Part shown: positions 1 to 50,930 of the stretch, in pieces | Layout of the letters: each line of letters opens with the position of its first letter | How positions within the stretch are numbered: the stretch's first letter is position 1 | NCBI GenBank assembly: GCA_030650525.1 | Contig: JAUSDQ010000043.1 | Span: forward strand, 1 to 50,930 | Source: Sulfuricaulis sp. | GTDB lineage: Bacteria; Pseudomonadota; Gammaproteobacteria; Acidiferrobacterales; Sulfurifustaceae | Length of the DNA stretch: 50,930 bases | Direction of reading: 5' to 3' | Notes under the pieces: model-generated | Seen by the model: the letters and a program-made list of their open reading frames with translations, nothing else | The model's database searches: none | Told to the model about the DNA's origin: nothing | Made by a program: the position numbers and the translations under genes

Positions 1-710
1 AAAGCATCATCCTGGTCGAGTCGAAAGCGACGGATCAGCTCATCGGCCAGGCTGGATTTACCGGCACCACCGGTACCCGTAATGCCCAGTACCGGCACCT
101 TGCTAGCCTTGGCTTTAGCACGCAAGGTCGTCAACATTTCCGGATCAGCCTTGTCGTTTTCCAGAACCGTCATGAGTTGGGCCAGAGCACGCCATGCGCC
201 CTCGCTGTGGCCAATGAGCGCGTCTAGCGTCTTTGGCGCATAAGATGACAGGTCGCGGTCGCACCGCATCAACATCTCACCGATCATGCCTTGCAAACCC
301 ATGCGTTGGCCGTCTTGCGGACTATAAAGACGTGTTACACCATAAGCTTGCAGTTCTCGGATTTCGGCTGGAACGATTACGCCCCCACCCCCGCCAAAAA
401 CCTGAATATGCTCGCCGCCTCGCTCTTTGAGTAAATCAACCACATATTTGAAATATTCGATATGGCCGCCCTGATAAGAGCTGATGGCAATGCCCTGCAC
501 ATCCTCCTGGAGTGCAGCAGTTACCACTTCCTCCACGCTTCGGTTATGACCGAGATGGATCACCTCGGCGCCCATGCTCTGCAAGATACGTCGCATGATA
601 TTGATGGCTGCATCGTGGCCATCAAAAAGCGCCGCCGCAGTGACGAAGCGCACCTTATGGGTGGGACGGTACTCGGCCAAGGCTTTGAACTCTGCGGATA
701 AATCAGTCAT
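1..710 (-). CDS. icmF: Fused isobutyryl-CoA mutase IcmF, N-terminal part (gene runs off the left edge)
   Basis: IcmF interconverts isobutyryl-CoA and n-butyryl-CoA using adenosylcobalamin and carries its own G-protein chaperone. The 236 visible residues begin at an ATG (708-710, complement). They contain the B12-binding domain with the lower-ligand motif FDGHDAA near residue 35, a glycine-rich [14 protein letters not shown] loop near residue 110, and then the start of the MeaB/ArgK-type GTPase with a Walker A loop ([12 protein letters not shown]) near residue 222. This order, B12 domain then GTPase, is that of IcmF and not of ordinary methylmalonyl-CoA mutase. The substrate-binding domain lies outside the window. 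The gene is about 480 bases from its nearest neighbour and probably has its own promoter. A role in branched-chain acyl-CoA disposal fits the rest of the window. Confidence 0.93.
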
Positions 711-1192
711 GGCAATCTCCAGTGCGGACACACGTCAACGCTAGCCCGTGACCGGGAAAGCGAAAAATATGCCGATTTGGGTGGCTGTTTTCACCACACC
801 CTGCGTTTTAATTGATTCACTTCGAGCGAAGCCTGCGGTTGACGCGGCGGAAGAGCGTCCCGATTTGGGTCATCCCCGCGGCAATCGGTCTGCTTTCGCC
901 CGAATTGCCATCCCAAGCCTTGTCGTCGACGACTATCCAAAATGTTGACGACCGCATGAACATGCTTGACCCAAGATGGCGTGCCACCCCTGACGACGCT
1001 CACACGCGGGTGCAATAGGCACCTGGATTCAAACGAGACGGCCCGCCGCTTTGTCACGACAAAGACACGTGGTGTTCTTCGTCGTGATGTTTGCCTGCGG
1101 GCCGATTACGCCGTTCACATCCCATGGCGACAAGGACGTGGTTGTCACGATTTTCGCGAATGGCATATTCCGAAAAAAAACCTGGCTTTAGC
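711..1192. other. 482-base intergenic region upstream of icmF
   Basis: No convincing gene is present: the open frames here are short, overlap one another and resemble nothing I recognise. Two CCGATTTGGGT strings (about 772 and 859) repeat within the region. It should contain the icmF promoter and leader. One clean palindrome (1049-1064) is listed separately. I see no factor-independent terminator. Confidence 0.5.
1049..1064. promoter_or_regulatory. Palindrome, possible operator
   Basis: CTTTGTC-AC-GACAAAG is a perfect 7-base inverted repeat around two central bases. It lies about 340 bases upstream of the icmF start and 130 bases past the end of the crotonase gene. No T-run follows, so an operator is more likely than a terminator. 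The cognate regulator is unknown. Confidence 0.3.
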
Positions 1193-2005
1193 TTATGCCC
1201 CGCTCCAAACAGGCGCACGCTTTTCCAGGAAAGCGGCAACGCCTTCCTTCACGTCGGCAGTGCTTTGCGCCAGCGTCAGGTAATGTTGCAGCAGGCCCAA
1301 CGCCGGCATCAGCGCCAGATCCTGCTGCTCAAAGAGCGCCTTCTTTCCGAGCTTCAACAGCAGCGGCGACTTGGATGCCAGCCGCTCCGACCAGTCGCGC
1401 ACGGTCTCCGCGAATTCCGAGGGTGCGACGACGCGATTGATAAAACCGAGGCTTTGCGCCTCTTCGGCCGACATCTGATCGCCCAGGAAGATCATCTCGG
1501 ACATCCGCTTGCGTGGAATGTTGCGCTGCATCAGCGCCGAAATCATGAAGGGGAAAACGCCGACGTTGATTTCTGGCGTGCCAATCCGCACGCCCTGTTT
1601 GGCGATGACGAGGTCGCAGGCCATGACCAGGCCAAAACCACCCGCCAGCGCGTGACCGTTCAAGGCGCACAGCACAGGCACCTTCATACTCACGATGGCA
1701 TGCACCAGATCGGGCATCGAGCCATTCCTGATGTGCTTGGTGACAACGGTCTCGGTGGCGGCCATTCCCTTGAGATCGCCTCCAGCCGAGAAGACTTTGT
1801 CATGCGTCGACGTCAGCACGACGCAGCGCGCCGCACTCTCGTGCTCAGCCCGATCCAAGGCGGCCATGAGACCCGCCAACAGCTCATCATTGATCGCGTT
1901 GCGCGTATCAGGTTGATTAAGCGAGATGGTGACGACGCCCTTGTCACTTAGGGAATACAGGACCGCGTCACCCGCGTTCCCAGTCGGTTTCTGAAGTGCT
2001 GACAT
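1193..2005 (-). CDS. Enoyl-CoA hydratase/isomerase (crotonase family)
   Basis: A crotonase of 270 aa, normal length for the family, expected to hydrate or isomerise an enoyl-CoA in the cytoplasm. The first oxyanion-hole segment (FSAGGDLKG) and the second (ALAGGFGLVMACD) are present. At the position of the first catalytic glutamate of rat enoyl-CoA hydratase there is a glycine, while the second glutamate is kept in TPEINVG. Single-glutamate crotonases include isomerases and carnitinyl-CoA dehydratase-like enzymes, so plain hydratase activity is not assured. The ATG at 2005 has a GAGGG-type ribosome site. It follows the SDR gene by 19 bases and is probably co-transcribed with it. Confidence 0.88.
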   Translation of the reverse strand: MSALQKPTGNAGDAVLYSLSDKGVVTISLNQPDTRNAINDELLAGLMAALDRAEHESAARCVVLTSTHDKVFSAGGDLKGMAATETVVTKHIRNGSMPDLVHAIVSMKVPVLCALNGHALAGGFGLVMACDLVIAKQGVRIGTPEINVGVFPFMISALMQRNIPRKRMSEMIFLGDQMSAEEAQSLGFINRVVAPSEFAETVRDWSERLASKSPLLLKLGKKALFEQQDLALMPALGLLQHYLTLAQSTADVKEGVAAFLEKRAPVWSGA

Positions 2006-2024
2006 GGTGGTGATTCCCTCGGCC

Positions 2025-2774
2025 TCAGGCCATTGTCAATCCGCCGCTCACCGACAGCGTCTGCCCGGTGATGTAACCAGCGCGCTCGGACGCAAGGAAG
2101 GCCACCGCAGCGCCGATGTCCTCGGGCTCGCCCAGGCGGCCCAGCGGAACGCCCTTGACCATCGACTCGAGCAGCTTGGCGTTGGTGGGGTCGATCACCG
2201 ACTCAAAGCCGGGTGTACGCGTTGGGCCCGGGCACACGCAATTCGCGGTCACACTCTTGCGTGCCACTTCGCGCGCCAGGGTTTTTGTGAATGAAATGAC
2301 GGCACCCTTGGCACCGGAATAAACGGCTTCAAACGACGAGCCGACCCGTGCGGCATCCGAGCTGATGCTGATGATGCGTCCCCATTTACGCTCCGTCATG
2401 CCGGGCAGAACGGCGTGGATCATGCGCAATGTGCCGAAATAATTGATGTCGATCACCTTTTGCCAGAACGCCTCGTCGGTCTGGATGAATGGCTTGAGCT
2501 CATCCCATCCGGCATTATTCACCAGCACGTCAATCGGTCCAAGTTCGGCCGTGGTGCGGGCGACGGCAGCGAGTACCGATGCGGAATTGGCCACATCCAG
2601 GGGCACGAAGATCGCCTTGCCGCCGGCCTTCTCGATCAGGGCGATGGTCTCCCTTGACTCCGGCTCACGCATGTCTCCCACCGCCACGGCGTAGCCGCCA
2701 TCGGCGATAGCCAGTGCGATCGCCCGGCCAATTCCGCGCCCTGCTCCGCTTACAAATGCAACTCGTTGGGTCAT
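2025..2774 (-). CDS. SDR dehydrogenase, 2-hydroxycyclohexanecarboxyl-CoA dehydrogenase (BadH)-like
   Basis: A classical short-chain dehydrogenase of 249 aa. It shows the NAD(P)-binding motif SGAGRGIG near residue 10, the NNAG motif (VLVNNAGWDELKP), a catalytic serine in ISISSDAA and the YxxxK pair in VYSGAKG. The NNAGWD segment and the following helix resemble BadH, which oxidises 2-hydroxycyclohexane-1-carboxyl-CoA in alicyclic acid degradation. The likely substrate is therefore a 3-hydroxyacyl-CoA on a ring or branched chain. GAAAGGAATTGAA precedes the ATG. It sits between the MarR gene and a crotonase, consistent with a hydration/oxidation pair. The BadH assignment is family-level only. 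Confidence 0.85.
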   Translation of the reverse strand: MTQRVAFVSGAGRGIGRAIALAIADGGYAVAVGDMREPESRETIALIEKAGGKAIFVPLDVANSASVLAAVARTTAELGPIDVLVNNAGWDELKPFIQTDEAFWQKVIDINYFGTLRMIHAVLPGMTERKWGRIISISSDAARVGSSFEAVYSGAKGAVISFTKTLAREVARKSVTANCVCPGPTRTPGFESVIDPTNAKLLESMVKGVPLGRLGEPEDIGAAVAFLASERAGYITGQTLSVSGGLTMA

Positions 2775-2919
2775 TTCAATTCCTTTCGTTGATGGTGGGA
2801 CTAAAACCGAAAACCCGGAATGGGTTCATCCGATTTCCTGCTCGCCGTCGCGTCAGTGACGCGTTGGCCTGCGCAAATCCTGCTGAATCGAAATCATAGG
2901 CAAAGCCGAAGTGCCAGAG

Positions 2920-2937
2920 ATCGTCCGAAACGACAAT
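2920..2937. promoter_or_regulatory. Candidate MarR operator (copy 1)
   Basis: ATCGTCCGAAACGACAAT is an inverted repeat with 6-base arms (one mismatch) around six bases. It lies between the MarR gene and the BadH-like SDR start, about 145 bases upstream of the SDR. Closely matching sites occur at 4886-4900 (13 of 15 bases) and 27629-27643 (complement), all in promoter regions. The link to the MarR protein is an inference from proximity. Confidence 0.45.
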
Positions 2938-2966
2938 GTTTCATTTCATCCTGAAGGACAAGCCGT

Positions 2967-3437
2967 TTAAAGCTTCGACATGTTGGTTTGCAGCTTGGTG
3001 AAATAATGAATAAACGCCAGCCGGTCATCAAACGACAGGTCTATCAGGGCCTGATCGTAGAAATTGTGGATGGGCTCCTGCAGCTTTTGCCACAGCACCT
3101 CGCCCTTCGCGGCGAGCTTGACTTTACGCGAACGGCGATCATCCTCGCTGGTGGAGCGTTCGAGCAAGCCGTCGCGCTCCAGGCGCGACAACAGGACTGT
3201 CAGGTTCTGACGACTTACCAGCAAATAGCGCGACAAATCGCCAATCGACATGCCGCCGACCGCTTGCGGTCGCGACAGCGCCCCCAGCACCGACCACCGT
3301 TGCGTCGTCATGCCGAACTCCTCGACCGCCTGACTGCCCTTGGTATGCAAGGTATTGGCGGCTTGAAACAGGCGAAAGAACAAGCGGTTGTCGATCTCTT
3401 GAACCGCGTAATTCTTTTCAGTTTGCAAGTCGGCCAT
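2967..3437 (-). CDS. MarR-family transcriptional regulator
   Basis: A small DNA-binding protein of 156 aa from the ATG at 3437; a TTG at 3452 directly after an in-frame stop is the only longer choice. The winged helix-turn-helix is clear: MSIGDLSRYLLVSRQNLTVL is the recognition region and DGLLERSTSEDDRRSRKVKL is the wing with the conserved DxRxxxV/L pattern. Flanking helices would form the dimer interface. MarR repressors in catabolic clusters commonly respond to aromatic or acyl-CoA ligands. The gene lies between an acyl-CoA dehydrogenase and an SDR, with a palindrome just downstream, so it probably controls these neighbours. The ligand is unknown. Confidence 0.9.
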   Translation of the reverse strand: MADLQTEKNYAVQEIDNRLFFRLFQAANTLHTKGSQAVEEFGMTTQRWSVLGALSRPQAVGGMSIGDLSRYLLVSRQNLTVLLSRLERDGLLERSTSEDDRRSRKVKLAAKGEVLWQKLQEPIHNFYDQALIDLSFDDRLAFIHYFTKLQTNMSKL

Positions 3438-3545
3438 CGGATGTATCAGCAATCAGGGCAGCGGCTTGCAGGTTTTTTCGCGCGCGTGCAGCGCGAGCTT
3501 GGCCAGCAGGCATCATTGTTGTCTCGATGGGCCTGCGTGGCCGGC

Positions 3546-4760
<1,215 letters not shown>

Positions 4761-5186
4761 GGACTCTCCTCGTTGAAAGAATGACTCCCTTGCGCGGCGC
4801 GGCAAATGGGCTTGGCAATGTCCGGGGCCGATCAACCGGGGCCCGGCTGCATTTTTTATTCTCAACGATTGATGTCCACGACGCCTCGTCCAAAGCGACA
4901 GTTGGCACCGCCCGATGATGGGCTACCAAGCGCACGAGCCTGCACCGCTTTGCCAGGCATCGGGTTTCTGAATGGACGGTGAATGGGTTGGTCATTGACG
5001 ACTGACGTGCGCTGAGGGAACCGCCCCTTGTGAGCCATGGTGAAATTGGCGGTCCGTCGTGGAGCCCATTTTTTGGGGGGCAAGATCAGCCTGCCAGAAA
5101 TGTCAATTTGGACGATGCCAACGACACCACAGCGATAAACAATTGCCTTGACGTAAACCCTGAACATTCCAAGGATGGCATAAGCA
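4761..5186. promoter_or_regulatory. Divergent promoter region between acyl-CoA dehydrogenase and DECR2-like genes
   Basis: These 426 bases separate two divergent catabolic genes and hold no credible gene. A copy of the candidate MarR operator lies at 4886-4900. A TTGACG at 5148-5153 upstream of the + strand gene could be a -35 box, but the -10 spacing lands on the weak AAGGAT that also overlaps the ribosome site, so I do not call a promoter. Confidence 0.45.
4886..4900. promoter_or_regulatory. Candidate MarR operator (copy 2)
   Basis: TCGTCCAAAGCGACA matches 13 of 15 bases of the palindromic site at 2921-2935. It lies 126 bases upstream of the acyl-CoA dehydrogenase start, in the divergent region shared with the dienoyl-CoA reductase-like gene. 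This is where a repressor of both operons would be expected. Confidence 0.42.
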
Positions 5187-5996
5187 ATGGACGCATTCAA
5201 ACACAATGTACTGGCCGGAAAAACTGCGTTTATCGTCGGCGCTTCCAGCGGCATCAACCTTGGCATTGCGCAGCATTTCGCCCGTCAGGGAGCAAGAATA
5301 GTGGTGGTGAGTCGCACCGAGGCAAAAATTGCCGCCGCCGCCGCCGGAATCGTTGAAGCGGGTGGCGATGCCCTTGGAATTGCGGCCGACGTGCGGGACT
5401 TCGCGGCGCTGGATGCTGCCTTCATGCAGGCCAGCGACCGTTTCGGCAAGATTGACATCGTCATTTCGGGGGCCGCCGGCAATTTCGTGGCACCGGCCGC
5501 TGCGATGTCGGCCAATGGCTTCAAGACGGTCATCGACATTGATCTGATCGGCACCTTCAATGTGCTGCGCGCATCCTATCCGTATCTGAATCGGCCGGGT
5601 GCGTCGCTGCTGTCAATCACGGCAACCCAAGGCACCAATCCCGCGATGTTCCAAGCCCATGCCTGCGCGGCGAAGGCGGGGATCAATATGTTGACCAAGT
5701 GCCTGGCCATGGAATGGGGCCCCGAGGGGATACGCGTCAACGCGATTTCCCCAGGGCCGATTGCCGGCACCGAAGGCATGGCTCGTCTCACGCCGACGCC
5801 CGAAGCGGAGCATGCGCTCAAATCGCGCCTCGCATTGCGGGACTACGGCAGCCTGCGCGATGTCGCCGACACCGCGCTGTTTCTCGCCTCGGACAATGCG
5901 CGCTATATCACCGGCTCCATCATCGAATGCGATGGTGGCTGCAAACTCGGCGATGCATCGACCAGCGATATCGGCAATTTTTCGATCAAGATGTAA
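5187..5996 (+). CDS. 2,4-dienoyl-CoA reductase-like SDR (DECR2 type)
   Basis: An SDR-fold protein of 269 aa resembling peroxisomal 2,4-dienoyl-CoA reductase, which uses NADPH to reduce dienoyl-CoA to 3-enoyl-CoA. The cofactor motif is VGASSGINLG. The segment SGAAGNFVAPAAAMSANGF and the motif NAISPGPIAGTEGM closely follow DECR2. The usual SDR tyrosine four residues before the catalytic lysine (K163) is alanine (A159), as in DECR2 and unlike alcohol-dehydrogenase SDRs. This supports a reductase of conjugated double bonds over a hydroxyacyl dehydrogenase. AAGGAT precedes the ATG. The crotonase gene begins immediately after the stop codon, so the two form one operon. Confidence 0.87.
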   Translation: MDAFKHNVLAGKTAFIVGASSGINLGIAQHFARQGARIVVVSRTEAKIAAAAAGIVEAGGDALGIAADVRDFAALDAAFMQASDRFGKIDIVISGAAGNFVAPAAAMSANGFKTVIDIDLIGTFNVLRASYPYLNRPGASLLSITATQGTNPAMFQAHACAAKAGINMLTKCLAMEWGPEGIRVNAISPGPIAGTEGMARLTPTPEAEHALKSRLALRDYGSLRDVADTALFLASDNARYITGSIIECDGGCKLGDASTSDIGNFSIKM

Positions 5997-6800
5997 ATGA
6001 CAACATCAAACAACTCGGAGCCCGCGCTACGCCTTCAGAAGTTTGAAGCCGGGTATGCGATCGTGACCTTGAACCGTCCGCTCGCGATGAACGCCTTGTC
6101 GGCGCGGCTTTGTCAGGAATTGACGCAGACATTTCGCCAACTGGCGGCCGACCCGACGGTACGGGTGCTAATTCTGACGGGTGCCGGGCGTGCATTCTGC
6201 GCCGGTCTCGACCTGAAGGAGTTGGGTCGTAGCACCAATGCGCTGCTGTCCAACGTGGGCTCGGGCGATGATCCAATTCAGAGCCTCGCGGCTTTCAAGG
6301 GCCCGATTATCGGTGCGATCAATGGCACTGCGATCACCGGTGGGTTCGAGTTGGCGCTGGCCTGCGATGTTCTGATTGCATCGACTCAGGCCCGTTTCGC
6401 CGACACCCATGCGCGCGTGGGCGTGATGCCAGGCTGGGGACTTTCGCAAAAACTAAGCCGCTCGGTGGGCCTGGCGCGCGCCAAGGAAATATCGCTGTCC
6501 GGAAATTTCGTGTCAGCCGAACGCGCACTCGCAATCGGCTTGGTCAACCGCCTGGTCGAACCGGACGAACTGATGGCGCAGGCGACGCAACTCGCGCTGG
6601 ACATGCTGTCGGCCGTGCCGGAGATGCTGGTGGCATACAAGACCCTGATGGACACGGGCTTTGCAATGAGTCTGGCCGATGGACTTGAGCTCGAACACAG
6701 GCAGTCGCAAGCCTGGAATCAAGCGTTGAACTCGGGCGAAATCGAACAGCGCAGAACCGACGTTCGACAGCGAGGACGCGCGCAAATGGGCGAGAGCTGA
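5997..6800 (+). CDS. Enoyl-CoA hydratase/isomerase (crotonase family)
   Basis: A crotonase of 267 aa. Its ATG directly abuts the stop of the DECR2-like gene, indicating translational coupling. It has the oxyanion-hole motifs FCAGLDLKEL and ITGGFELALACD with the first catalytic glutamate kept. The second glutamate position reads ADTHARVG, so histidine replaces it. The following PGWGLSQKL segment is shared with the crotonase at 19502-20251, and the two are evidently paralogues. Downstream of a dienoyl-CoA reductase, a 3-enoyl to 2-enoyl isomerase or hydratase role is most plausible. The exact reaction is not determinable. Confidence 0.87.
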   Translation: MTTSNNSEPALRLQKFEAGYAIVTLNRPLAMNALSARLCQELTQTFRQLAADPTVRVLILTGAGRAFCAGLDLKELGRSTNALLSNVGSGDDPIQSLAAFKGPIIGAINGTAITGGFELALACDVLIASTQARFADTHARVGVMPGWGLSQKLSRSVGLARAKEISLSGNFVSAERALAIGLVNRLVEPDELMAQATQLALDMLSAVPEMLVAYKTLMDTGFAMSLADGLELEHRQSQAWNQALNSGEIEQRRTDVRQRGRAQMGES

Positions 6801-6842
6801 GATCCACCCAGACAGTTACGAACTTCATCATGGGGTAAACCA

Positions 6843-7679
6843 ATGTCATCATTGACTTCAGACGCGCACCAGTATCAGACACTGCAAATCTCCCGGGAGG
6901 GTGCGGTGGACTGGGTGACGCTCAACCGGCCCGAGCATCTCAACACGCTGAACCATCGGATGACGGAAGAACTGGGCCACTATTTCGACAGTCTCCATGC
7001 CAACCCGCGGGTGCGTCTGGTGGTGCTGCGGGGCGCCGGCACGGCGTTTTGCGCGGGACTCGACATGCGTGACAGCGAGGGCGAGGAACGCGCCTTTGAT
7101 CTGGAATCGGCCGGCCCGGCGCAAAGGCTGGTGCTGCAGCGCCGCATCAGCGACATCGTGATCCGCATGCGCCGGGTGCCGCAGCCGATCATCAGCCTGG
7201 TGCATGGACCGGCTTGCGGCGGCGGATTTGCGCTTGCGCTCGCGTCCGATATTCGCATCGCGGGGGAAAGCGCGCGCATGAACGCGGCCTTCATTCGCAT
7301 CGGCCTGTCCGGCTGCGACATCGGCGTGTCCTATTTCCTGCCGCGTCTGGTGGGTGTCTCGGTCGCCTCCGAGCTGATGCTGACCGGCCGTTTCATCAAG
7401 GCCGATCGTGCCTTGCGGGTGGGCCTGGTGTCGGAGGTCGTGCCCGACGAGCAACTGGTCGAACTGGCAAAAACCTATGTGGCGGACATGCTGAACACCG
7501 CGCCGCTGGGATTGCGCCTCACCAAGGAATGCCTCAATATCAGCGTCGATGCCGGCAGCCTGGAGGCCGCCATCGCCATGGAAGACCGCAATCAGGTCTT
7601 GTGCACCTTGACCCAGGATTTCAACGAAGGCATCGCGGCCTTCATTGAGAAGCGGCCGCCCCGCTATTCGAACACCTAG
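6843..7679 (+). CDS. Enoyl-CoA hydratase/isomerase (crotonase family, EchA12-like)
   Basis: A crotonase of 278 aa starting 42 bases after the previous crotonase. Motifs are FCAGLDMRDSEG and ACGGGFALALASD. At the first catalytic glutamate position there is alanine, and the second region reads NAAFIRIGLSGCDIGVSY, so neither glutamate of classical hydratase is obvious. The SGCDIGVSYFLPR segment resembles mycobacterial EchA12-type proteins. This group includes proteins of undetermined reaction, possibly isomerases, hydrolases or ring-cleaving enzymes. The C-terminal EGIAAFIEKRPP is the typical crotonase tail. The ribosome site is weak (GGGGTAAACCA). It is in a four-gene + strand operon. Confidence 0.84.
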   Translation: MSSLTSDAHQYQTLQISREGAVDWVTLNRPEHLNTLNHRMTEELGHYFDSLHANPRVRLVVLRGAGTAFCAGLDMRDSEGEERAFDLESAGPAQRLVLQRRISDIVIRMRRVPQPIISLVHGPACGGGFALALASDIRIAGESARMNAAFIRIGLSGCDIGVSYFLPRLVGVSVASELMLTGRFIKADRALRVGLVSEVVPDEQLVELAKTYVADMLNTAPLGLRLTKECLNISVDAGSLEAAIAMEDRNQVLCTLTQDFNEGIAAFIEKRPPRYSNT

Positions 7680-7692
7680 GAAAGAAGAGATC

Positions 7693-8490
7693 ATGACTTT
7701 CAAGTTCATCACGCTGGAGGTGACAAACGACATCGCCGTCCTCACCTTCAACCAGCCCGGCACGCGCAACGGCTTGACCGTCGCGATGCAAAATGAAATG
7801 CTCACCGCGCTGGCGCAATTGCGCGAGAGTGGCGCCACCCGGGCATTGATACTCACGGGCGCGGGAAATTCGTTTTGCGCTGGCGCCGACTTGAATCAGA
7901 TGGACGCCGGCGACCAGGGCCTGACGGTCGGCCAGAGTACCGCGAAAATCATCGAGGAAGTGTCCAATCCGTTGGTTCTGGCCCTGCAAAATTTGCCGTT
8001 TCCCGTGGTTTCCGCCGTCAATGGCGCTGCGGCCGGGGCCGGCATCAGCCTGGCGCTCGCCGCCGATGTGGTGGTCGCGGCACGCTCCGCATTTTTCCTC
8101 ACGCCGTTTCTCCCACGCCTGGGCATCGTCCCGGACATGGGGGCAACCTGGTTCCTGCCGCGCCATCTCGGCCGCGCCCGTGCGCTCGGTCTGATGCTGC
8201 TGGGTGATCGTCTGTCAGCGACGCAGGCCCAGGAATGGGGCTTGATCTGGTCCTGTGTGGACGATGCCCTGTTGATGGATGAGGCCCAAAGCATTGCGGC
8301 GCGACTGGCCAAGGCGCCGGCACACGCGGCCCTGGAGGCGCGGCGCGCCCTCGACGCCGCCGACGGCCAGGGACTGGCGGCACAGCTTGATTACGAAAAG
8401 CGGCGCCAGCGCGAACTCATCGATCTGCCGTCCTTCGGCGAAGGCGTCAAGTCGTTTTTCGAGAAGCGTGAGCCCGTCTTCAGGCGCTAA
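7693..8490 (+). CDS. Crotonase, PaaG-like (ring-1,2-epoxyphenylacetyl-CoA isomerase type)
   Basis: A crotonase of 265 aa from the ATG at 7693, preceded by GAAAGAAGAGATC. It has FCAGADLNQMD, the second oxyanion segment AAGAGISLALAADVVV, and the diagnostic stretch LGIVPDMGATWFLPR followed by AQEWGLIWSCVDD. This combination, with an aspartate in PDMG instead of a second glutamate, is that of PaaG. PaaG isomerises the ring epoxide to an oxepin and also shifts double bonds in beta-oxidation intermediates. A delta3/delta2-enoyl-CoA isomerase role beside the dienoyl-CoA reductase is consistent. The phenylacetate pathway itself is not present in the window. It is the last gene before the palindromic element. 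Confidence 0.85.
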   Translation: MTFKFITLEVTNDIAVLTFNQPGTRNGLTVAMQNEMLTALAQLRESGATRALILTGAGNSFCAGADLNQMDAGDQGLTVGQSTAKIIEEVSNPLVLALQNLPFPVVSAVNGAAAGAGISLALAADVVVAARSAFFLTPFLPRLGIVPDMGATWFLPRHLGRARALGLMLLGDRLSATQAQEWGLIWSCVDDALLMDEAQSIAARLAKAPAHAALEARRALDAADGQGLAAQLDYEKRRQRELIDLPSFGEGVKSFFEKREPVFRR

Positions 8491-8649
8491 GGGTTCGTTC
8501 GGTAATAAGTTGTGCATTTGGCCGTCGGATTCGGGATGCGATGCTAGGCGCAAAGCGTGCCGTGTGGCTCTGCCACACAAGCGATTTGCAACAACGCAGC
8601 GCACCCGAAGCTGGCGAGACAAATGTGCAAGTTATTGCTGAACAAGCCC
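8491..8649. mobile_element. 159-bp long imperfect palindrome, MITE-like
   Basis: Almost the whole gap between two convergent genes is one inverted repeat centred near 8570. The left end reads GGGTTCGTTCGGTAATAAGT and the complement of the right end reads GGGCTTGTTCAGCAATAACT. The centre is a perfect 7-base hairpin, GTGTGGC-TCT-GCCACAC (8562-8578). The element is flanked on both sides by TAA (8488-8490 and 8650-8652), which may be a 3-base target duplication of the kind made by some IS5-group elements. No transposase is encoded, so it would be a non-autonomous element. It could also act as a bidirectional terminator for the facing operons. The IS-family link is inference. Confidence 0.55.
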
Positions 8650-8652
8650 TAA

Positions 8653-9711
8653 CTACCAGTCCAACTCACGGGTGGTCAAGGCCACGGCGTGGTCAAGCAT
8701 GGAGCGCAGAACGATGGGCATCTCCATGGTGTTGGCATTGAGCATCTTCTCCCGCTCATAGAGAGCGATCAACTGAGCCACCGCCACCAACTGGCGGAAC
8801 ATCGCCAGCAGCCAATAGAACTTGACGTCTTCCTCCGGCAAGGTCGCGCCCATCTCGCGCAAATAAGCCGCCAGCGCCTGGCGTCGGCTCCACCAACCGG
8901 GCGCGGCGCAAGGCATGCAGCACTGCCGCACATACACCGGCGGATCGTTTGGCGCACCCCACACAACCAGCATCAGCATCAGGTCGTAGATCGGGTCGCC
9001 GATGGTCGACATCTCCCAGTCCACGATGCCTTGCACCGTCAGCGTTTGCGGATCGACCAGCACGTTGTCGAGCTTGAAGTCCAGATGCACCAGGGTGGCG
9101 GGGCGCTCCGCCGGCTGATGCGCCGCCAGCCAGGCGTGCAGCGTGTTCACCTGCTCCATCTGGTGCCCCGACATGACCCGTGCGGCGCGTTTATGCCAGC
9201 CATCAAGCTGCCGCTTGATGAAGCCTTCGGCCTTGCCCAGGTCGCTCAGGCCGGCCTCGGACGGCGAGATGCGGTGCAGTTGCGCCATGGCGCCCACGAT
9301 CAACTCACTGAGCTTGCCACCGATGTTCTCCACCCCGGCCAGGGACTCTGGCAATTCGCGCCCGATGGCGGTGCCCTTGCGGAATTCGCTGATCAGAAAG
9401 GGCACGCCGATCACGCTGATGTCGTCGCAATAGGCCAGCCCCAGCGGCGTGGCCGGCAGGCATTTGCCCAGGCGCGACTGGATCTTGTATTGGCGGGCGA
9501 AATCGTAGGCCCCCGGTGGCGCGTCGTTGTTGGGCGGGCGCCGGAACACCGCGGGTTTGCTATCGACCGAGATCAGATAGTTGAGATTGGCCACGCCGGA
9601 GGCGAACTGGCGAACCTCGACCCCACGGTCGAGGGTCATGCCCTGGCTTTTTAGGTAGCGGTCAATGGCGTCCCAGTCCTGTGGCGTTTCGCGGCTCTTA
9701 TCGATAAACAT
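8653..9711 (-). CDS. Aminoglycoside-phosphotransferase-like kinase (ACAD10/11 N-domain or LvaA type)
   Basis: A phosphotransferase-family protein of 352 aa. The Brenner-type catalytic motif is HLDFKLDNVLVD and the metal-binding DFG-like motif is IVDWEMSTIGDPIYDL. An N-terminal lobe with ASGVANLNYL and AVFRRPP would bind ATP. Stand-alone proteins of this kind are related to the kinase domain of ACAD10/11 and to LvaA, which phosphorylates hydroxyacyl-CoA so that an acyl-CoA-dehydrogenase-like partner can eliminate the phosphate. Its operon partners here are a racemase-like CoA enzyme and an acyl-CoA dehydrogenase, which fits that role and not antibiotic resistance. GAGGTAAGC precedes the ATG. 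Confidence 0.85.
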   Translation of the reverse strand: MFIDKSRETPQDWDAIDRYLKSQGMTLDRGVEVRQFASGVANLNYLISVDSKPAVFRRPPNNDAPPGAYDFARQYKIQSRLGKCLPATPLGLAYCDDISVIGVPFLISEFRKGTAIGRELPESLAGVENIGGKLSELIVGAMAQLHRISPSEAGLSDLGKAEGFIKRQLDGWHKRAARVMSGHQMEQVNTLHAWLAAHQPAERPATLVHLDFKLDNVLVDPQTLTVQGIVDWEMSTIGDPIYDLMLMLVVWGAPNDPPVYVRQCCMPCAAPGWWSRRQALAAYLREMGATLPEEDVKFYWLLAMFRQLVAVAQLIALYEREKMLNANTMEMPIVLRSMLDHAVALTTRELDW

Positions 9712-9744
9712 GCTTACCTCGCTGTGGTCGGTACATATTCTCCT

Positions 9745-10908
9745 TCATGTGCCGGGCTTGGACGTGACCGCCCCGGAGGCGCGCAGCGCGTCCATGCGGG
9801 CGGGCGTAAATCCCCAGTCCTTGAGCGCGGCCTCGGTGTCGGCGCCGGGAGCGGACGGTGGGCTCGGGCGCGGCGCCGGGGTACGGCTAAAGCGCGGCGC
9901 CGGCGCCGGTTGCGTGACGCCCTCGATGTCGATGAACATGGCGCGCGCGCGGTTGTGCGGATGCTCGGGTGCTTCGTTCCAGTCGAGCACCGGAGCGAAG
10001 CAGACGTCGCTGCCTTCCATCAGCGCGCACCATTGGGCGCGGGTCTTGGTCTTGAAGATGTCCGTGAGGCGTTTCTTGAGTTCGGGCCAGCGCCGGTGGT
10101 CGTTTTGCGGATCGAAGGCGGTGTCGTCGTCCAGCCCGAGCTTCTGGCGCAGCAGGGCGTAGAACTGCGGCTCGGCCGAGGCGATCGAGATGTAGTGGCC
10201 GTCAGCGCAGGCATAGGCGTTGTAGTAGTGGGCGCCGCCGTCATTGACGTTGGCGCCGCGCTCGTTGCGCCACAGGCCGGCGGCCTTGAAGCCCCAGTTC
10301 ATGGAGGCCAGCAGCGCCGAGCCTTCGGCCATGGCGGCGTCCACCACCTGACCGCGACCGGATTGCCTGGCCTCATGCAGGGCGCACATGACGCCAAAGG
10401 CCAGCAGCATGCCGCCGCCGCCGAAGTCGCCAACGAGGTTCATGGGCGGCAGGGGCGGTTCGCCCGCCTTGCCTATGGTGTGCAGCACGCCAGCGAGGGC
10501 GATGTAGTTGATGTCGTGGCCAGCGGCCTGCGCCAGGGGGCCGTCCTGGCCCCAACCGGTCATGCGGCCATAAACGAGTTTGGGGTTGCGCGCCAGACAG
10601 GCGTCCGGGCCCAGGCCCATGCGCTCCATGACGCCGGGCCGGAAGCCTTCGAGCAGGATGTCAGCCTGCGCCACCAGGTCGAGCACGGCCTCGGTCGCGC
10701 CCGGCTTTTTCAGGTTGATGGCGACCGAGCGCCGCCCGCGCGCCATGACGTCAAAGCGCGGTTCGACGATTTTCATGATCTCTCCGCCGCCGGGGCGATC
10801 GACGCGGATCACGTCGGCGCCCATGTCGGCCAGCATCATGGCGCAAAACGGCCCCGCCCCCAAGCCAACGATTTCGACGACCTTCACGCCCGCCAACGGA
10901 CCGCTCAT
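9745..10908 (-). CDS. Alpha-methylacyl-CoA racemase-like CaiB/BaiF protein
   Basis: A class III CoA-transferase-fold protein of 387 aa that most resembles alpha-methylacyl-CoA racemase. It epimerises 2-methylacyl-CoA so that stereospecific acyl-CoA dehydrogenases can act on isoprenoid or steroid side chains. The racemase acid/base pair is recognisable: H131 in AAGHDINYI and D161 in NLVGDFGGGG, matching the His/Asp pair of the Mycobacterium enzyme. The N-terminus (LAGVKVVEIVGLGAGPF) and the CoA-binding segments are complete. The C-terminus has a proline-rich stretch, then GFTPARMDALRASG. It overlaps the upstream acyl-CoA dehydrogenase by four bases, so the two are translationally coupled. This gene is a strong hint of a methyl-branched substrate. 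Confidence 0.92.
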   Translation of the reverse strand: MSGPLAGVKVVEIVGLGAGPFCAMMLADMGADVIRVDRPGGGEIMKIVEPRFDVMARGRRSVAINLKKPGATEAVLDLVAQADILLEGFRPGVMERMGLGPDACLARNPKLVYGRMTGWGQDGPLAQAAGHDINYIALAGVLHTIGKAGEPPLPPMNLVGDFGGGGMLLAFGVMCALHEARQSGRGQVVDAAMAEGSALLASMNWGFKAAGLWRNERGANVNDGGAHYYNAYACADGHYISIASAEPQFYALLRQKLGLDDDTAFDPQNDHRRWPELKKRLTDIFKTKTRAQWCALMEGSDVCFAPVLDWNEAPEHPHNRARAMFIDIEGVTQPAPAPRFSRTPAPRPSPPSAPGADTEAALKDWGFTPARMDALRASGAVTSKPGT

Positions 10909-12179
10909 GCCTCGACTCCCTTGTCCGACTTCATGAAACCAAACATATAGCCGGCGACACGGCGCATCTGGATTTCCTCGGTGCCCTCGGTGATACGGTA
11001 ACGGCGATGGTGGCGGTAGATGTGCTCAAAGGGCTTGTGCCGGGAATAGCCCAGGCCGCCGTGGACCTGAATCGCCCGGTCGGACGCCTCGCCGCACAGT
11101 CGATTGGCCCAGAAATTGAGCATGGAGACCTTGTCGGTCTGCGACTTGGCGCCGTGTTTGTCCATCAGCCAGGCCGTCCTGTAGAGCAAGGCGCGCACCA
11201 TTTCCAACTGGGTTTGCAGCTCGACCAGCGGGAACTGGATGCCCTGGTTACTCGCCAGGGGCTTGCCGAAGGGCTTGCGTTGCATGGCGTACTTGACCGA
11301 TTCGTTGACGCAGTATTGCGCCGCGCCGAGGCTGGCCGCGGCCTGGCGGATGCGGTTTTCATTGAAGAAGCGCTGCGCGATCGCCAGACCATTGCCTTCG
11401 CCGCCAATGATGTCGTCGTTGTGGACCTTGACGTTGGTGAGGCTGACGGTGCAGTGATCGGAGGGCATGACTAAGGTCCACAGCACCTCCTCCACCACCA
11501 TGCCAGGCGCCGGGTTGGGAAAGCAAGGCACCAGGAATGCCGTGATGCCCTTGGCGTCGCCGGCCTTGCCGCTGGTGCGGGCAAACACCATATTGGTGCC
11601 GCACCAGTTGGCGCCCGAATTCCAGGTCTTGTTGCCATTGATGATCCAGTGCTCGCCCTCTCGCCGGGCCACGGTCTCCATGTGGGTGGCGTCCGAGCCG
11701 TGATTGAGCTCGGTGATCCCCATCGCCATGGCGCCGGTACCGTCAAGGAGCGGCGGCAGCAGCTTCTTCTTCTGCGCCTCGCTGCCGAACTCGATCAGCA
11801 GTTGGGCGGTGAGCAATTGAGTGGAGACGATGGCGTGTTCGGATGCGGCGTCATTGTGCAGACCCAGGCCCTTGGCGTTGAGGTGTTCGCGGATCACGGC
11901 CATGTCCAGGTTGCTGCCGTCCTTGCCGCCATAGGCCTTGGGCAGGGCGTAGCGGTAGTGGCCCGCCGCGTCGGCGCGTCGTGTGGCCTTTGCCAGCAAG
12001 GCCCGCCATTCCTTGGAGTGCGTGCCGCCGTTGGCCCAATCAGTGCGCGAGTTCTCGCGCCGGTGGTCAAAGAAGCGGATGTTGTCGTTTTCCTGTTCGA
12101 GCGGCTTGATTTCGCGCTCGATAAAGGCATCGAGTTCGGCGAGGTAGTCAGTGAGCTTTTTGGGTAGTTCAAGGTCCAT
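10905..12179 (-). CDS. Acyl-CoA dehydrogenase
   Basis: An FAD-dependent acyl-CoA dehydrogenase of 424 aa, slightly long for the family because of an N-terminal helical segment. The segments MGITELNHGSDATHM and NGNKTWNSGANWCGTN lie in the FAD and substrate region, and AIQVHGGLGYSRHKPFEHI and the catalytic-base motif ITEGTEEIQ are intact at the C-terminus. It heads an operon with the racemase and the kinase. AGGAAACACATC precedes the ATG. A conserved 20-base upstream element lies at 12283-12302. It probably introduces the double bond in an alpha-methyl or ring-bearing acyl-CoA after racemisation; the chain specificity cannot be read. Confidence 0.92.
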   Translation of the reverse strand: MDLELPKKLTDYLAELDAFIEREIKPLEQENDNIRFFDHRRENSRTDWANGGTHSKEWRALLAKATRRADAAGHYRYALPKAYGGKDGSNLDMAVIREHLNAKGLGLHNDAASEHAIVSTQLLTAQLLIEFGSEAQKKKLLPPLLDGTGAMAMGITELNHGSDATHMETVARREGEHWIINGNKTWNSGANWCGTNMVFARTSGKAGDAKGITAFLVPCFPNPAPGMVVEEVLWTLVMPSDHCTVSLTNVKVHNDDIIGGEGNGLAIAQRFFNENRIRQAAASLGAAQYCVNESVKYAMQRKPFGKPLASNQGIQFPLVELQTQLEMVRALLYRTAWLMDKHGAKSQTDKVSMLNFWANRLCGEASDRAIQVHGGLGYSRHKPFEHIYRHHRRYRITEGTEEIQMRRVAGYMFGFMKSDKGVEA

Positions 12180-12282
12180 GATGTGTTTCCTGTGTGTCGG
12201 CGCGATACGGGCGCCCTGGGTTGATAAAGGGTGTGCTCTCTATTTCAAAGTGTTCAAAGTGTCGGTGCAACTCGCGGTCCGG

Positions 12283-12302
12283 CTGTCATCTCTTCGGACA
12301 AT
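12283..12302 (-). promoter_or_regulatory. Conserved upstream element, copy C
   Basis: The complement reads ATTGTCCGAAGAGATGACAG and matches the elements at 13218-13237, 21821-21840 and 46086-46105. It lies 104-123 bases upstream of the acyl-CoA dehydrogenase start, in the same orientation and at nearly the same distance as the other copies. It is likely an activator or repressor site, or part of a promoter. Confidence 0.45.
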
Positions 12303-12328
12303 ATTTGCGTTGGGTGACACCGCCTGGA

Positions 12329-13123
12329 CTAGGTGCCAACGATGGTGATGCCGCCATCGGCCATGAGCGTGGCGCCGGTGACGTAGCTGCTGTCGGACGA
12401 GGCCAGGAAGGCCGCCACGCCCGCCATTTCCTCGGGCTGGCCGAAGCGCCCGAGGGGCTGGGCGCGCTGGCGCGCCTCCAGTGTGGCCTGATCGAAAAAG
12501 CCGATGGAAGCCGGCGTGGCGATCATGCCCGGTGCGATGGCGTTGACCCGTATGCCATGGCGGGCAAGTTCCACCGCCGAGGCCCGCGTCAGGCCGGCCA
12601 CGCCCGCCTTGAGCGCGCAATAGGCGGCCGAGTTCACCATGACCAGTACCGCCGCCGCCGAACGGAGGTTGATGATGGAACCCGAGCCATGGCGCTTCAT
12701 CTGGGCCACGGCCGCCTGCGTGGTCCAGACGATGCCCTTGAGTCCAACGGTGAACATCTGGTCGATGGTGGCCTCGTCGATTTCTTCGATGGGCTGATAG
12801 CGCGCATAGACTGCGTTGTTAACCAAGATGCTCACCGGGCCACCGAGCTCGGCTTCGATGCGCTGCATCACGGCATGAACGTCGTCGCGCCGACCGACAT
12901 CGACCGCGTAGGGATGGACGTCAAACGCCGCGGCACGCATCTCCGTTGCCGCCGCCTCGATGCGCTTCGCGCTGACATCCAGGCAAGCGACGCGTGCGCC
13001 CTCCATCGCGAACCGCTCCGCGATCGCGCGGCCAATTCCCCTGGCCGCGCCGGTGACGACGGCCACGCGGTTTTCCAGTCTTCTGGCTGTGGACATAGTC
13101 TTGTGCTTCCTATTACGGTCCAT
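12329..13123 (-). CDS. SDR-family oxidoreductase
   Basis: A short-chain dehydrogenase of 264 aa. It has the cofactor motif TGAARGIG, an aspartate after the second beta strand (CLDVS) suggesting NAD preference, ILVNNAVYARYQ, and the YxxxK pair in AAYCALKAG. It is a close paralogue of the SDR at 28715-29476; both share MKRHGSG, NAIAPGMI and the same C-terminal pattern ADGG followed by a short tail ending in GT. Both lie beside a divergent LivK-type binding-protein gene. A strong AGGAGG lies seven bases before the ATG at 13123; an internal ATG at 13096 is also possible. The substrate is probably a hydroxyacyl-CoA or ring alcohol. Confidence 0.87.
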   Translation of the reverse strand: MDRNRKHKTMSTARRLENRVAVVTGAARGIGRAIAERFAMEGARVACLDVSAKRIEAAATEMRAAAFDVHPYAVDVGRRDDVHAVMQRIEAELGGPVSILVNNAVYARYQPIEEIDEATIDQMFTVGLKGIVWTTQAAVAQMKRHGSGSIINLRSAAAVLVMVNSAAYCALKAGVAGLTRASAVELARHGIRVNAIAPGMIATPASIGFFDQATLEARQRAQPLGRFGQPEEMAGVAAFLASSDSSYVTGATLMADGGITIVGT

Positions 13124-13476
13124 GAGGCACCTCCTGCTTACCGGTGCGATACCTCGGACCTTGGTTAAAAAAATATGAGTGTTCAGCCTGGCAGTCTAGA
13201 GGAGAGTCACTTGTACCGGGTCATCTCATCGGACGATATTCTCCGCGCTGGGCGCACTTTGCCAAGCCAAGCACAAAGTCCAGCGACACGGGATGGAGTG
13301 ACTGCCAGTGAAAGCACCGATTGCCTTCCCGAGAACAATGGAGTAGTTTCTGCTGGCGGTCGGAAACTCCATGAATCCGACGGCACAACGATGACTCTAT
13401 CGGTTCAGCAATCAAGTTTTTGACCACCGGCTTGACGGCTGAAGCTTGAGTGAAATTAACGCCATTAGGAGACTAC
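13124..13476. promoter_or_regulatory. Divergent promoter region between SDR and binding-protein genes
   Basis: The 353 bases between divergent genes contain no convincing gene. Conserved element D (13218-13237) faces the SDR. For the binding-protein gene, TTGACC (13420) and TTGACG (13432) are possible -35 boxes, but no good -10 box follows. I looked for a TetR remnant like the one in the paralogous arrangement at 29.5 kb and found none. Confidence 0.4.
13218..13237 (-). promoter_or_regulatory. Conserved upstream element, copy D
   Basis: The complement reads ATCGTCCGATGAGATGACCC, sharing the GTCCGnnGAGATGAC core with three other upstream regions in the window. It lies 95-114 bases upstream of the SDR start at 13123. 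Confidence 0.45.
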
Positions 13477-14679
13477 ATGATGAATTTGGATTTTATTTTC
13501 AAGAGAGTTGGCCGGGTTCTGCGCTGCTCGCTGCTGGCCAGCACCCTGGGGATCGCATTTGGGGCCCAAGCCCAGGCCGTGGGCGCGGGCCAGGGGGTGT
13601 CGGACACCGAGATCCTGATCGGGTCGGTCTCCGATCTCAGTGGTCCGGTGGCATCAATTGGTGGGCCGCAGCGCGACGGCATGATTCTGGCAGCCGAGGA
13701 AATCAACGCCGGGGGCGGCATCCATGGACGCAAGATCAGGCTGCTGGTCGAGGACTCGAGCTACGACCCGAAGAAGGGGGTGCTGGTCACGCAGAAGCTG
13801 CTGAGCCAGGACAAGGTGTTCGCGCTGGTGGGAACCTTTGGCTCCGCGGTGATGCAAGCGACCCTGCCTCTGTCGCTTGAACGCAATGTGCCGATGCTGT
13901 TTCCGATGGCGTCGGGCGACATCACCTACTTGCCTCATCATCCGCTCAAGTTCGCGCTCCTGTCGGTGGCTTCCGACAGCATGCGCGTGGCGGTGAAGTA
14001 TGCCTACGAGCAGCTCGGCAAGCGACGCATGGGCATCATCTACCAGGATGACGAGACCGGGCAGAGCGCGCTGCGTGCGGCAGAAGCGCAGCTGAAGGTC
14101 CATGGTCTGACCCTGATCGAAAAAACCACGCACAAGCGAGGCGATACCAATTTTGCGTCGCAGGTGGCACGCATCAAGTCCGCGAATGTCGACATCTTGC
14201 TGTTGGGAACCAATCCCCGCGAGACGGCGGCCATCGCGATCGAGTCCAGGGCGCAAAGCTGGCCGGTGGATTTGCTCACCTATACCGGACTGAACAAGAT
14301 TGTCATTGACCTGGGCGGCGCCGCCGTTGAAGGGCTGCGCGGCACCACCCAGTTCGTGAACACGGCACAGGAACTGACGCCGGGATATCTCGCCTTGGCC
14401 GAGCGCTTCAAGACACGCTTCGGACGCGACATCCAGGACGGGGTCAACTTCGGCTACGTCAGCATGATGCTGTTCGCCGAGGGGGCGAAGAACGCCGGGC
14501 GCAACCTGACTCCGCTTTCACTGTCCCAGGGACTGGAAAAGGTCCAGAACTTCAAGACGGTCTTCGGTGCTTCGCCCATCACCTACACGTCCACCGATCA
14601 TTCCCCGCCCCATGACGCCATTGTCATGCAGGTTGTTGGCGGAAAGTGGAAGATCATCACCGCACCCATGACCTATTGA
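13477..14679 (+). CDS. ABC transporter substrate-binding protein, LivK/branched-chain amino acid type
   Basis: A periplasmic binding protein of 400 aa (type I fold). The ATG at 13477 has an AGGAGACTAC ribosome site. A signal peptide covers about residues 1-34, ending in GAQAQA before VGAGQGVSD. The mature part begins with the family pattern TEILIGSVSDLSGPVASIG, followed by EEINAGGGIHGRKI and a second lobe with YQDDETGQSALRA. Despite the family name, members often bind aromatic or aliphatic acids. No permease or ATPase gene is nearby, so it is an orphan. Two paralogues lie at 22841-24043 and 30340-31521, all next to SDR genes. Confidence 0.92.
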   Translation: MMNLDFIFKRVGRVLRCSLLASTLGIAFGAQAQAVGAGQGVSDTEILIGSVSDLSGPVASIGGPQRDGMILAAEEINAGGGIHGRKIRLLVEDSSYDPKKGVLVTQKLLSQDKVFALVGTFGSAVMQATLPLSLERNVPMLFPMASGDITYLPHHPLKFALLSVASDSMRVAVKYAYEQLGKRRMGIIYQDDETGQSALRAAEAQLKVHGLTLIEKTTHKRGDTNFASQVARIKSANVDILLLGTNPRETAAIAIESRAQSWPVDLLTYTGLNKIVIDLGGAAVEGLRGTTQFVNTAQELTPGYLALAERFKTRFGRDIQDGVNFGYVSMMLFAEGAKNAGRNLTPLSLSQGLEKVQNFKTVFGASPITYTSTDHSPPHDAIVMQVVGGKWKIITAPMTY

Positions 14680-14714
14680 AACAGGGTCTTTGAGTGAGGT
14701 TTCAGTGAAGAGCA

Positions 14715-14744
14715 AGAGCGGCGCCGGGCACGCTGGCCCGCTCT
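14715..14744. terminator. Hairpin between convergent genes
   Basis: AGAGCGG and CCGCTCT can pair around an inner GCC/GGC, giving a GC-rich hairpin between the + strand binding-protein gene and the - strand CrtC-like gene, touching the stop of the latter. No clear T-run follows on either strand, so termination efficiency is uncertain. Confidence 0.4.
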
Positions 14745-15774
14745 ACCAGCCCGGAACCAGGGGCTTCGCCAAACCCATCGCGACCTGCCGTTCGGTGGGC
14801 TGGGTCTGGACCGTGCCAAAACCATCGCCGTGGCCCTTGCCCGAAACCGTGGCGTAGATATGCGAAAAGCCAAAGCGGTCGTCTGGGTTTTCAATGAAGC
14901 TGTTGTGCCGCATCATCGGCAAGTGAATGCCGGCATCAAACCGATACTGTTCGCACAGGCCCTCGCCACGGCGCAGAAGATCGACGTAGCGGAACTGGCG
15001 TGGAACCACCGGTCCAGCAGTGCGCACCCAAACCTCAGGCACGACATTGACCACCCCGCGCGCGTCGGCATGGATCGAAAATCCCTTCCAGTCATCCCAT
15101 AGCCCGCTGCAGGTGGAAATGAAGGTACGACCGCCGTCGAGGGTGATCGGAGCCCAGAAACTTTCACGGACGCTCCAGCCGCGCGGTCCCCAACTGTGAT
15201 CTCGCACCAGCAAACCTTCGGCCTCGACGGTCTCAGCGCCGCTCCAGACGCGACCTTTCCAGCGGGCGCCCATCTCGTAGTGGTCGCCGGGATCGGCTCC
15301 GGCCAAGGGCTCGGTTTGGCCGGGCAGTACGGCATCGCTGCCATCGACGCGACCCCAGCCGGCCGCCTTGAAATGCGGAGCCCAATTGACGACCGGATGG
15401 TCGGTATTCAATTCGATTTCAAAGCCGAAATCGATATCTCCCGGCCTGAGCCCGTACCAGCCGGCCTCATTCGGTCCGCGCGCGCCCTTGCCGTCATAGC
15501 GCATCCTGATTCGCTCAAAGGGCGTGATGAAATTGGCATCCAGCCCGGGCGCGGCGAGACAGTCGGTCCCCGCCGATTGCGTCACCGCCGAGGTCACAAC
15601 TCCGTTGACAATGACGAGCGCGCGCACATCGACCAGGCCATGATCCGGTATGTGGCCCAGATGGAAATACCAGCCCGAGCGCCGGACCGGGTCCCACGCA
15701 TGCCAGACATAGTTTTCCTGCCAATTTGGCTCCGCAGTGCGTTCGTGACGAAATTCATCAGATGGCTTCAGCAC
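14743..15774 (-). CDS. CrtC/AttH-like lipocalin-fold protein (DUF7064/7065-like)
   Basis: A protein of 343 aa when started at the GTG (15774), which has a GAGGAG ribosome site and clears the upstream gene; an ATG at 15843 would add 23 residues and overlap the kinase gene by 32 bases. It shows the signature RDHSWGPRGW near the middle and WYFHLGHIPDHGL near the N-terminus. These recall the tandem lipocalin-like fold of hydroxyneurosporene synthase (CrtC) and AttH. CrtC hydrates an isoprenoid double bond, so hydration or binding of an isoprenoid is conceivable. No catalytic role can be proven from sequence. It follows a kinase gene in the same direction. Confidence 0.65.
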   Translation of the reverse strand: MLKPSDEFRHERTAEPNWQENYVWHAWDPVRRSGWYFHLGHIPDHGLVDVRALVIVNGVVTSAVTQSAGTDCLAAPGLDANFITPFERIRMRYDGKGARGPNEAGWYGLRPGDIDFGFEIELNTDHPVVNWAPHFKAAGWGRVDGSDAVLPGQTEPLAGADPGDHYEMGARWKGRVWSGAETVEAEGLLVRDHSWGPRGWSVRESFWAPITLDGGRTFISTCSGLWDDWKGFSIHADARGVVNVVPEVWVRTAGPVVPRQFRYVDLLRRGEGLCEQYRFDAGIHLPMMRHNSFIENPDDRFGFSHIYATVSGKGHGDGFGTVQTQPTERQVAMGLAKPLVPGW

Positions 15775-15811
15775 GGCATCTTCTCCTCGGGGTTGGGCAG
15801 CGATGATTTCG

Positions 15812-16900
15812 TCAGGCGAACCGCGGCAATAGCGCCAGTGCATCCCAATCCAGAATGGCGGTGGATGCCCGCGCGATCAAGGCCTTCTTGCGGCGCAGGG
15901 CGCGCTCGTGGGTATTGATGTTGATGCCCGTGATGTAGAGGACATAACAAAACAGGTAGAGCATGGCCCGCCGGTAGTCGTCCAGCGCCGTGTCCAGGTC
16001 GTAGCTGACGCCCTCCTCGCGCAGCGCCTCGATATAGAGACGCAGCAAGTCCCGCTCATGCGTTCGCCGCTCTTCAACATTCATGCTGTGACTGATAAGG
16101 TAAGCGAAGTCCTGCATGCCCTTGGCCGCGCGAACGGCCTGCCAATCGAGGACCACAATCGCATCAAGGGCGCCGCGCGGTCCGAAAAGCAAGTTGTCGA
16201 GCCGAAAATCGCCATGGATCAGCGTGTGGGTCTCGGCATTGATCCAGGCCTGCAAGGCCGGTATGGCCTCCAGATAGGCATCGCGCGCGGCCACGAATGC
16301 CGGGGGCAGATATTCGCCAAAACGGCCCTGCATTTCGTCCCAGGCATTGGCAAACGCTTCACGGGATGGCAGCGCGGAGGCCACCCTATCCTTCAACTGC
16401 GTGGCGTTCCAGTAAGGCCCGTGCAAACGCGCCATCTGGGGCACGGCCAGACGCGCATCGTCAACGGTGCAGCCCACGGTTTCATCACCGGGCCGATGCA
16501 CCGGAAAATCCTCCAGCAGCAAGGCGAAATGCTCGCCTTCATCCCTGCTGTCGGCAAAATAGCAGCGGGGCGACCGGACCTTGATGGTACTGGCACGATG
16601 GAGGTAGAAATCGACCTCGCGTTGGTACAGCCCCATTGCCGTGGACGCCTTGCGACGTGTGTCATCGCTGGTCGCAAACTTGGCAATGAGACTGGCCGGC
16701 CCCGCTCTCGCCCCCCCGGATTGCGCATAGCTCAGGCCGAGCCTCAACGCGACTCCAGTCTGACCAAAACCTTCGCCCAAAGGTTTGGCGTCGAATGCCA
16801 GCAGACGGTCTCCCCCAGAAATCGTCCCGTTCGCTGTCAGGACCGCTGACAGCCACGGCACATCGACGGCATCAATCGAAGTGGGAAATGCTTTGCTCAT
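15812..16900 (-). CDS. Phosphotransferase-family kinase (ecdysteroid-kinase-like)
   Basis: A kinase-fold protein of 362 aa. The catalytic loop is LIHGDFRLDNLLF, the metal-binding motif VVLDWQAV, and FALLLEDF is the hinge-like segment typical of the EcKinase/DUF1679 group related to aminoglycoside phosphotransferases. Insect members phosphorylate ecdysteroid hydroxyls; bacterial ones in catabolic clusters probably phosphorylate a hydroxylated acyl-CoA or sterol-like intermediate. GGAAAAAGT precedes the ATG. It lies between an acyl-CoA ligase and the CrtC-like gene. It is one of three kinases of this superfamily in the window. Confidence 0.82.
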   Translation of the reverse strand: MSKAFPTSIDAVDVPWLSAVLTANGTISGGDRLLAFDAKPLGEGFGQTGVALRLGLSYAQSGGARAGPASLIAKFATSDDTRRKASTAMGLYQREVDFYLHRASTIKVRSPRCYFADSRDEGEHFALLLEDFPVHRPGDETVGCTVDDARLAVPQMARLHGPYWNATQLKDRVASALPSREAFANAWDEMQGRFGEYLPPAFVAARDAYLEAIPALQAWINAETHTLIHGDFRLDNLLFGPRGALDAIVVLDWQAVRAAKGMQDFAYLISHSMNVEERRTHERDLLRLYIEALREEGVSYDLDTALDDYRRAMLYLFCYVLYITGININTHERALRRKKALIARASTAILDWDALALLPRFA

Positions 16901-16964
16901 ACTTTTTCCGTTTCAAAGATAGACCCCCCGGAATCACCGCAGGTCCGCCCGCCCCTCTGTCAAA

Positions 16965-18569
16965 TCATGTTTGCGGATTCACGGTGGTCGCGCCGGCCGA
17001 CAGTCGATCCCAGGTGTCGGGGGTGACTGCCTGTGTGCGCAGCGCCTGCTTTTGCACCCGCTGCGTCACAGGGGTCTTGGGCAAGGCGTCCAGGACCCTG
17101 ACGTAGCGCGGCACTGCAAAGCGCGGCACAATATCCTTCAAATAGGAGATCAGTTCCGGCGGATTGATGCGCTGCCCTGCCCTGGCAACAACAGCAATCA
17201 ACACCTCTTCATCCGCGAACGTGGATGCAACACCGAGCGCCGCAACCTCCGCGATGCAGGGGTGCGTCAACACGGCGGCCTCCAGTTCTGCCGACGAGAT
17301 GTTTTCCCCGCGTCTGCGTATCATGTCCTTGGAGCGATCCAGGTAATAGTAGTTACCCTTTGCATCGACACGGAAAATGTCGCCGGTATGGAACCAGCCG
17401 TTGCGCCAAGCTTTGGCAGTGGCTTCGGGCGCTCCCTCGTAACCGCAGGTAAAGCGCCACGGGTCAGTGCTCCTGAGGACCAGTTCCCCGGGGCTCCCCA
17501 AGGGCACCGGATAATCATGCGCGTCCACCAGCCTCGCCTCTACCCCGGCGACCGGCCGGCCACAACTGCCGGCATTTGCGGAAATGGCTTCGTTCGGGCG
17601 CACAACAAAGGGGTTCCCGATTTCCGTCATGCCATAGACGCTATAGACCTCGACACCGAATCGACGCTTGACGCTGTCGATCTGGGGCAACAGCGGCAAC
17701 ACGCAAACCAGCTTCAAGGGGTTGTCGGTGTCGTCCGCTCGCTCGGGAAGGTCGATGAGAAAGCGGGCCGGCGCGCCAAAGAGCCCGGTGTAGGTACACC
17801 CGTGCTGGCGAATATCATCCCAAAAAGATGAGGTGGAAAATATCTCCCTGGTCACGGAGCGACCGCCGGTCAGGGCAGCACAATAGAGAGCACCGCGTCC
17901 GGACGCGTGATGCATCGAATACGGGAAATAATAGACTTGGGGTTCCGCACCGACCAGCGACGTAGGAACCCGCCAAGTCGCGTCCAGCAATGCCCAAGGC
18001 AGTTGCACCGCCTTGGAAGCGCCCGTCGTTCCAGAGGTATAGAGGATGCAGCCAATGTCGTGCGCAAAGACATTCGGTTCCGCATCACCCCCAGCCATCC
18101 TTGCGGCCGCGGGTGGCGTGCTGACAACCTGGACCTTGGCCGCAAGCGCCATCTCTGCGGCGGCACCATCGTACAGCAAAATTTTTTCGATCGCGGATCC
18201 CTCAAGCACGGGGAGCAACTGGTCGAGAAACCGCGTTGACAGCACGATCACTTTCGCCGACGAGACCTGTATCGCGTGGCGCAGCCATTCGCCGCGAAAC
18301 TCGTAGTTGATCGAAGCCTCGACTGCCCCGATAAGGCAGCAACCCATCCACACATAGGCAGCTTCGAGGGATTGCGGCACCAGCGTGACAACGCGGTCGC
18401 CAGACACCACGCCATTGTCCTCGAGCCAGCCGGCCCAGCGCCGGGAATTTTCCCACACCTCCCGCCAGGTCACCGATCCCTGCCCGACAGAAGTCAACGC
18501 GATCTGGTCCGGTGTGCTGAGTGCCCGCCGGTAGACTAATCTTGGCAGAGTGTCCTGTGCGTCCATCAT
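16965..18569 (-). CDS. Acyl-CoA synthetase (AMP-dependent ligase, CaiC-like)
   Basis: An adenylate-forming enzyme of 534 aa, expected to activate a carboxylic acid to its CoA thioester. The P-loop is ILYTSGTTGASKAV near residue 180; the adenine-binding motif VYSVYGMTEIGNP, the hinge GWFHTGDIF and RRRGENISSAELE are all present. At the C-terminus, where the family has a catalytic lysine (typically TGK), this protein reads TPVTQRVQK, so arginine appears to replace the adenylation lysine. AAGGAAGA precedes two consecutive ATG codons. It is transcribed toward the kinase and CrtC-like genes. Substrate unknown; the context favours a large hydrophobic acid. Confidence 0.88.
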   Translation of the reverse strand: MMDAQDTLPRLVYRRALSTPDQIALTSVGQGSVTWREVWENSRRWAGWLEDNGVVSGDRVVTLVPQSLEAAYVWMGCCLIGAVEASINYEFRGEWLRHAIQVSSAKVIVLSTRFLDQLLPVLEGSAIEKILLYDGAAAEMALAAKVQVVSTPPAAARMAGGDAEPNVFAHDIGCILYTSGTTGASKAVQLPWALLDATWRVPTSLVGAEPQVYYFPYSMHHASGRGALYCAALTGGRSVTREIFSTSSFWDDIRQHGCTYTGLFGAPARFLIDLPERADDTDNPLKLVCVLPLLPQIDSVKRRFGVEVYSVYGMTEIGNPFVVRPNEAISANAGSCGRPVAGVEARLVDAHDYPVPLGSPGELVLRSTDPWRFTCGYEGAPEATAKAWRNGWFHTGDIFRVDAKGNYYYLDRSKDMIRRRGENISSAELEAAVLTHPCIAEVAALGVASTFADEEVLIAVVARAGQRINPPELISYLKDIVPRFAVPRYVRVLDALPKTPVTQRVQKQALRTQAVTPDTWDRLSAGATTVNPQT

Positions 18570-18716
18570 TCTTCCTTAAAGAAACGCGGCATGCTCAATT
18601 TTTCGGTGTCAGCGCACCTCGCATTTTTCATGTCGTCCCATGGACACTATTTGCCCTGACTGACGCCGCGGTCACCTGCGCTGAGGCGCAGGGGTTGCGG
18701 TGAACCTTTGAGATCG

Positions 18717-19469
18717 TCATCGATGGAATTGAACCGCATGGTGGAGCTGCTCGCGTCCGACCTCCACGCTATTGACGATGGCCGCCTTGTCCTCGTAACC
18801 GAAGGATATGCCCAGCAGCAGACGATGCTCCTTTGGGACGCCCAGATACTCTCGCACGATATGCGGATGCGCCGCCAGAGCGCCCTGGGCACAGGTCGCG
18901 ATGCCTTTCTCCCACATGGCCAGCATCAGCGTCTGGGCATAAATGCCGCAGTCGGTGATGCCGCGCCAATCAAATGGTCTGGCCATGAAGATGAAGACCG
19001 CGTGCGGCGCGTCGAAAAAAGCGTAGTTGCGCAGCATGGCATCCTGACGCGCCACCAGATCGTGTCGCGCCACGCCCATGGCCCCATACAGTCGCGCCGC
19101 GGCGGCATGCTGTCGAAGTTTCTGATTACCTTCGTGATCCCCGTGGTTTCCGTCGGCGGGCCAATCGAACTGCATGTTCTCGGGCACCCGACCGGCGGCG
19201 GAGAGCTTGTGGCGCAGCGCTTCGCAACGGGGGCCGGAAACGACATGCGGGAACCAGGGCTGGACGTTGCAATTCGAGGGCGCCCACTGCGCCAGCTCGA
19301 ACACTTCGCGCAGCGCGGCCTCGGGCACTTCGTTCGGCAAAAATGCGCGCACCGAATGGCGGCCGCGAATGGCGTCGGAGACTGTGGTCATTGGTTTGCT
19401 TCCTTGCATTTTCACGGAGTTGGACGTGCCGTTCGCTGGCAGGGTATCGCTCTCACTCAATTGCTTCAT
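18717..19469 (-). CDS. Nitroreductase-family FMN oxidoreductase
   Basis: A nitroreductase-fold protein of 250 aa. The FMN-binding start AIRGRHSVRAFLPNEVP and APSNCNVQPW are classical, as is GISFGYEDKAA near the C-terminus. The family reduces nitro groups, quinones or enones with NAD(P)H, and some members dehydrogenate or reduce CoA intermediates. Two starts have good ribosome sites: 19469 (AGGAAAAGACC) and 19391 (GGAAGCAAACCA). The extra 26 residues of the longer form are unlike the family, and their start MKQL resembles the MKRL starts of two other genes here. The next upstream gene is a crotonase 32 bases away. Confidence 0.87.
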   Translation of the reverse strand: MKQLSESDTLPANGTSNSVKMQGSKPMTTVSDAIRGRHSVRAFLPNEVPEAALREVFELAQWAPSNCNVQPWFPHVVSGPRCEALRHKLSAAGRVPENMQFDWPADGNHGDHEGNQKLRQHAAAARLYGAMGVARHDLVARQDAMLRNYAFFDAPHAVFIFMARPFDWRGITDCGIYAQTLMLAMWEKGIATCAQGALAAHPHIVREYLGVPKEHRLLLGISFGYEDKAAIVNSVEVGREQLHHAVQFHR

Positions 19470-19501
19470 GGTCTTTTCCTAAATCAGTGGGCGACACAGC
19501 G

Positions 19502-20251
19502 CTAGCGGCGGCCGCGGCTACCCACGTTGCCAACCAGTATCTGGTCCGGTTCGACGGTCAGATTGCGCTGCTCGGCGAAATCTTGTTCAAACTTCAATGC
19601 TTCCCCGAGGGGCAAGCGGCTGCCCCCGTCAATAAGGGCCTTCGTCGGTGCGACGATACCAGGCGCGCCAGCGGCGATCATTTCCGCCATCGCGCGCGCC
19701 GCTGGCAGCAACTCGCGGTCGGGCAGCACGCGGTTCACCAGCCCCCAGGCCTCGGCCTCGCGGGCAAACAGCGGGCGGCCCGTCATTTCCAGCTCCTTGG
19801 CCCGATAGATGCCGATGGCGCGTTGCAGGCGGGCGGACAGGCCCCATCCCGGGACCAGTCCAATCCGCGAGTGGGTATCGACGAAGCGCGCGCTTTCGGC
19901 GGCGAGGATGATGTCGCAGGCGACGGTCATTTCAAAACCGCCCGTTGCGGCCGCGCCATTGATGGCAGCAATCACCGCGCCACGAAAATTGCTGATCGCC
20001 GCCGCCGGATTGCGGTCCCTGAACGGTTGATCGCCGCTCGCCATCAGGATATCCACATCCAGCCCCGAGCAAAAGGCGCGCCCTTTGCCGGTGATGATCA
20101 CGGCCTGAATCTCGGCGTCGGCATCGAGCGCGCCCAGCGCGTGAACGAACTCATCAATCAGTTGCGGGGTCAGCGCGTTGAGCCTTTCCGGGCGGTTGAA
20201 GGTAATGAGCGCGTAGCCCTTGGCGCGTTCCAATTCAATGGTCTGGTACAT
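19502..20251 (-). CDS. Enoyl-CoA hydratase/isomerase (crotonase family)
   Basis: A crotonase of 249 aa with FCSGLDVDIL and AATGGFEMTVACD, keeping the first catalytic glutamate. The second position reads VDTHSRIGLVPGWGLS, histidine replacing glutamate exactly as in the crotonase at 5997-6800. The two therefore form a paralogue pair of a THxRxG subtype. Activity may be hydration, isomerisation or C-C hydrolysis. GAGGATGAAAC precedes the ATG. It lies between a MaoC-type hydratase and a nitroreductase in one direction, suggesting a joint degradation step. Confidence 0.87.
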   Translation of the reverse strand: MYQTIELERAKGYALITFNRPERLNALTPQLIDEFVHALGALDADAEIQAVIITGKGRAFCSGLDVDILMASGDQPFRDRNPAAAISNFRGAVIAAINGAAATGGFEMTVACDIILAAESARFVDTHSRIGLVPGWGLSARLQRAIGIYRAKELEMTGRPLFAREAEAWGLVNRVLPDRELLPAARAMAEMIAAGAPGIVAPTKALIDGGSRLPLGEALKFEQDFAEQRNLTVEPDQILVGNVGSRGRR

Positions 20252-20386
20252 GTTTCATCCTCGTCGCTCATATCCATGCCGTGAGCGTTGCCAGCAGTAT
20301 CCCCGGGCGGGGCTTCAGTTTGTGAGTCACTCGGGGCGTTTACAGTTCACCGCCCAGCCCCGAAAGACGAAAATCATTTGTCCTCG

Positions 20387-20884
20387 TCAGGCCGCCTTGT
20401 CAATTGCCAGACCGGCCTGACGCGCCAGCGATTCTTCCTTCGGAAAAAGCAGGAACAACCAATCCGCAACCAATGCCGGCTTGTCGCGGCCTTCCACCTC
20501 GACCACATACTCGCTCCTCAGCAGCAATCCCTCGCCACGCGGTTCCAGGCCCAGAATGCGGATCGACAGCCGCACCCGATCACCGCCATGAACCACGGAG
20601 AGAAAGCGCAGCTTGTCCATGCCGTAATTGAGGTCGGCGCCGCTATCCACGATATCCAACAGGGTTTGCGACAGCGCTGGCACCAGCGACAGCGTCAGCA
20701 AGCCATAGACGATGGTGCCGCCAAAGGCTTTCGTCGCGCGATCAACATCGACATGGATCCAATTCAGATCCTTCACCGCATGGCCATACTGATCGACCAT
20801 GTCCTGGGTGATTTCCATCCACTCCGAGGGGCCTATGGTCTGGCCTATCATTTCGGCCAACTCCTGGCATGTGACTTTCAACAT
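20387..20884 (-). CDS. MaoC-family hot-dog dehydratase (R-specific enoyl-CoA hydratase-like)
   Basis: A single hot-dog-fold protein of 165 aa. The hydratase signature is present: D39 and H44 in KDLNWIHVDVDRA, then FGGTIVYGLLTLSL. Such enzymes hydrate trans-2-enoyl-CoA to the (R)-3-hydroxyacyl-CoA. AAGGAGAGCC precedes the ATG. It sits 57 bases after an SDR gene, which could oxidise the resulting alcohol. The single-domain length matches PhaJ-like proteins and the NodN/MaoC group. It is the only MaoC-type hydratase in the window among several crotonases, which would give the cluster a hydratase of opposite stereospecificity. Confidence 0.9.
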   Translation of the reverse strand: MLKVTCQELAEMIGQTIGPSEWMEITQDMVDQYGHAVKDLNWIHVDVDRATKAFGGTIVYGLLTLSLVPALSQTLLDIVDSGADLNYGMDKLRFLSVVHGGDRVRLSIRILGLEPRGEGLLLRSEYVVEVEGRDKPALVADWLFLLFPKEESLARQAGLAIDKAA

Positions 20885-20941
20885 TTAGGCTCTCCTTGAT
20901 TTGCGAACCGCGACCGTTAATAACGCCTGGCCTTGGGCAGG

Positions 20942-21727
20942 CTACGCCAGTCGGCCAAAGGGGTGCGTGCTCGACACGCCGCCATCGACCGCGAACGCCT
21001 GGCCATTAACGTAAGAGGCATCGTCGCTGGCCAGAAATGCGGCCATCGCTGCAATTTCCTCGGGCCTGCCGGCGCGCTTCAGGGGATTGACCCGACCGAT
21101 CTTGGACTCGACGCCGCGTGCGCGTGCCGCGTCAAAAAGAACCTGCGTCCCCTCGGTCTCGATCAGGCCGGGAAGAATGGCATTGACTCGCACGCCGCTG
21201 CCATAAAGCTCGTTGGCGGCCAGCTGCGCGAGATTGTTGACGCCCGCCTTGCTGGCGCTGTAGGCCGCATCGCCAGCATTGGCGCGCAAGGAAGCCACCG
21301 AGGACGTGAAAATGATGGAGCCGGCTCCCTGCGCCCGCATATGCCGGCCGGCGTGCTTGGCGGCGAGAAACGAGCCAATGAGATTGACACGCAGCACTTC
21401 CTGCCACTGCTCAACGGTCTGGTCAAACATACTGACATTGCCCACCCAGGTGGCGGCATTGGCAAAGAACACCTCCAGCCCACCCAACTCGGAAATGCAA
21501 CGCGCGACCATGGCCTCGACATTGGATTCCACGGCGGCATCAAGCGCCATGGCAATCGCGATACCGCCCGCCGCCCGCACCATGGCGGCGGTTTCGTCCA
21601 CCTTGGCGGCAGTCCGCCCCACCACCAGGACTTGCGCGCCGTCCTCGGCAAAACGCAAGGCACTGGCCCGCCCGATGCCGCTACCCGCGCCGGTGATGAT
21701 CGCCCGCTTGCCCGTCAATCGTTTCAT
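20942..21727 (-). CDS. SDR-family oxidoreductase
   Basis: A short-chain dehydrogenase of 261 aa. The ATG at 21727 has GGAGAAGGCG; a TTG four codons earlier is less likely. Motifs are TGAGSGIG, FFANAATWVG in place of NNAG, a catalytic serine in IIFTSSVASL and the YxxxK pair in AAYSASKAG, so it should be active. The first 15 codons and the whole upstream region are repeated in front of the molybdopterin oxidoreductase at 43849-46014. It lies between a MaoC hydratase gene and another SDR, and probably oxidises a 3-hydroxyacyl-CoA or ring alcohol. Confidence 0.88.
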   Translation of the reverse strand: MKRLTGKRAIITGAGSGIGRASALRFAEDGAQVLVVGRTAAKVDETAAMVRAAGGIAIAMALDAAVESNVEAMVARCISELGGLEVFFANAATWVGNVSMFDQTVEQWQEVLRVNLIGSFLAAKHAGRHMRAQGAGSIIFTSSVASLRANAGDAAYSASKAGVNNLAQLAANELYGSGVRVNAILPGLIETEGTQVLFDAARARGVESKIGRVNPLKRAGRPEEIAAMAAFLASDDASYVNGQAFAVDGGVSSTHPFGRLA

Positions 21728-21955
21728 CGCCTTCTCCAAAAGGTTACGTCTCCAGGACGCGCCTCAACATGCAAAAAAACCTGCATTCCGCTGCAAGTAT
21801 CTGTTCAAACGCTTCGCGCGGGGTCATCTCAACGGACAATTTTCCGGCCAAGCAACGGAGCTGGATTGGGCTGTCGCGCTGGACATCCAGCCCAAGCGAT
21901 CACACTTCGCCCTGAAGCGCGACCAAGTCGGCTAGAGGCTGGGGCAGATCTTGCC
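21708..21955 (-). repeat. Dispersed duplication A: MDR 3' end, intergenic region, SDR start
   Basis: This stretch aligns with 45994-46218 along its length. It begins with a remnant of an MDR gene's last codons (encoding GKICPSL and a stop at 21932-21934), continues through about 205 bases of intergenic DNA, and ends in the first codons of the SDR (MKRLTGK). At the second copy the same tail (GKICLSI and stop) belongs to an intact MDR gene. The upstream MDR gene was therefore lost here and only its tail remains. Conserved element A (21821-21840) lies inside. Confidence 0.75.
21821..21840 (-). promoter_or_regulatory. Conserved upstream element, copy A
   Basis: The complement reads ATTGTCCGTTGAGATGACCC. 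It lies 94-113 bases upstream of the SDR ATG (21727) and is flanked by a CGGA...TCCG half-palindrome. It matches the cores of copies B, C and D. Confidence 0.45.
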
Positions 21956-21987
21956 GGCGTGAGGAATTGATGGTTGCCAGACTTCCA

Positions 21988-22761
21988 TCATATGGAGGTA
22001 TAGCCGCCATCGACCGGAACGACGGTCCCGGTCACGTAAGACGAGGCCTCCGACAGCAGCCAGGCTGCGGCTTCGGCGATCTCGCCGGCCTGGCCCATGC
22101 GCCCGATGGGGTGCGCCCGGTTGAGACCCTCCCGAGCAGCGGCATCCAGGCGCGACGGATCTATCATCGGCGTCTCTATCATCCCCGGTGCGATGGCGTT
22201 GACCCGCACGCCGCGCGCCGAATATTCGGCCGAGGCGGCGCGGGTCAGACCGACCACCCCGTGCTTGCTGGCGCAATAGGCGCCTGCCCCGGGCGTCCCG
22301 ACCAGGCCCGCTCCCGAAGCGGTGTTGACGATCGAGCCGCCGCCGTTGGCAATCATGTAGGCAATCTGGTGTTTGACGCAGAGGAAGACGCCGGTCAGAT
22401 TGATGTCGATGACGCTCTGCCAGTTGTCCAGGCTGAGCCGGCCCAGCCCGCCGTCCTTGCGGAAGATGCCGGCGTTGTTGAAGCCGCCGTGCAGTCCGCC
22501 CAGGCGTTTCACGGTCGCGGCGACCAGGGCCTCGACCTCGGCTTCCCTGGAGACGTCGGTGCGCACGTAGATCGCCCTACCGCCGGCGGCGCTTATCGCC
22601 GCCACGGTCTGTTCGCCGCCGGTGTCATTGACGTCGGCCACCGCCACCGCGGCGCCGCGCGCGGCGAGCAGTTTCGCGGTCTCCTGGCCGATGCCGCTAC
22701 CGCCGCCGGTGACGATGATGACGCGGCCGGTCAAATCGAGTTTGCTGTAAGCCTGTTGCAT
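21988..22761 (-). CDS. SDR-family oxidoreductase
   Basis: A short-chain dehydrogenase of 257 aa with TGGGSGIG, an aspartate in AVADVN favouring NAD, FNNAGIFRKDGG, a catalytic serine in IVNTASGAG and the YxxxK pair in GAYCASKHG. The C-terminus ends in VPVDGGYTSI, typical of the FabG/cyclopentanol-dehydrogenase-like group. AGGGAGTAGCACGA precedes the ATG. It follows the second LivK-type binding protein by 79 bases in the same direction, one of three binding-protein/SDR pairs in the window. The likely substrate is an alicyclic or secondary alcohol, but this is an inference. Confidence 0.88.
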   Translation of the reverse strand: MQQAYSKLDLTGRVIIVTGGGSGIGQETAKLLAARGAAVAVADVNDTGGEQTVAAISAAGGRAIYVRTDVSREAEVEALVAATVKRLGGLHGGFNNAGIFRKDGGLGRLSLDNWQSVIDINLTGVFLCVKHQIAYMIANGGGSIVNTASGAGLVGTPGAGAYCASKHGVVGLTRAASAEYSARGVRVNAIAPGMIETPMIDPSRLDAAAREGLNRAHPIGRMGQAGEIAEAAAWLLSEASSYVTGTVVPVDGGYTSI

Positions 22762-22840
22762 TCGTGCTACTCCCTATGATTCATTGCGGCCAGGTGCGGG
22801 TCAGGATGACGCGAAGTCGGTGGCTAACGCCGCGGCCGCC

Positions 22841-24043
22841 TCAATAGGCCGTCACAGGCCCCGCGACGATCTTCCACTTGCCGCCCTGGACCTGCAACAC
22901 CATCGCATCGCGCGGCGGTGCATGGTCGTTGGGCGCGTACGAGACGGGTGGCGCGTCAAAGGGCGTCCTGAAGTTCTTGAGTCTTTCCAGACCCCGGGAG
23001 AAGCTCAGCGGCGTCAGCTCGCGTCCGGCGTTCTTCGCGCCCTCGGCAAACATCATGACGACCGTGTAACCGTAGTTGGCCCCGTCCTGGATGTCATGCC
23101 CAAAGCGCGCCTTGAAGCGGCTGGCCAGCGCCAGATAGGCCGGTGTGAGCTCTTGCGCCGAATTCACAAACTGGGTCGTGCCGTAGAGGCCCTCCACCGC
23201 CGGGCCGCCGAGGTTGATGACCGTGGTCGTCGTTCCCGTATACACGATCATGTCAACCGGCCAGGCTTGCGCCTTGGCCTCGATCTCCGCCGCGGCCATC
23301 TCGCGCGGATTGAGGCCGAGCAGCACGATGTCCGGGTTGGCGGCCTTGAGGCGGGCGATCTGCGCCGAAAAATTGGTTTCTCCGCGTTTGTGCGACGTCC
23401 GCTCGACCAGGTTCAGGCCGTGTTGCTTCAACTGTTCTTCCGCCGCGCGCACGGCGCTCTGTCCCATTTCGTCATCCTGGTAGAAGATGGCGAAGCGGCG
23501 CTTGGCGAGTTTGTCATGCGAGAATCTCACGGCGACCCGCATGTGCTCATAGGACAGCGGCTGCATGGCGAATTTGAGCGGATGGTGAGGCAGGTAGGTG
23601 GCGTTGGTCGCCGCCATGGGGAACAGCATTGGCACGCTGCGCTCGAGCGCCAGGGGCAGTGTCGCCTGGGTCACCGCCGAGCCGAGGGTGCCGATGATGG
23701 CAAACACCTTGTCCTGCACCAGCAGCTTCTGGGTCACGAGCACGCCCTTCTTCGGATCCATCGCCGAATCCTCGGTGATGAGCCGCAGCTTTCGTCCGTG
23801 GATTCCCCCCGCGGCGTTGATTTCTTCCACCGCGAAGATCATCCCGTCTCGCGACGGAACGCCGACCGATGCCACCGGCCCACTCAGGTCGGTGACCTGT
23901 CCCAGCACGATCTCGGTGTCGCTGACCCCCTGGCCAGCGCCCACCTCCTGTGCCAGCGCCGCGCCGGCGACACTCGCGGTGCCGACCAGCAGCGCCGCGC
24001 GCAGGATCCTACCCAGGCTTTTGAACGTTGAATCGAATTTCAT
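22841..24043 (-). CDS. ABC transporter substrate-binding protein, LivK type
   Basis: A periplasmic binding protein of 400 aa. The ATG at 24043 follows GGAGACAAGAGC; a longer frame to 24124 lacks a ribosome site. The signal peptide (about residues 1-32) ends in GAALAQ before EVGAGQGVSD. The mature protein has TEIVLGQVTDLSGPVASVG, EEINAAGGIHGRKLRL, YQDDEMGQSAVRAAE and GTTQFVNSAQELTP. It is strongly similar along its length to the proteins at 13477-14679 and 30340-31521. No permease or ATPase is present, so it must use a transporter encoded elsewhere or act as a sensor-type binding protein. Confidence 0.92.
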   Translation of the reverse strand: MKFDSTFKSLGRILRAALLVGTASVAGAALAQEVGAGQGVSDTEIVLGQVTDLSGPVASVGVPSRDGMIFAVEEINAAGGIHGRKLRLITEDSAMDPKKGVLVTQKLLVQDKVFAIIGTLGSAVTQATLPLALERSVPMLFPMAATNATYLPHHPLKFAMQPLSYEHMRVAVRFSHDKLAKRRFAIFYQDDEMGQSAVRAAEEQLKQHGLNLVERTSHKRGETNFSAQIARLKAANPDIVLLGLNPREMAAAEIEAKAQAWPVDMIVYTGTTTTVINLGGPAVEGLYGTTQFVNSAQELTPAYLALASRFKARFGHDIQDGANYGYTVVMMFAEGAKNAGRELTPLSFSRGLERLKNFRTPFDAPPVSYAPNDHAPPRDAMVLQVQGGKWKIVAGPVTAY

Positions 24044-24120
24044 GCTCTTGTCTCCATTCGTTGGTTGTAGAAAACGCTTTGTATAGAGTATCCACCTCAA
24101 ATATTTTTGAAGCTGGCTAC

Positions 24121-25506
24121 TCACCAGTCGAAAACCATGGTCTCGAGCCGATTCTTGAAATCTGTCAGATAACGCACCGCCGCGGCGCCATCCAGCGCCC
24201 TGTGATCGAAGGTCAGCGAGGGCCGCATGACGGGACGGATTTCAACGCGTAGGGTGCCGCCAGCGTCGGCAACGGCAATCGGTGTTTGCTGAATGGCCGG
24301 GAACCCGAGTAACGCAACCTGCGGCCCGTTCAAGATCGCCTCGGCCCGCAATACGGGGCCGATCGATCCCGGGTTGGAAATCGTGAAAGTTCCTCCATCC
24401 ATGTCCTCTGGTCTGAGCTTGCCGTCCCGTGCCCGAATGGACATGGCGGTGATCGCCTCGGCGATCTCGGATACCGACAGCGAGCCGGCGTCGCGGATGA
24501 CCGGCACGACCAAGCCGTCTGGTGTGTCGACCGCAACACCGAGGTTGATCCTCTTCCATACCGTCAGCCCCTCGTCGCTGTAGGTGGCGTTCAGCTGTGG
24601 ATGGGCCTTCAACGCCGCGCAAGCTGCGCTGACGAAGAACGCGAGCACCGACACCGTTGCCTGGCCGTTCCGGGTGCGCCGTTCGTTGAATGCGACTCTG
24701 GAGTCCAGCATGCGAATCAGATCGACCTGGACATCGGCGGTCAGATGCGGAGCGGTCCTGGCAATCTCGACCAAGCGGCGCGCGATGGCGCGGCGCCGGG
24801 ACGTGTGAGGTATCAAGGTGAAGGGCACCCCTTCGTAGCCGGGCAAAGTTTGGCCCGCGGTGATCGCGGTTGCCACCTGGATCGACTCGATGGTGCCCTC
24901 CTTGTCCGCATTCGACGCGACCGAGGCCAGTCTTGCCGGTTCTTCGCTTGCCGTCTTCCTATTTGCGACGTGGCGCAACACGTCGTCGCCGGTCACGCGG
25001 CCGCTAGGCACGTTCCCCGAGACGTCATCGAGACTGAGGCCGTGTTCCTTTACCAAGCGGCGCGCATAGGGGGAAATTCTCGCCGGCACGCTGGCGCCGT
25101 CCAATTTGGTCGCGAGTTCGATCGGCCTGGCGTCGCCGGCGGCCACCGCAGCCCCGGGGTCGCTCACCGCCATGCGCGTCCCGGCTTGGGCGGGTTCATC
25201 CGCCAATCCCAACGCTCGCAAGGCGCTGGAAATGCCCTCGCTGGTCGCATCAGTGTTGGCAAGATAGGCGATCAGCGCGCCGACCTTGAGTTCGGCGCCG
25301 CCCTCCACGAGTTGCTTGACCAGCCGTCCCGCGCTCGGCGACTCGACTTCCATGACCGTCTTGTCGGTCTCGATCTCGCACAAGGCGTCGTTCAGCTCGA
25401 TGGCCGAACCGATTTCAGCCACCCACTTCAAAATGGTGGCGTTTTCGACGGACCCCATGAAGGGGATCCGAACCTCGGTCAAAACCGTTGCAGTATTCAC
25501 TTTCAA
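24121..25506 (-). CDS. Dihydrolipoamide acyltransferase E2 of a 2-oxoacid/acetoin dehydrogenase-type complex (set 1)
   Basis: E2 core of a multienzyme complex, 461 aa from a TTG start (25506) with a GGGGAG ribosome site; the frame upstream lies inside the E1beta gene. Domains in order: a lipoyl domain (residues about 5-80) with the lipoylated lysine K49 in EIETDKTVMEV; a peripheral-subunit-binding domain (RISPYARRLVKEHGLSLDDV); and the catalytic domain ending in LTFDHRALDGAA with the active-site histidine and aspartate. It transfers the acyl group from lipoamide to CoA. It is the last gene of E1alpha-E1beta-E2 and lacks its own E3, which may come from the gene at 31662. Confidence 0.92.
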   Translation of the reverse strand: MKVNTATVLTEVRIPFMGSVENATILKWVAEIGSAIELNDALCEIETDKTVMEVESPSAGRLVKQLVEGGAELKVGALIAYLANTDATSEGISSALRALGLADEPAQAGTRMAVSDPGAAVAAGDARPIELATKLDGASVPARISPYARRLVKEHGLSLDDVSGNVPSGRVTGDDVLRHVANRKTASEEPARLASVASNADKEGTIESIQVATAITAGQTLPGYEGVPFTLIPHTSRRRAIARRLVEIARTAPHLTADVQVDLIRMLDSRVAFNERRTRNGQATVSVLAFFVSAACAALKAHPQLNATYSDEGLTVWKRINLGVAVDTPDGLVVPVIRDAGSLSVSEIAEAITAMSIRARDGKLRPEDMDGGTFTISNPGSIGPVLRAEAILNGPQVALLGFPAIQQTPIAVADAGGTLRVEIRPVMRPSLTFDHRALDGAAAVRYLTDFKNRLETMVFDW

Positions 25507-25531
25507 GGATATCTCCCCGTCAGGCTTGGTT

Positions 25532-26527
25532 TCAAATCGCCATGAGCTGCCGCGCGGCCTGCTCGATGTCGCTGGCCGACGGAATGCAATGCGCCTCCAG
25601 ACGCACCGTTTGCGGCTTGATCGTGTCCTTGCCGGCGACACGCGAAACCGGAGCTTCCAGATCGAAGAACACCTCCTCCTGGATTCTGGCGGCAATCTCC
25701 GCGCCGGGGCCGGCGGTGCGCACGGCTTCATGAACAACCATCGCCCGATGGGTCTTGCGAACCGAGGACATGATCGCTTCCCAATCGAGCGGTACGAGGG
25801 TGCGCAGATCAATGACCTCCAGCTCGATGCCTTCGGCAGCGAGGTGCGTTGCCGCATCCAGGCTGGGCTGCACCATGGAGCCGTAGGTCACAACCGTGAT
25901 TGATGTTCCGCTTCGGCGCACGGCAGCCTGTCCGAAGGGGATCAGGAATTCAGCTTGGGTCGGCACCGGACCGCGCGTGAACGCGAGCGCGCTGACGGGG
26001 TGAAACAGGACGGGATTGGGGTCGCGGATCGCCGTCTTCATGAGGCCCTTGGCATCGGCCGGCGTGGAAGGCATGACCACTTTCAGTCCGGGGAAGTGCA
26101 TGCCAAAGACTTCAAGGCTACTGGAGTGCTCCGGGCCTGCGCCTCCCGACGAACCGTAGGGAAGGATCACGACGGCGGACAAGACGAATTGGCCCCCGTG
26201 CATGTAGCGCCACTTCGCGAGCTTGTGGTAGATCTCATCGGCGGCGATGAGCGCGAAATCGCCGTACCGCATGTTGACGATGGGCTTCATCCCGGCGATT
26301 GCGGCGCCGACGGTGCAACCCGCCATGAATGCCTCGTTGATGTTGGTGTTGCGAACGCGCGCGTCACCGAACTCCTCGGCCAGGCCAAGCTCCGCCTTGA
26401 ACCGCCCCCCACCATTGACCATTTGACCCATGAGGAATACGTCCTTGTCCAAGCGCATTTCCTCGGCGATGGCGTGGAGCATCGCCGCGCCGTAAGTAAG
26501 AATCTTGGTTTCGCTGTCGGTGCTCAT
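25532..26527 (-). CDS. TPP-dependent dehydrogenase E1 beta subunit (set 1)
   Basis: E1beta of a 2-oxoacid or acetoin dehydrogenase complex, 331 aa. It shows the transketolase pyrimidine-binding start (LTYGAAMLHAIAEEMRLD), the conserved glutamate in NTNINEAFMAG that activates thiamine diphosphate, GPEHSSSLEVFGMHFPGLKV, and the C-terminal transketolase domain. It forms a heterotetramer with E1alpha. The ATG overlaps the E1alpha stop by four bases, so the two are translationally coupled. The pairing with a secondary alcohol dehydrogenase across the divergent region suggests an alpha-hydroxyketone or diketone substrate, but a branched 2-oxoacid is equally possible. Confidence 0.92.
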   Translation of the reverse strand: MSTDSETKILTYGAAMLHAIAEEMRLDKDVFLMGQMVNGGGRFKAELGLAEEFGDARVRNTNINEAFMAGCTVGAAIAGMKPIVNMRYGDFALIAADEIYHKLAKWRYMHGGQFVLSAVVILPYGSSGGAGPEHSSSLEVFGMHFPGLKVVMPSTPADAKGLMKTAIRDPNPVLFHPVSALAFTRGPVPTQAEFLIPFGQAAVRRSGTSITVVTYGSMVQPSLDAATHLAAEGIELEVIDLRTLVPLDWEAIMSSVRKTHRAMVVHEAVRTAGPGAEIAARIQEEVFFDLEAPVSRVAGKDTIKPQTVRLEAHCIPSASDIEQAARQLMAI

Positions 26528-27513
26528 GCGTAGACGTCCTTCCAGATGATGGAGAGATCAGCCACGGGAGCCGCGCAGGCCGCCTCATAGACTTGCTGAA
26601 TCTCCTGTTGAGCGCGCGCTTGCAGGCTTTGCGCGACCTTGTCGGGCAGATGCGAGCGCAGCAGTTCAACCGGGTCGCGGTAGCCGACGAGGTCGGGATC
26701 GTCAGGCCTTCGGTATTGCTGCGGATCGCCGTCGTAATGACCGCGAACGCGCACCACCTTGGCTTCGATCAATGTAGGACCCTTGCCCGCTCGCGCCCGA
26801 TCAACCGCTTCCTGCATCACCCGAAATACCGCGACGGCATCCTGACCGTCGACGATAACGCCCGGGATGCCATATCCGCGCGCGTAGTCGGCAATGTTCT
26901 CTGTCGGAGCCACTTCAGCCAAGCGCATTGAAACGATGAGGCCGTTGTTCTCGCAAAAATAGATGAGCGGCAGCTTCCAGGCCGCCGCCGAAACCATGGT
27001 CTCATGGAAGGTGCCGCGCGCCGACGCGCCATCACCGAAATCGGCGACGGCTACCTGCCCCGTGCCTCTCAGTTGCGCGGCCAATGCCGCGCCAGCCGCG
27101 ACCGGATAGACACTGCCCAAGGTTGCCCCGTCGCCCATGACACCGATGGCAGGATCGCACCAGTGCGGACTGCCCGCGCCCTTGCCGCCGGTGGCGCCGG
27201 TCACCCGGCCCAGGAGGTCGCCGAAGATTCCCGCCGGCGCCATTCCCTTTCCAATCGCCCAGCCGGCTCCGCGGCCCTGGTAGAAAACGTAGTCGTCCGG
27301 CCGCAGCGCCGCCGTCGCTCCTATCGAGGCGGCCTCCTGGCCTTCGCCCGAGTGCCAAAAGCCATCGAAGCGCTGTTCCTTGGTATGGCGCGCCATGATC
27401 GTGTCGAGGTGTCGCGCCAACGCCATCCGATAGAACATTGATTCGAGGAGCTCTTGTGTCAGCGCCGGCCCAGGCGCAGCGGCCGAATCGGTCTTCTTTG
27501 TTTGCTTCTTCAT
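26524..27513 (-). CDS. TPP-dependent dehydrogenase E1 alpha subunit (set 1)
   Basis: E1alpha, 329 aa from the ATG at 27513 with GGAAAGCATGAA; the ATG at 27555 has no better site. The TPP/Mg motif is complete: GDGASARGTFHE followed by FCENNG. Also seen are FWHSGEGQEAASIGA and RGHYDGDPQQYR. This pattern resembles acetoin dehydrogenase and pyruvate dehydrogenase E1alpha more than the branched-chain enzyme. It decarboxylates or cleaves the substrate and passes the acyl group to E2 lipoamide. First gene of the operon; its promoter lies in the divergent region shared with the zinc alcohol dehydrogenase. Confidence 0.92.
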   Translation of the reverse strand: MKKQTKKTDSAAAPGPALTQELLESMFYRMALARHLDTIMARHTKEQRFDGFWHSGEGQEAASIGATAALRPDDYVFYQGRGAGWAIGKGMAPAGIFGDLLGRVTGATGGKGAGSPHWCDPAIGVMGDGATLGSVYPVAAGAALAAQLRGTGQVAVADFGDGASARGTFHETMVSAAAWKLPLIYFCENNGLIVSMRLAEVAPTENIADYARGYGIPGVIVDGQDAVAVFRVMQEAVDRARAGKGPTLIEAKVVRVRGHYDGDPQQYRRPDDPDLVGYRDPVELLRSHLPDKVAQSLQARAQQEIQQVYEAACAAPVADLSIIWKDVYA

Positions 27514-27628
27514 TTCATGCTTTCCGATCTTGGTGACATAAAACCTCCCACCCATTCTTCAGTGTTGGGCGGCCTCGTCCCGCATGAATTCATTGCATGG
27601 CGGCCCCACGTGCCGGCTGTAACCGAAC

Positions 27629-27644
27629 TGTCGATTCCGACGAT
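27629..27644. promoter_or_regulatory. Candidate MarR operator (copy 3)
   Basis: TGTCGATTCCGACGAT matches the complement of the site at 2920-2935 in 14 of 16 bases. It lies in the divergent region between E1alpha (set 1) and the alcohol dehydrogenase, about 58 bases before the latter's start. Confidence 0.38.
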
Positions 27645-27701
27645 GCGGACAAGCTCGGCTGGTACGAAAATGGCATTCCTACAATTTGCGAGGACGAAGG
27701 C

Positions 27702-28718
27702 ATGAACACTCAGACCGCTGGCATACTGCGGGGGCCGGCACATATCGAAATCGCCGAGCTGCCGATCCCCGAGGTCGGACCGGACGACGTGCTGATCGAA
27801 GTTGCAGCCTGTGGCATCTGCGGCAGCGACCTGCATATCTGCGACGACGGCACGCTGCCCCCGGGTTCCATCCTCGGCCACGAGTTCTCGGGCAGAATCA
27901 CCAAGCACGGTGAGAACGTCAGCGGCCTGCCGATTGGAAGTCGCGTCACCGTCAATCCGATCCTGACGCGTGTTGGCCTGGGCTCGGCGTCGGGCGCCTT
28001 TTCGCGCTTCATCCTGATCCGCAATCCGAAGCCTGGGAGAAACATATTCATCCTCCCGGACAGTATTTCCGATGAGGCAGGGGCCCTGGTCGAACCTCTC
28101 TCCGTCGGACTGCATGCGGTGAACCTCGCCGCACCCGGTCCAGAGGACAAGGTGGCCATCTTTGGCGCCGGCACCATCGGTCTGACAGTGCTGGCCGCCC
28201 TCAAGGCGCGCCAGGTGCGCAATATAGTCGTCTTCGATATGAGCCCGGCGCGCCTGGCGCTGGCGCGAACCATGGGCGCGACCGTGGCGGCGAATCCGGC
28301 CGAGAGCAAGGTTGAGGACTGCATCAGCAGCAACTTCGGTGCCGGCAGGCGGCTGTTCACCGGCGAGACCGCCGGCAGTGCCGACATCGTCTTCGATTGC
28401 GCAGGGGCCGCGGCCGCCTTCGCGAGCGGGCTCACGTCCTTGCGCTCCGGCGGCAAGATGGTCGTGGTGGCCAGCTACGGCAAACCCATTCCTGTTCATC
28501 TCGGCGACCTACAGATAAGGCAAGTCTCCATCCTTCCCTCCTTCGCCTACAGCGCAGCCGAGTTTGCCGAGGCCATCGAGCTCATGGCCAGCGGCAGCGT
28601 CAATCTCACGCCGCTGATCAGCCACCGCTTTCCACTCGAACAACTGGCCATCGCCTTCAAGACCCAGGCAAAGGTTGACGAGGCGATCAAGGTCATGATG
28701 GACATCCGCCAACGCTAG
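27702..28718 (+). CDS. Zinc-type medium-chain alcohol dehydrogenase
   Basis: An MDR alcohol dehydrogenase of 338 aa, ATG at 27702 with GAGGACGAAGGC. The catalytic zinc ligands are visible in CGICGSDLH and LGHEF, and the NAD-binding motif is FGAGTIGLT with an aspartate in VVFDMS. The usual four-cysteine structural-zinc lobe is absent: the region reads NPILTRVGLGSASGAF. This is as in sorbitol-dehydrogenase-like members that lack structural zinc. Sorbitol, butanediol or threonine dehydrogenases are the nearest groups. It diverges from the TPP complex genes and ends four bases inside the convergent SDR gene. It may make the ketone that the TPP complex cleaves. Confidence 0.87.
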   Translation: MNTQTAGILRGPAHIEIAELPIPEVGPDDVLIEVAACGICGSDLHICDDGTLPPGSILGHEFSGRITKHGENVSGLPIGSRVTVNPILTRVGLGSASGAFSRFILIRNPKPGRNIFILPDSISDEAGALVEPLSVGLHAVNLAAPGPEDKVAIFGAGTIGLTVLAALKARQVRNIVVFDMSPARLALARTMGATVAANPAESKVEDCISSNFGAGRRLFTGETAGSADIVFDCAGAAAAFASGLTSLRSGGKMVVVASYGKPIPVHLGDLQIRQVSILPSFAYSAAEFAEAIELMASGSVNLTPLISHRFPLEQLAIAFKTQAKVDEAIKVMMDIRQR

Positions 28719-29476
28719 GTGCCGGCGATGGTCGCGCCGCCATCGGCCGTCAACATGGCGCCATTGATGTAGCTTGCCTCATCAGAGGCGAGGAACGCCA
28801 CGACCGAGGCGATCTCCGACGGCTGACCCATGCGGCGCGAGGGAATCACCCTGGCCCTGGCGAGCAGGGACGCTTGATCGAACTTTCCCAGCGATGCCGG
28901 GGTCTCGATCATGCCGGGCGCAATTGCATTCACCCTTATGCCGTGCGGGCCGAGATCCATCGCCGCGGCGCGCGTGAAACCGCCCACCGCCGCCTTCAGC
29001 GAGCAATAGCCAATCGCCTTTTCGAAAGCCACCAACGCCGCCTGGGAACTGATATTGATCACCGCGCCCGAGCCGTGGCGCTTCATCTGCACCGCGGCGG
29101 CCTGCGTCGGCCAGATGTAGCCCTTCAGGCCAACCGCGAATATGCGGTCCAGTGTCGCTTCGTCGATGTCCTCGATCGCCTGATAACGGACCCACAGCGC
29201 GTTGTTGACCAGGATCGACACCGGGTCGCCAAGATCGGCCTCTATGCGCTGCATCGCGGCGTGTACCTCGTCACGCTTTCCAACATCCACCAGGTAGGCG
29301 TGGGCGTCGAGTCCGCCCTTGCGCATCTCGCCCACGGCGGGTTCGAGGAGGTCGGCGCGGATGTCGAGGCAAGCAACCCGCGCGCCCTCGGCGGCGAGAC
29401 GCTCCGCGATCGATCGACCGATGCCTCTTGCGGCTCCGGTCACCACCGCGATCCTGTGCTGCAGCCGGGCGCTCAT
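28715..29476 (-). CDS. SDR-family oxidoreductase (paralogue of 12329-13123)
   Basis: A short-chain dehydrogenase of 253 aa with TGAARGIG, CLDIRAD, ILVNNALWVRYQ, INISSQAA and the YxxxK pair in IGYCSLKAA. It is highly similar to the SDR at 12329-13123 and probably arose with it by duplication. Its ATG overlaps the TetR stop by four bases, so the regulator and SDR are one transcription unit. Its 3' end overlaps the convergent alcohol dehydrogenase by four bases. The regulator in the same unit suggests that the SDR product or substrate controls the operon. Confidence 0.88.
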   Translation of the reverse strand: MSARLQHRIAVVTGAARGIGRSIAERLAAEGARVACLDIRADLLEPAVGEMRKGGLDAHAYLVDVGKRDEVHAAMQRIEADLGDPVSILVNNALWVRYQAIEDIDEATLDRIFAVGLKGYIWPTQAAAVQMKRHGSGAVINISSQAALVAFEKAIGYCSLKAAVGGFTRAAAMDLGPHGIRVNAIAPGMIETPASLGKFDQASLLARARVIPSRRMGQPSEIASVVAFLASDEASYINGAMLTADGGATIAGT

Positions 29477-30150
29477 GGCGCGAGGCCTCGAATGTGAGAT
29501 CGCAGCGCTCCCTCCAGACCGGTAGCCACGAACTCCAGCACACCCTGCGCGAATTCCGGCGTCACCTTGGCGCCCTGTCCTTTCTCATCGCGGCTCCGAT
29601 TGACATAGACGCCTAGCAGGTTGATCAGGGAGAAACTGGCAATAAACCAGTACTGTCTGAGAATCGCCGGCTTGACTTGAGGATAGCAACGCAGGAGAAC
29701 TTTAATCAGCTGCTTGGTGAGCTGACCGAACAAATCCGGAATCAAGGGATCGTCGGCAAGATTCAATTGACCGATGATTTGCTCCCAATACCCTCCGCCT
29801 TCCGGCTCCTCTTGAATCAGCTGGCAATGGGCGTCGTACGTGGCGCGAACCACATCCAGAACCGAAGGCGGCTCCGGCTGCGCCAATAGCGCCCTCGCCC
29901 GCTCCTCGATGGCCGCGACCACCACATCACCTCGGCGCATCAAAATCGCCCGCAATAGATGCGCTTTTGATCCGAAGTGGTAATGGACGGAAGCTGCCCC
30001 AACGCCCGCCGCGTCATTGACCGAACGGATTGACGTGCTCACCACGCCTCTGATGGCAAACAGACGCTCGCCGGTGTCGAGCAGGATCTTGCGCGTAGCC
30101 TCACCTTCAAGGCTGCCGCCATCCGTGGCCATCGCAAGTCTCATATTCAA
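29473..30150 (-). CDS. TetR-family transcriptional regulator
   Basis: A repressor of 225 aa. The helix-turn-helix occupies about residues 18-66: LLDTGERLFAIRGVVSTSIR then VGAASVHYHFGSKAHLL, the classical TetR recognition helix. The remainder is the all-helical ligand domain. The TTG at 30150 has AGGAG six bases upstream; the ATG at 30144 is too far from it. The 16 bases around this start (AGGAGAATGATTTGAA) are identical to those of the MDR gene at 47223. It is divergent from a binding-protein gene, and a palindrome at 30185-30209 is its likely operator. A CoA-thioester or terpenoid ligand is plausible. Confidence 0.9.
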   Translation of the reverse strand: MNMRLAMATDGGSLEGEATRKILLDTGERLFAIRGVVSTSIRSVNDAAGVGAASVHYHFGSKAHLLRAILMRRGDVVVAAIEERARALLAQPEPPSVLDVVRATYDAHCQLIQEEPEGGGYWEQIIGQLNLADDPLIPDLFGQLTKQLIKVLLRCYPQVKPAILRQYWFIASFSLINLLGVYVNRSRDEKGQGAKVTPEFAQGVLEFVATGLEGALRSHIRGLAP

Positions 30151-30184
30151 ATCATTCTCCTAAGGTCAGGGACGATCAAGTTTC

Positions 30185-30209
30185 ATTCTACAGAGACTAA
30201 ATGTAGGAT
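30185..30209. promoter_or_regulatory. Candidate TetR operator
   Basis: ATTCTACA and TGTAGGAT form an inverted repeat (seven of eight bases) separated by nine bases. It lies 35 bases upstream of the TetR start and just before the promoter for the binding-protein gene. Size and place suit autoregulation and control of the divergent gene. Confidence 0.55.
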
Positions 30210-30230
30210 TCAACTGTTTTATTCAATCGC

Positions 30231-30259
30231 TTGACTTGATCATATGATCCACCTAAACT
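30231..30259 (+). promoter_or_regulatory. Sigma-70-type promoter for the binding-protein gene
   Basis: TTGACT (30231-30236) and TAAACT (30254-30259) are separated by 17 bases, the optimum. A perfect 12-base palindrome, GATCATATGATC (30238-30249), sits in the spacer and could be a second regulator site. The binding-protein ATG is 80 bases downstream. Confidence 0.5.
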
Positions 30260-30339
30260 TTCGCCGTGCTGTCGTCGAGCGTTCGCACGACTGGCGGCAT
30301 ATGCCGTGTGCCCGTTCATTTAATGGAGGTAAAGAGACC

Positions 30340-31521
30340 ATGAAATACCCGATGCTGTTGATGAAGACGCTTGGCTCGCTACGCGGGATGCTCGCGGCCT
30401 GCGCCGTTTTGCTTGCCGGCCAAGCCCTGGGCCAAGTCCAAGGGGTCACCGACACCGAAATCGTGCTCGGTTCGCATGTCGATCTGAGCGGACCGCTCTC
30501 GTCGATGGGCGCTCCGTTCCGCGACGGCATGATATTTGCCACCGAGGAAATCAACGCGGGCGGCGGCATCAACGGCCGCAAGATCCGCATGCAAATCGAG
30601 GACAACGGTTACGACCCGAAGAAAGGTATCCTGGCAACGCAGAAACTACTGACCCAGGACAAGGTATTCGCCTTCGTTTCAACCCTGGGAACCGCTCCTT
30701 CAATCGCGTCGATGCCCTTGGCACTGGATCGAGGCATACCCTTTCTCTTTCCCGGCGCGGCATCGGAAGCCACTTACGTTCCGCACCATCCATTGAAGTT
30801 CGCGATAACTTCGCCCTTCTCGGTGCAGTGGAAAGCCGCGGTCAAGTACGCCTACGAAGTGCTTGGCAAGCGTCGCTTCGGCATTCTTTACCAAGATGAC
30901 GAGACTGGCCAGAGCATCATTCGCGCAGTGGATGAGCAGCTCAAGGTACATGGATTGACCCTGGTCGAAAAGACCAGCCACAAGCGTGGCGAGATCGACT
31001 TCGCATCCCAAGTCGCACGCCTCAAGGTGGCCAATGTCGACATCATTTTGCTGGGCACCAACGTGCGCGAAGTTGCCGGCGCCGCGATCGAAGCGAGAAA
31101 GCTGAACTGGCCGGTGGATCTGATCGCGTCTTCCGGTGCTTCGTCGCTGACCACCATCAACCTGGGTGGCCGCGCGGTGGAAGGCCTCTATGTCACGACC
31201 CAGTTTCCGAACTCGGCGCAGGAAGCGACGCCGGCGCTCATTGCCATCAAGGAACGCTACAAGGCGCGCTTCGGCTACGAGTATCAGGACGGTGTCAATC
31301 AAGGATATACGGCGGTCATGCTGTTCGCCGAGGGAGCAAAAAACGCCGGTCGTAACCTGACGCCTCAGACCCTTGCGCAGGGGCTGGAGAAGGTCAAGAA
31401 CTTCCAGAATGTGTTTGCCGGTGTACCGATCAGCTACGGGCCGGACAACCATCTGCCGCCACAGTCAGCGATCATCCTCAAGGTCAAGGACGGCAAGTTC
31501 GTCATGGTAAGTGGCGGCTGA
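30340..31521 (+). CDS. ABC transporter substrate-binding protein, LivK type
   Basis: A periplasmic binding protein of 393 aa, ATG at 30340 with GGAGGT nine bases before it. The signal peptide (about residues 1-27) has a hydrophobic core ACAVLLAGQALGQ. The mature protein carries TEIVLGSHVDLSGPLSSMG, EEINAGGGINGRKIRM, YQDDETGQSIIRAVDE and a C-terminal lobe with NQGYTAVMLFAEGAKNAG. It is the third paralogue of this orphan type in the window. Divergent from TetR and the SDR, so probably induced by the substrate through TetR. No permease genes accompany it. Confidence 0.92.
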   Translation: MKYPMLLMKTLGSLRGMLAACAVLLAGQALGQVQGVTDTEIVLGSHVDLSGPLSSMGAPFRDGMIFATEEINAGGGINGRKIRMQIEDNGYDPKKGILATQKLLTQDKVFAFVSTLGTAPSIASMPLALDRGIPFLFPGAASEATYVPHHPLKFAITSPFSVQWKAAVKYAYEVLGKRRFGILYQDDETGQSIIRAVDEQLKVHGLTLVEKTSHKRGEIDFASQVARLKVANVDIILLGTNVREVAGAAIEARKLNWPVDLIASSGASSLTTINLGGRAVEGLYVTTQFPNSAQEATPALIAIKERYKARFGYEYQDGVNQGYTAVMLFAEGAKNAGRNLTPQTLAQGLEKVKNFQNVFAGVPISYGPDNHLPPQSAIILKVKDGKFVMVSGG

Positions 31522-31661
31522 TACAAGACGCTGTTGCGCGAGCCGCGAACACGAGATGCAGCGGATCGCATCCATCCGGGCCGGCAAGATCGGGAAGAGG
31601 CGGGCATCGGTTCGTCAAGACACACGGCCAGGCCATGCGCAATGTTCGAGAGGAGATTGAT

Positions 31662-33080
31662 GTGCGACCCGATGCGGTGGAGTTGAGAGTCGATGTGGTC
31701 ATCCTTGGTGGCGGGCCCGGGGGTTACGCCGCGGCGTTTCGAGCCGCGGATCTCGGCAAGCGGGTGGCGCTGGTGGACGCCAGCGGCAGCCTCGGCGGCG
31801 TCTGCCTGCACGTCGGCTGCATCCCCTCCAAGGCCCTGCTGCACACGGCCAAGGTGATCGTCGAGGCCGCCGAACTGCCAGGCGTGAAGTTCGCGCCGCC
31901 GCAGATCGACCTCAAGGCGGTACGCGACAGCAAGGGCATGGTGGTGACACGTCTGGCCGCCGGACTCAAGGGCCTGGCACGCCAGCGCGACGTCAGCGTG
32001 GTCCACGGGCGTGGGCGCTTTTCCTCCGCGCGCACGCTCGCCGTCGATGGCCCCGAGGGCGAGACAAGCATCCGTTTCGAACAAGCGATCATTGCCGCCG
32101 GCTCATCCCCGACACGCATCCCCGGCCTGCCCTACGACGACAAGCGGCTCATGGATTCCAGCGCGGCACTCGAACTGGCGGATATCCCGGCGCGACTGCT
32201 GGTCATCGGCGGCGGCGTCATCGGCCTCGAGATCGCGACCATCTACCAAGCCCTGGGTTCGCGCGTGACCATCGTCGAGATGGCCGATCAACTGCTGCCC
32301 GGCGTTGATTCGGACGTCGTCCAGCCCCTGGCCAAGCGCCTGGCCGGGCGTTGCGAGGCCATTCTGCTCAAAACAAGGGTGACCCAGATCGAGCCGCTGG
32401 CCGAGGGGCTCAGGGCGACGTTCGCCGGATCCGGGCTGACCTCGCCACAAACCTACGACCGGGTGCTGCTCGCCGTTGGCCGCACGCCCAACGGCAAGTC
32501 GATTGGCGCCGATGCTGCCGGGGTGGAGGTGGACGCCGATGGTTTCATCCCCGTCGATGAACAGCTGCGCAGCAATGTTGCGCACATCCACGCCGTCGGC
32601 GACATCGTCGGCCAGCCGATGCTCGCGCACAAGGCCAGCCAACAGGGCAAGGTGGCGGCGGAGGTAATCGCCGGTCACGCCGCCTCATTCGAACCCGGGG
32701 CCATTCCCTGCGTCGCCTACACCGATCCGGAGATCGCCTGGATGGGCCTGACCGAGCAGGAGGCGAAGCGAACCGGCGTTGCCTACGAAAAAGCCGTGTT
32801 CCCCTGGGCGGCAAGCGGCCGTGCCATGGCCTTGGGACGTAGCGAGGGGCTCACCAAGCTGCTCTTCGAGCCGGGCAGCCGAAGACTCATGGGCGCGGCC
32901 ATCGTCGGCGTCGGCGCCGGCGAACTGATCGCCGAGGCCGTGCTCGGGCTGGAGCTGGGCGCCTTGGCGGCCGACCTCTGCCTGGCCGTGCATCCGCATC
33001 CGAGCCTTTCTGAAACCGTGGCGATGGCAGCGGAGATCGCCGAGGGATCCATCACCGACCTTTACATGGGGCGCAAATGA
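31662..33080 (+). CDS. Dihydrolipoyl dehydrogenase E3
   Basis: An FAD-dependent disulfide oxidoreductase of 472 aa that re-oxidises lipoamide with NAD. I chose the GTG at 31662, which has AGGAG six bases upstream; the ATG at 31635 has none. Motifs in order: GGGPGGYAAAF (FAD), redox-active cysteines C48 and C53 in GGVCLHVGCIPSK, VIGGGVIGLEIA (NAD), HAVGDIV, and the C-terminal catalytic HPHPSLSE, where the usual HAHP has become HPHP. It leads the E3-E1alpha-E1beta-E2 operon and is the only E3 in the window, so it may serve both complexes. Confidence 0.93.
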   Translation: MRPDAVELRVDVVILGGGPGGYAAAFRAADLGKRVALVDASGSLGGVCLHVGCIPSKALLHTAKVIVEAAELPGVKFAPPQIDLKAVRDSKGMVVTRLAAGLKGLARQRDVSVVHGRGRFSSARTLAVDGPEGETSIRFEQAIIAAGSSPTRIPGLPYDDKRLMDSSAALELADIPARLLVIGGGVIGLEIATIYQALGSRVTIVEMADQLLPGVDSDVVQPLAKRLAGRCEAILLKTRVTQIEPLAEGLRATFAGSGLTSPQTYDRVLLAVGRTPNGKSIGADAAGVEVDADGFIPVDEQLRSNVAHIHAVGDIVGQPMLAHKASQQGKVAAEVIAGHAASFEPGAIPCVAYTDPEIAWMGLTEQEAKRTGVAYEKAVFPWAASGRAMALGRSEGLTKLLFEPGSRRLMGAAIVGVGAGELIAEAVLGLELGALAADLCLAVHPHPSLSETVAMAAEIAEGSITDLYMGRK

Positions 33081-34114
33081 AACAGAAAACTGCAAGCACA
33101 AAATCGAAGAACAGCCACCTGACCAGCGCCAGCCTGAGCGCCGAACAGAAGCTGCTGCTTTATCGCAACCTCACCCGGGCAATGACCCTGGACCGCTTGA
33201 TGGTGCGCCTGCTCCAGGCGGGCAGCCTGCTAGGCTTCTATCACGATTCGGGAATCTCCGCGGCCGCCGGGGTCGCGGCCGGATCGTTCCTGCGCCAGGA
33301 AGACATTATGTTCCCCCACTCGCGCGGGCACGGGATCGGCCACATGATCTCCAAGGGCATCAACGTCGCCAGTTACGTCGCCGAGCACATGGGGCGGGAG
33401 GCTGGCTGCTGCAAGGGGCGCTCAAGCTATCACTGGTCCTACCCGGATGATCACGTGCACGGCTTCTCGGGCAACGTCGGCGCGGGCTTCGGTCTTTCCG
33501 TCGGTTGGGGCCTGGCGGCGCGCAACAAGCGTTCCGGCCAGATCGTCATGAGCTGCTCGGGCGATGGTTCCTACGGCAATGGACGCAGCCATGAGGCCAT
33601 GTTGATGACCTCCATCTGGAAGCTTCCGGTGATCTTTTGGTGCGAGGCCAACGGCATGGTGCAGCACACGAACATTGATCAACTCTTTCCTGGTCCCGAC
33701 ATCTCGGCGCTGGCTGCCGGCTACGGCATGCCGTCGATGATCGTGGACGGCGAGGATCTCTTCGCCTGCGGCGAAGCGGCCCTTGCCGCGATTGCCCATA
33801 CGCGCGCCGGCAAGGGACCCTTTTTCGTCGAGTGCAAGACGCGTCGGGCGGGTGGCCACGCCGTGGGCCTGCCCAACCTCGAGGGCACGGCGCTGCGCGA
33901 CCAGGAATTGATGCAGGAATGGCGAGCCACTGGCGACCCCCTCAAGCGGGCCAGCGAACGGCTCATCGCGGAGGGCTTGCTCACCCTGGCCCAAGCGGAG
34001 CAGATCCAGGCGGATGCCGACAAGGAGGGGGCCGAGATGGTGGCTTTCAGCGAAGCGAGCCCCAGGGCGCTACCGAGCATTGAGGAACTTGAGGCGGCCG
34101 TGTATGCAGACTAA
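33077..34114 (+). CDS. TPP-dependent dehydrogenase E1 alpha subunit (set 2)
   Basis: E1alpha of 345 aa whose ATG overlaps the E3 stop by four bases. The TPP motif is CSGDGSYGNGRSHEA then WCEANG, with EAN in place of the usual ENN. It also shows PHSRGHGIGHMISKG and WSYPDDHVHGFSGNVGAGFG, where other family members have a GGxGGSMH stretch. It is clearly diverged from the set 1 E1alpha and is unlikely to act on exactly the same substrate. The C-terminal part is rich in acidic helices. It should pair with the E1beta encoded next. Confidence 0.9.
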   Translation: MKQKTASTKSKNSHLTSASLSAEQKLLLYRNLTRAMTLDRLMVRLLQAGSLLGFYHDSGISAAAGVAAGSFLRQEDIMFPHSRGHGIGHMISKGINVASYVAEHMGREAGCCKGRSSYHWSYPDDHVHGFSGNVGAGFGLSVGWGLAARNKRSGQIVMSCSGDGSYGNGRSHEAMLMTSIWKLPVIFWCEANGMVQHTNIDQLFPGPDISALAAGYGMPSMIVDGEDLFACGEAALAAIAHTRAGKGPFFVECKTRRAGGHAVGLPNLEGTALRDQELMQEWRATGDPLKRASERLIAEGLLTLAQAEQIQADADKEGAEMVAFSEASPRALPSIEELEAAVYAD

Positions 34115-34124
34115 AGGAACGACG

Positions 34125-35099
34125 ATGAGCGATGACAAACGCAGGATGAGCTTGTGGAAGGCAGTCCATGAGGCCTATGTCGAGGAGATGCGCCGCGACG
34201 AGCGGGTGATGATGCTCGGTGTTTCCGTGCGGGGTCCAACTTTTCCCCAGACCAAGGACCTGTTCGCCGAGTTCGGCCCGGAACGGGTGATCGATACGCC
34301 GATCGCCGAAGCCGCCATGGCTGGTGCGGCGATGGGGGCGGCGCAAGAGGGCATGCGCCCCATCGTCGATTTCATGTACGGTGGTTTTTCCTACTACGCC
34401 GCCTCGGAGATCCTGTTGCAGGCACCCCAGTACTACTTCCTGCACGGCAGCCAGAAGTCCCTGCCCATGGTCATGGTCAGCACATGTGGCCTGGGCAATC
34501 GCATCGCCAACGAGCATTCGACCCTGCTCTACGGCATGCTCATCCATCATCCCGGGATCAAGGTCTGCATGCCCTCCACCCCCTACGACGCCAAGGGCCT
34601 GATGAAGGCCGCCATCCGCGACAACAATCCGGTGTTCTTCCTCTGGCACACCGGCCTGATGGGCCTCAAGGGCCACGTGCCGGAGGAGGAGTACCTGGTG
34701 CCCCTGGGCTCGGCCGACGTCAAGCGCGAGGGCAGCGATGTCACCGTGCTCGCCTCCGGCATGCAGGTGCATACCGCGCTCAAGGTGGCTGAGAAACTCG
34801 CTGGCGAAATCAGCGTCGAGGTGGTGGACCCGCGCAGCTTCGAGCCCTTCGATCTGCCGACGCTTCTCAAGTCGCTGGAGAAGACCTCGCGCCTGGTCAT
34901 CGTTGACGAGGACTACGAGCGCGGCGGCTTTGCCGCGGAGGTCTGTGCCCAGGTGATGGAGCAGGGCTACGACCTGCTTGATGCCCCGGTCAAGCGGGTC
35001 TGCCATCCACATACCCCGATCCCCGGCGGCTACATGGAAGCGACCGTGATCCCCACGGTCGAACGGATCGAAGCGGCGATTCGCGAAGTCTGCCGCTAG
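34125..35099 (+). CDS. TPP-dependent dehydrogenase E1 beta subunit (set 2)
   Basis: E1beta of 324 aa from the ATG at 34125, preceded by AAAGGAACGACG. It has the pyrimidine-binding domain with the conserved glutamate in DTPIAEAAMAG, GGFSYYAASEILLQAPQ, CGLGNRIANEHS and then the transketolase C-terminal domain with EDYERGGFAAEV. The overall pattern is of acetoin/pyruvate dehydrogenase E1beta. It follows E1alpha by ten bases and precedes E2 by nine, so the complex is made from one transcript. Confidence 0.92.
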   Translation: MSDDKRRMSLWKAVHEAYVEEMRRDERVMMLGVSVRGPTFPQTKDLFAEFGPERVIDTPIAEAAMAGAAMGAAQEGMRPIVDFMYGGFSYYAASEILLQAPQYYFLHGSQKSLPMVMVSTCGLGNRIANEHSTLLYGMLIHHPGIKVCMPSTPYDAKGLMKAAIRDNNPVFFLWHTGLMGLKGHVPEEEYLVPLGSADVKREGSDVTVLASGMQVHTALKVAEKLAGEISVEVVDPRSFEPFDLPTLLKSLEKTSRLVIVDEDYERGGFAAEVCAQVMEQGYDLLDAPVKRVCHPHTPIPGGYMEATVIPTVERIEAAIREVCR

Positions 35100-35108
35100 G
35101 AGTAACTC

Positions 35109-36392
35109 ATGATCCGCAACGTTGTATTGCCCCAGCTTGGAATGGGAATGTCGAGTGGGACCATTGTCGAGTGGATGATCGCCGAGGGTGGGCGCGCAGT
35201 GCGCGACCAGCCGCTCGTGTCCGTTGAGACGGAGAAGGTGGTCACGGAGATTCCTTCGCTCCACGACGGCATCCTGCACATCGTCGCCGCGATCGGCACG
35301 ACGCTGCCGGTTGATGGCCTGATCGCCCAGTTCGCCGACACAGAGGAAGAATATCGCAGCCTTGGCGGGTCGGCGGGTTCCGCTCATCCGATGCAGGCCC
35401 CAACGAGCGCCGCGGCAGAGCCGCCTGCCGGGGTTGCGACGTCGAGCGCAAGTGGGCGCATCCGCGTATCGGGCCTCGCGCGCAAGATCGCGCGTGCCAG
35501 TGGCATTGACTTGACGCGAGTCAGCGGCAGCGGTCCGGGCGGACGCATCGTCAAGCGCGATCTTTCCCCCCTGTTGGCCGCGGCGGATATCCCGCTGGCG
35601 CCGCCGGTTCAGTTTGCGCCGAGGACCATCGTGCCCCAGATCGCGGCTGCACCCCGCAGCGCCACCGGCATTCGGGAACAAGCCCGCATCCCGGTCACCG
35701 GCATGCGCCGCACCATCGCGGAGAGGATGGCGAAATCCAGCGGCCTCGCGCCCCACACCTACCTGTTCTTCGAGATCGACGTCGGCAAACTCATTGCCGC
35801 GCGCAAGACCATGCTCGCGCGGGAGCAGGAGATAGGAACACGGATATCAATGACCGCGATCTACACGCGGGCGCTGGCGCTCGCCTGTCGCCAGGTGCCC
35901 ATCTGCAACGCGGCGCTGATCGACGACGAGATCATCGTCTGGGACGAGGTGAACGTCGGCGTCGCTGTGTCCCTGCCGGGCCGGGGTCCCTACGACTCGG
36001 GCCTGGTGGTGCCGGTGGTGCGCAACGCCGATACCAAGGGCCTCATCCAGATCGACCGGGATATTCGCGACCTCGTGGCGCGGGCGCGGGCGCGAACGCT
36101 GTCGGCCGCCGACATGGCCGATGCCACCGTCACCTTGTCCAGCGCCGAGCGCCTCAACGCGGGCGGATGGACGGTAGGCACGACGCTGCTGAACCTGCCC
36201 CAGGTGGTGAGCTTCAGCCCCGGTGCGGCGGTGCGCAAACCCGTGGTCGCGCCCGATGGCCAGATCGTCGCGGGCGACCTGATGCCGTGCAGCGTGAGTT
36301 TTGATCATCGGGCTCTGGACGGCGAGCCGGCGTCGCGGCTGGCGAAAAAGCTCACCGATCTGCTAAGCCACCCGGAACTGATGCTGCTGTGA
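35109..36392 (+). CDS. Dihydrolipoamide acyltransferase E2 (set 2)
   Basis: E2 core of 427 aa. Lipoyl domain at residues about 3-78 with K43 in VETEKVVTEI; an alanine/proline-rich linker; a peripheral-subunit-binding domain (RVSGLARKIARASGIDLTRV); and the catalytic domain ending in VSFDHRALDGEP. AGGAGTAACTC precedes the ATG. The acceptor CoA thioester depends on the E1 substrate and is unknown. The organisation E3-E1alpha-E1beta-E2 differs from set 1 (E1alpha-E1beta-E2), and the E2 sequences are diverged, so the two complexes were probably acquired separately, not by a local duplication. Confidence 0.92.
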   Translation: MIRNVVLPQLGMGMSSGTIVEWMIAEGGRAVRDQPLVSVETEKVVTEIPSLHDGILHIVAAIGTTLPVDGLIAQFADTEEEYRSLGGSAGSAHPMQAPTSAAAEPPAGVATSSASGRIRVSGLARKIARASGIDLTRVSGSGPGGRIVKRDLSPLLAAADIPLAPPVQFAPRTIVPQIAAAPRSATGIREQARIPVTGMRRTIAERMAKSSGLAPHTYLFFEIDVGKLIAARKTMLAREQEIGTRISMTAIYTRALALACRQVPICNAALIDDEIIVWDEVNVGVAVSLPGRGPYDSGLVVPVVRNADTKGLIQIDRDIRDLVARARARTLSAADMADATVTLSSAERLNAGGWTVGTTLLNLPQVVSFSPGAAVRKPVVAPDGQIVAGDLMPCSVSFDHRALDGEPASRLAKKLTDLLSHPELMLL

Positions 36393-36414
36393 GCGAGACG
36401 ACAAGGCGTATCTC

Positions 36415-36822
36415 ATGCTGACCCATGCGGACAGTTTGAGAAGTTTCTTGGCCGAGCAACAGAACAAGGCCGAGCGATTTGTCATCGGCCATTGGTTGCT
36501 CACGCTCGGAGACAAGGAGTTGGACGATTTGCAGCAGCGCGCCGACCGTGTTATCGAGGGGAATGATCCGGTGGGCGGGGCAGATGTCGCAGCGACACTG
36601 GTCGAGGCCCTGGCGGCTGAAACGCAACCGGGAACGCCGGATCCTAGTGGCGTTGGCCTGAAAGAGCTGGCGAAATCCCTGAGCATGAATTTGGCGCTGG
36701 AGAAGCTTCGCCGAACTGGCAATCTGGGCATGTCCGGCACCTTGGCCTTGGATCCATGCAACACGGCGAGACTCGATGCCTCGGATGTACCGGCCCTTTG
36801 GATAAGGTACCAGTGCTCATGA
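36415..36822 (+). CDS. Hypothetical protein, 135 aa, downstream of E2
   Basis: I do not recognise this protein. It starts 22 bases after the E2 stop, with AAGG eight bases before the ATG. It is predicted soluble and largely helical, rich in leucine, alanine and acidic residues, with no signal peptide, membrane segment, cysteine cluster or known motif. The N-terminal part (HADSLRSFLAEQQNKAERF) looks amphipathic. Position suggests co-transcription with the dehydrogenase complex, so a small accessory or unrelated catabolic protein is possible. It could also be a spurious frame, although it covers a gap otherwise too large for this gene-dense operon. Confidence 0.5.
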   Translation: MLTHADSLRSFLAEQQNKAERFVIGHWLLTLGDKELDDLQQRADRVIEGNDPVGGADVAATLVEALAAETQPGTPDPSGVGLKELAKSLSMNLALEKLRRTGNLGMSGTLALDPCNTARLDASDVPALWIRYQCS

Positions 36823-36874
36823 ATCCGCACCCGTCTGACGACCGAAATCACACATCTTGAAAGTGCCACCCACC

Positions 36875-37879
36875 ATGAGCGAAAAAAATCTGCAAGTTCT
36901 TCTCGCCAACCGCCCACAAGGTCCGGTGGCGGAGAGCAATTTCAGCATCGTCGAGACGCCGCTGCCAGTCCCGGGCGCGGGCCAGGTGCTGGTGCGCAAC
37001 CACTACCTGTCGCTCGACCCCTACATGCGCGGGCGCATGACGGATGCCAAGTCCTACGCCAAGCCGATGGACCTGGGCGAGGTGATGGTCGGCGACACGG
37101 TTGGCGAGGTGGTGACTTCCAATCATCCGGGCTTCAAGCCCGGCAACAAGGTGGCCGGCTATCTCGGTTGGCAGACCTACGGCGTTGCCGCCGGCGCCGA
37201 TCTTCATGTCGTTGACGATAGCAAGGTGCCGCTGTCTTCCTATCTGGGCGTGTTGGGCATGCCCGGAGCGACGGCCTGGGTCGGGCTGATGGACATCTGC
37301 GAGCCCAAGGCGGGTGAGACGGTGGTGGTCACCGCCGCCTCCGGTGCTGTCGGCAGCATCGCAGCCCAACTGGCGAAGATCCACGGGGCCCACGTCGTCG
37401 GCGTCGCCGGCGGCGTGGAAAAATGTCGCTTCGTCGTCGACGAAATGGGCCTGGACGCCTGCGTCGATTACAAGGCCGGCAGGCTCGCGCCCGATATCAA
37501 GGCGGCGACGCCGCGGGGCGTGGACTGTCTGTTCGAAAACGTCGGCGGCGAAATCTTCGACCTGCTGTTGGGGCGCATGAACGCGTTCGGCCGCATCGCC
37601 GTCTGCGGCATGATCAGCCAGTACAACGGCGAGGGCTACGGCATGAAGAAAATGCTCTCGGTCGTCCTGAACCGCCTCAAGATGCAAGGATACGTGGTCA
37701 ATGACTACAAGGACCGCTGGCCGCTGGCACACAAAGAACTGCACGAACATCTGGCCGCGGGCCGCATCAAGTACCGGGAGAGCGTGGCCCATGGCCTGCG
37801 CTCGGCGCCGACGGCGCTGATCGGATTGCTCAAGGGGGAAAATTTTGGGAAACAGCTGGTCAAGCTGATTCCGGAGTAG
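36875..37879 (+). CDS. NADPH-dependent MDR reductase, CurA/prostaglandin-reductase-like
   Basis: A zinc-free medium-chain reductase of 334 aa, ATG at 36875 (ribosome site weak; a TTG at 36857 is an alternative). The family marker LDPYMRGRM is at the N-terminus, GATAWVGL and VVTAASGAVGS form the NADPH-binding Rossmann motif, and VDCLFENVGGEIFD and GMISQYN are typical of CurA, YncB and prostaglandin reductases. These reduce the alpha,beta double bond of enones or enoyl compounds. It lies ten bases before an SDR gene. A relative lies at 40182-41192, separated from it by the SDR and a CoA-transferase, suggesting two enone reductions in one pathway. Confidence 0.9.
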   Translation: MSEKNLQVLLANRPQGPVAESNFSIVETPLPVPGAGQVLVRNHYLSLDPYMRGRMTDAKSYAKPMDLGEVMVGDTVGEVVTSNHPGFKPGNKVAGYLGWQTYGVAAGADLHVVDDSKVPLSSYLGVLGMPGATAWVGLMDICEPKAGETVVVTAASGAVGSIAAQLAKIHGAHVVGVAGGVEKCRFVVDEMGLDACVDYKAGRLAPDIKAATPRGVDCLFENVGGEIFDLLLGRMNAFGRIAVCGMISQYNGEGYGMKKMLSVVLNRLKMQGYVVNDYKDRWPLAHKELHEHLAAGRIKYRESVAHGLRSAPTALIGLLKGENFGKQLVKLIPE

Positions 37880-37888
37880 GAGACGGGA

Positions 37889-38653
37889 ATGGGTGTGGAG
37901 ATGTTCAGTTTGACGGGAAAAGTGGCCGTGATTACCGGCGGTGGTCGCGGCTTGGGCAAGGCGATGGCCTTGGGGTTGGCCGCCGCGGGGGCCGACGTCG
38001 TGGTCGCCAGCCGCTCGCAGCCCGAATTGGACTCGGTCGCCGACGAAATTCGGTCGCTCGGTCGCAAGGCTTTGGCGATTGCCACGGACGTGTTAAGCCG
38101 GGAGTCGATCCAGAAGTTGGCGGCGAAGACCATGGATACCTTCGGCAAGATCGACATTCTCGTCAACAATGCCGGGCAAGGGTGTTATGTGCCCTTCCTG
38201 AAGATATCCGAGGAGCAGTGGGACCAAATCATCGACGTTAACCTCAAGGGATATTTTCTCTGCACGCAAGTTCTCGGTCAGCACATGTTCAAGGCCAAGT
38301 CCGGACGGGTTATCAACATCTCGTCGGCGATGGCTTCGCATCCGATTCGATTCATCGCCCCATATGCCGCATCGAAGGGTGCCATCGACGCAATGACCCG
38401 TTGCCTGGCGCAGGAATGGGCCACACGGGGCATCACGGTTAACGCCATCGCTCCCGGCTATTTCGCCACCGACATGAACAAGGACGCGATCGTTGACGAA
38501 GATATCTCCAAACTCGTCATGGCAAGAACCCCCGTCAAACGCTGGGCCCAACCCGACGAGTTGATCGGCCTGGTTGTCTACCTGGCATCGGACGCGTCGC
38601 GATTCATGACGGGCGCCGTGCTGCCCATCGACGGCGGCTGGTCCGCGGCTTGA
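37889..38653 (+). CDS. SDR-family oxidoreductase
   Basis: A short-chain dehydrogenase of 254 aa, ATG at 37889 after GGAGACGGGA. It has FSLTGKVAVITGGGRGLG, ILVNNAGQGCYVPF, the catalytic serine in INISSAMAS and the YxxxK pair in APYAASKGA, and ends in LPIDGGWSAA. It belongs to the gluconate-5-dehydrogenase/FabG-like group. Its first codons closely match a truncated SDR fragment at 47266-47322. It follows an enone reductase and precedes a CoA-transferase, so a hydroxyacyl or ring-alcohol dehydrogenase role is likely. Confidence 0.88.
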   Translation: MGVEMFSLTGKVAVITGGGRGLGKAMALGLAAAGADVVVASRSQPELDSVADEIRSLGRKALAIATDVLSRESIQKLAAKTMDTFGKIDILVNNAGQGCYVPFLKISEEQWDQIIDVNLKGYFLCTQVLGQHMFKAKSGRVINISSAMASHPIRFIAPYAASKGAIDAMTRCLAQEWATRGITVNAIAPGYFATDMNKDAIVDEDISKLVMARTPVKRWAQPDELIGLVVYLASDASRFMTGAVLPIDGGWSAA

Positions 38654-38766
38654 GTCTCGGCCCGCCACGGGATAGGGCCGTCAGCGCATGGTGGCGCATG
38701 GGCGGGCGCGACTTGAGTCGAGAAATCAAACGGTTTGTTGGCCCATCTGAACTGTAAAGGAAGGTT

Positions 38767-40122
38767 ATGAACCTAGCTCCAACCTTGCCGCCGCCCAGTC
38801 CTCGACCGGCGGACGCGAGCACCGCACTGGCTGGCATGCGCGTGATCGACTTCAGCCATTTCGTGGCCGGCCCCTACTGTACGCAGATCCTTGGCGATCT
38901 CGGCGCCGATGTCATCAAGATCGAGAGCCCGGTCCATGGCGACAGCTTTCGCATACAGCCACCGGAAATCGGCGGCGAAAGCGTGCCATTCATGGCGCTC
39001 AACCGCAATAAGCGCAGCGTCGCGCTCGACCTGACGGTTGCCGAGGGGCGCGAGGCGGCGCTCGCGCTAATCGATGAAGCGGACGTCCTTGTCGAGAACT
39101 TTTCGACGGGTGTGATGCAGCGACTTGGTTTGGACTACGCGACCGTATCGGCGCGCAATCCGGGGCTGGTCTATTGCTCCGTCTCGGCCGCCGGTCGCGA
39201 GGGGCCAATGGCCAGCCGACTTGGTTTTGACCCGGTCTACCAAGCCGAGTTGGGCTTCATCGAAATCAACGGCCATCCCGATGCACCGGGCGTCGTGTCA
39301 GGCGCGGCGATCGTTGACCTGACGGCGGCCATGATGGCGAGCAATGCCATCATGGCCGCGTTGTTGGCGCGCGTTCGACTGGGGAAGGGACAGCGTATCG
39401 AGGTGGCCCTGTTTGACCAAGCGGCTCAGGTGGTCGGTTTCCACGGCCTGGAGTATCTTGCAACCGGAAAGAACCCGCCGCGTATCGGCAACAGGGGGAC
39501 AGGGGTCATGCCGGTGGGCGTGTACCAGACCGCGACCGGCCCGATCTTCTTGTGCTGCGCGAATGATCGCACCTATCGACGCCTCGCGCTCGATGTGTTC
39601 GGCAGCAGCGAACTCGCGGACAGCGCCGAATATGCCACCAATGCGCAACGGTCGAAAAACAGGGTGCAATTGGACGAGGAAATCCACCGACGACTCGCTG
39701 TCGCCAGTCGCGACCACTGGGTTGACAAAATGCGCGCCGCGGGCGTGCCAGGCGGACCAGTCCGAACCGTCGAGGAGGCCTTCTCCAGCAAGGACATGCG
39801 GGAGCGGGGTCTGCTGAGCCAGATCCAGCATCCGTCGGTCGGCCCGGTATCGAATCTGGCACCATCCTACCGACTCAGCTTGACGCCCGTGGTTGATCCG
39901 GTCGCGGCGCCGACACTGGGCCAGCACACGGATGAAGTCCTTGCGTCCGTGCTGGGCTACGACGAGGAGCGCCTTGCAGCGCTCGCGCGCGCGCGCGGGT
40001 GCGATTGGACCGAGTGGCGCAGGCCCTACTCGGTGAATGGGAACTGCTGGATGGGCGCGAATAGCCCACTGGGCCGGCGGTCGTCAAGACTGTCCAAACG
40101 GACGATTCCCACTCACTGCTGA
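38767..40122 (+). CDS. CaiB/BaiF family CoA-transferase (class III)
   Basis: A class III CoA-transferase of 451 aa, ATG at 38767 after AAGGAAGGTT. The N-terminus reads MRVIDFSHFVAGPYCTQILG, and the catalytic aspartate is expected in VSGAAIVDLTAAMM. GVMPVGVYQTATGPIF and VPGGPVRTVEEA are further family segments. It lacks the racemase His/Asp pair seen in the protein at 9745-10908, so it should transfer CoA between acids rather than racemise. The last 40 or so residues beyond EERLAALARARG are atypical, and a 3' frameshift or natural extension is possible. It probably activates the growth substrate or an intermediate using an endogenous CoA donor. Confidence 0.9.
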   Translation: MNLAPTLPPPSPRPADASTALAGMRVIDFSHFVAGPYCTQILGDLGADVIKIESPVHGDSFRIQPPEIGGESVPFMALNRNKRSVALDLTVAEGREAALALIDEADVLVENFSTGVMQRLGLDYATVSARNPGLVYCSVSAAGREGPMASRLGFDPVYQAELGFIEINGHPDAPGVVSGAAIVDLTAAMMASNAIMAALLARVRLGKGQRIEVALFDQAAQVVGFHGLEYLATGKNPPRIGNRGTGVMPVGVYQTATGPIFLCCANDRTYRRLALDVFGSSELADSAEYATNAQRSKNRVQLDEEIHRRLAVASRDHWVDKMRAAGVPGGPVRTVEEAFSSKDMRERGLLSQIQHPSVGPVSNLAPSYRLSLTPVVDPVAAPTLGQHTDEVLASVLGYDEERLAALARARGCDWTEWRRPYSVNGNCWMGANSPLGRRSSRLSKRTIPTHC

Positions 40123-40181
40123 AACAAGCAAAGTGGGTGACCGTACTTACCATAGATTTCCCTGGAGAGATTGGAACAGCC

Positions 40182-41192
40182 ATGAATCAAGCCCTGCGCA
40201 ACCGTCAATGGATTTTCGCCCGACGCCCGGAAGGGCAGCTCGGCGTGGAGCACTTCGAAATGCGCGAGACCGCGAGCCCGGCGCCGGGTCCCGGGCAGGT
40301 GCTGGTACGCGTGCGCGCCGCGTCGATAGATCCCGCCCAGCGCGCATGGATACTCACCGAGACCTACCGTGCACGACTGGAGCCGGGCGAAATGATGCCG
40401 TCGTTCGGCCTGGCCGAGGTGGTGGAGTCGAATACGCCGGGACTCAAGCCGGGCGACATCGTCGAGGGCAACTTCGGCTGGCAGGACTATGCCGTTGCCA
40501 ATCCACGGCACGTCATGCGCAGGGACGCGACGCAAGCACTCGAGCACCTGATCCATCTGTTGGGCATCACCGGGCTGACCGCCTATTTCGGCCTGCTCGA
40601 AGTCGGACGCCCACGCCCGGGCGAGACCGTCCTCGTGTCCGCTGCCGGCGGCGCCGTCGGTACCCTCGCCGCGCAGATCGCAAAGATCGGCGGCTGCCGC
40701 GTGGTCGGCGTCGCCGGTGGCGCGGAGAAGTGCCGCTGGTTGACCGAGGAACTGGGTCTCGACGCCGCCGTCGACTACAAGGCCGGCGGCCTGCGCGAGG
40801 CCATGAAAGCCGCCTGCCCGCAGGGCATCGACGTGTATTTCGACAACACCGCCGGTGAGATTCTCGACAGCGCCCTGTCGCTGATGAATCAGCACGGCCG
40901 GGTGGTGTGCTGCGGCTATGTTTCGCAGTACGATCACGCTGAACCGGGCGGGGGCGGGCCGCTGGGCGTGCCGGGGACGTTAATCGCCAAACGCATCCGC
41001 ATGGAAGGTTTCCTCGCCCTCGACTTCGACAAGAACCGCAAGTCGGCCGAGGCCGCCTTGGCGAATTGGGTGAAGACGGGTGCCTTGAAGGCGCCCGTTC
41101 ACGTGGTCAACGGCCTCGAAAACGCGCCCCAGGCATTGATCGATCTACTCGCCGGCCGCAACCTCGGAAAAATGATGGTGCGCGTGAGTTGA
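40182..41192 (+). CDS. NADPH-dependent MDR reductase, CurA/prostaglandin-reductase-like
   Basis: A zinc-free reductase of 336 aa from the ATG at 40182 (GGAACAGCC). It has SIDPAQRAWI in place of the usual LDPYMRGRM, LGITGLTAYFGL, VSAAGGAVGTLAAQ for NADPH binding, and VYFDNTAGEILD. It is a paralogue of the protein at 36875-37879 but diverged, with an inserted glycine-rich stretch (PGGGGPLG) before the last third. It likely reduces an enone or enoyl-CoA-type double bond. It is between the CoA-transferase and a kinase gene in the same direction. Confidence 0.9.
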   Translation: MNQALRNRQWIFARRPEGQLGVEHFEMRETASPAPGPGQVLVRVRAASIDPAQRAWILTETYRARLEPGEMMPSFGLAEVVESNTPGLKPGDIVEGNFGWQDYAVANPRHVMRRDATQALEHLIHLLGITGLTAYFGLLEVGRPRPGETVLVSAAGGAVGTLAAQIAKIGGCRVVGVAGGAEKCRWLTEELGLDAAVDYKAGGLREAMKAACPQGIDVYFDNTAGEILDSALSLMNQHGRVVCCGYVSQYDHAEPGGGGPLGVPGTLIAKRIRMEGFLALDFDKNRKSAEAALANWVKTGALKAPVHVVNGLENAPQALIDLLAGRNLGKMMVRVS

Positions 41193-41215
41193 ATAGCTAC
41201 AACAAGAACGAATCC

Positions 41216-42295
41216 ATGCATACCCCATCAGCAACAAAACTCCCCCTTGAATTCCAGGACATCAGTTGCGCCTGGCTGAGCGAGGCGCTCGCGCAACGCT
41301 ATCCAGGCGTGGAGGTCACCGCGTTCGAGCGTGACGGCGAGATGCACTCAACGTCGAGCAAGGCACGCTTGCGCCTCACCTACAACGAGGCCGGCCAGCG
41401 CGCGGGCCTGCCTGCCTCGATGTACATCAAGGGCGGATTCAATCGGCGCGTCCTCAAGCGGGTGTGGGGCGCGCTGGCGATTGAAGTCCGCTTCTTCATG
41501 GAAGTCGCTCCGGAACTGAACGTCAACATCCCGCGCTGCTATTTCGCGCAGATCGACGAGCAGAGCCGACAGGGCATCGTGCTGCTCGAAGACCTCACCG
41601 CGAGGGGCGTGAGCTTCGGCGTGCTCACCGAGCCGCTGACACCGGACCGGGTCGCGACCATGCTCGAACTCATGGCGCGGTATCACGGCCATTGGTGGAA
41701 CGATCCGCGACTGTCGCGCTACGCGGACTTCAAGGTGCCGATGCACCTCTACATGAAGTGGCAGTTGCGGCGCGACTGGTGGGAGCGGATGCTGGAGATG
41801 CCCCAGGCCGCGCACCTGCCCGCCGAGCTGCGCGATGCGGACCTGATGGAGCGAGCGGTCGATACCCTGTGGGAGCTGAACGAGCGCATGCCGCAGACCT
41901 ATGTGCACGGCGACCCGCACCTCGGCAATACCTATTTCGAAAAGGATCTCAGCCCGGGCCTGCTCGACTGGCAATGCAGCATGCGCGGCCCCTGGGCCCA
42001 CGACGTCAGCTATTTCATCGCGGGGGTGCTCGACGTGGAAGACCGGCGCAGCCACGAGCGGGACTTGCTCAAGCATTACCTGGCGGCACTGCGCGCCGCC
42101 GGTGGCGAGCCGCCGGACTTCGACAGCGCCTGGCTCGAGCACCGGCGCCAGATGATGCACGGTCTGCCGATGTTTACACCGACGGATCCAAACCAGGGCC
42201 CGGAGGCTTGGACGGTCGCGGCCTCTCACCGCTTCCAGATCGCGGCGGCGGATCTGGACGTGCTGGAGAGCCTTGGCCTCAAGCGGTCGCGATGA
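41216..42295 (+). CDS. Phosphotransferase-family kinase (aminoglycoside-phosphotransferase/EcKinase-like)
   Basis: A kinase-fold protein of 359 aa, ATG at 41216; the longer frame from 41066 lies inside the reductase gene. The catalytic loop is YVHGDPHLGNTYF, with proline in place of the more usual phenylalanine, and the metal-binding motif is GLLDWQCSM. GIVLLEDLTARG is the hinge segment. The downstream helix VEDRRSHERDLLKHYL closely resembles the same region of the kinase at 15812-16900, indicating a shared subfamily. A hydroxyacyl-CoA or sterol-like kinase is inferred; antibiotic resistance is unlikely in this setting. Confidence 0.82.
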   Translation: MHTPSATKLPLEFQDISCAWLSEALAQRYPGVEVTAFERDGEMHSTSSKARLRLTYNEAGQRAGLPASMYIKGGFNRRVLKRVWGALAIEVRFFMEVAPELNVNIPRCYFAQIDEQSRQGIVLLEDLTARGVSFGVLTEPLTPDRVATMLELMARYHGHWWNDPRLSRYADFKVPMHLYMKWQLRRDWWERMLEMPQAAHLPAELRDADLMERAVDTLWELNERMPQTYVHGDPHLGNTYFEKDLSPGLLDWQCSMRGPWAHDVSYFIAGVLDVEDRRSHERDLLKHYLAALRAAGGEPPDFDSAWLEHRRQMMHGLPMFTPTDPNQGPEAWTVAASHRFQIAAADLDVLESLGLKRSR

Positions 42296-42352
42296 ATGCG
42301 TTTGGCGGCGGCGCGCTTGGCGATTTTGAAAATGCCCCACGGTGATCCGCCC

Positions 42353-42781
42353 ATGAAGTCCGCGATTTACAAGGTGACGGTTGAGTTCGGCGATTGCGAT
42401 CCGGCCAATATCGTCTTTTACCCAAATTTCTTTCGCTGGATCAATGCCGCATCAAATCATTTTCTGGTGCAGGCCGGTCTCACCACACAGCGCCTCGGCG
42501 ATCAATTTGGCGTGTTCGCGGTACCGATAATGGAGACTGGCGCAACCTATTTGCGCCCGGCGACCTACGGCGACGAGCTCGAAATCGAGAGTTGCGTCGT
42601 CGAGTGCACCGGCAAGGCGATACGAGTGCAGCATCGGATAAGGCGAGGCACGGAACTATTGGTCGAGGGCTTCGAGGTCCGGTTTTTGGCCGTACCTCAC
42701 CCCGATGATCCGAGGCGCATGAAAGCATTGCAGATTCCAGACGAGATTTGCGCGGCGCTCGGTTACGCCGGTCAGACATGA
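42353..42781 (+). CDS. 4-hydroxybenzoyl-CoA thioesterase-like hot-dog protein
   Basis: A hot-dog thioesterase of 142 aa, ATG at 42353. The active-site stretch VEFGDCDPANIVFYPNFFRW matches the Pseudomonas 4-hydroxybenzoyl-CoA thioesterase, with D16 at the place of its nucleophile or base Asp17. The alignment continues through ASNHFLVQAGL and the C-terminal RMKALQIPDE. It hydrolyses an acyl-CoA, perhaps to release a dead-end product or recover CoA. A longer frame from 42296 would add 19 unlikely residues. Gene spacing to the kinase is 57 bases, in the same operon. Confidence 0.88.
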   Translation: MKSAIYKVTVEFGDCDPANIVFYPNFFRWINAASNHFLVQAGLTTQRLGDQFGVFAVPIMETGATYLRPATYGDELEIESCVVECTGKAIRVQHRIRRGTELLVEGFEVRFLAVPHPDDPRRMKALQIPDEICAALGYAGQT

Positions 42782-42936
42782 AAAAGCCGGTTCGCCTCGC
42801 CAATTCCGGGCGCGCCCGGCGCTGCCGGTGCCAGACGGGCGGTGGCAATGATCAGTCGCCGCGTGCCTTGATCTTGCCCATGATGACCTTCTAGATCTCA
42901 TTTGTCATATCAATAAACTAACTGGAGAAAGCATTC

Positions 42937-43734
42937 ATGAGTTCAAACGGAACGGGGTTAACGGACAAGGTTGCGCTGATCACAGGTGCCGCGTCGGGCA
43001 TCGGCAAGGGGATCGCGGAGAAACTCGCCGCCGCGGGCGTGAAACTGGTGGTGACGGACATAGACAAGGCGGGATTGCAGAAGCTCAGCAACGCCTACGG
43101 AGACCGCTGCGTGCTCTGCCACGTCGATGTCACCGTCGAAGCTGATCTGGAGCGTGCCACAGCGATGGCGGTCGAGCATTTCGGGCGCCTGGATATCGCG
43201 GTCAACGCTGCCGGCGTCGGGGGCTTCGCCCGCATCGTCGACCAGACCGAGGCCCAATGGGACCACATCGTCGATATCAGCATGAAGGGCACCTTTTTGT
43301 CGATGAAGCACGAAGGTCGCCAGATGAAGGCGTGTGGAAACGGAGGCGTCATCATCAATATCGCTTCGCTGAACGCGCAGCAGCCGGCTGCGGGCATGTC
43401 GGCCTACGCCGCCGCCAAAGCCGGCGTCGAGATGCTGACCAGGATAGGCGGCATGGAAATGGCTCGCCATCATGTGCGTGTCTGCGCCATCAGCCCTGGC
43501 TTGATCGCAACGCCAGCCACGCAGGATGTCTTCGCGACGCCAGCGCTGTACGGCGGGTACATGGACAACATTCTCCTGGGACGCAGCGGAACCGTGGACG
43601 ATATTGCCAACGCGGCCCTGTTCCTGGTGTCCGACGCGGCGAGCTGGATCACCGGAACCACGATGCTGGTCGATGGCGGCGCGGCGAACAACCGCTATCC
43701 AGACTTCACGAAATTGCCCAGAACCCAGCAGTGA
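42937..43734 (+). CDS. SDR-family oxidoreductase
   Basis: A short-chain dehydrogenase of 265 aa after GGAGAAAGCATTC. It has TGAASGIG, an aspartate in VVTDID (NAD preference), AVNAAGVGGFAR in place of NNAG, INIASLNAQQ and the YxxxK pair in SAYAAAKAG, and ends with VDGGAANNRYPDF. A 155-base gap separates it from the thioesterase, so it may have its own promoter; a perfect 14-base palindrome, CCGGGCGCGCCCGG, lies at 42806-42819 in that gap. Last gene of the long + strand run. Confidence 0.87.
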   Translation: MSSNGTGLTDKVALITGAASGIGKGIAEKLAAAGVKLVVTDIDKAGLQKLSNAYGDRCVLCHVDVTVEADLERATAMAVEHFGRLDIAVNAAGVGGFARIVDQTEAQWDHIVDISMKGTFLSMKHEGRQMKACGNGGVIINIASLNAQQPAAGMSAYAAAKAGVEMLTRIGGMEMARHHVRVCAISPGLIATPATQDVFATPALYGGYMDNILLGRSGTVDDIANAALFLVSDAASWITGTTMLVDGGAANNRYPDFTKLPRTQQ

Positions 43735-43763
43735 ACCCGCCGCCTTCGATTGAATAGAGTCTT

Positions 43764-43794
43764 CACGCGACGATGCAAAAAATTGCGTCGCGTG
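43764..43794. terminator. Strong hairpin between convergent genes, probable bidirectional terminator
   Basis: CACGCGAC pairs perfectly with GTCGCGTG, with an inner GCAA/TTGC stem and an A-rich loop. It lies between the + strand SDR stop (43734) and the - strand molybdopterin oxidoreductase stop (43849). The U-run is missing after the stem, so termination may be partial. Confidence 0.55.
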
Positions 43795-43848
43795 ATCTCC
43801 GCCAAGACACTTGGCCTTTGCGTTCCCGAGATCGAGCACCCGCTTCGA

Positions 43849-46014
43849 CTACAGCCGCCGCAGCCGAACCCCAATCCCGGTCATCCAGGCCATGGCGCTG
43901 ATGGACTCCACCCTGGAGTCGCTGATGAGTTGGTTGATCGCCGTCTCTGCCTCGGCTTCGTCGCCCGGTAGCCCGCCCCAGCAGTGGCTCACGGCGACCA
44001 CACCGGGCTTTTGCCGTTCGTCCGGGGCCGCGTGGGCGACGACTCGTCCATGCTCGTTGGCAATCTCCAGCCTGTCCCCGGCTGCGAGTCCCAGTGCCGC
44101 CATGTCGTCGGGGTGCAGCCAGGCCGGATTGGAGGGATTGCGCTTGCGTATGGAGTCGAGTTCCCGCAGGGTGCTGTTCATCACATCGCGCATTCTCCTC
44201 ACCGCCAGCCGGTAGCCATAGCCTGGCGGATCGCAATACCCCAGGCAGGCGGTCAATTCCGACGCCACATCGTCCGGCATGACCGCGAACCTTGCCGATG
44301 CTTCAGGCCGGGCCGGCTCGACCACCGCCGAGGCAATGTCAAACACCTTGCCGCTCGGATATTTCCTGATTTCCGTGAGGGGCACCTTGGCCTTCTTGGT
44401 CAGCAGTGCGAGCAGTTGTTCAGCTGTCGGCGGCGTGACCATGTCGAGTTCGGCTCCGGCAAGGGTAAGCGTCTTTCCCAAGCGCCTTGCCAGCTCCCAC
44501 AGGGCGCGCCATTCGTCCACCACCTCCGAACCCGCAGGAGGCGCCACCACCGCATCCGTGTACTGCGAAAAAGGCTTTGGCAGATAGCCCGGGTAGCTGA
44601 GGGCAGGCAGTATGTCGGGGCGCTCATACTGCAGCGTTGGCGGCAGGATGTAGTGCGCCAGGCGAGCCGTTTCGCTCATGACCGGATCGAAGGACAGCAG
44701 CAGGTCCAGCGAGGAAAGGGCTTGTACCGCCTTGGCTTGGTCTGGCAGGGCCACCGCCGGATTGCCGCCAGGGACGATGAGCGCGCGAATCTGTCCTTGG
44801 CCCGGTACAAGAATCTCATCGGACAGGGTGCCGGTCAGCTTTTCCCCGAACAGCCGGCCCCATCCCTTCACGCGGCTATGCGGACCTTGTTCCCAGGTGC
44901 GCTGTGGTGGTGCCACCTCGGCGCGAAAGGTTTTATGCGGAATCAGTATGCCGGGATTGTCGATCTGCTCGCCCGCGCGCAGGAAGCGTCCGCAAACCAC
45001 GCCCAAGGTCTGGTAAAGATGCTCCGCCAGATTCGAATAAGGCCCCATGTTGGCGCCGGTGCCGGTTGACAGGCTGCCGCGTCGGGATTGCCTGGCGAAG
45101 AGTTCGGCGGCGGCAAGCAGATCTTCTGCCTTGATTCCGGCGCGCTGGGCCACATACTCCGGCGTGAAGGCCAGCACCGCGGCCCTCAGGGCATCCAGGC
45201 CCTGCACGTAACGGTCGCAAAATTCCCGGTCTTCCCAGCCCATGCCAAGAACGATGTGCAACAGGCCGGCAGCCACGGCCGCATCCTCGCCCGGCCGGAT
45301 CTGGAGATGGATATCGGCGTAATGGGTAAGCTCCGAGCGGCGCGGGTCGATGACGATGACCTTCATGCCCCGCTCCCTGGCTTGGCGCATCCGGTTGACC
45401 GGATGGTTCGCGTAGAACCCGCCGCCGCCCTGGTGCGACACCAGGGGGTTGTGGCCGGCAAAGAGCCAGACATCTGATTGCGAAATGGAACGCTTGCCGG
45501 CGCGCCAGTAGCCCAGGCGCGCCGCGGCCACCCACTTTGCCGGCTGATCGATGGTCACGGTCGAGAACAGGGAATCCGAACCGATGGCCTTCAGCCAGGC
45601 ATCCACGAAGGCATAGGAGATCGCGTTGACGTAATTCGGCGTACCCCGGTAGATGGCCACCGCCTGCGCTCCATGCGCGGCGATGACGATCTGAAGTTTC
45701 TCGGCAATCTCATCAAGGGCCTGGCGCAGGGGAATACGCTCGAAGCTACCGTCCGGGCGACGCTTCAAGGGATGCAGCAGCCGGGCCGGGCCGTTGTGCG
45801 TCTCCACCGCCCGCAAGCCCTTGAAGCAGGCATAACCTTCTGTCAGCGGATGCTCCTTGTCCCCTTTGATCTGGGCCAGCCGACCTTGCTCGTCGATGCC
45901 CAGGCGCACGCCGCAAAACCCGCCGCACGTGCGGCAAAAAGACACACCTTCGCGTTGGACCATGACATCTCCAGCGTCCATGATGATCGTCTTCTTGCCC
46001 GTCAATCGCTTCAT
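43849..46014 (-). CDS. Molybdopterin oxidoreductase (DMSO reductase superfamily)
   Basis: A molybdenum/tungsten bis-MGD enzyme of 721 aa from the ATG at 46014 (GAGGATAAGACC). An N-terminal [4Fe-4S] site is formed by C27, C30, C34 and C63 (FCRTCGGFC ... YACFKG). The cofactor domains follow: LFAGHNPLVSHQGG, VIDPRRSEL, STGTGANMG, and the C-terminal MopC-like cap (PSNPAWLHPDDMAALGL). There is no Tat signal, so it is cytoplasmic. Where the protein ligand to the metal would lie, I read tryptophan (W161, PAKWVA). The first 17 residues copy the start of an SDR, so an internal ATG at 45963 (GGAGATGTC) may be the ancestral start. Substrate unknown; its partner may be the adjacent MDR reductase. Confidence 0.88.
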   Translation of the reverse strand: MKRLTGKKTIIMDAGDVMVQREGVSFCRTCGGFCGVRLGIDEQGRLAQIKGDKEHPLTEGYACFKGLRAVETHNGPARLLHPLKRRPDGSFERIPLRQALDEIAEKLQIVIAAHGAQAVAIYRGTPNYVNAISYAFVDAWLKAIGSDSLFSTVTIDQPAKWVAAARLGYWRAGKRSISQSDVWLFAGHNPLVSHQGGGGFYANHPVNRMRQARERGMKVIVIDPRRSELTHYADIHLQIRPGEDAAVAAGLLHIVLGMGWEDREFCDRYVQGLDALRAAVLAFTPEYVAQRAGIKAEDLLAAAELFARQSRRGSLSTGTGANMGPYSNLAEHLYQTLGVVCGRFLRAGEQIDNPGILIPHKTFRAEVAPPQRTWEQGPHSRVKGWGRLFGEKLTGTLSDEILVPGQGQIRALIVPGGNPAVALPDQAKAVQALSSLDLLLSFDPVMSETARLAHYILPPTLQYERPDILPALSYPGYLPKPFSQYTDAVVAPPAGSEVVDEWRALWELARRLGKTLTLAGAELDMVTPPTAEQLLALLTKKAKVPLTEIRKYPSGKVFDIASAVVEPARPEASARFAVMPDDVASELTACLGYCDPPGYGYRLAVRRMRDVMNSTLRELDSIRKRNPSNPAWLHPDDMAALGLAAGDRLEIANEHGRVVAHAAPDERQKPGVVAVSHCWGGLPGDEAEAETAINQLISDSRVESISAMAWMTGIGVRLRRL

Positions 46015-46218
46015 GGTCTTATCCTCAGTCGTTGAATGGATGAATCCCGTCGCCGCTGCAAGTGGCTGTTCAAGCGCTTCGCGCAGGGTCATCTCAACGG
46101 ACGATTTCCGGCCAACCGCCGGAGCTGGGTTGAGCTGTCGCGTCGAACATCCAACTCGACCGATCGCAGTTCGCCCTGGCGCTCAAACAGTCAGCTAGAT
46201 GCTGAGGCAGATCTTGCC
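45994..46218 (-). repeat. Dispersed duplication B: MDR 3' end, intergenic region, SDR-type start
   Basis: Second copy of the junction at 21708-21955. Here the MDR tail (GKICLSI) belongs to the complete gene 46195-47223, the 181-base intergenic part is retained with conserved element B (46086-46105), and the SDR-type start MKRLTGKKTI is joined to a molybdopterin oxidoreductase. The copies differ by scattered substitutions and small indels. Confidence 0.75.
46086..46105 (-). promoter_or_regulatory. Conserved upstream element, copy B
   Basis: The complement reads ATCGTCCGTTGAGATGACCC, 72-91 bases upstream of the ATG at 46014. It differs from copy A at a single base. The two lie in the same duplicated block, so their match is not independent evidence of function; copies C and D are. 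Confidence 0.42.
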
Positions 46219-47223
46219 GAAGTGTCGTCCCGATTCCTGGTAACGGAAGGCGGCGGCGATGTCATCGAGCGGGAAACTGCGATCAATCACCGGACGCAGG
46301 TCGCGCGCTTCGATGGCCCGCACCATGTCAAGCTGCTGGGTGCGGCTTCCCACCGTCACCCCCTGCAGGCGGATCTGATGGGCCATCAAACGCACCGTGG
46401 AGACATTGCCCGCCATGCCGGTGAGCACGCCGATGAGCGCGATGTGGCCGCCCATGCGGCAGGCCGTGATCGACTGCGCCAGCGTCTCCGGACCACCCAC
46501 CTCCACCACGTGATCAACGCCCCGGCCACCTGTCCACTCCTTCGCGGCCGATCCCCACTTGGGCTGCGTCTTGTAGTTGATGACGTGATCGGCACCGAGC
46601 TTCTTCAGTCGTTCGAGCTTTTCGTCGGACGAGGAGGTTGCGATCACGCTCGCCCCGGCCGCCTTGGCGAACTGCAGCGCGAAGATCGACACGCCACCCG
46701 TGCCCTGAACCAAGACGACATCGCCCGGCTTGATCGGTCCGTCAGCCACCAGGGCGCGCCAGGCCGTGAGACCGGCGCAAGGCAGGGTCGCGGCCTCCTC
46801 GTGCGAATAGCCGCGCGGCGCGCGGGTGAAGCAGGAGGCCGGCATGCTCACATATTCGCTGGCGAAACCATCAATGTGCTCGCCGTGGACGCGGCTGGCC
46901 TTTTCCGGCGTCAGCTCGCCATCGGCCCAGTCGCGAAAGAAGGTGCCCATGACATGGTCGCCGACCTTGAAGTCAGCCGAGGCAACGGGCTGCCCGTCGC
47001 TTCGCGGCGGTCCGATTTCGACCACCTCCCCCGCGCCGTCGGACATCGGAATGCGGCCAGCGGCCACCGGAAGTTGACCCTTCGCCACAACGTAATCATG
47101 GTAATTGAGCGAACTGGCACGCACCCTCACCAGTATTTCTCCCACCCCCGGAACGGGCCGCTCGGCGGCGCTCACGGTCAATTGGTCCAAGCCTGCCGGT
47201 TGTCCTACTCGAATTGCTTTCAA
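46195..47223 (-). CDS. Zinc-free MDR oxidoreductase
   Basis: A medium-chain reductase of 342 aa from a TTG start (47223) with AGGAG six bases before it. It has VRASSLNYHDYVV near the N-terminus, LPCAGLTAWRAL, the NAD(P)-binding VQGTGGVSIFALQFA and HVVEVGGPETLAQS. It lacks the catalytic-zinc ligands, as in the NAD(P)-dependent quinone-reductase-like and YogA-type groups. It lies next to one molybdopterin oxidoreductase and downstream of the MDR-molybdoenzyme fusion, so MDR and molybdoenzyme modules occur side by side twice. The gene end is duplicated at 21.93 kb. Substrate unknown; an enone or aldehyde is plausible. Confidence 0.88.
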   Translation of the reverse strand: MKAIRVGQPAGLDQLTVSAAERPVPGVGEILVRVRASSLNYHDYVVAKGQLPVAAGRIPMSDGAGEVVEIGPPRSDGQPVASADFKVGDHVMGTFFRDWADGELTPEKASRVHGEHIDGFASEYVSMPASCFTRAPRGYSHEEAATLPCAGLTAWRALVADGPIKPGDVVLVQGTGGVSIFALQFAKAAGASVIATSSSDEKLERLKKLGADHVINYKTQPKWGSAAKEWTGGRGVDHVVEVGGPETLAQSITACRMGGHIALIGVLTGMAGNVSTVRLMAHQIRLQGVTVGSRTQQLDMVRAIEARDLRPVIDRSFPLDDIAAAFRYQESGRHFGKICLSI

Positions 47224-47265
47224 ATCATTCTCCTGGTTGATCGACTATTGAAAATTAACACGCCT

Positions 47266-47322
47266 TCACAAGCCGCACCCGCCACCGGTGACCGCGGCAA
47301 GCTTGCCCGTCAGACTAAAGAC
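47266..47322 (-). pseudogene. SDR N-terminal remnant
   Basis: The complement encodes VFSLTGKLAAVTGGGCGL and then a stop. This is the cofactor-binding start of an SDR and matches the first codons of the SDR at 37889-38653 (MFSLTGKVAVITGGGRGL) in DNA and protein. Nothing of the rest of an SDR follows. The fragment overlaps the last codons of the MDR-molybdoenzyme fusion in another frame and supplies its TAG stop. It marks an old recombination junction. Confidence 0.7.
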
Positions 47323-50300
47323 GGCTGGCCAAGGCCGTGACGGTGACGGGAATGCCATCCAGCAGGGGCGCGCCGGAAACGGCTTCGATGTCCTGCGGAT
47401 TCGCGGAAGCAATGGCGTTGATATTGATGCCTTCGGTTCGGTTGGCGTGGCTCCAGCCCCCCGCATGACCCCAGCCGTGCGGGTAGCAGACCGAGCCGGC
47501 GATGACCGTATCGCTCACTTGCACCGGACAGCGCACGCTGCGTCCGTAGGCCGACACCGTGACCAGCGCTCCCGTGGCCAGACCGCGCGATGCGGCGTCC
47601 GCCGGATGCATCAACAGCGCCGGGCGCTGGGGCTTTGTCAGCGACTCGACATTGTGAAACCAGCTGTTCAGCGAGCGAATGTCGCGGCGACCGAACAAGC
47701 GCAATTGGCCCACTCCCACTGGCACCCCCTGGGCATGCAGACGCTCGAACTCGCCGGCAATGAGTTCGCTCCAGAGATGCAGCTTGCCGTCCTCATGCTG
47801 GACCTGCTCGCGCCAGCGCGAGAAGTCCAGCCGGCCCCCCAACAAGACCCCGTGCGGGTGTTGCGCTTCGAGCTTGTCGAGAGAGTAACCCTCGGGTCGG
47901 GCACCACCGCCATCACCGACCTCCCCCGCCCGCAACAGACTGTCCAGGGCCTCGCGCTGGCTCAGGTCGGCGTTCTCTTGCCACTGGCGCGACGGCAGCA
48001 GGCCCACCGCCACCGGATTGGGCAAACCCAGGCGCTGCGCGAGTTCCCGCAAGACCGACTCCTCGGTCCGCGCCTCGCCCTGGCTCTGCAGCACGCGGTC
48101 GGCGAATTGCAGGGCCGGTCGGGCCATCAGCGGCGCCGAGAACACGGCCATGTCCTCGCGCTCGAAGAAGGTCGTCGCCGGCAGCACATAGTCGGCGTAC
48201 TTGTTGGTTTCGTTGATATACAGATCCATGCTCACGTGCAGATCCAGGGTCTGCAAGGCCGCTTCCAGCTTGTCACCCTCGGGGTAGCTGCGGGCCGGAT
48301 TGCCCGCGACGACGATCAGGGCGCGTATCGGGTGCTCGGACACGTGGCTGATGTCGTCGGCGAGCACGGTGGCGGGCATGGTCCCGGCAATGCTGGGGAA
48401 GCCGCCGCTGCGGCTGCGCGCGCGCGCGTAGGTGGGACGCTTGCGCCGCGGGCTTGCGCCGGCCGGCGCATAGGGATCGAAACCGAAACCCCAGCCGCCG
48501 GGCTGCCCCAGGCGGCCAGCGACGATGTTGAGGGCCTCGACCAGCACATTGGTGAGCGTGCCGAAACTGGCGCGGCAGATGCCGATCCGGCTGTAACAGA
48601 CGGCCCTCGGCGCGGCCAGACGCCTGGCCAGTCCCCGTATCGTCGGCGCGTCGACGCCGCAGAACTGGGCGCATTGCTCGACAGTGAAACTGCCGCACGC
48701 GACGCTGAGGATTTCCAAACCCTTGACGTGCTGGTGCAAGAAGTCCTGGTCGGCGAGTTGTTCGTCAAACAGCACGCGCAACATGCCGATCAGCAGATAG
48801 ACGTCGGTGTTGGGCAGGATGGGCACATGCTCGTAGCGCGCGGCGGTCTTGGTCTTGCGCGGATCAATCACCACCACCCGGCCGCGGGCGGCGATCGCGT
48901 CCATGTCATCTCGGATCCGCGGCGAGGTCAGCAAGGAGCCGTGGGACTCCAGCGGATTGGCGGCGATAACCAGGAGAAAATCGCAGTTGGGCAGATCGGG
49001 GATCGGCAGCACCGGCTGGCCATAGACCGCTTCGGTCGCCACCCAACGCTGCGAGGTATCGGCCGCCGCGGGCGTGTAATACAGGCTGGACCCCAGGGTC
49101 TTAAGCAGTCCGGCCGCGATGTGATTGGTGAACGTGGCGGCCGCCGCCGGGTTGCCCACGTACATGGCGATGGCCTCGCCGCCCTGGGCCTGGCGAATCG
49201 CGCCCAGGCGCTGGGCAATGTCGCCCAGGGCCTCGTCCCAACTCACGCGCTTGAATTCTCCCGGTGCGCCGCTGCGCTTGAGCGGATGGAGCACCCGATC
49301 TGGATCGTGCGTGATGGCCGCCATCCCAGGCCCCTTGGGACACAGGAATCCCCGGGACACCACGTTGTCCTTGTCGGGCATCACCTTGGTGATGCGGCCG
49401 TTCTTGACGGTGGCGACAAGGCCGCAATAGGCGTCGCAGAGACGGCAGTGTGTGATGTGGTCTCCGTCTTCGCCGGGCGCCAGCTTGCGCGCGTTGGTCG
49501 TCGTTTCCTTCTCAAGTGGTGCCACGACGGCGGGCACTGCTTGGTCTGAACAGGTCAATACCACTTTCCCCTGCACCTCGCCGCGCGCGATCGCGGTCAG
49601 CATCCGCGCGGCCTGCGCCAGCGGCGCCGTGCGCGACACCTGCGGATGCAACTTGCCCTGGGCGTACCAGCGCAACAAGTCCTCGAAATTGGCCTGGTGC
49701 AGCTTGGGCTCGTTCCTCTGGAAGCCGCCAGCCAGCACGCCGATGGTGGAAATACCCTTGAGCAGCAGCAGGTTCGCCGGCAGCGCGGGAATGCGTCCGC
49801 TGGCAAAACCCACCACCAGGTGCCGGCCGTTCCAGGCCAGGGTGCGCGCGGCCGCGTCGAAGAAATCGCCACCAACCGGGTCATACACCACGTCCACCCC
49901 GCGGCCACCGGTGAGTTCCATGACGCGCGACTTGAGCGATTCCTCACGGTAGTTGATGGTCTCGCTGGCCCCCGCCTGTCGCGCCCGCTCCAGTTTCTCG
50001 GTACTGCTGGCGGCGGCGATCACCCGCGCGCCCATCAGGGCGCCAAGTTCGACGGCGGTGAGTCCGACGCCACTGCCCGCGGCGAGCACCAGCAAGGTCT
50101 CGCCGGCGACGAGATGGGCCTTCTGGCGCAGTCCATAGAGAGAGGTCGAATAAGCAATGCCGAATCCGGCGGCGGTGACGAAGTCCATGCTCGCCGGCAG
50201 GTGAAACACCTGTCCGCTGACGTTGAGCGCCATGTAGTCGGCGTAGGCGTTCCAACCCTGCATCGCCAACACGCGATCGCCCACGGCAAAACCGGACACG

Positions 50301-50524
50301 CCGGCGCCCACTTCGACGACCACGCCGGCGGCTTCGCTGCCCGGTACAAAAGGCAGGGCTGGCCGGTCCTGGTATTTGCCTTCGATGATCAGGGTGTCGA
50401 GAAAATTCACGCCCGCCGCGGCGACTTTGATCAGGACTTGCCCGGCGCCCGCGACCGGCATCGGAAACTCCTCGTGGCTCAGAGATTCCGGCGGCCCGTA
50501 GGCCTTGCACACCACTGCTTTCAT
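47315..50524 (-). CDS. Fusion protein: quinone-oxidoreductase-type MDR joined to molybdopterin oxidoreductase
   Basis: One open frame of 1069 aa from the ATG at 50524 (GGAGAAGCGAAGC); an ATG five codons upstream lacks a ribosome site. Residues 1-325 are a complete NADPH:quinone oxidoreductase-like MDR (PFVPGSEAAGVV, VLAAGSGVGLTAVELG, YDPVGGDFFD, GKVVLT). A linker of about 30 residues follows. From about 355 comes a complete DMSO-reductase-superfamily enzyme with a [4Fe-4S] site (C360, C363, C367, C395), AANPLESHG, VVIDPRKTKT and the C-terminal cap with GWGHAGGWSHAN. The usual metal-ligand position appears to be W494 (SQRWVAT). The fusion suggests electron or substrate channelling between NAD(P)H chemistry and a Mo/W site. 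Cytoplasmic; no Tat signal. Confidence 0.9.
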   Translation of the reverse strand: MKAVVCKAYGPPESLSHEEFPMPVAGAGQVLIKVAAAGVNFLDTLIIEGKYQDRPALPFVPGSEAAGVVVEVGAGVSGFAVGDRVLAMQGWNAYADYMALNVSGQVFHLPASMDFVTAAGFGIAYSTSLYGLRQKAHLVAGETLLVLAAGSGVGLTAVELGALMGARVIAAASSTEKLERARQAGASETINYREESLKSRVMELTGGRGVDVVYDPVGGDFFDAAARTLAWNGRHLVVGFASGRIPALPANLLLLKGISTIGVLAGGFQRNEPKLHQANFEDLLRWYAQGKLHPQVSRTAPLAQAARMLTAIARGEVQGKVVLTCSDQAVPAVVAPLEKETTTNARKLAPGEDGDHITHCRLCDAYCGLVATVKNGRITKVMPDKDNVVSRGFLCPKGPGMAAITHDPDRVLHPLKRSGAPGEFKRVSWDEALGDIAQRLGAIRQAQGGEAIAMYVGNPAAAATFTNHIAAGLLKTLGSSLYYTPAAADTSQRWVATEAVYGQPVLPIPDLPNCDFLLVIAANPLESHGSLLTSPRIRDDMDAIAARGRVVVIDPRKTKTAARYEHVPILPNTDVYLLIGMLRVLFDEQLADQDFLHQHVKGLEILSVACGSFTVEQCAQFCGVDAPTIRGLARRLAAPRAVCYSRIGICRASFGTLTNVLVEALNIVAGRLGQPGGWGFGFDPYAPAGASPRRKRPTYARARSRSGGFPSIAGTMPATVLADDISHVSEHPIRALIVVAGNPARSYPEGDKLEAALQTLDLHVSMDLYINETNKYADYVLPATTFFEREDMAVFSAPLMARPALQFADRVLQSQGEARTEESVLRELAQRLGLPNPVAVGLLPSRQWQENADLSQREALDSLLRAGEVGDGGGARPEGYSLDKLEAQHPHGVLLGGRLDFSRWREQVQHEDGKLHLWSELIAGEFERLHAQGVPVGVGQLRLFGRRDIRSLNSWFHNVESLTKPQRPALLMHPADAASRGLATGALVTVSAYGRSVRCPVQVSDTVIAGSVCYPHGWGHAGGWSHANRTEGININAIASANPQDIEAVSGAPLLDGIPVTVTALASRL

Positions 50525-50587
50525 GCTTCGCTTCTCCATGGTTATCTAGAAATTTCGGCCTCTTGAGCGCATCGTGGCGTTCATGGC

Positions 50588-50930
50588 CTAGCCGCTTGCA
50601 TCGGCCTTGCCGGCCGCCTGATAGGCCTCGCGCAATTCACGCTTCAACACCTTGCCAACATCGCTGCGCGGCAGACTGTCAACAATCTCCACGGCCGCGA
50701 GGCGTTGCACTTTGCCCAGCTTGCCATTGGCCCAGGCGAGCAGGGCCTGGGCCGCCGTCGCGGCGCCGGGCCGCAAGACGACAAAGGCCAGCGGCGTTTC
50801 GCCCCAGCGCTGCGACGGCACGCCCACCACGGCAACGTCGGCCACCTCGGCATGTTCGCTCAGCACGGCCTCCAGATCGCTGGGATAGATATTGAAGCCG
50901 CCCGAGATGATCATGTCCTTCTTTCGGTCG
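50588..50930 (-). CDS. Acyl-CoA synthetase (AMP-dependent ligase), C-terminal part, cut by the right edge
   Basis: The last 113 or so residues of an adenylate-forming ligase; the frame stays open to the window end, so the start lies beyond it. The hinge DRKKDMIISGGFNIYPSDLE and the C-terminal catalytic lysine in SDVGKVLKREL are both intact, unlike the ligase at 16965-18569. It would activate a carboxylic acid to its CoA thioester. It is upstream of the fusion gene in the same direction, with only 63 bases between them, so they are probably co-transcribed. Confidence 0.9.
   Translation of the reverse strand, partial: DRKKDMIISGGFNIYPSDLEAVLSEHAEVADVAVVGVPSQRWGETPLAFVVLRPGAATAAQALLAWANGKLGKVQRLAAVEIVDSLPRSDVGKVLKRELREAYQAAGKADASG

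Follow-up and report, generated by a model that had tools for sequence, protein, structure and literature searches.

Known MDR enzymes exchange hydride with NAD(P)H on one side and a carbon substrate on the other; they contain no flavin and do not split hydride into single electrons. To our knowledge they have no way of passing electrons singly to a [4Fe-4S] cluster, and we know of no characterised enzyme in which an MDR domain and a molybdenum/tungsten (Mo/W) domain share an architecture. No MDR-Mo fusion was found in the open-access literature. Among the Mo/W enzymes, an aspartate metal ligand characterises the class II hydroxylases, such as ethylbenzene dehydrogenase (EBDH) and steroid C-25 dehydrogenase (S25DH). 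Both are three-subunit enzymes with additional Fe-S and heme subunits (PMC6016249, PMC8840923), and S25DH, which carries a Tat sequence, has been proposed to be periplasmic (PMC6016249). The gut catechol dehydroxylases, members of the DMSO-reductase family, use bis-MGD in substrate breakdown, and some of them lack a signal peptide and are thought to be cytoplasmic; the parts of that account drawn on here make no mention of an MDR fusion (PMC12771579).

The window, meaning the whole stretch of 50,930 nucleotides that was analysed, contains a gene in which both kinds of domain are joined (Table 1). Positions 47315-50539 of the minus strand form a single uninterrupted frame of 1074 aa, counted from the ATG at 50539, and Pfam placed ADH_N at residues 31-94, ADH_zinc_N at 157-277, Molybdop_Fe4S4 at 363-409, Molybdopterin at 415-835 and Molydop_binding at 946-1049, all five above their gathering cut-offs. 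The ATG at 50524 (residue 6) is the likelier start because it is preceded, 9 nt upstream, by a GGAG (-6.4 kcal/mol to the anti-SD), which is absent before the in-frame upstream ATG at 50539 (+0.1 kcal/mol). The first-pass annotation had described a single-chain fusion of two complete modules starting at 50524, beside the same two module types as separate genes; the Pfam domains are intact in one open frame, the start matches the better-supported ATG, and the separate genes do adjoin the fusion on the same strand. Pfam detected no flavin domain in the fusion chain, and what precedes the Mo part is the MDR domain rather than an export signal. A 753-aa open reading frame opposite the fusion gene (plus strand, 47288-49549) appears to be an antisense shadow in high-GC DNA.

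Table 1 Features of the fusion locus, in positions of the window
Feature	Position	Strand	Details and evidence
AMP-binding acyl-CoA ligase, C-terminal part	50588..50929	-	Just upstream of the fusion; cut at the contig end
MDR-Mo fusion gene	47315..50524	-	Open frame; Pfam domains; GGAG before ATG 50524; second fused copy
MDR domain, PIG3/QOR-like	49541..50524	-	Residues 6-333; nucleotide-binding motif AAGSGVGL; Pfam, NCBIfam, likeness to standalone MDR
Translated former spacer	49502..49540	-	Residues about 334-346; ends and starts of homologues; fastest-changing part
Probable relic ribosome-binding site	49506..49513	-	GAGAAGGA; duplex energy -5.7 kcal/mol
Probable relic Mo-gene start codon	49499..49501	-	ACG (Thr347) in the window, ATG (Met347) in C211
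Mo/W domain, bis-MGD predicted	47315..49498	-	Residues 348-1074; Cys365/368/372/400, Lys402, Asp494; Pfam, conservation, model
Asp494 codon, predicted metal ligand	49058..49060	-	Aligned with the PsrA Cys of 2vpw; Asp in 98/98
Separate MDR gene	46195..47223	-	TTG start behind AGGAG; Pfam
Separate Mo-type gene	43849..46014	-	Paralogue, distantly related to the Mo half of the fusion; Pfam; ORF 43849-46092, probable start 46014

The Mo part belongs by its domains and fold to the DMSO-reductase (MopB) superfamily, with 128.3 bits for Molybdopterin and 54.3 bits for Molydop_binding against cut-offs of 24 and 26.8, and is predicted to bind Mo or W through bis-MGD. The AlphaFold model of the domain (pLDDT 88.7, pTM 0.91) gave acetylene hydratase (2e7z) and PsrA (2vpw) as the best Foldseek matches, with E of 1e-42 and TM of 0.78-0.80. 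The three Pfam domains, the [4Fe-4S] cysteines and the fold are shared with the soluble single-cluster members acetylene hydratase and FdhH (1aa6) and with the PsrA catalytic subunit, to which the fused domain is about 19-24% identical. It differs from this group in the ligand position, where Asp is predicted in place of Cys or Sec, and at the N-terminus, where the MopB comparison enzymes have a signal peptide or ferredoxin-like domain. All of the curated NCBIfam subfamily models listed (Fdh-alpha, NapA, PhsA, TorA and others) scored far below their cut-offs, the top subfamily score being 212 bits against the 666 needed for Fdh-alpha.

Cys365, Cys368, Cys372 and Cys400, assigned to the [4Fe-4S] cluster, are invariant across 98 sequences, as are Lys402 and Asp494. 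Asp494 aligns with a cysteine of the polysulfide reductase PsrA that we take to be the metal ligand in 2vpw, and from this alignment and its invariance it is the predicted metal ligand of the fusion; in alignments with formate dehydrogenase and with DMSO reductase the ligand falls a few positions off. An aspartate at this position would liken the fused domain to EBDH and S25DH, with oxygen-free hydroxylation as a possible reaction, but neither the beta and gamma partner subunits nor the Tat export of those enzymes was found, the neighbours being an MDR gene, a Mo gene and a ligase, and no electron-transfer partner subunit gene was present among the fusion neighbours examined. The gut catechol dehydroxylases are comparable in their use of bis-MGD for substrate breakdown and, for some of them, in a presumed cytoplasmic location.

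The MDR half is a full-length domain with the same Pfam pair as the PIG3/QOR NADPH:quinone (enone) oxidoreductases (4eye, 4dup, 1yb5, 1qor). ADH_N and ADH_zinc_N scored 64.9 and 97.5 bits against cut-offs of 23.5 and 31.8, which places it in the MDR superfamily, the best PDB match among the PIG3/QOR-type relatives had an E of 1e-55, and a standalone bacterial MDR of 325 aa was 59% identical. TIGR02824 (PIG3) was the best NCBIfam match (E=5e-67), at 226.2 bits below its curated cut-off of 296.8, and this shortfall, together with the attached Mo/W domain, sets the fusion apart from the PIG3/QOR enzymes. By its nucleotide-binding motif the domain is predicted to be an NAD(P)H-dependent reductase. 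In the full-length AlphaFold model, built with alignment rows for the Mo part only, the MDR half mostly had pLDDT below 50 and is uninformative on domain contacts.

The genes on the minus strand follow one another as ligase, fusion, separate MDR and separate Mo-type gene, spaced by about 60, 90 and 180 nt. The two separate proteins are not recent copies of the fusion, because they are only about 34% (MDR) and 31% (Mo-type) identical to its respective halves. The separate Mo-type protein had a best match of 30% in 299 sampled genomes and forms a very long tree branch. The rest of the window is devoted to acyl-CoA catabolism (SDRs, enoyl-CoA hydratases, acyl-CoA dehydrogenases, CoA-transferases, EcKL/APH kinases and solute-binding proteins), a gene set that bears out the catabolic setting proposed earlier. 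The three EcKL/APH-type kinase genes lie at 8653-9711, 15812-16900 and 41066-42295, and two distinct groups of 2-oxoacid dehydrogenase genes (E1 alpha, E1 beta, E2) are located at 24121-27555 and 31635-36392, the second with an additional E3-like gene.

Acyl-CoA gene sets resembling that of the window surround close unfused Mo relatives in Solimonas (L060), Sphingopyxis (L061) and, in part, Novosphingobium (L078), and comprise CoA ligase, enoyl-CoA hydratase, acyl-CoA dehydrogenase, SDR, CoA-transferase and EcKL/APH kinase genes; kinases of the last type are found beside the Mo gene in L060 and L078. In L078 a single kinase gene separates Mo and MDR in a Mo-kinase-MDR run, and at locus L091 an unfused MDR gene (7740-8768) is followed by a Mo gene (8895-11045) in the same frame with two stops between them. 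The locus of the sister protein (L059) has neither an adjacent MDR nor acyl-CoA genes, only a TonB receptor and transporters. MDR genes were near 8 of 80 Mo loci (the best 80 of 577 relatives), and general pairing of MDR and Mo genes is weak because this is not clearly above chance.

Relatives of the Mo part were collected with an alignment-based scan of an 85,000-species collection, from which the best 80 of 577 were taken; a first contig scan with the full protein alone had found no relative. The closest among these 80 were from a Spongiibacteraceae MAG (51%), a Novosphingobium MAG (48%) and Solimonas terrae (47%), followed by a Sphingopyxis MAG (44-46%), Actinomadura and mycobacteria. The two fused copies, from the window and from contig C211, group together in the tree (support 100) with the unfused Spongiibacteraceae protein as sister (99), inside a seven-member clade (99) whose other members are unfused, and the fusion thus arose within an established Mo family. 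That family is widespread (Pseudomonadota, Actinomycetota and others), soluble and Asp-bearing, and apparently uncharacterised. The Sphingopyxis MAG (genome G802) has at least four unfused Mo gene copies, 45-47% identical to the fusion, and two diverged Mo genes of the family occur in tandem in Mycobacterium sp. Root135 (L067 7941-12485) and Williamsia muralis (L083 6939-12501).

No fusion was found among the best 80 of the 577 Mo relatives, and when the fusion was compared with relatives, with the order, class and phylum (about 800 genomes in all) and with 72,556 plasmids, only the two copies matched over both halves. Three apparent fusions were rejected: the N-terminal parts of those in L050 (1,063 aa) and L083 (1,084 aa) are antisense or non-coding-frame shadows, and the apparent open frame 1102 spanning MDR and Mo in L091 is interrupted by the two stops mentioned above.

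The second fused copy lies on contig C211 of the same bin (L028:15944-18247) and covers residues 1-768 before the contig ends. It is 92.5% identical to the window fusion and joined in the same frame, the nucleotide identity to the final 2.7 kb of the window is 92.8%, and a whole acyl-CoA ligase gene lies upstream in the same order as at the window edge. There are no indels across 2,304 coding nt, and substitutions at codon positions 1, 2 and 3 number 33, 27 and 112. Since two diverged copies share the join, neither a frameshift nor an overlooked stop in a single assembly, which the first-pass annotation had considered as ways of joining two genes, can account for it, and a genuine fusion, one frame with two intact domains, is confirmed. 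Both domains are under purifying selection, with dN/dS of 0.15 in the MDR part and 0.13 in the Mo part; the linker (residues 330-360) is the fastest-changing part, at about 0.5.

The reading preferred here, with a rough probability of 0.45, is a soluble two-domain catabolic enzyme that was born by loss of the stop between an MDR gene and a Mo gene just behind it and that carries out successive steps on one compound. The protein would be cytoplasmic and both of its domains active, probably on a cyclic or branched substrate activated by a CoA or ketone group. The Mo/W site, ligated by Asp and served by a single [4Fe-4S] cluster, may perform oxygen-free hydroxylation, hydration or reductive removal and exchange electrons with a separate carrier, and the MDR domain, acting independently with NADPH, would reduce an activated C=C bond (or form one). 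Joining would fix the ratio of the domains and keep the intermediate close, with no wiring from NADPH to the metal. We favour a single chain that catalyses two catabolic steps in succession, with moderate confidence and with function read from the neighbours, because of the acyl-CoA surroundings of the window and of close relatives and because of the MDR-Mo neighbours. The two diverged same-frame copies, the purifying selection, the presence of all site residues and the recurrent unfused MDR-Mo pairs argue for this; the bare surroundings of the sister protein and the low count of MDR genes near Mo loci argue against it. A steroid or terpenoid substrate, as proposed earlier, is suggested by the kinds of neighbouring genes, which take it no further. 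Gene fusion is a pointer to enzymes that work jointly, and here it connects the Asp-bearing Mo/W family with an NADPH reductase and with acyl-CoA catabolism, thereby providing a handle on the role of the family.

It is less likely that the fusion is genuine yet without functional consequence, in that neighbours joined by the loss of a stop still work independently in a single tolerated chain. Its great rarity, the fast linker and the generally weak MDR-Mo neighbourhood would fit such an accident, but both domains have remained under strong purifying selection after fusion, the linker is free of indels, the separate start seems to have decayed differently in each copy as if no longer needed, and adjacent unfused MDR-Mo pairs occur. 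Rather improbable, but of interest as an architecture with no known characterised example if true, is a channelled bifunctional enzyme, whose Mo/W site would introduce or remove an oxygen group in an inert carbon framework and whose MDR domain would reduce or trap the labile product before it leaves.

The first-pass annotation held up on the fusion, the separate modules and the catabolic setting, but not in its suggestion that the MDR domain supplies or removes electrons for the Mo/W site. Such a redox machine, passing NADPH hydride through the MDR domain as electrons to the [4Fe-4S] cluster and Mo/W site, or the reverse, would suit a single chain that has one Fe-S cluster and whose examined neighbours include no gene for an electron-transfer partner subunit. 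Direct flow is nevertheless unlikely because Pfam showed no flavin domain in the protein and MDR enzymes pass hydride to carbon, and the reading as a whole has little probability.

For the preferred two-step enzyme, the linker suggests how the join was made. Standalone MDR homologues stop near residue 330-333 of the fusion and unfused Mo relatives begin near 347, and the N-termini of the Mo proteins of Novosphingobium L078 (MSLKAQLSPGGDGEHISFC) and Sphingopyxis L061 (MTETPATRLQPGEDGMHVTFC) align at fusion T347-TNARKLAPGEDGDHITHC. Ahead of residue 347 the window has a ribosome-site-like AGAAGGA (-5.7 kcal/mol to the anti-SD), yet ACG and not ATG; C211 has the ATG, but the energy of its site, -2.7 kcal/mol, is close to the random mean. 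Random sites had a mean duplex energy of -2.9 kcal/mol, a 20th percentile of -5.1 and a 5th percentile of -7.2, which puts the AGAAGGA inside the best 20% and outside the best 5%, and it is probably a relic ribosome site rather than a chance match. Codon 339 is GTG in the window and ATG in C211, and the sites there (-1.1 and -1.7 kcal/mol in the two copies) are no better than the random mean. Read from two sequences, the window and C211, the fusion probably originated when MDR and Mo genes about 40 nt apart lost the intervening stop, after which a different half of the old Mo start signal would have decayed in each copy. The gene fusion has thus seemingly been caught at a readable stage.

Continued production of two proteins, whether translation starts internally around residue 339 or 347 or the chain is processed, seems very unlikely. 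The AGAAGGA of the window, the ATG codons at 347 and 339 in C211 and the GTG at 339 in the window could serve it, but neither copy pairs a good ribosome site with a start codon at one place, and the spacer frame is open in both. A normal ribosome site and start in the linker had been named earlier as grounds for independent proteins; the linker shows the apparent remains of such a start, but neither copy retains both elements.

The window (C128) and C211 come from a draft bin (G000) of 354 contigs that is 94% complete with 5.8% contamination, and tetranucleotide profiles split its sampled contigs into two groups, with the window, C211, C95, C268 and C272 together. That the join is an artefact of assembly or sequencing is scarcely credible even in a bin of this kind, given a second contig, 7.5% diverged, with the same join, no indel and a codon-like pattern of substitution. 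The window may have another host than the remaining contigs, or the contig group may be an island or plasmid, and the two fused copies may represent either two strains or two paralogues.
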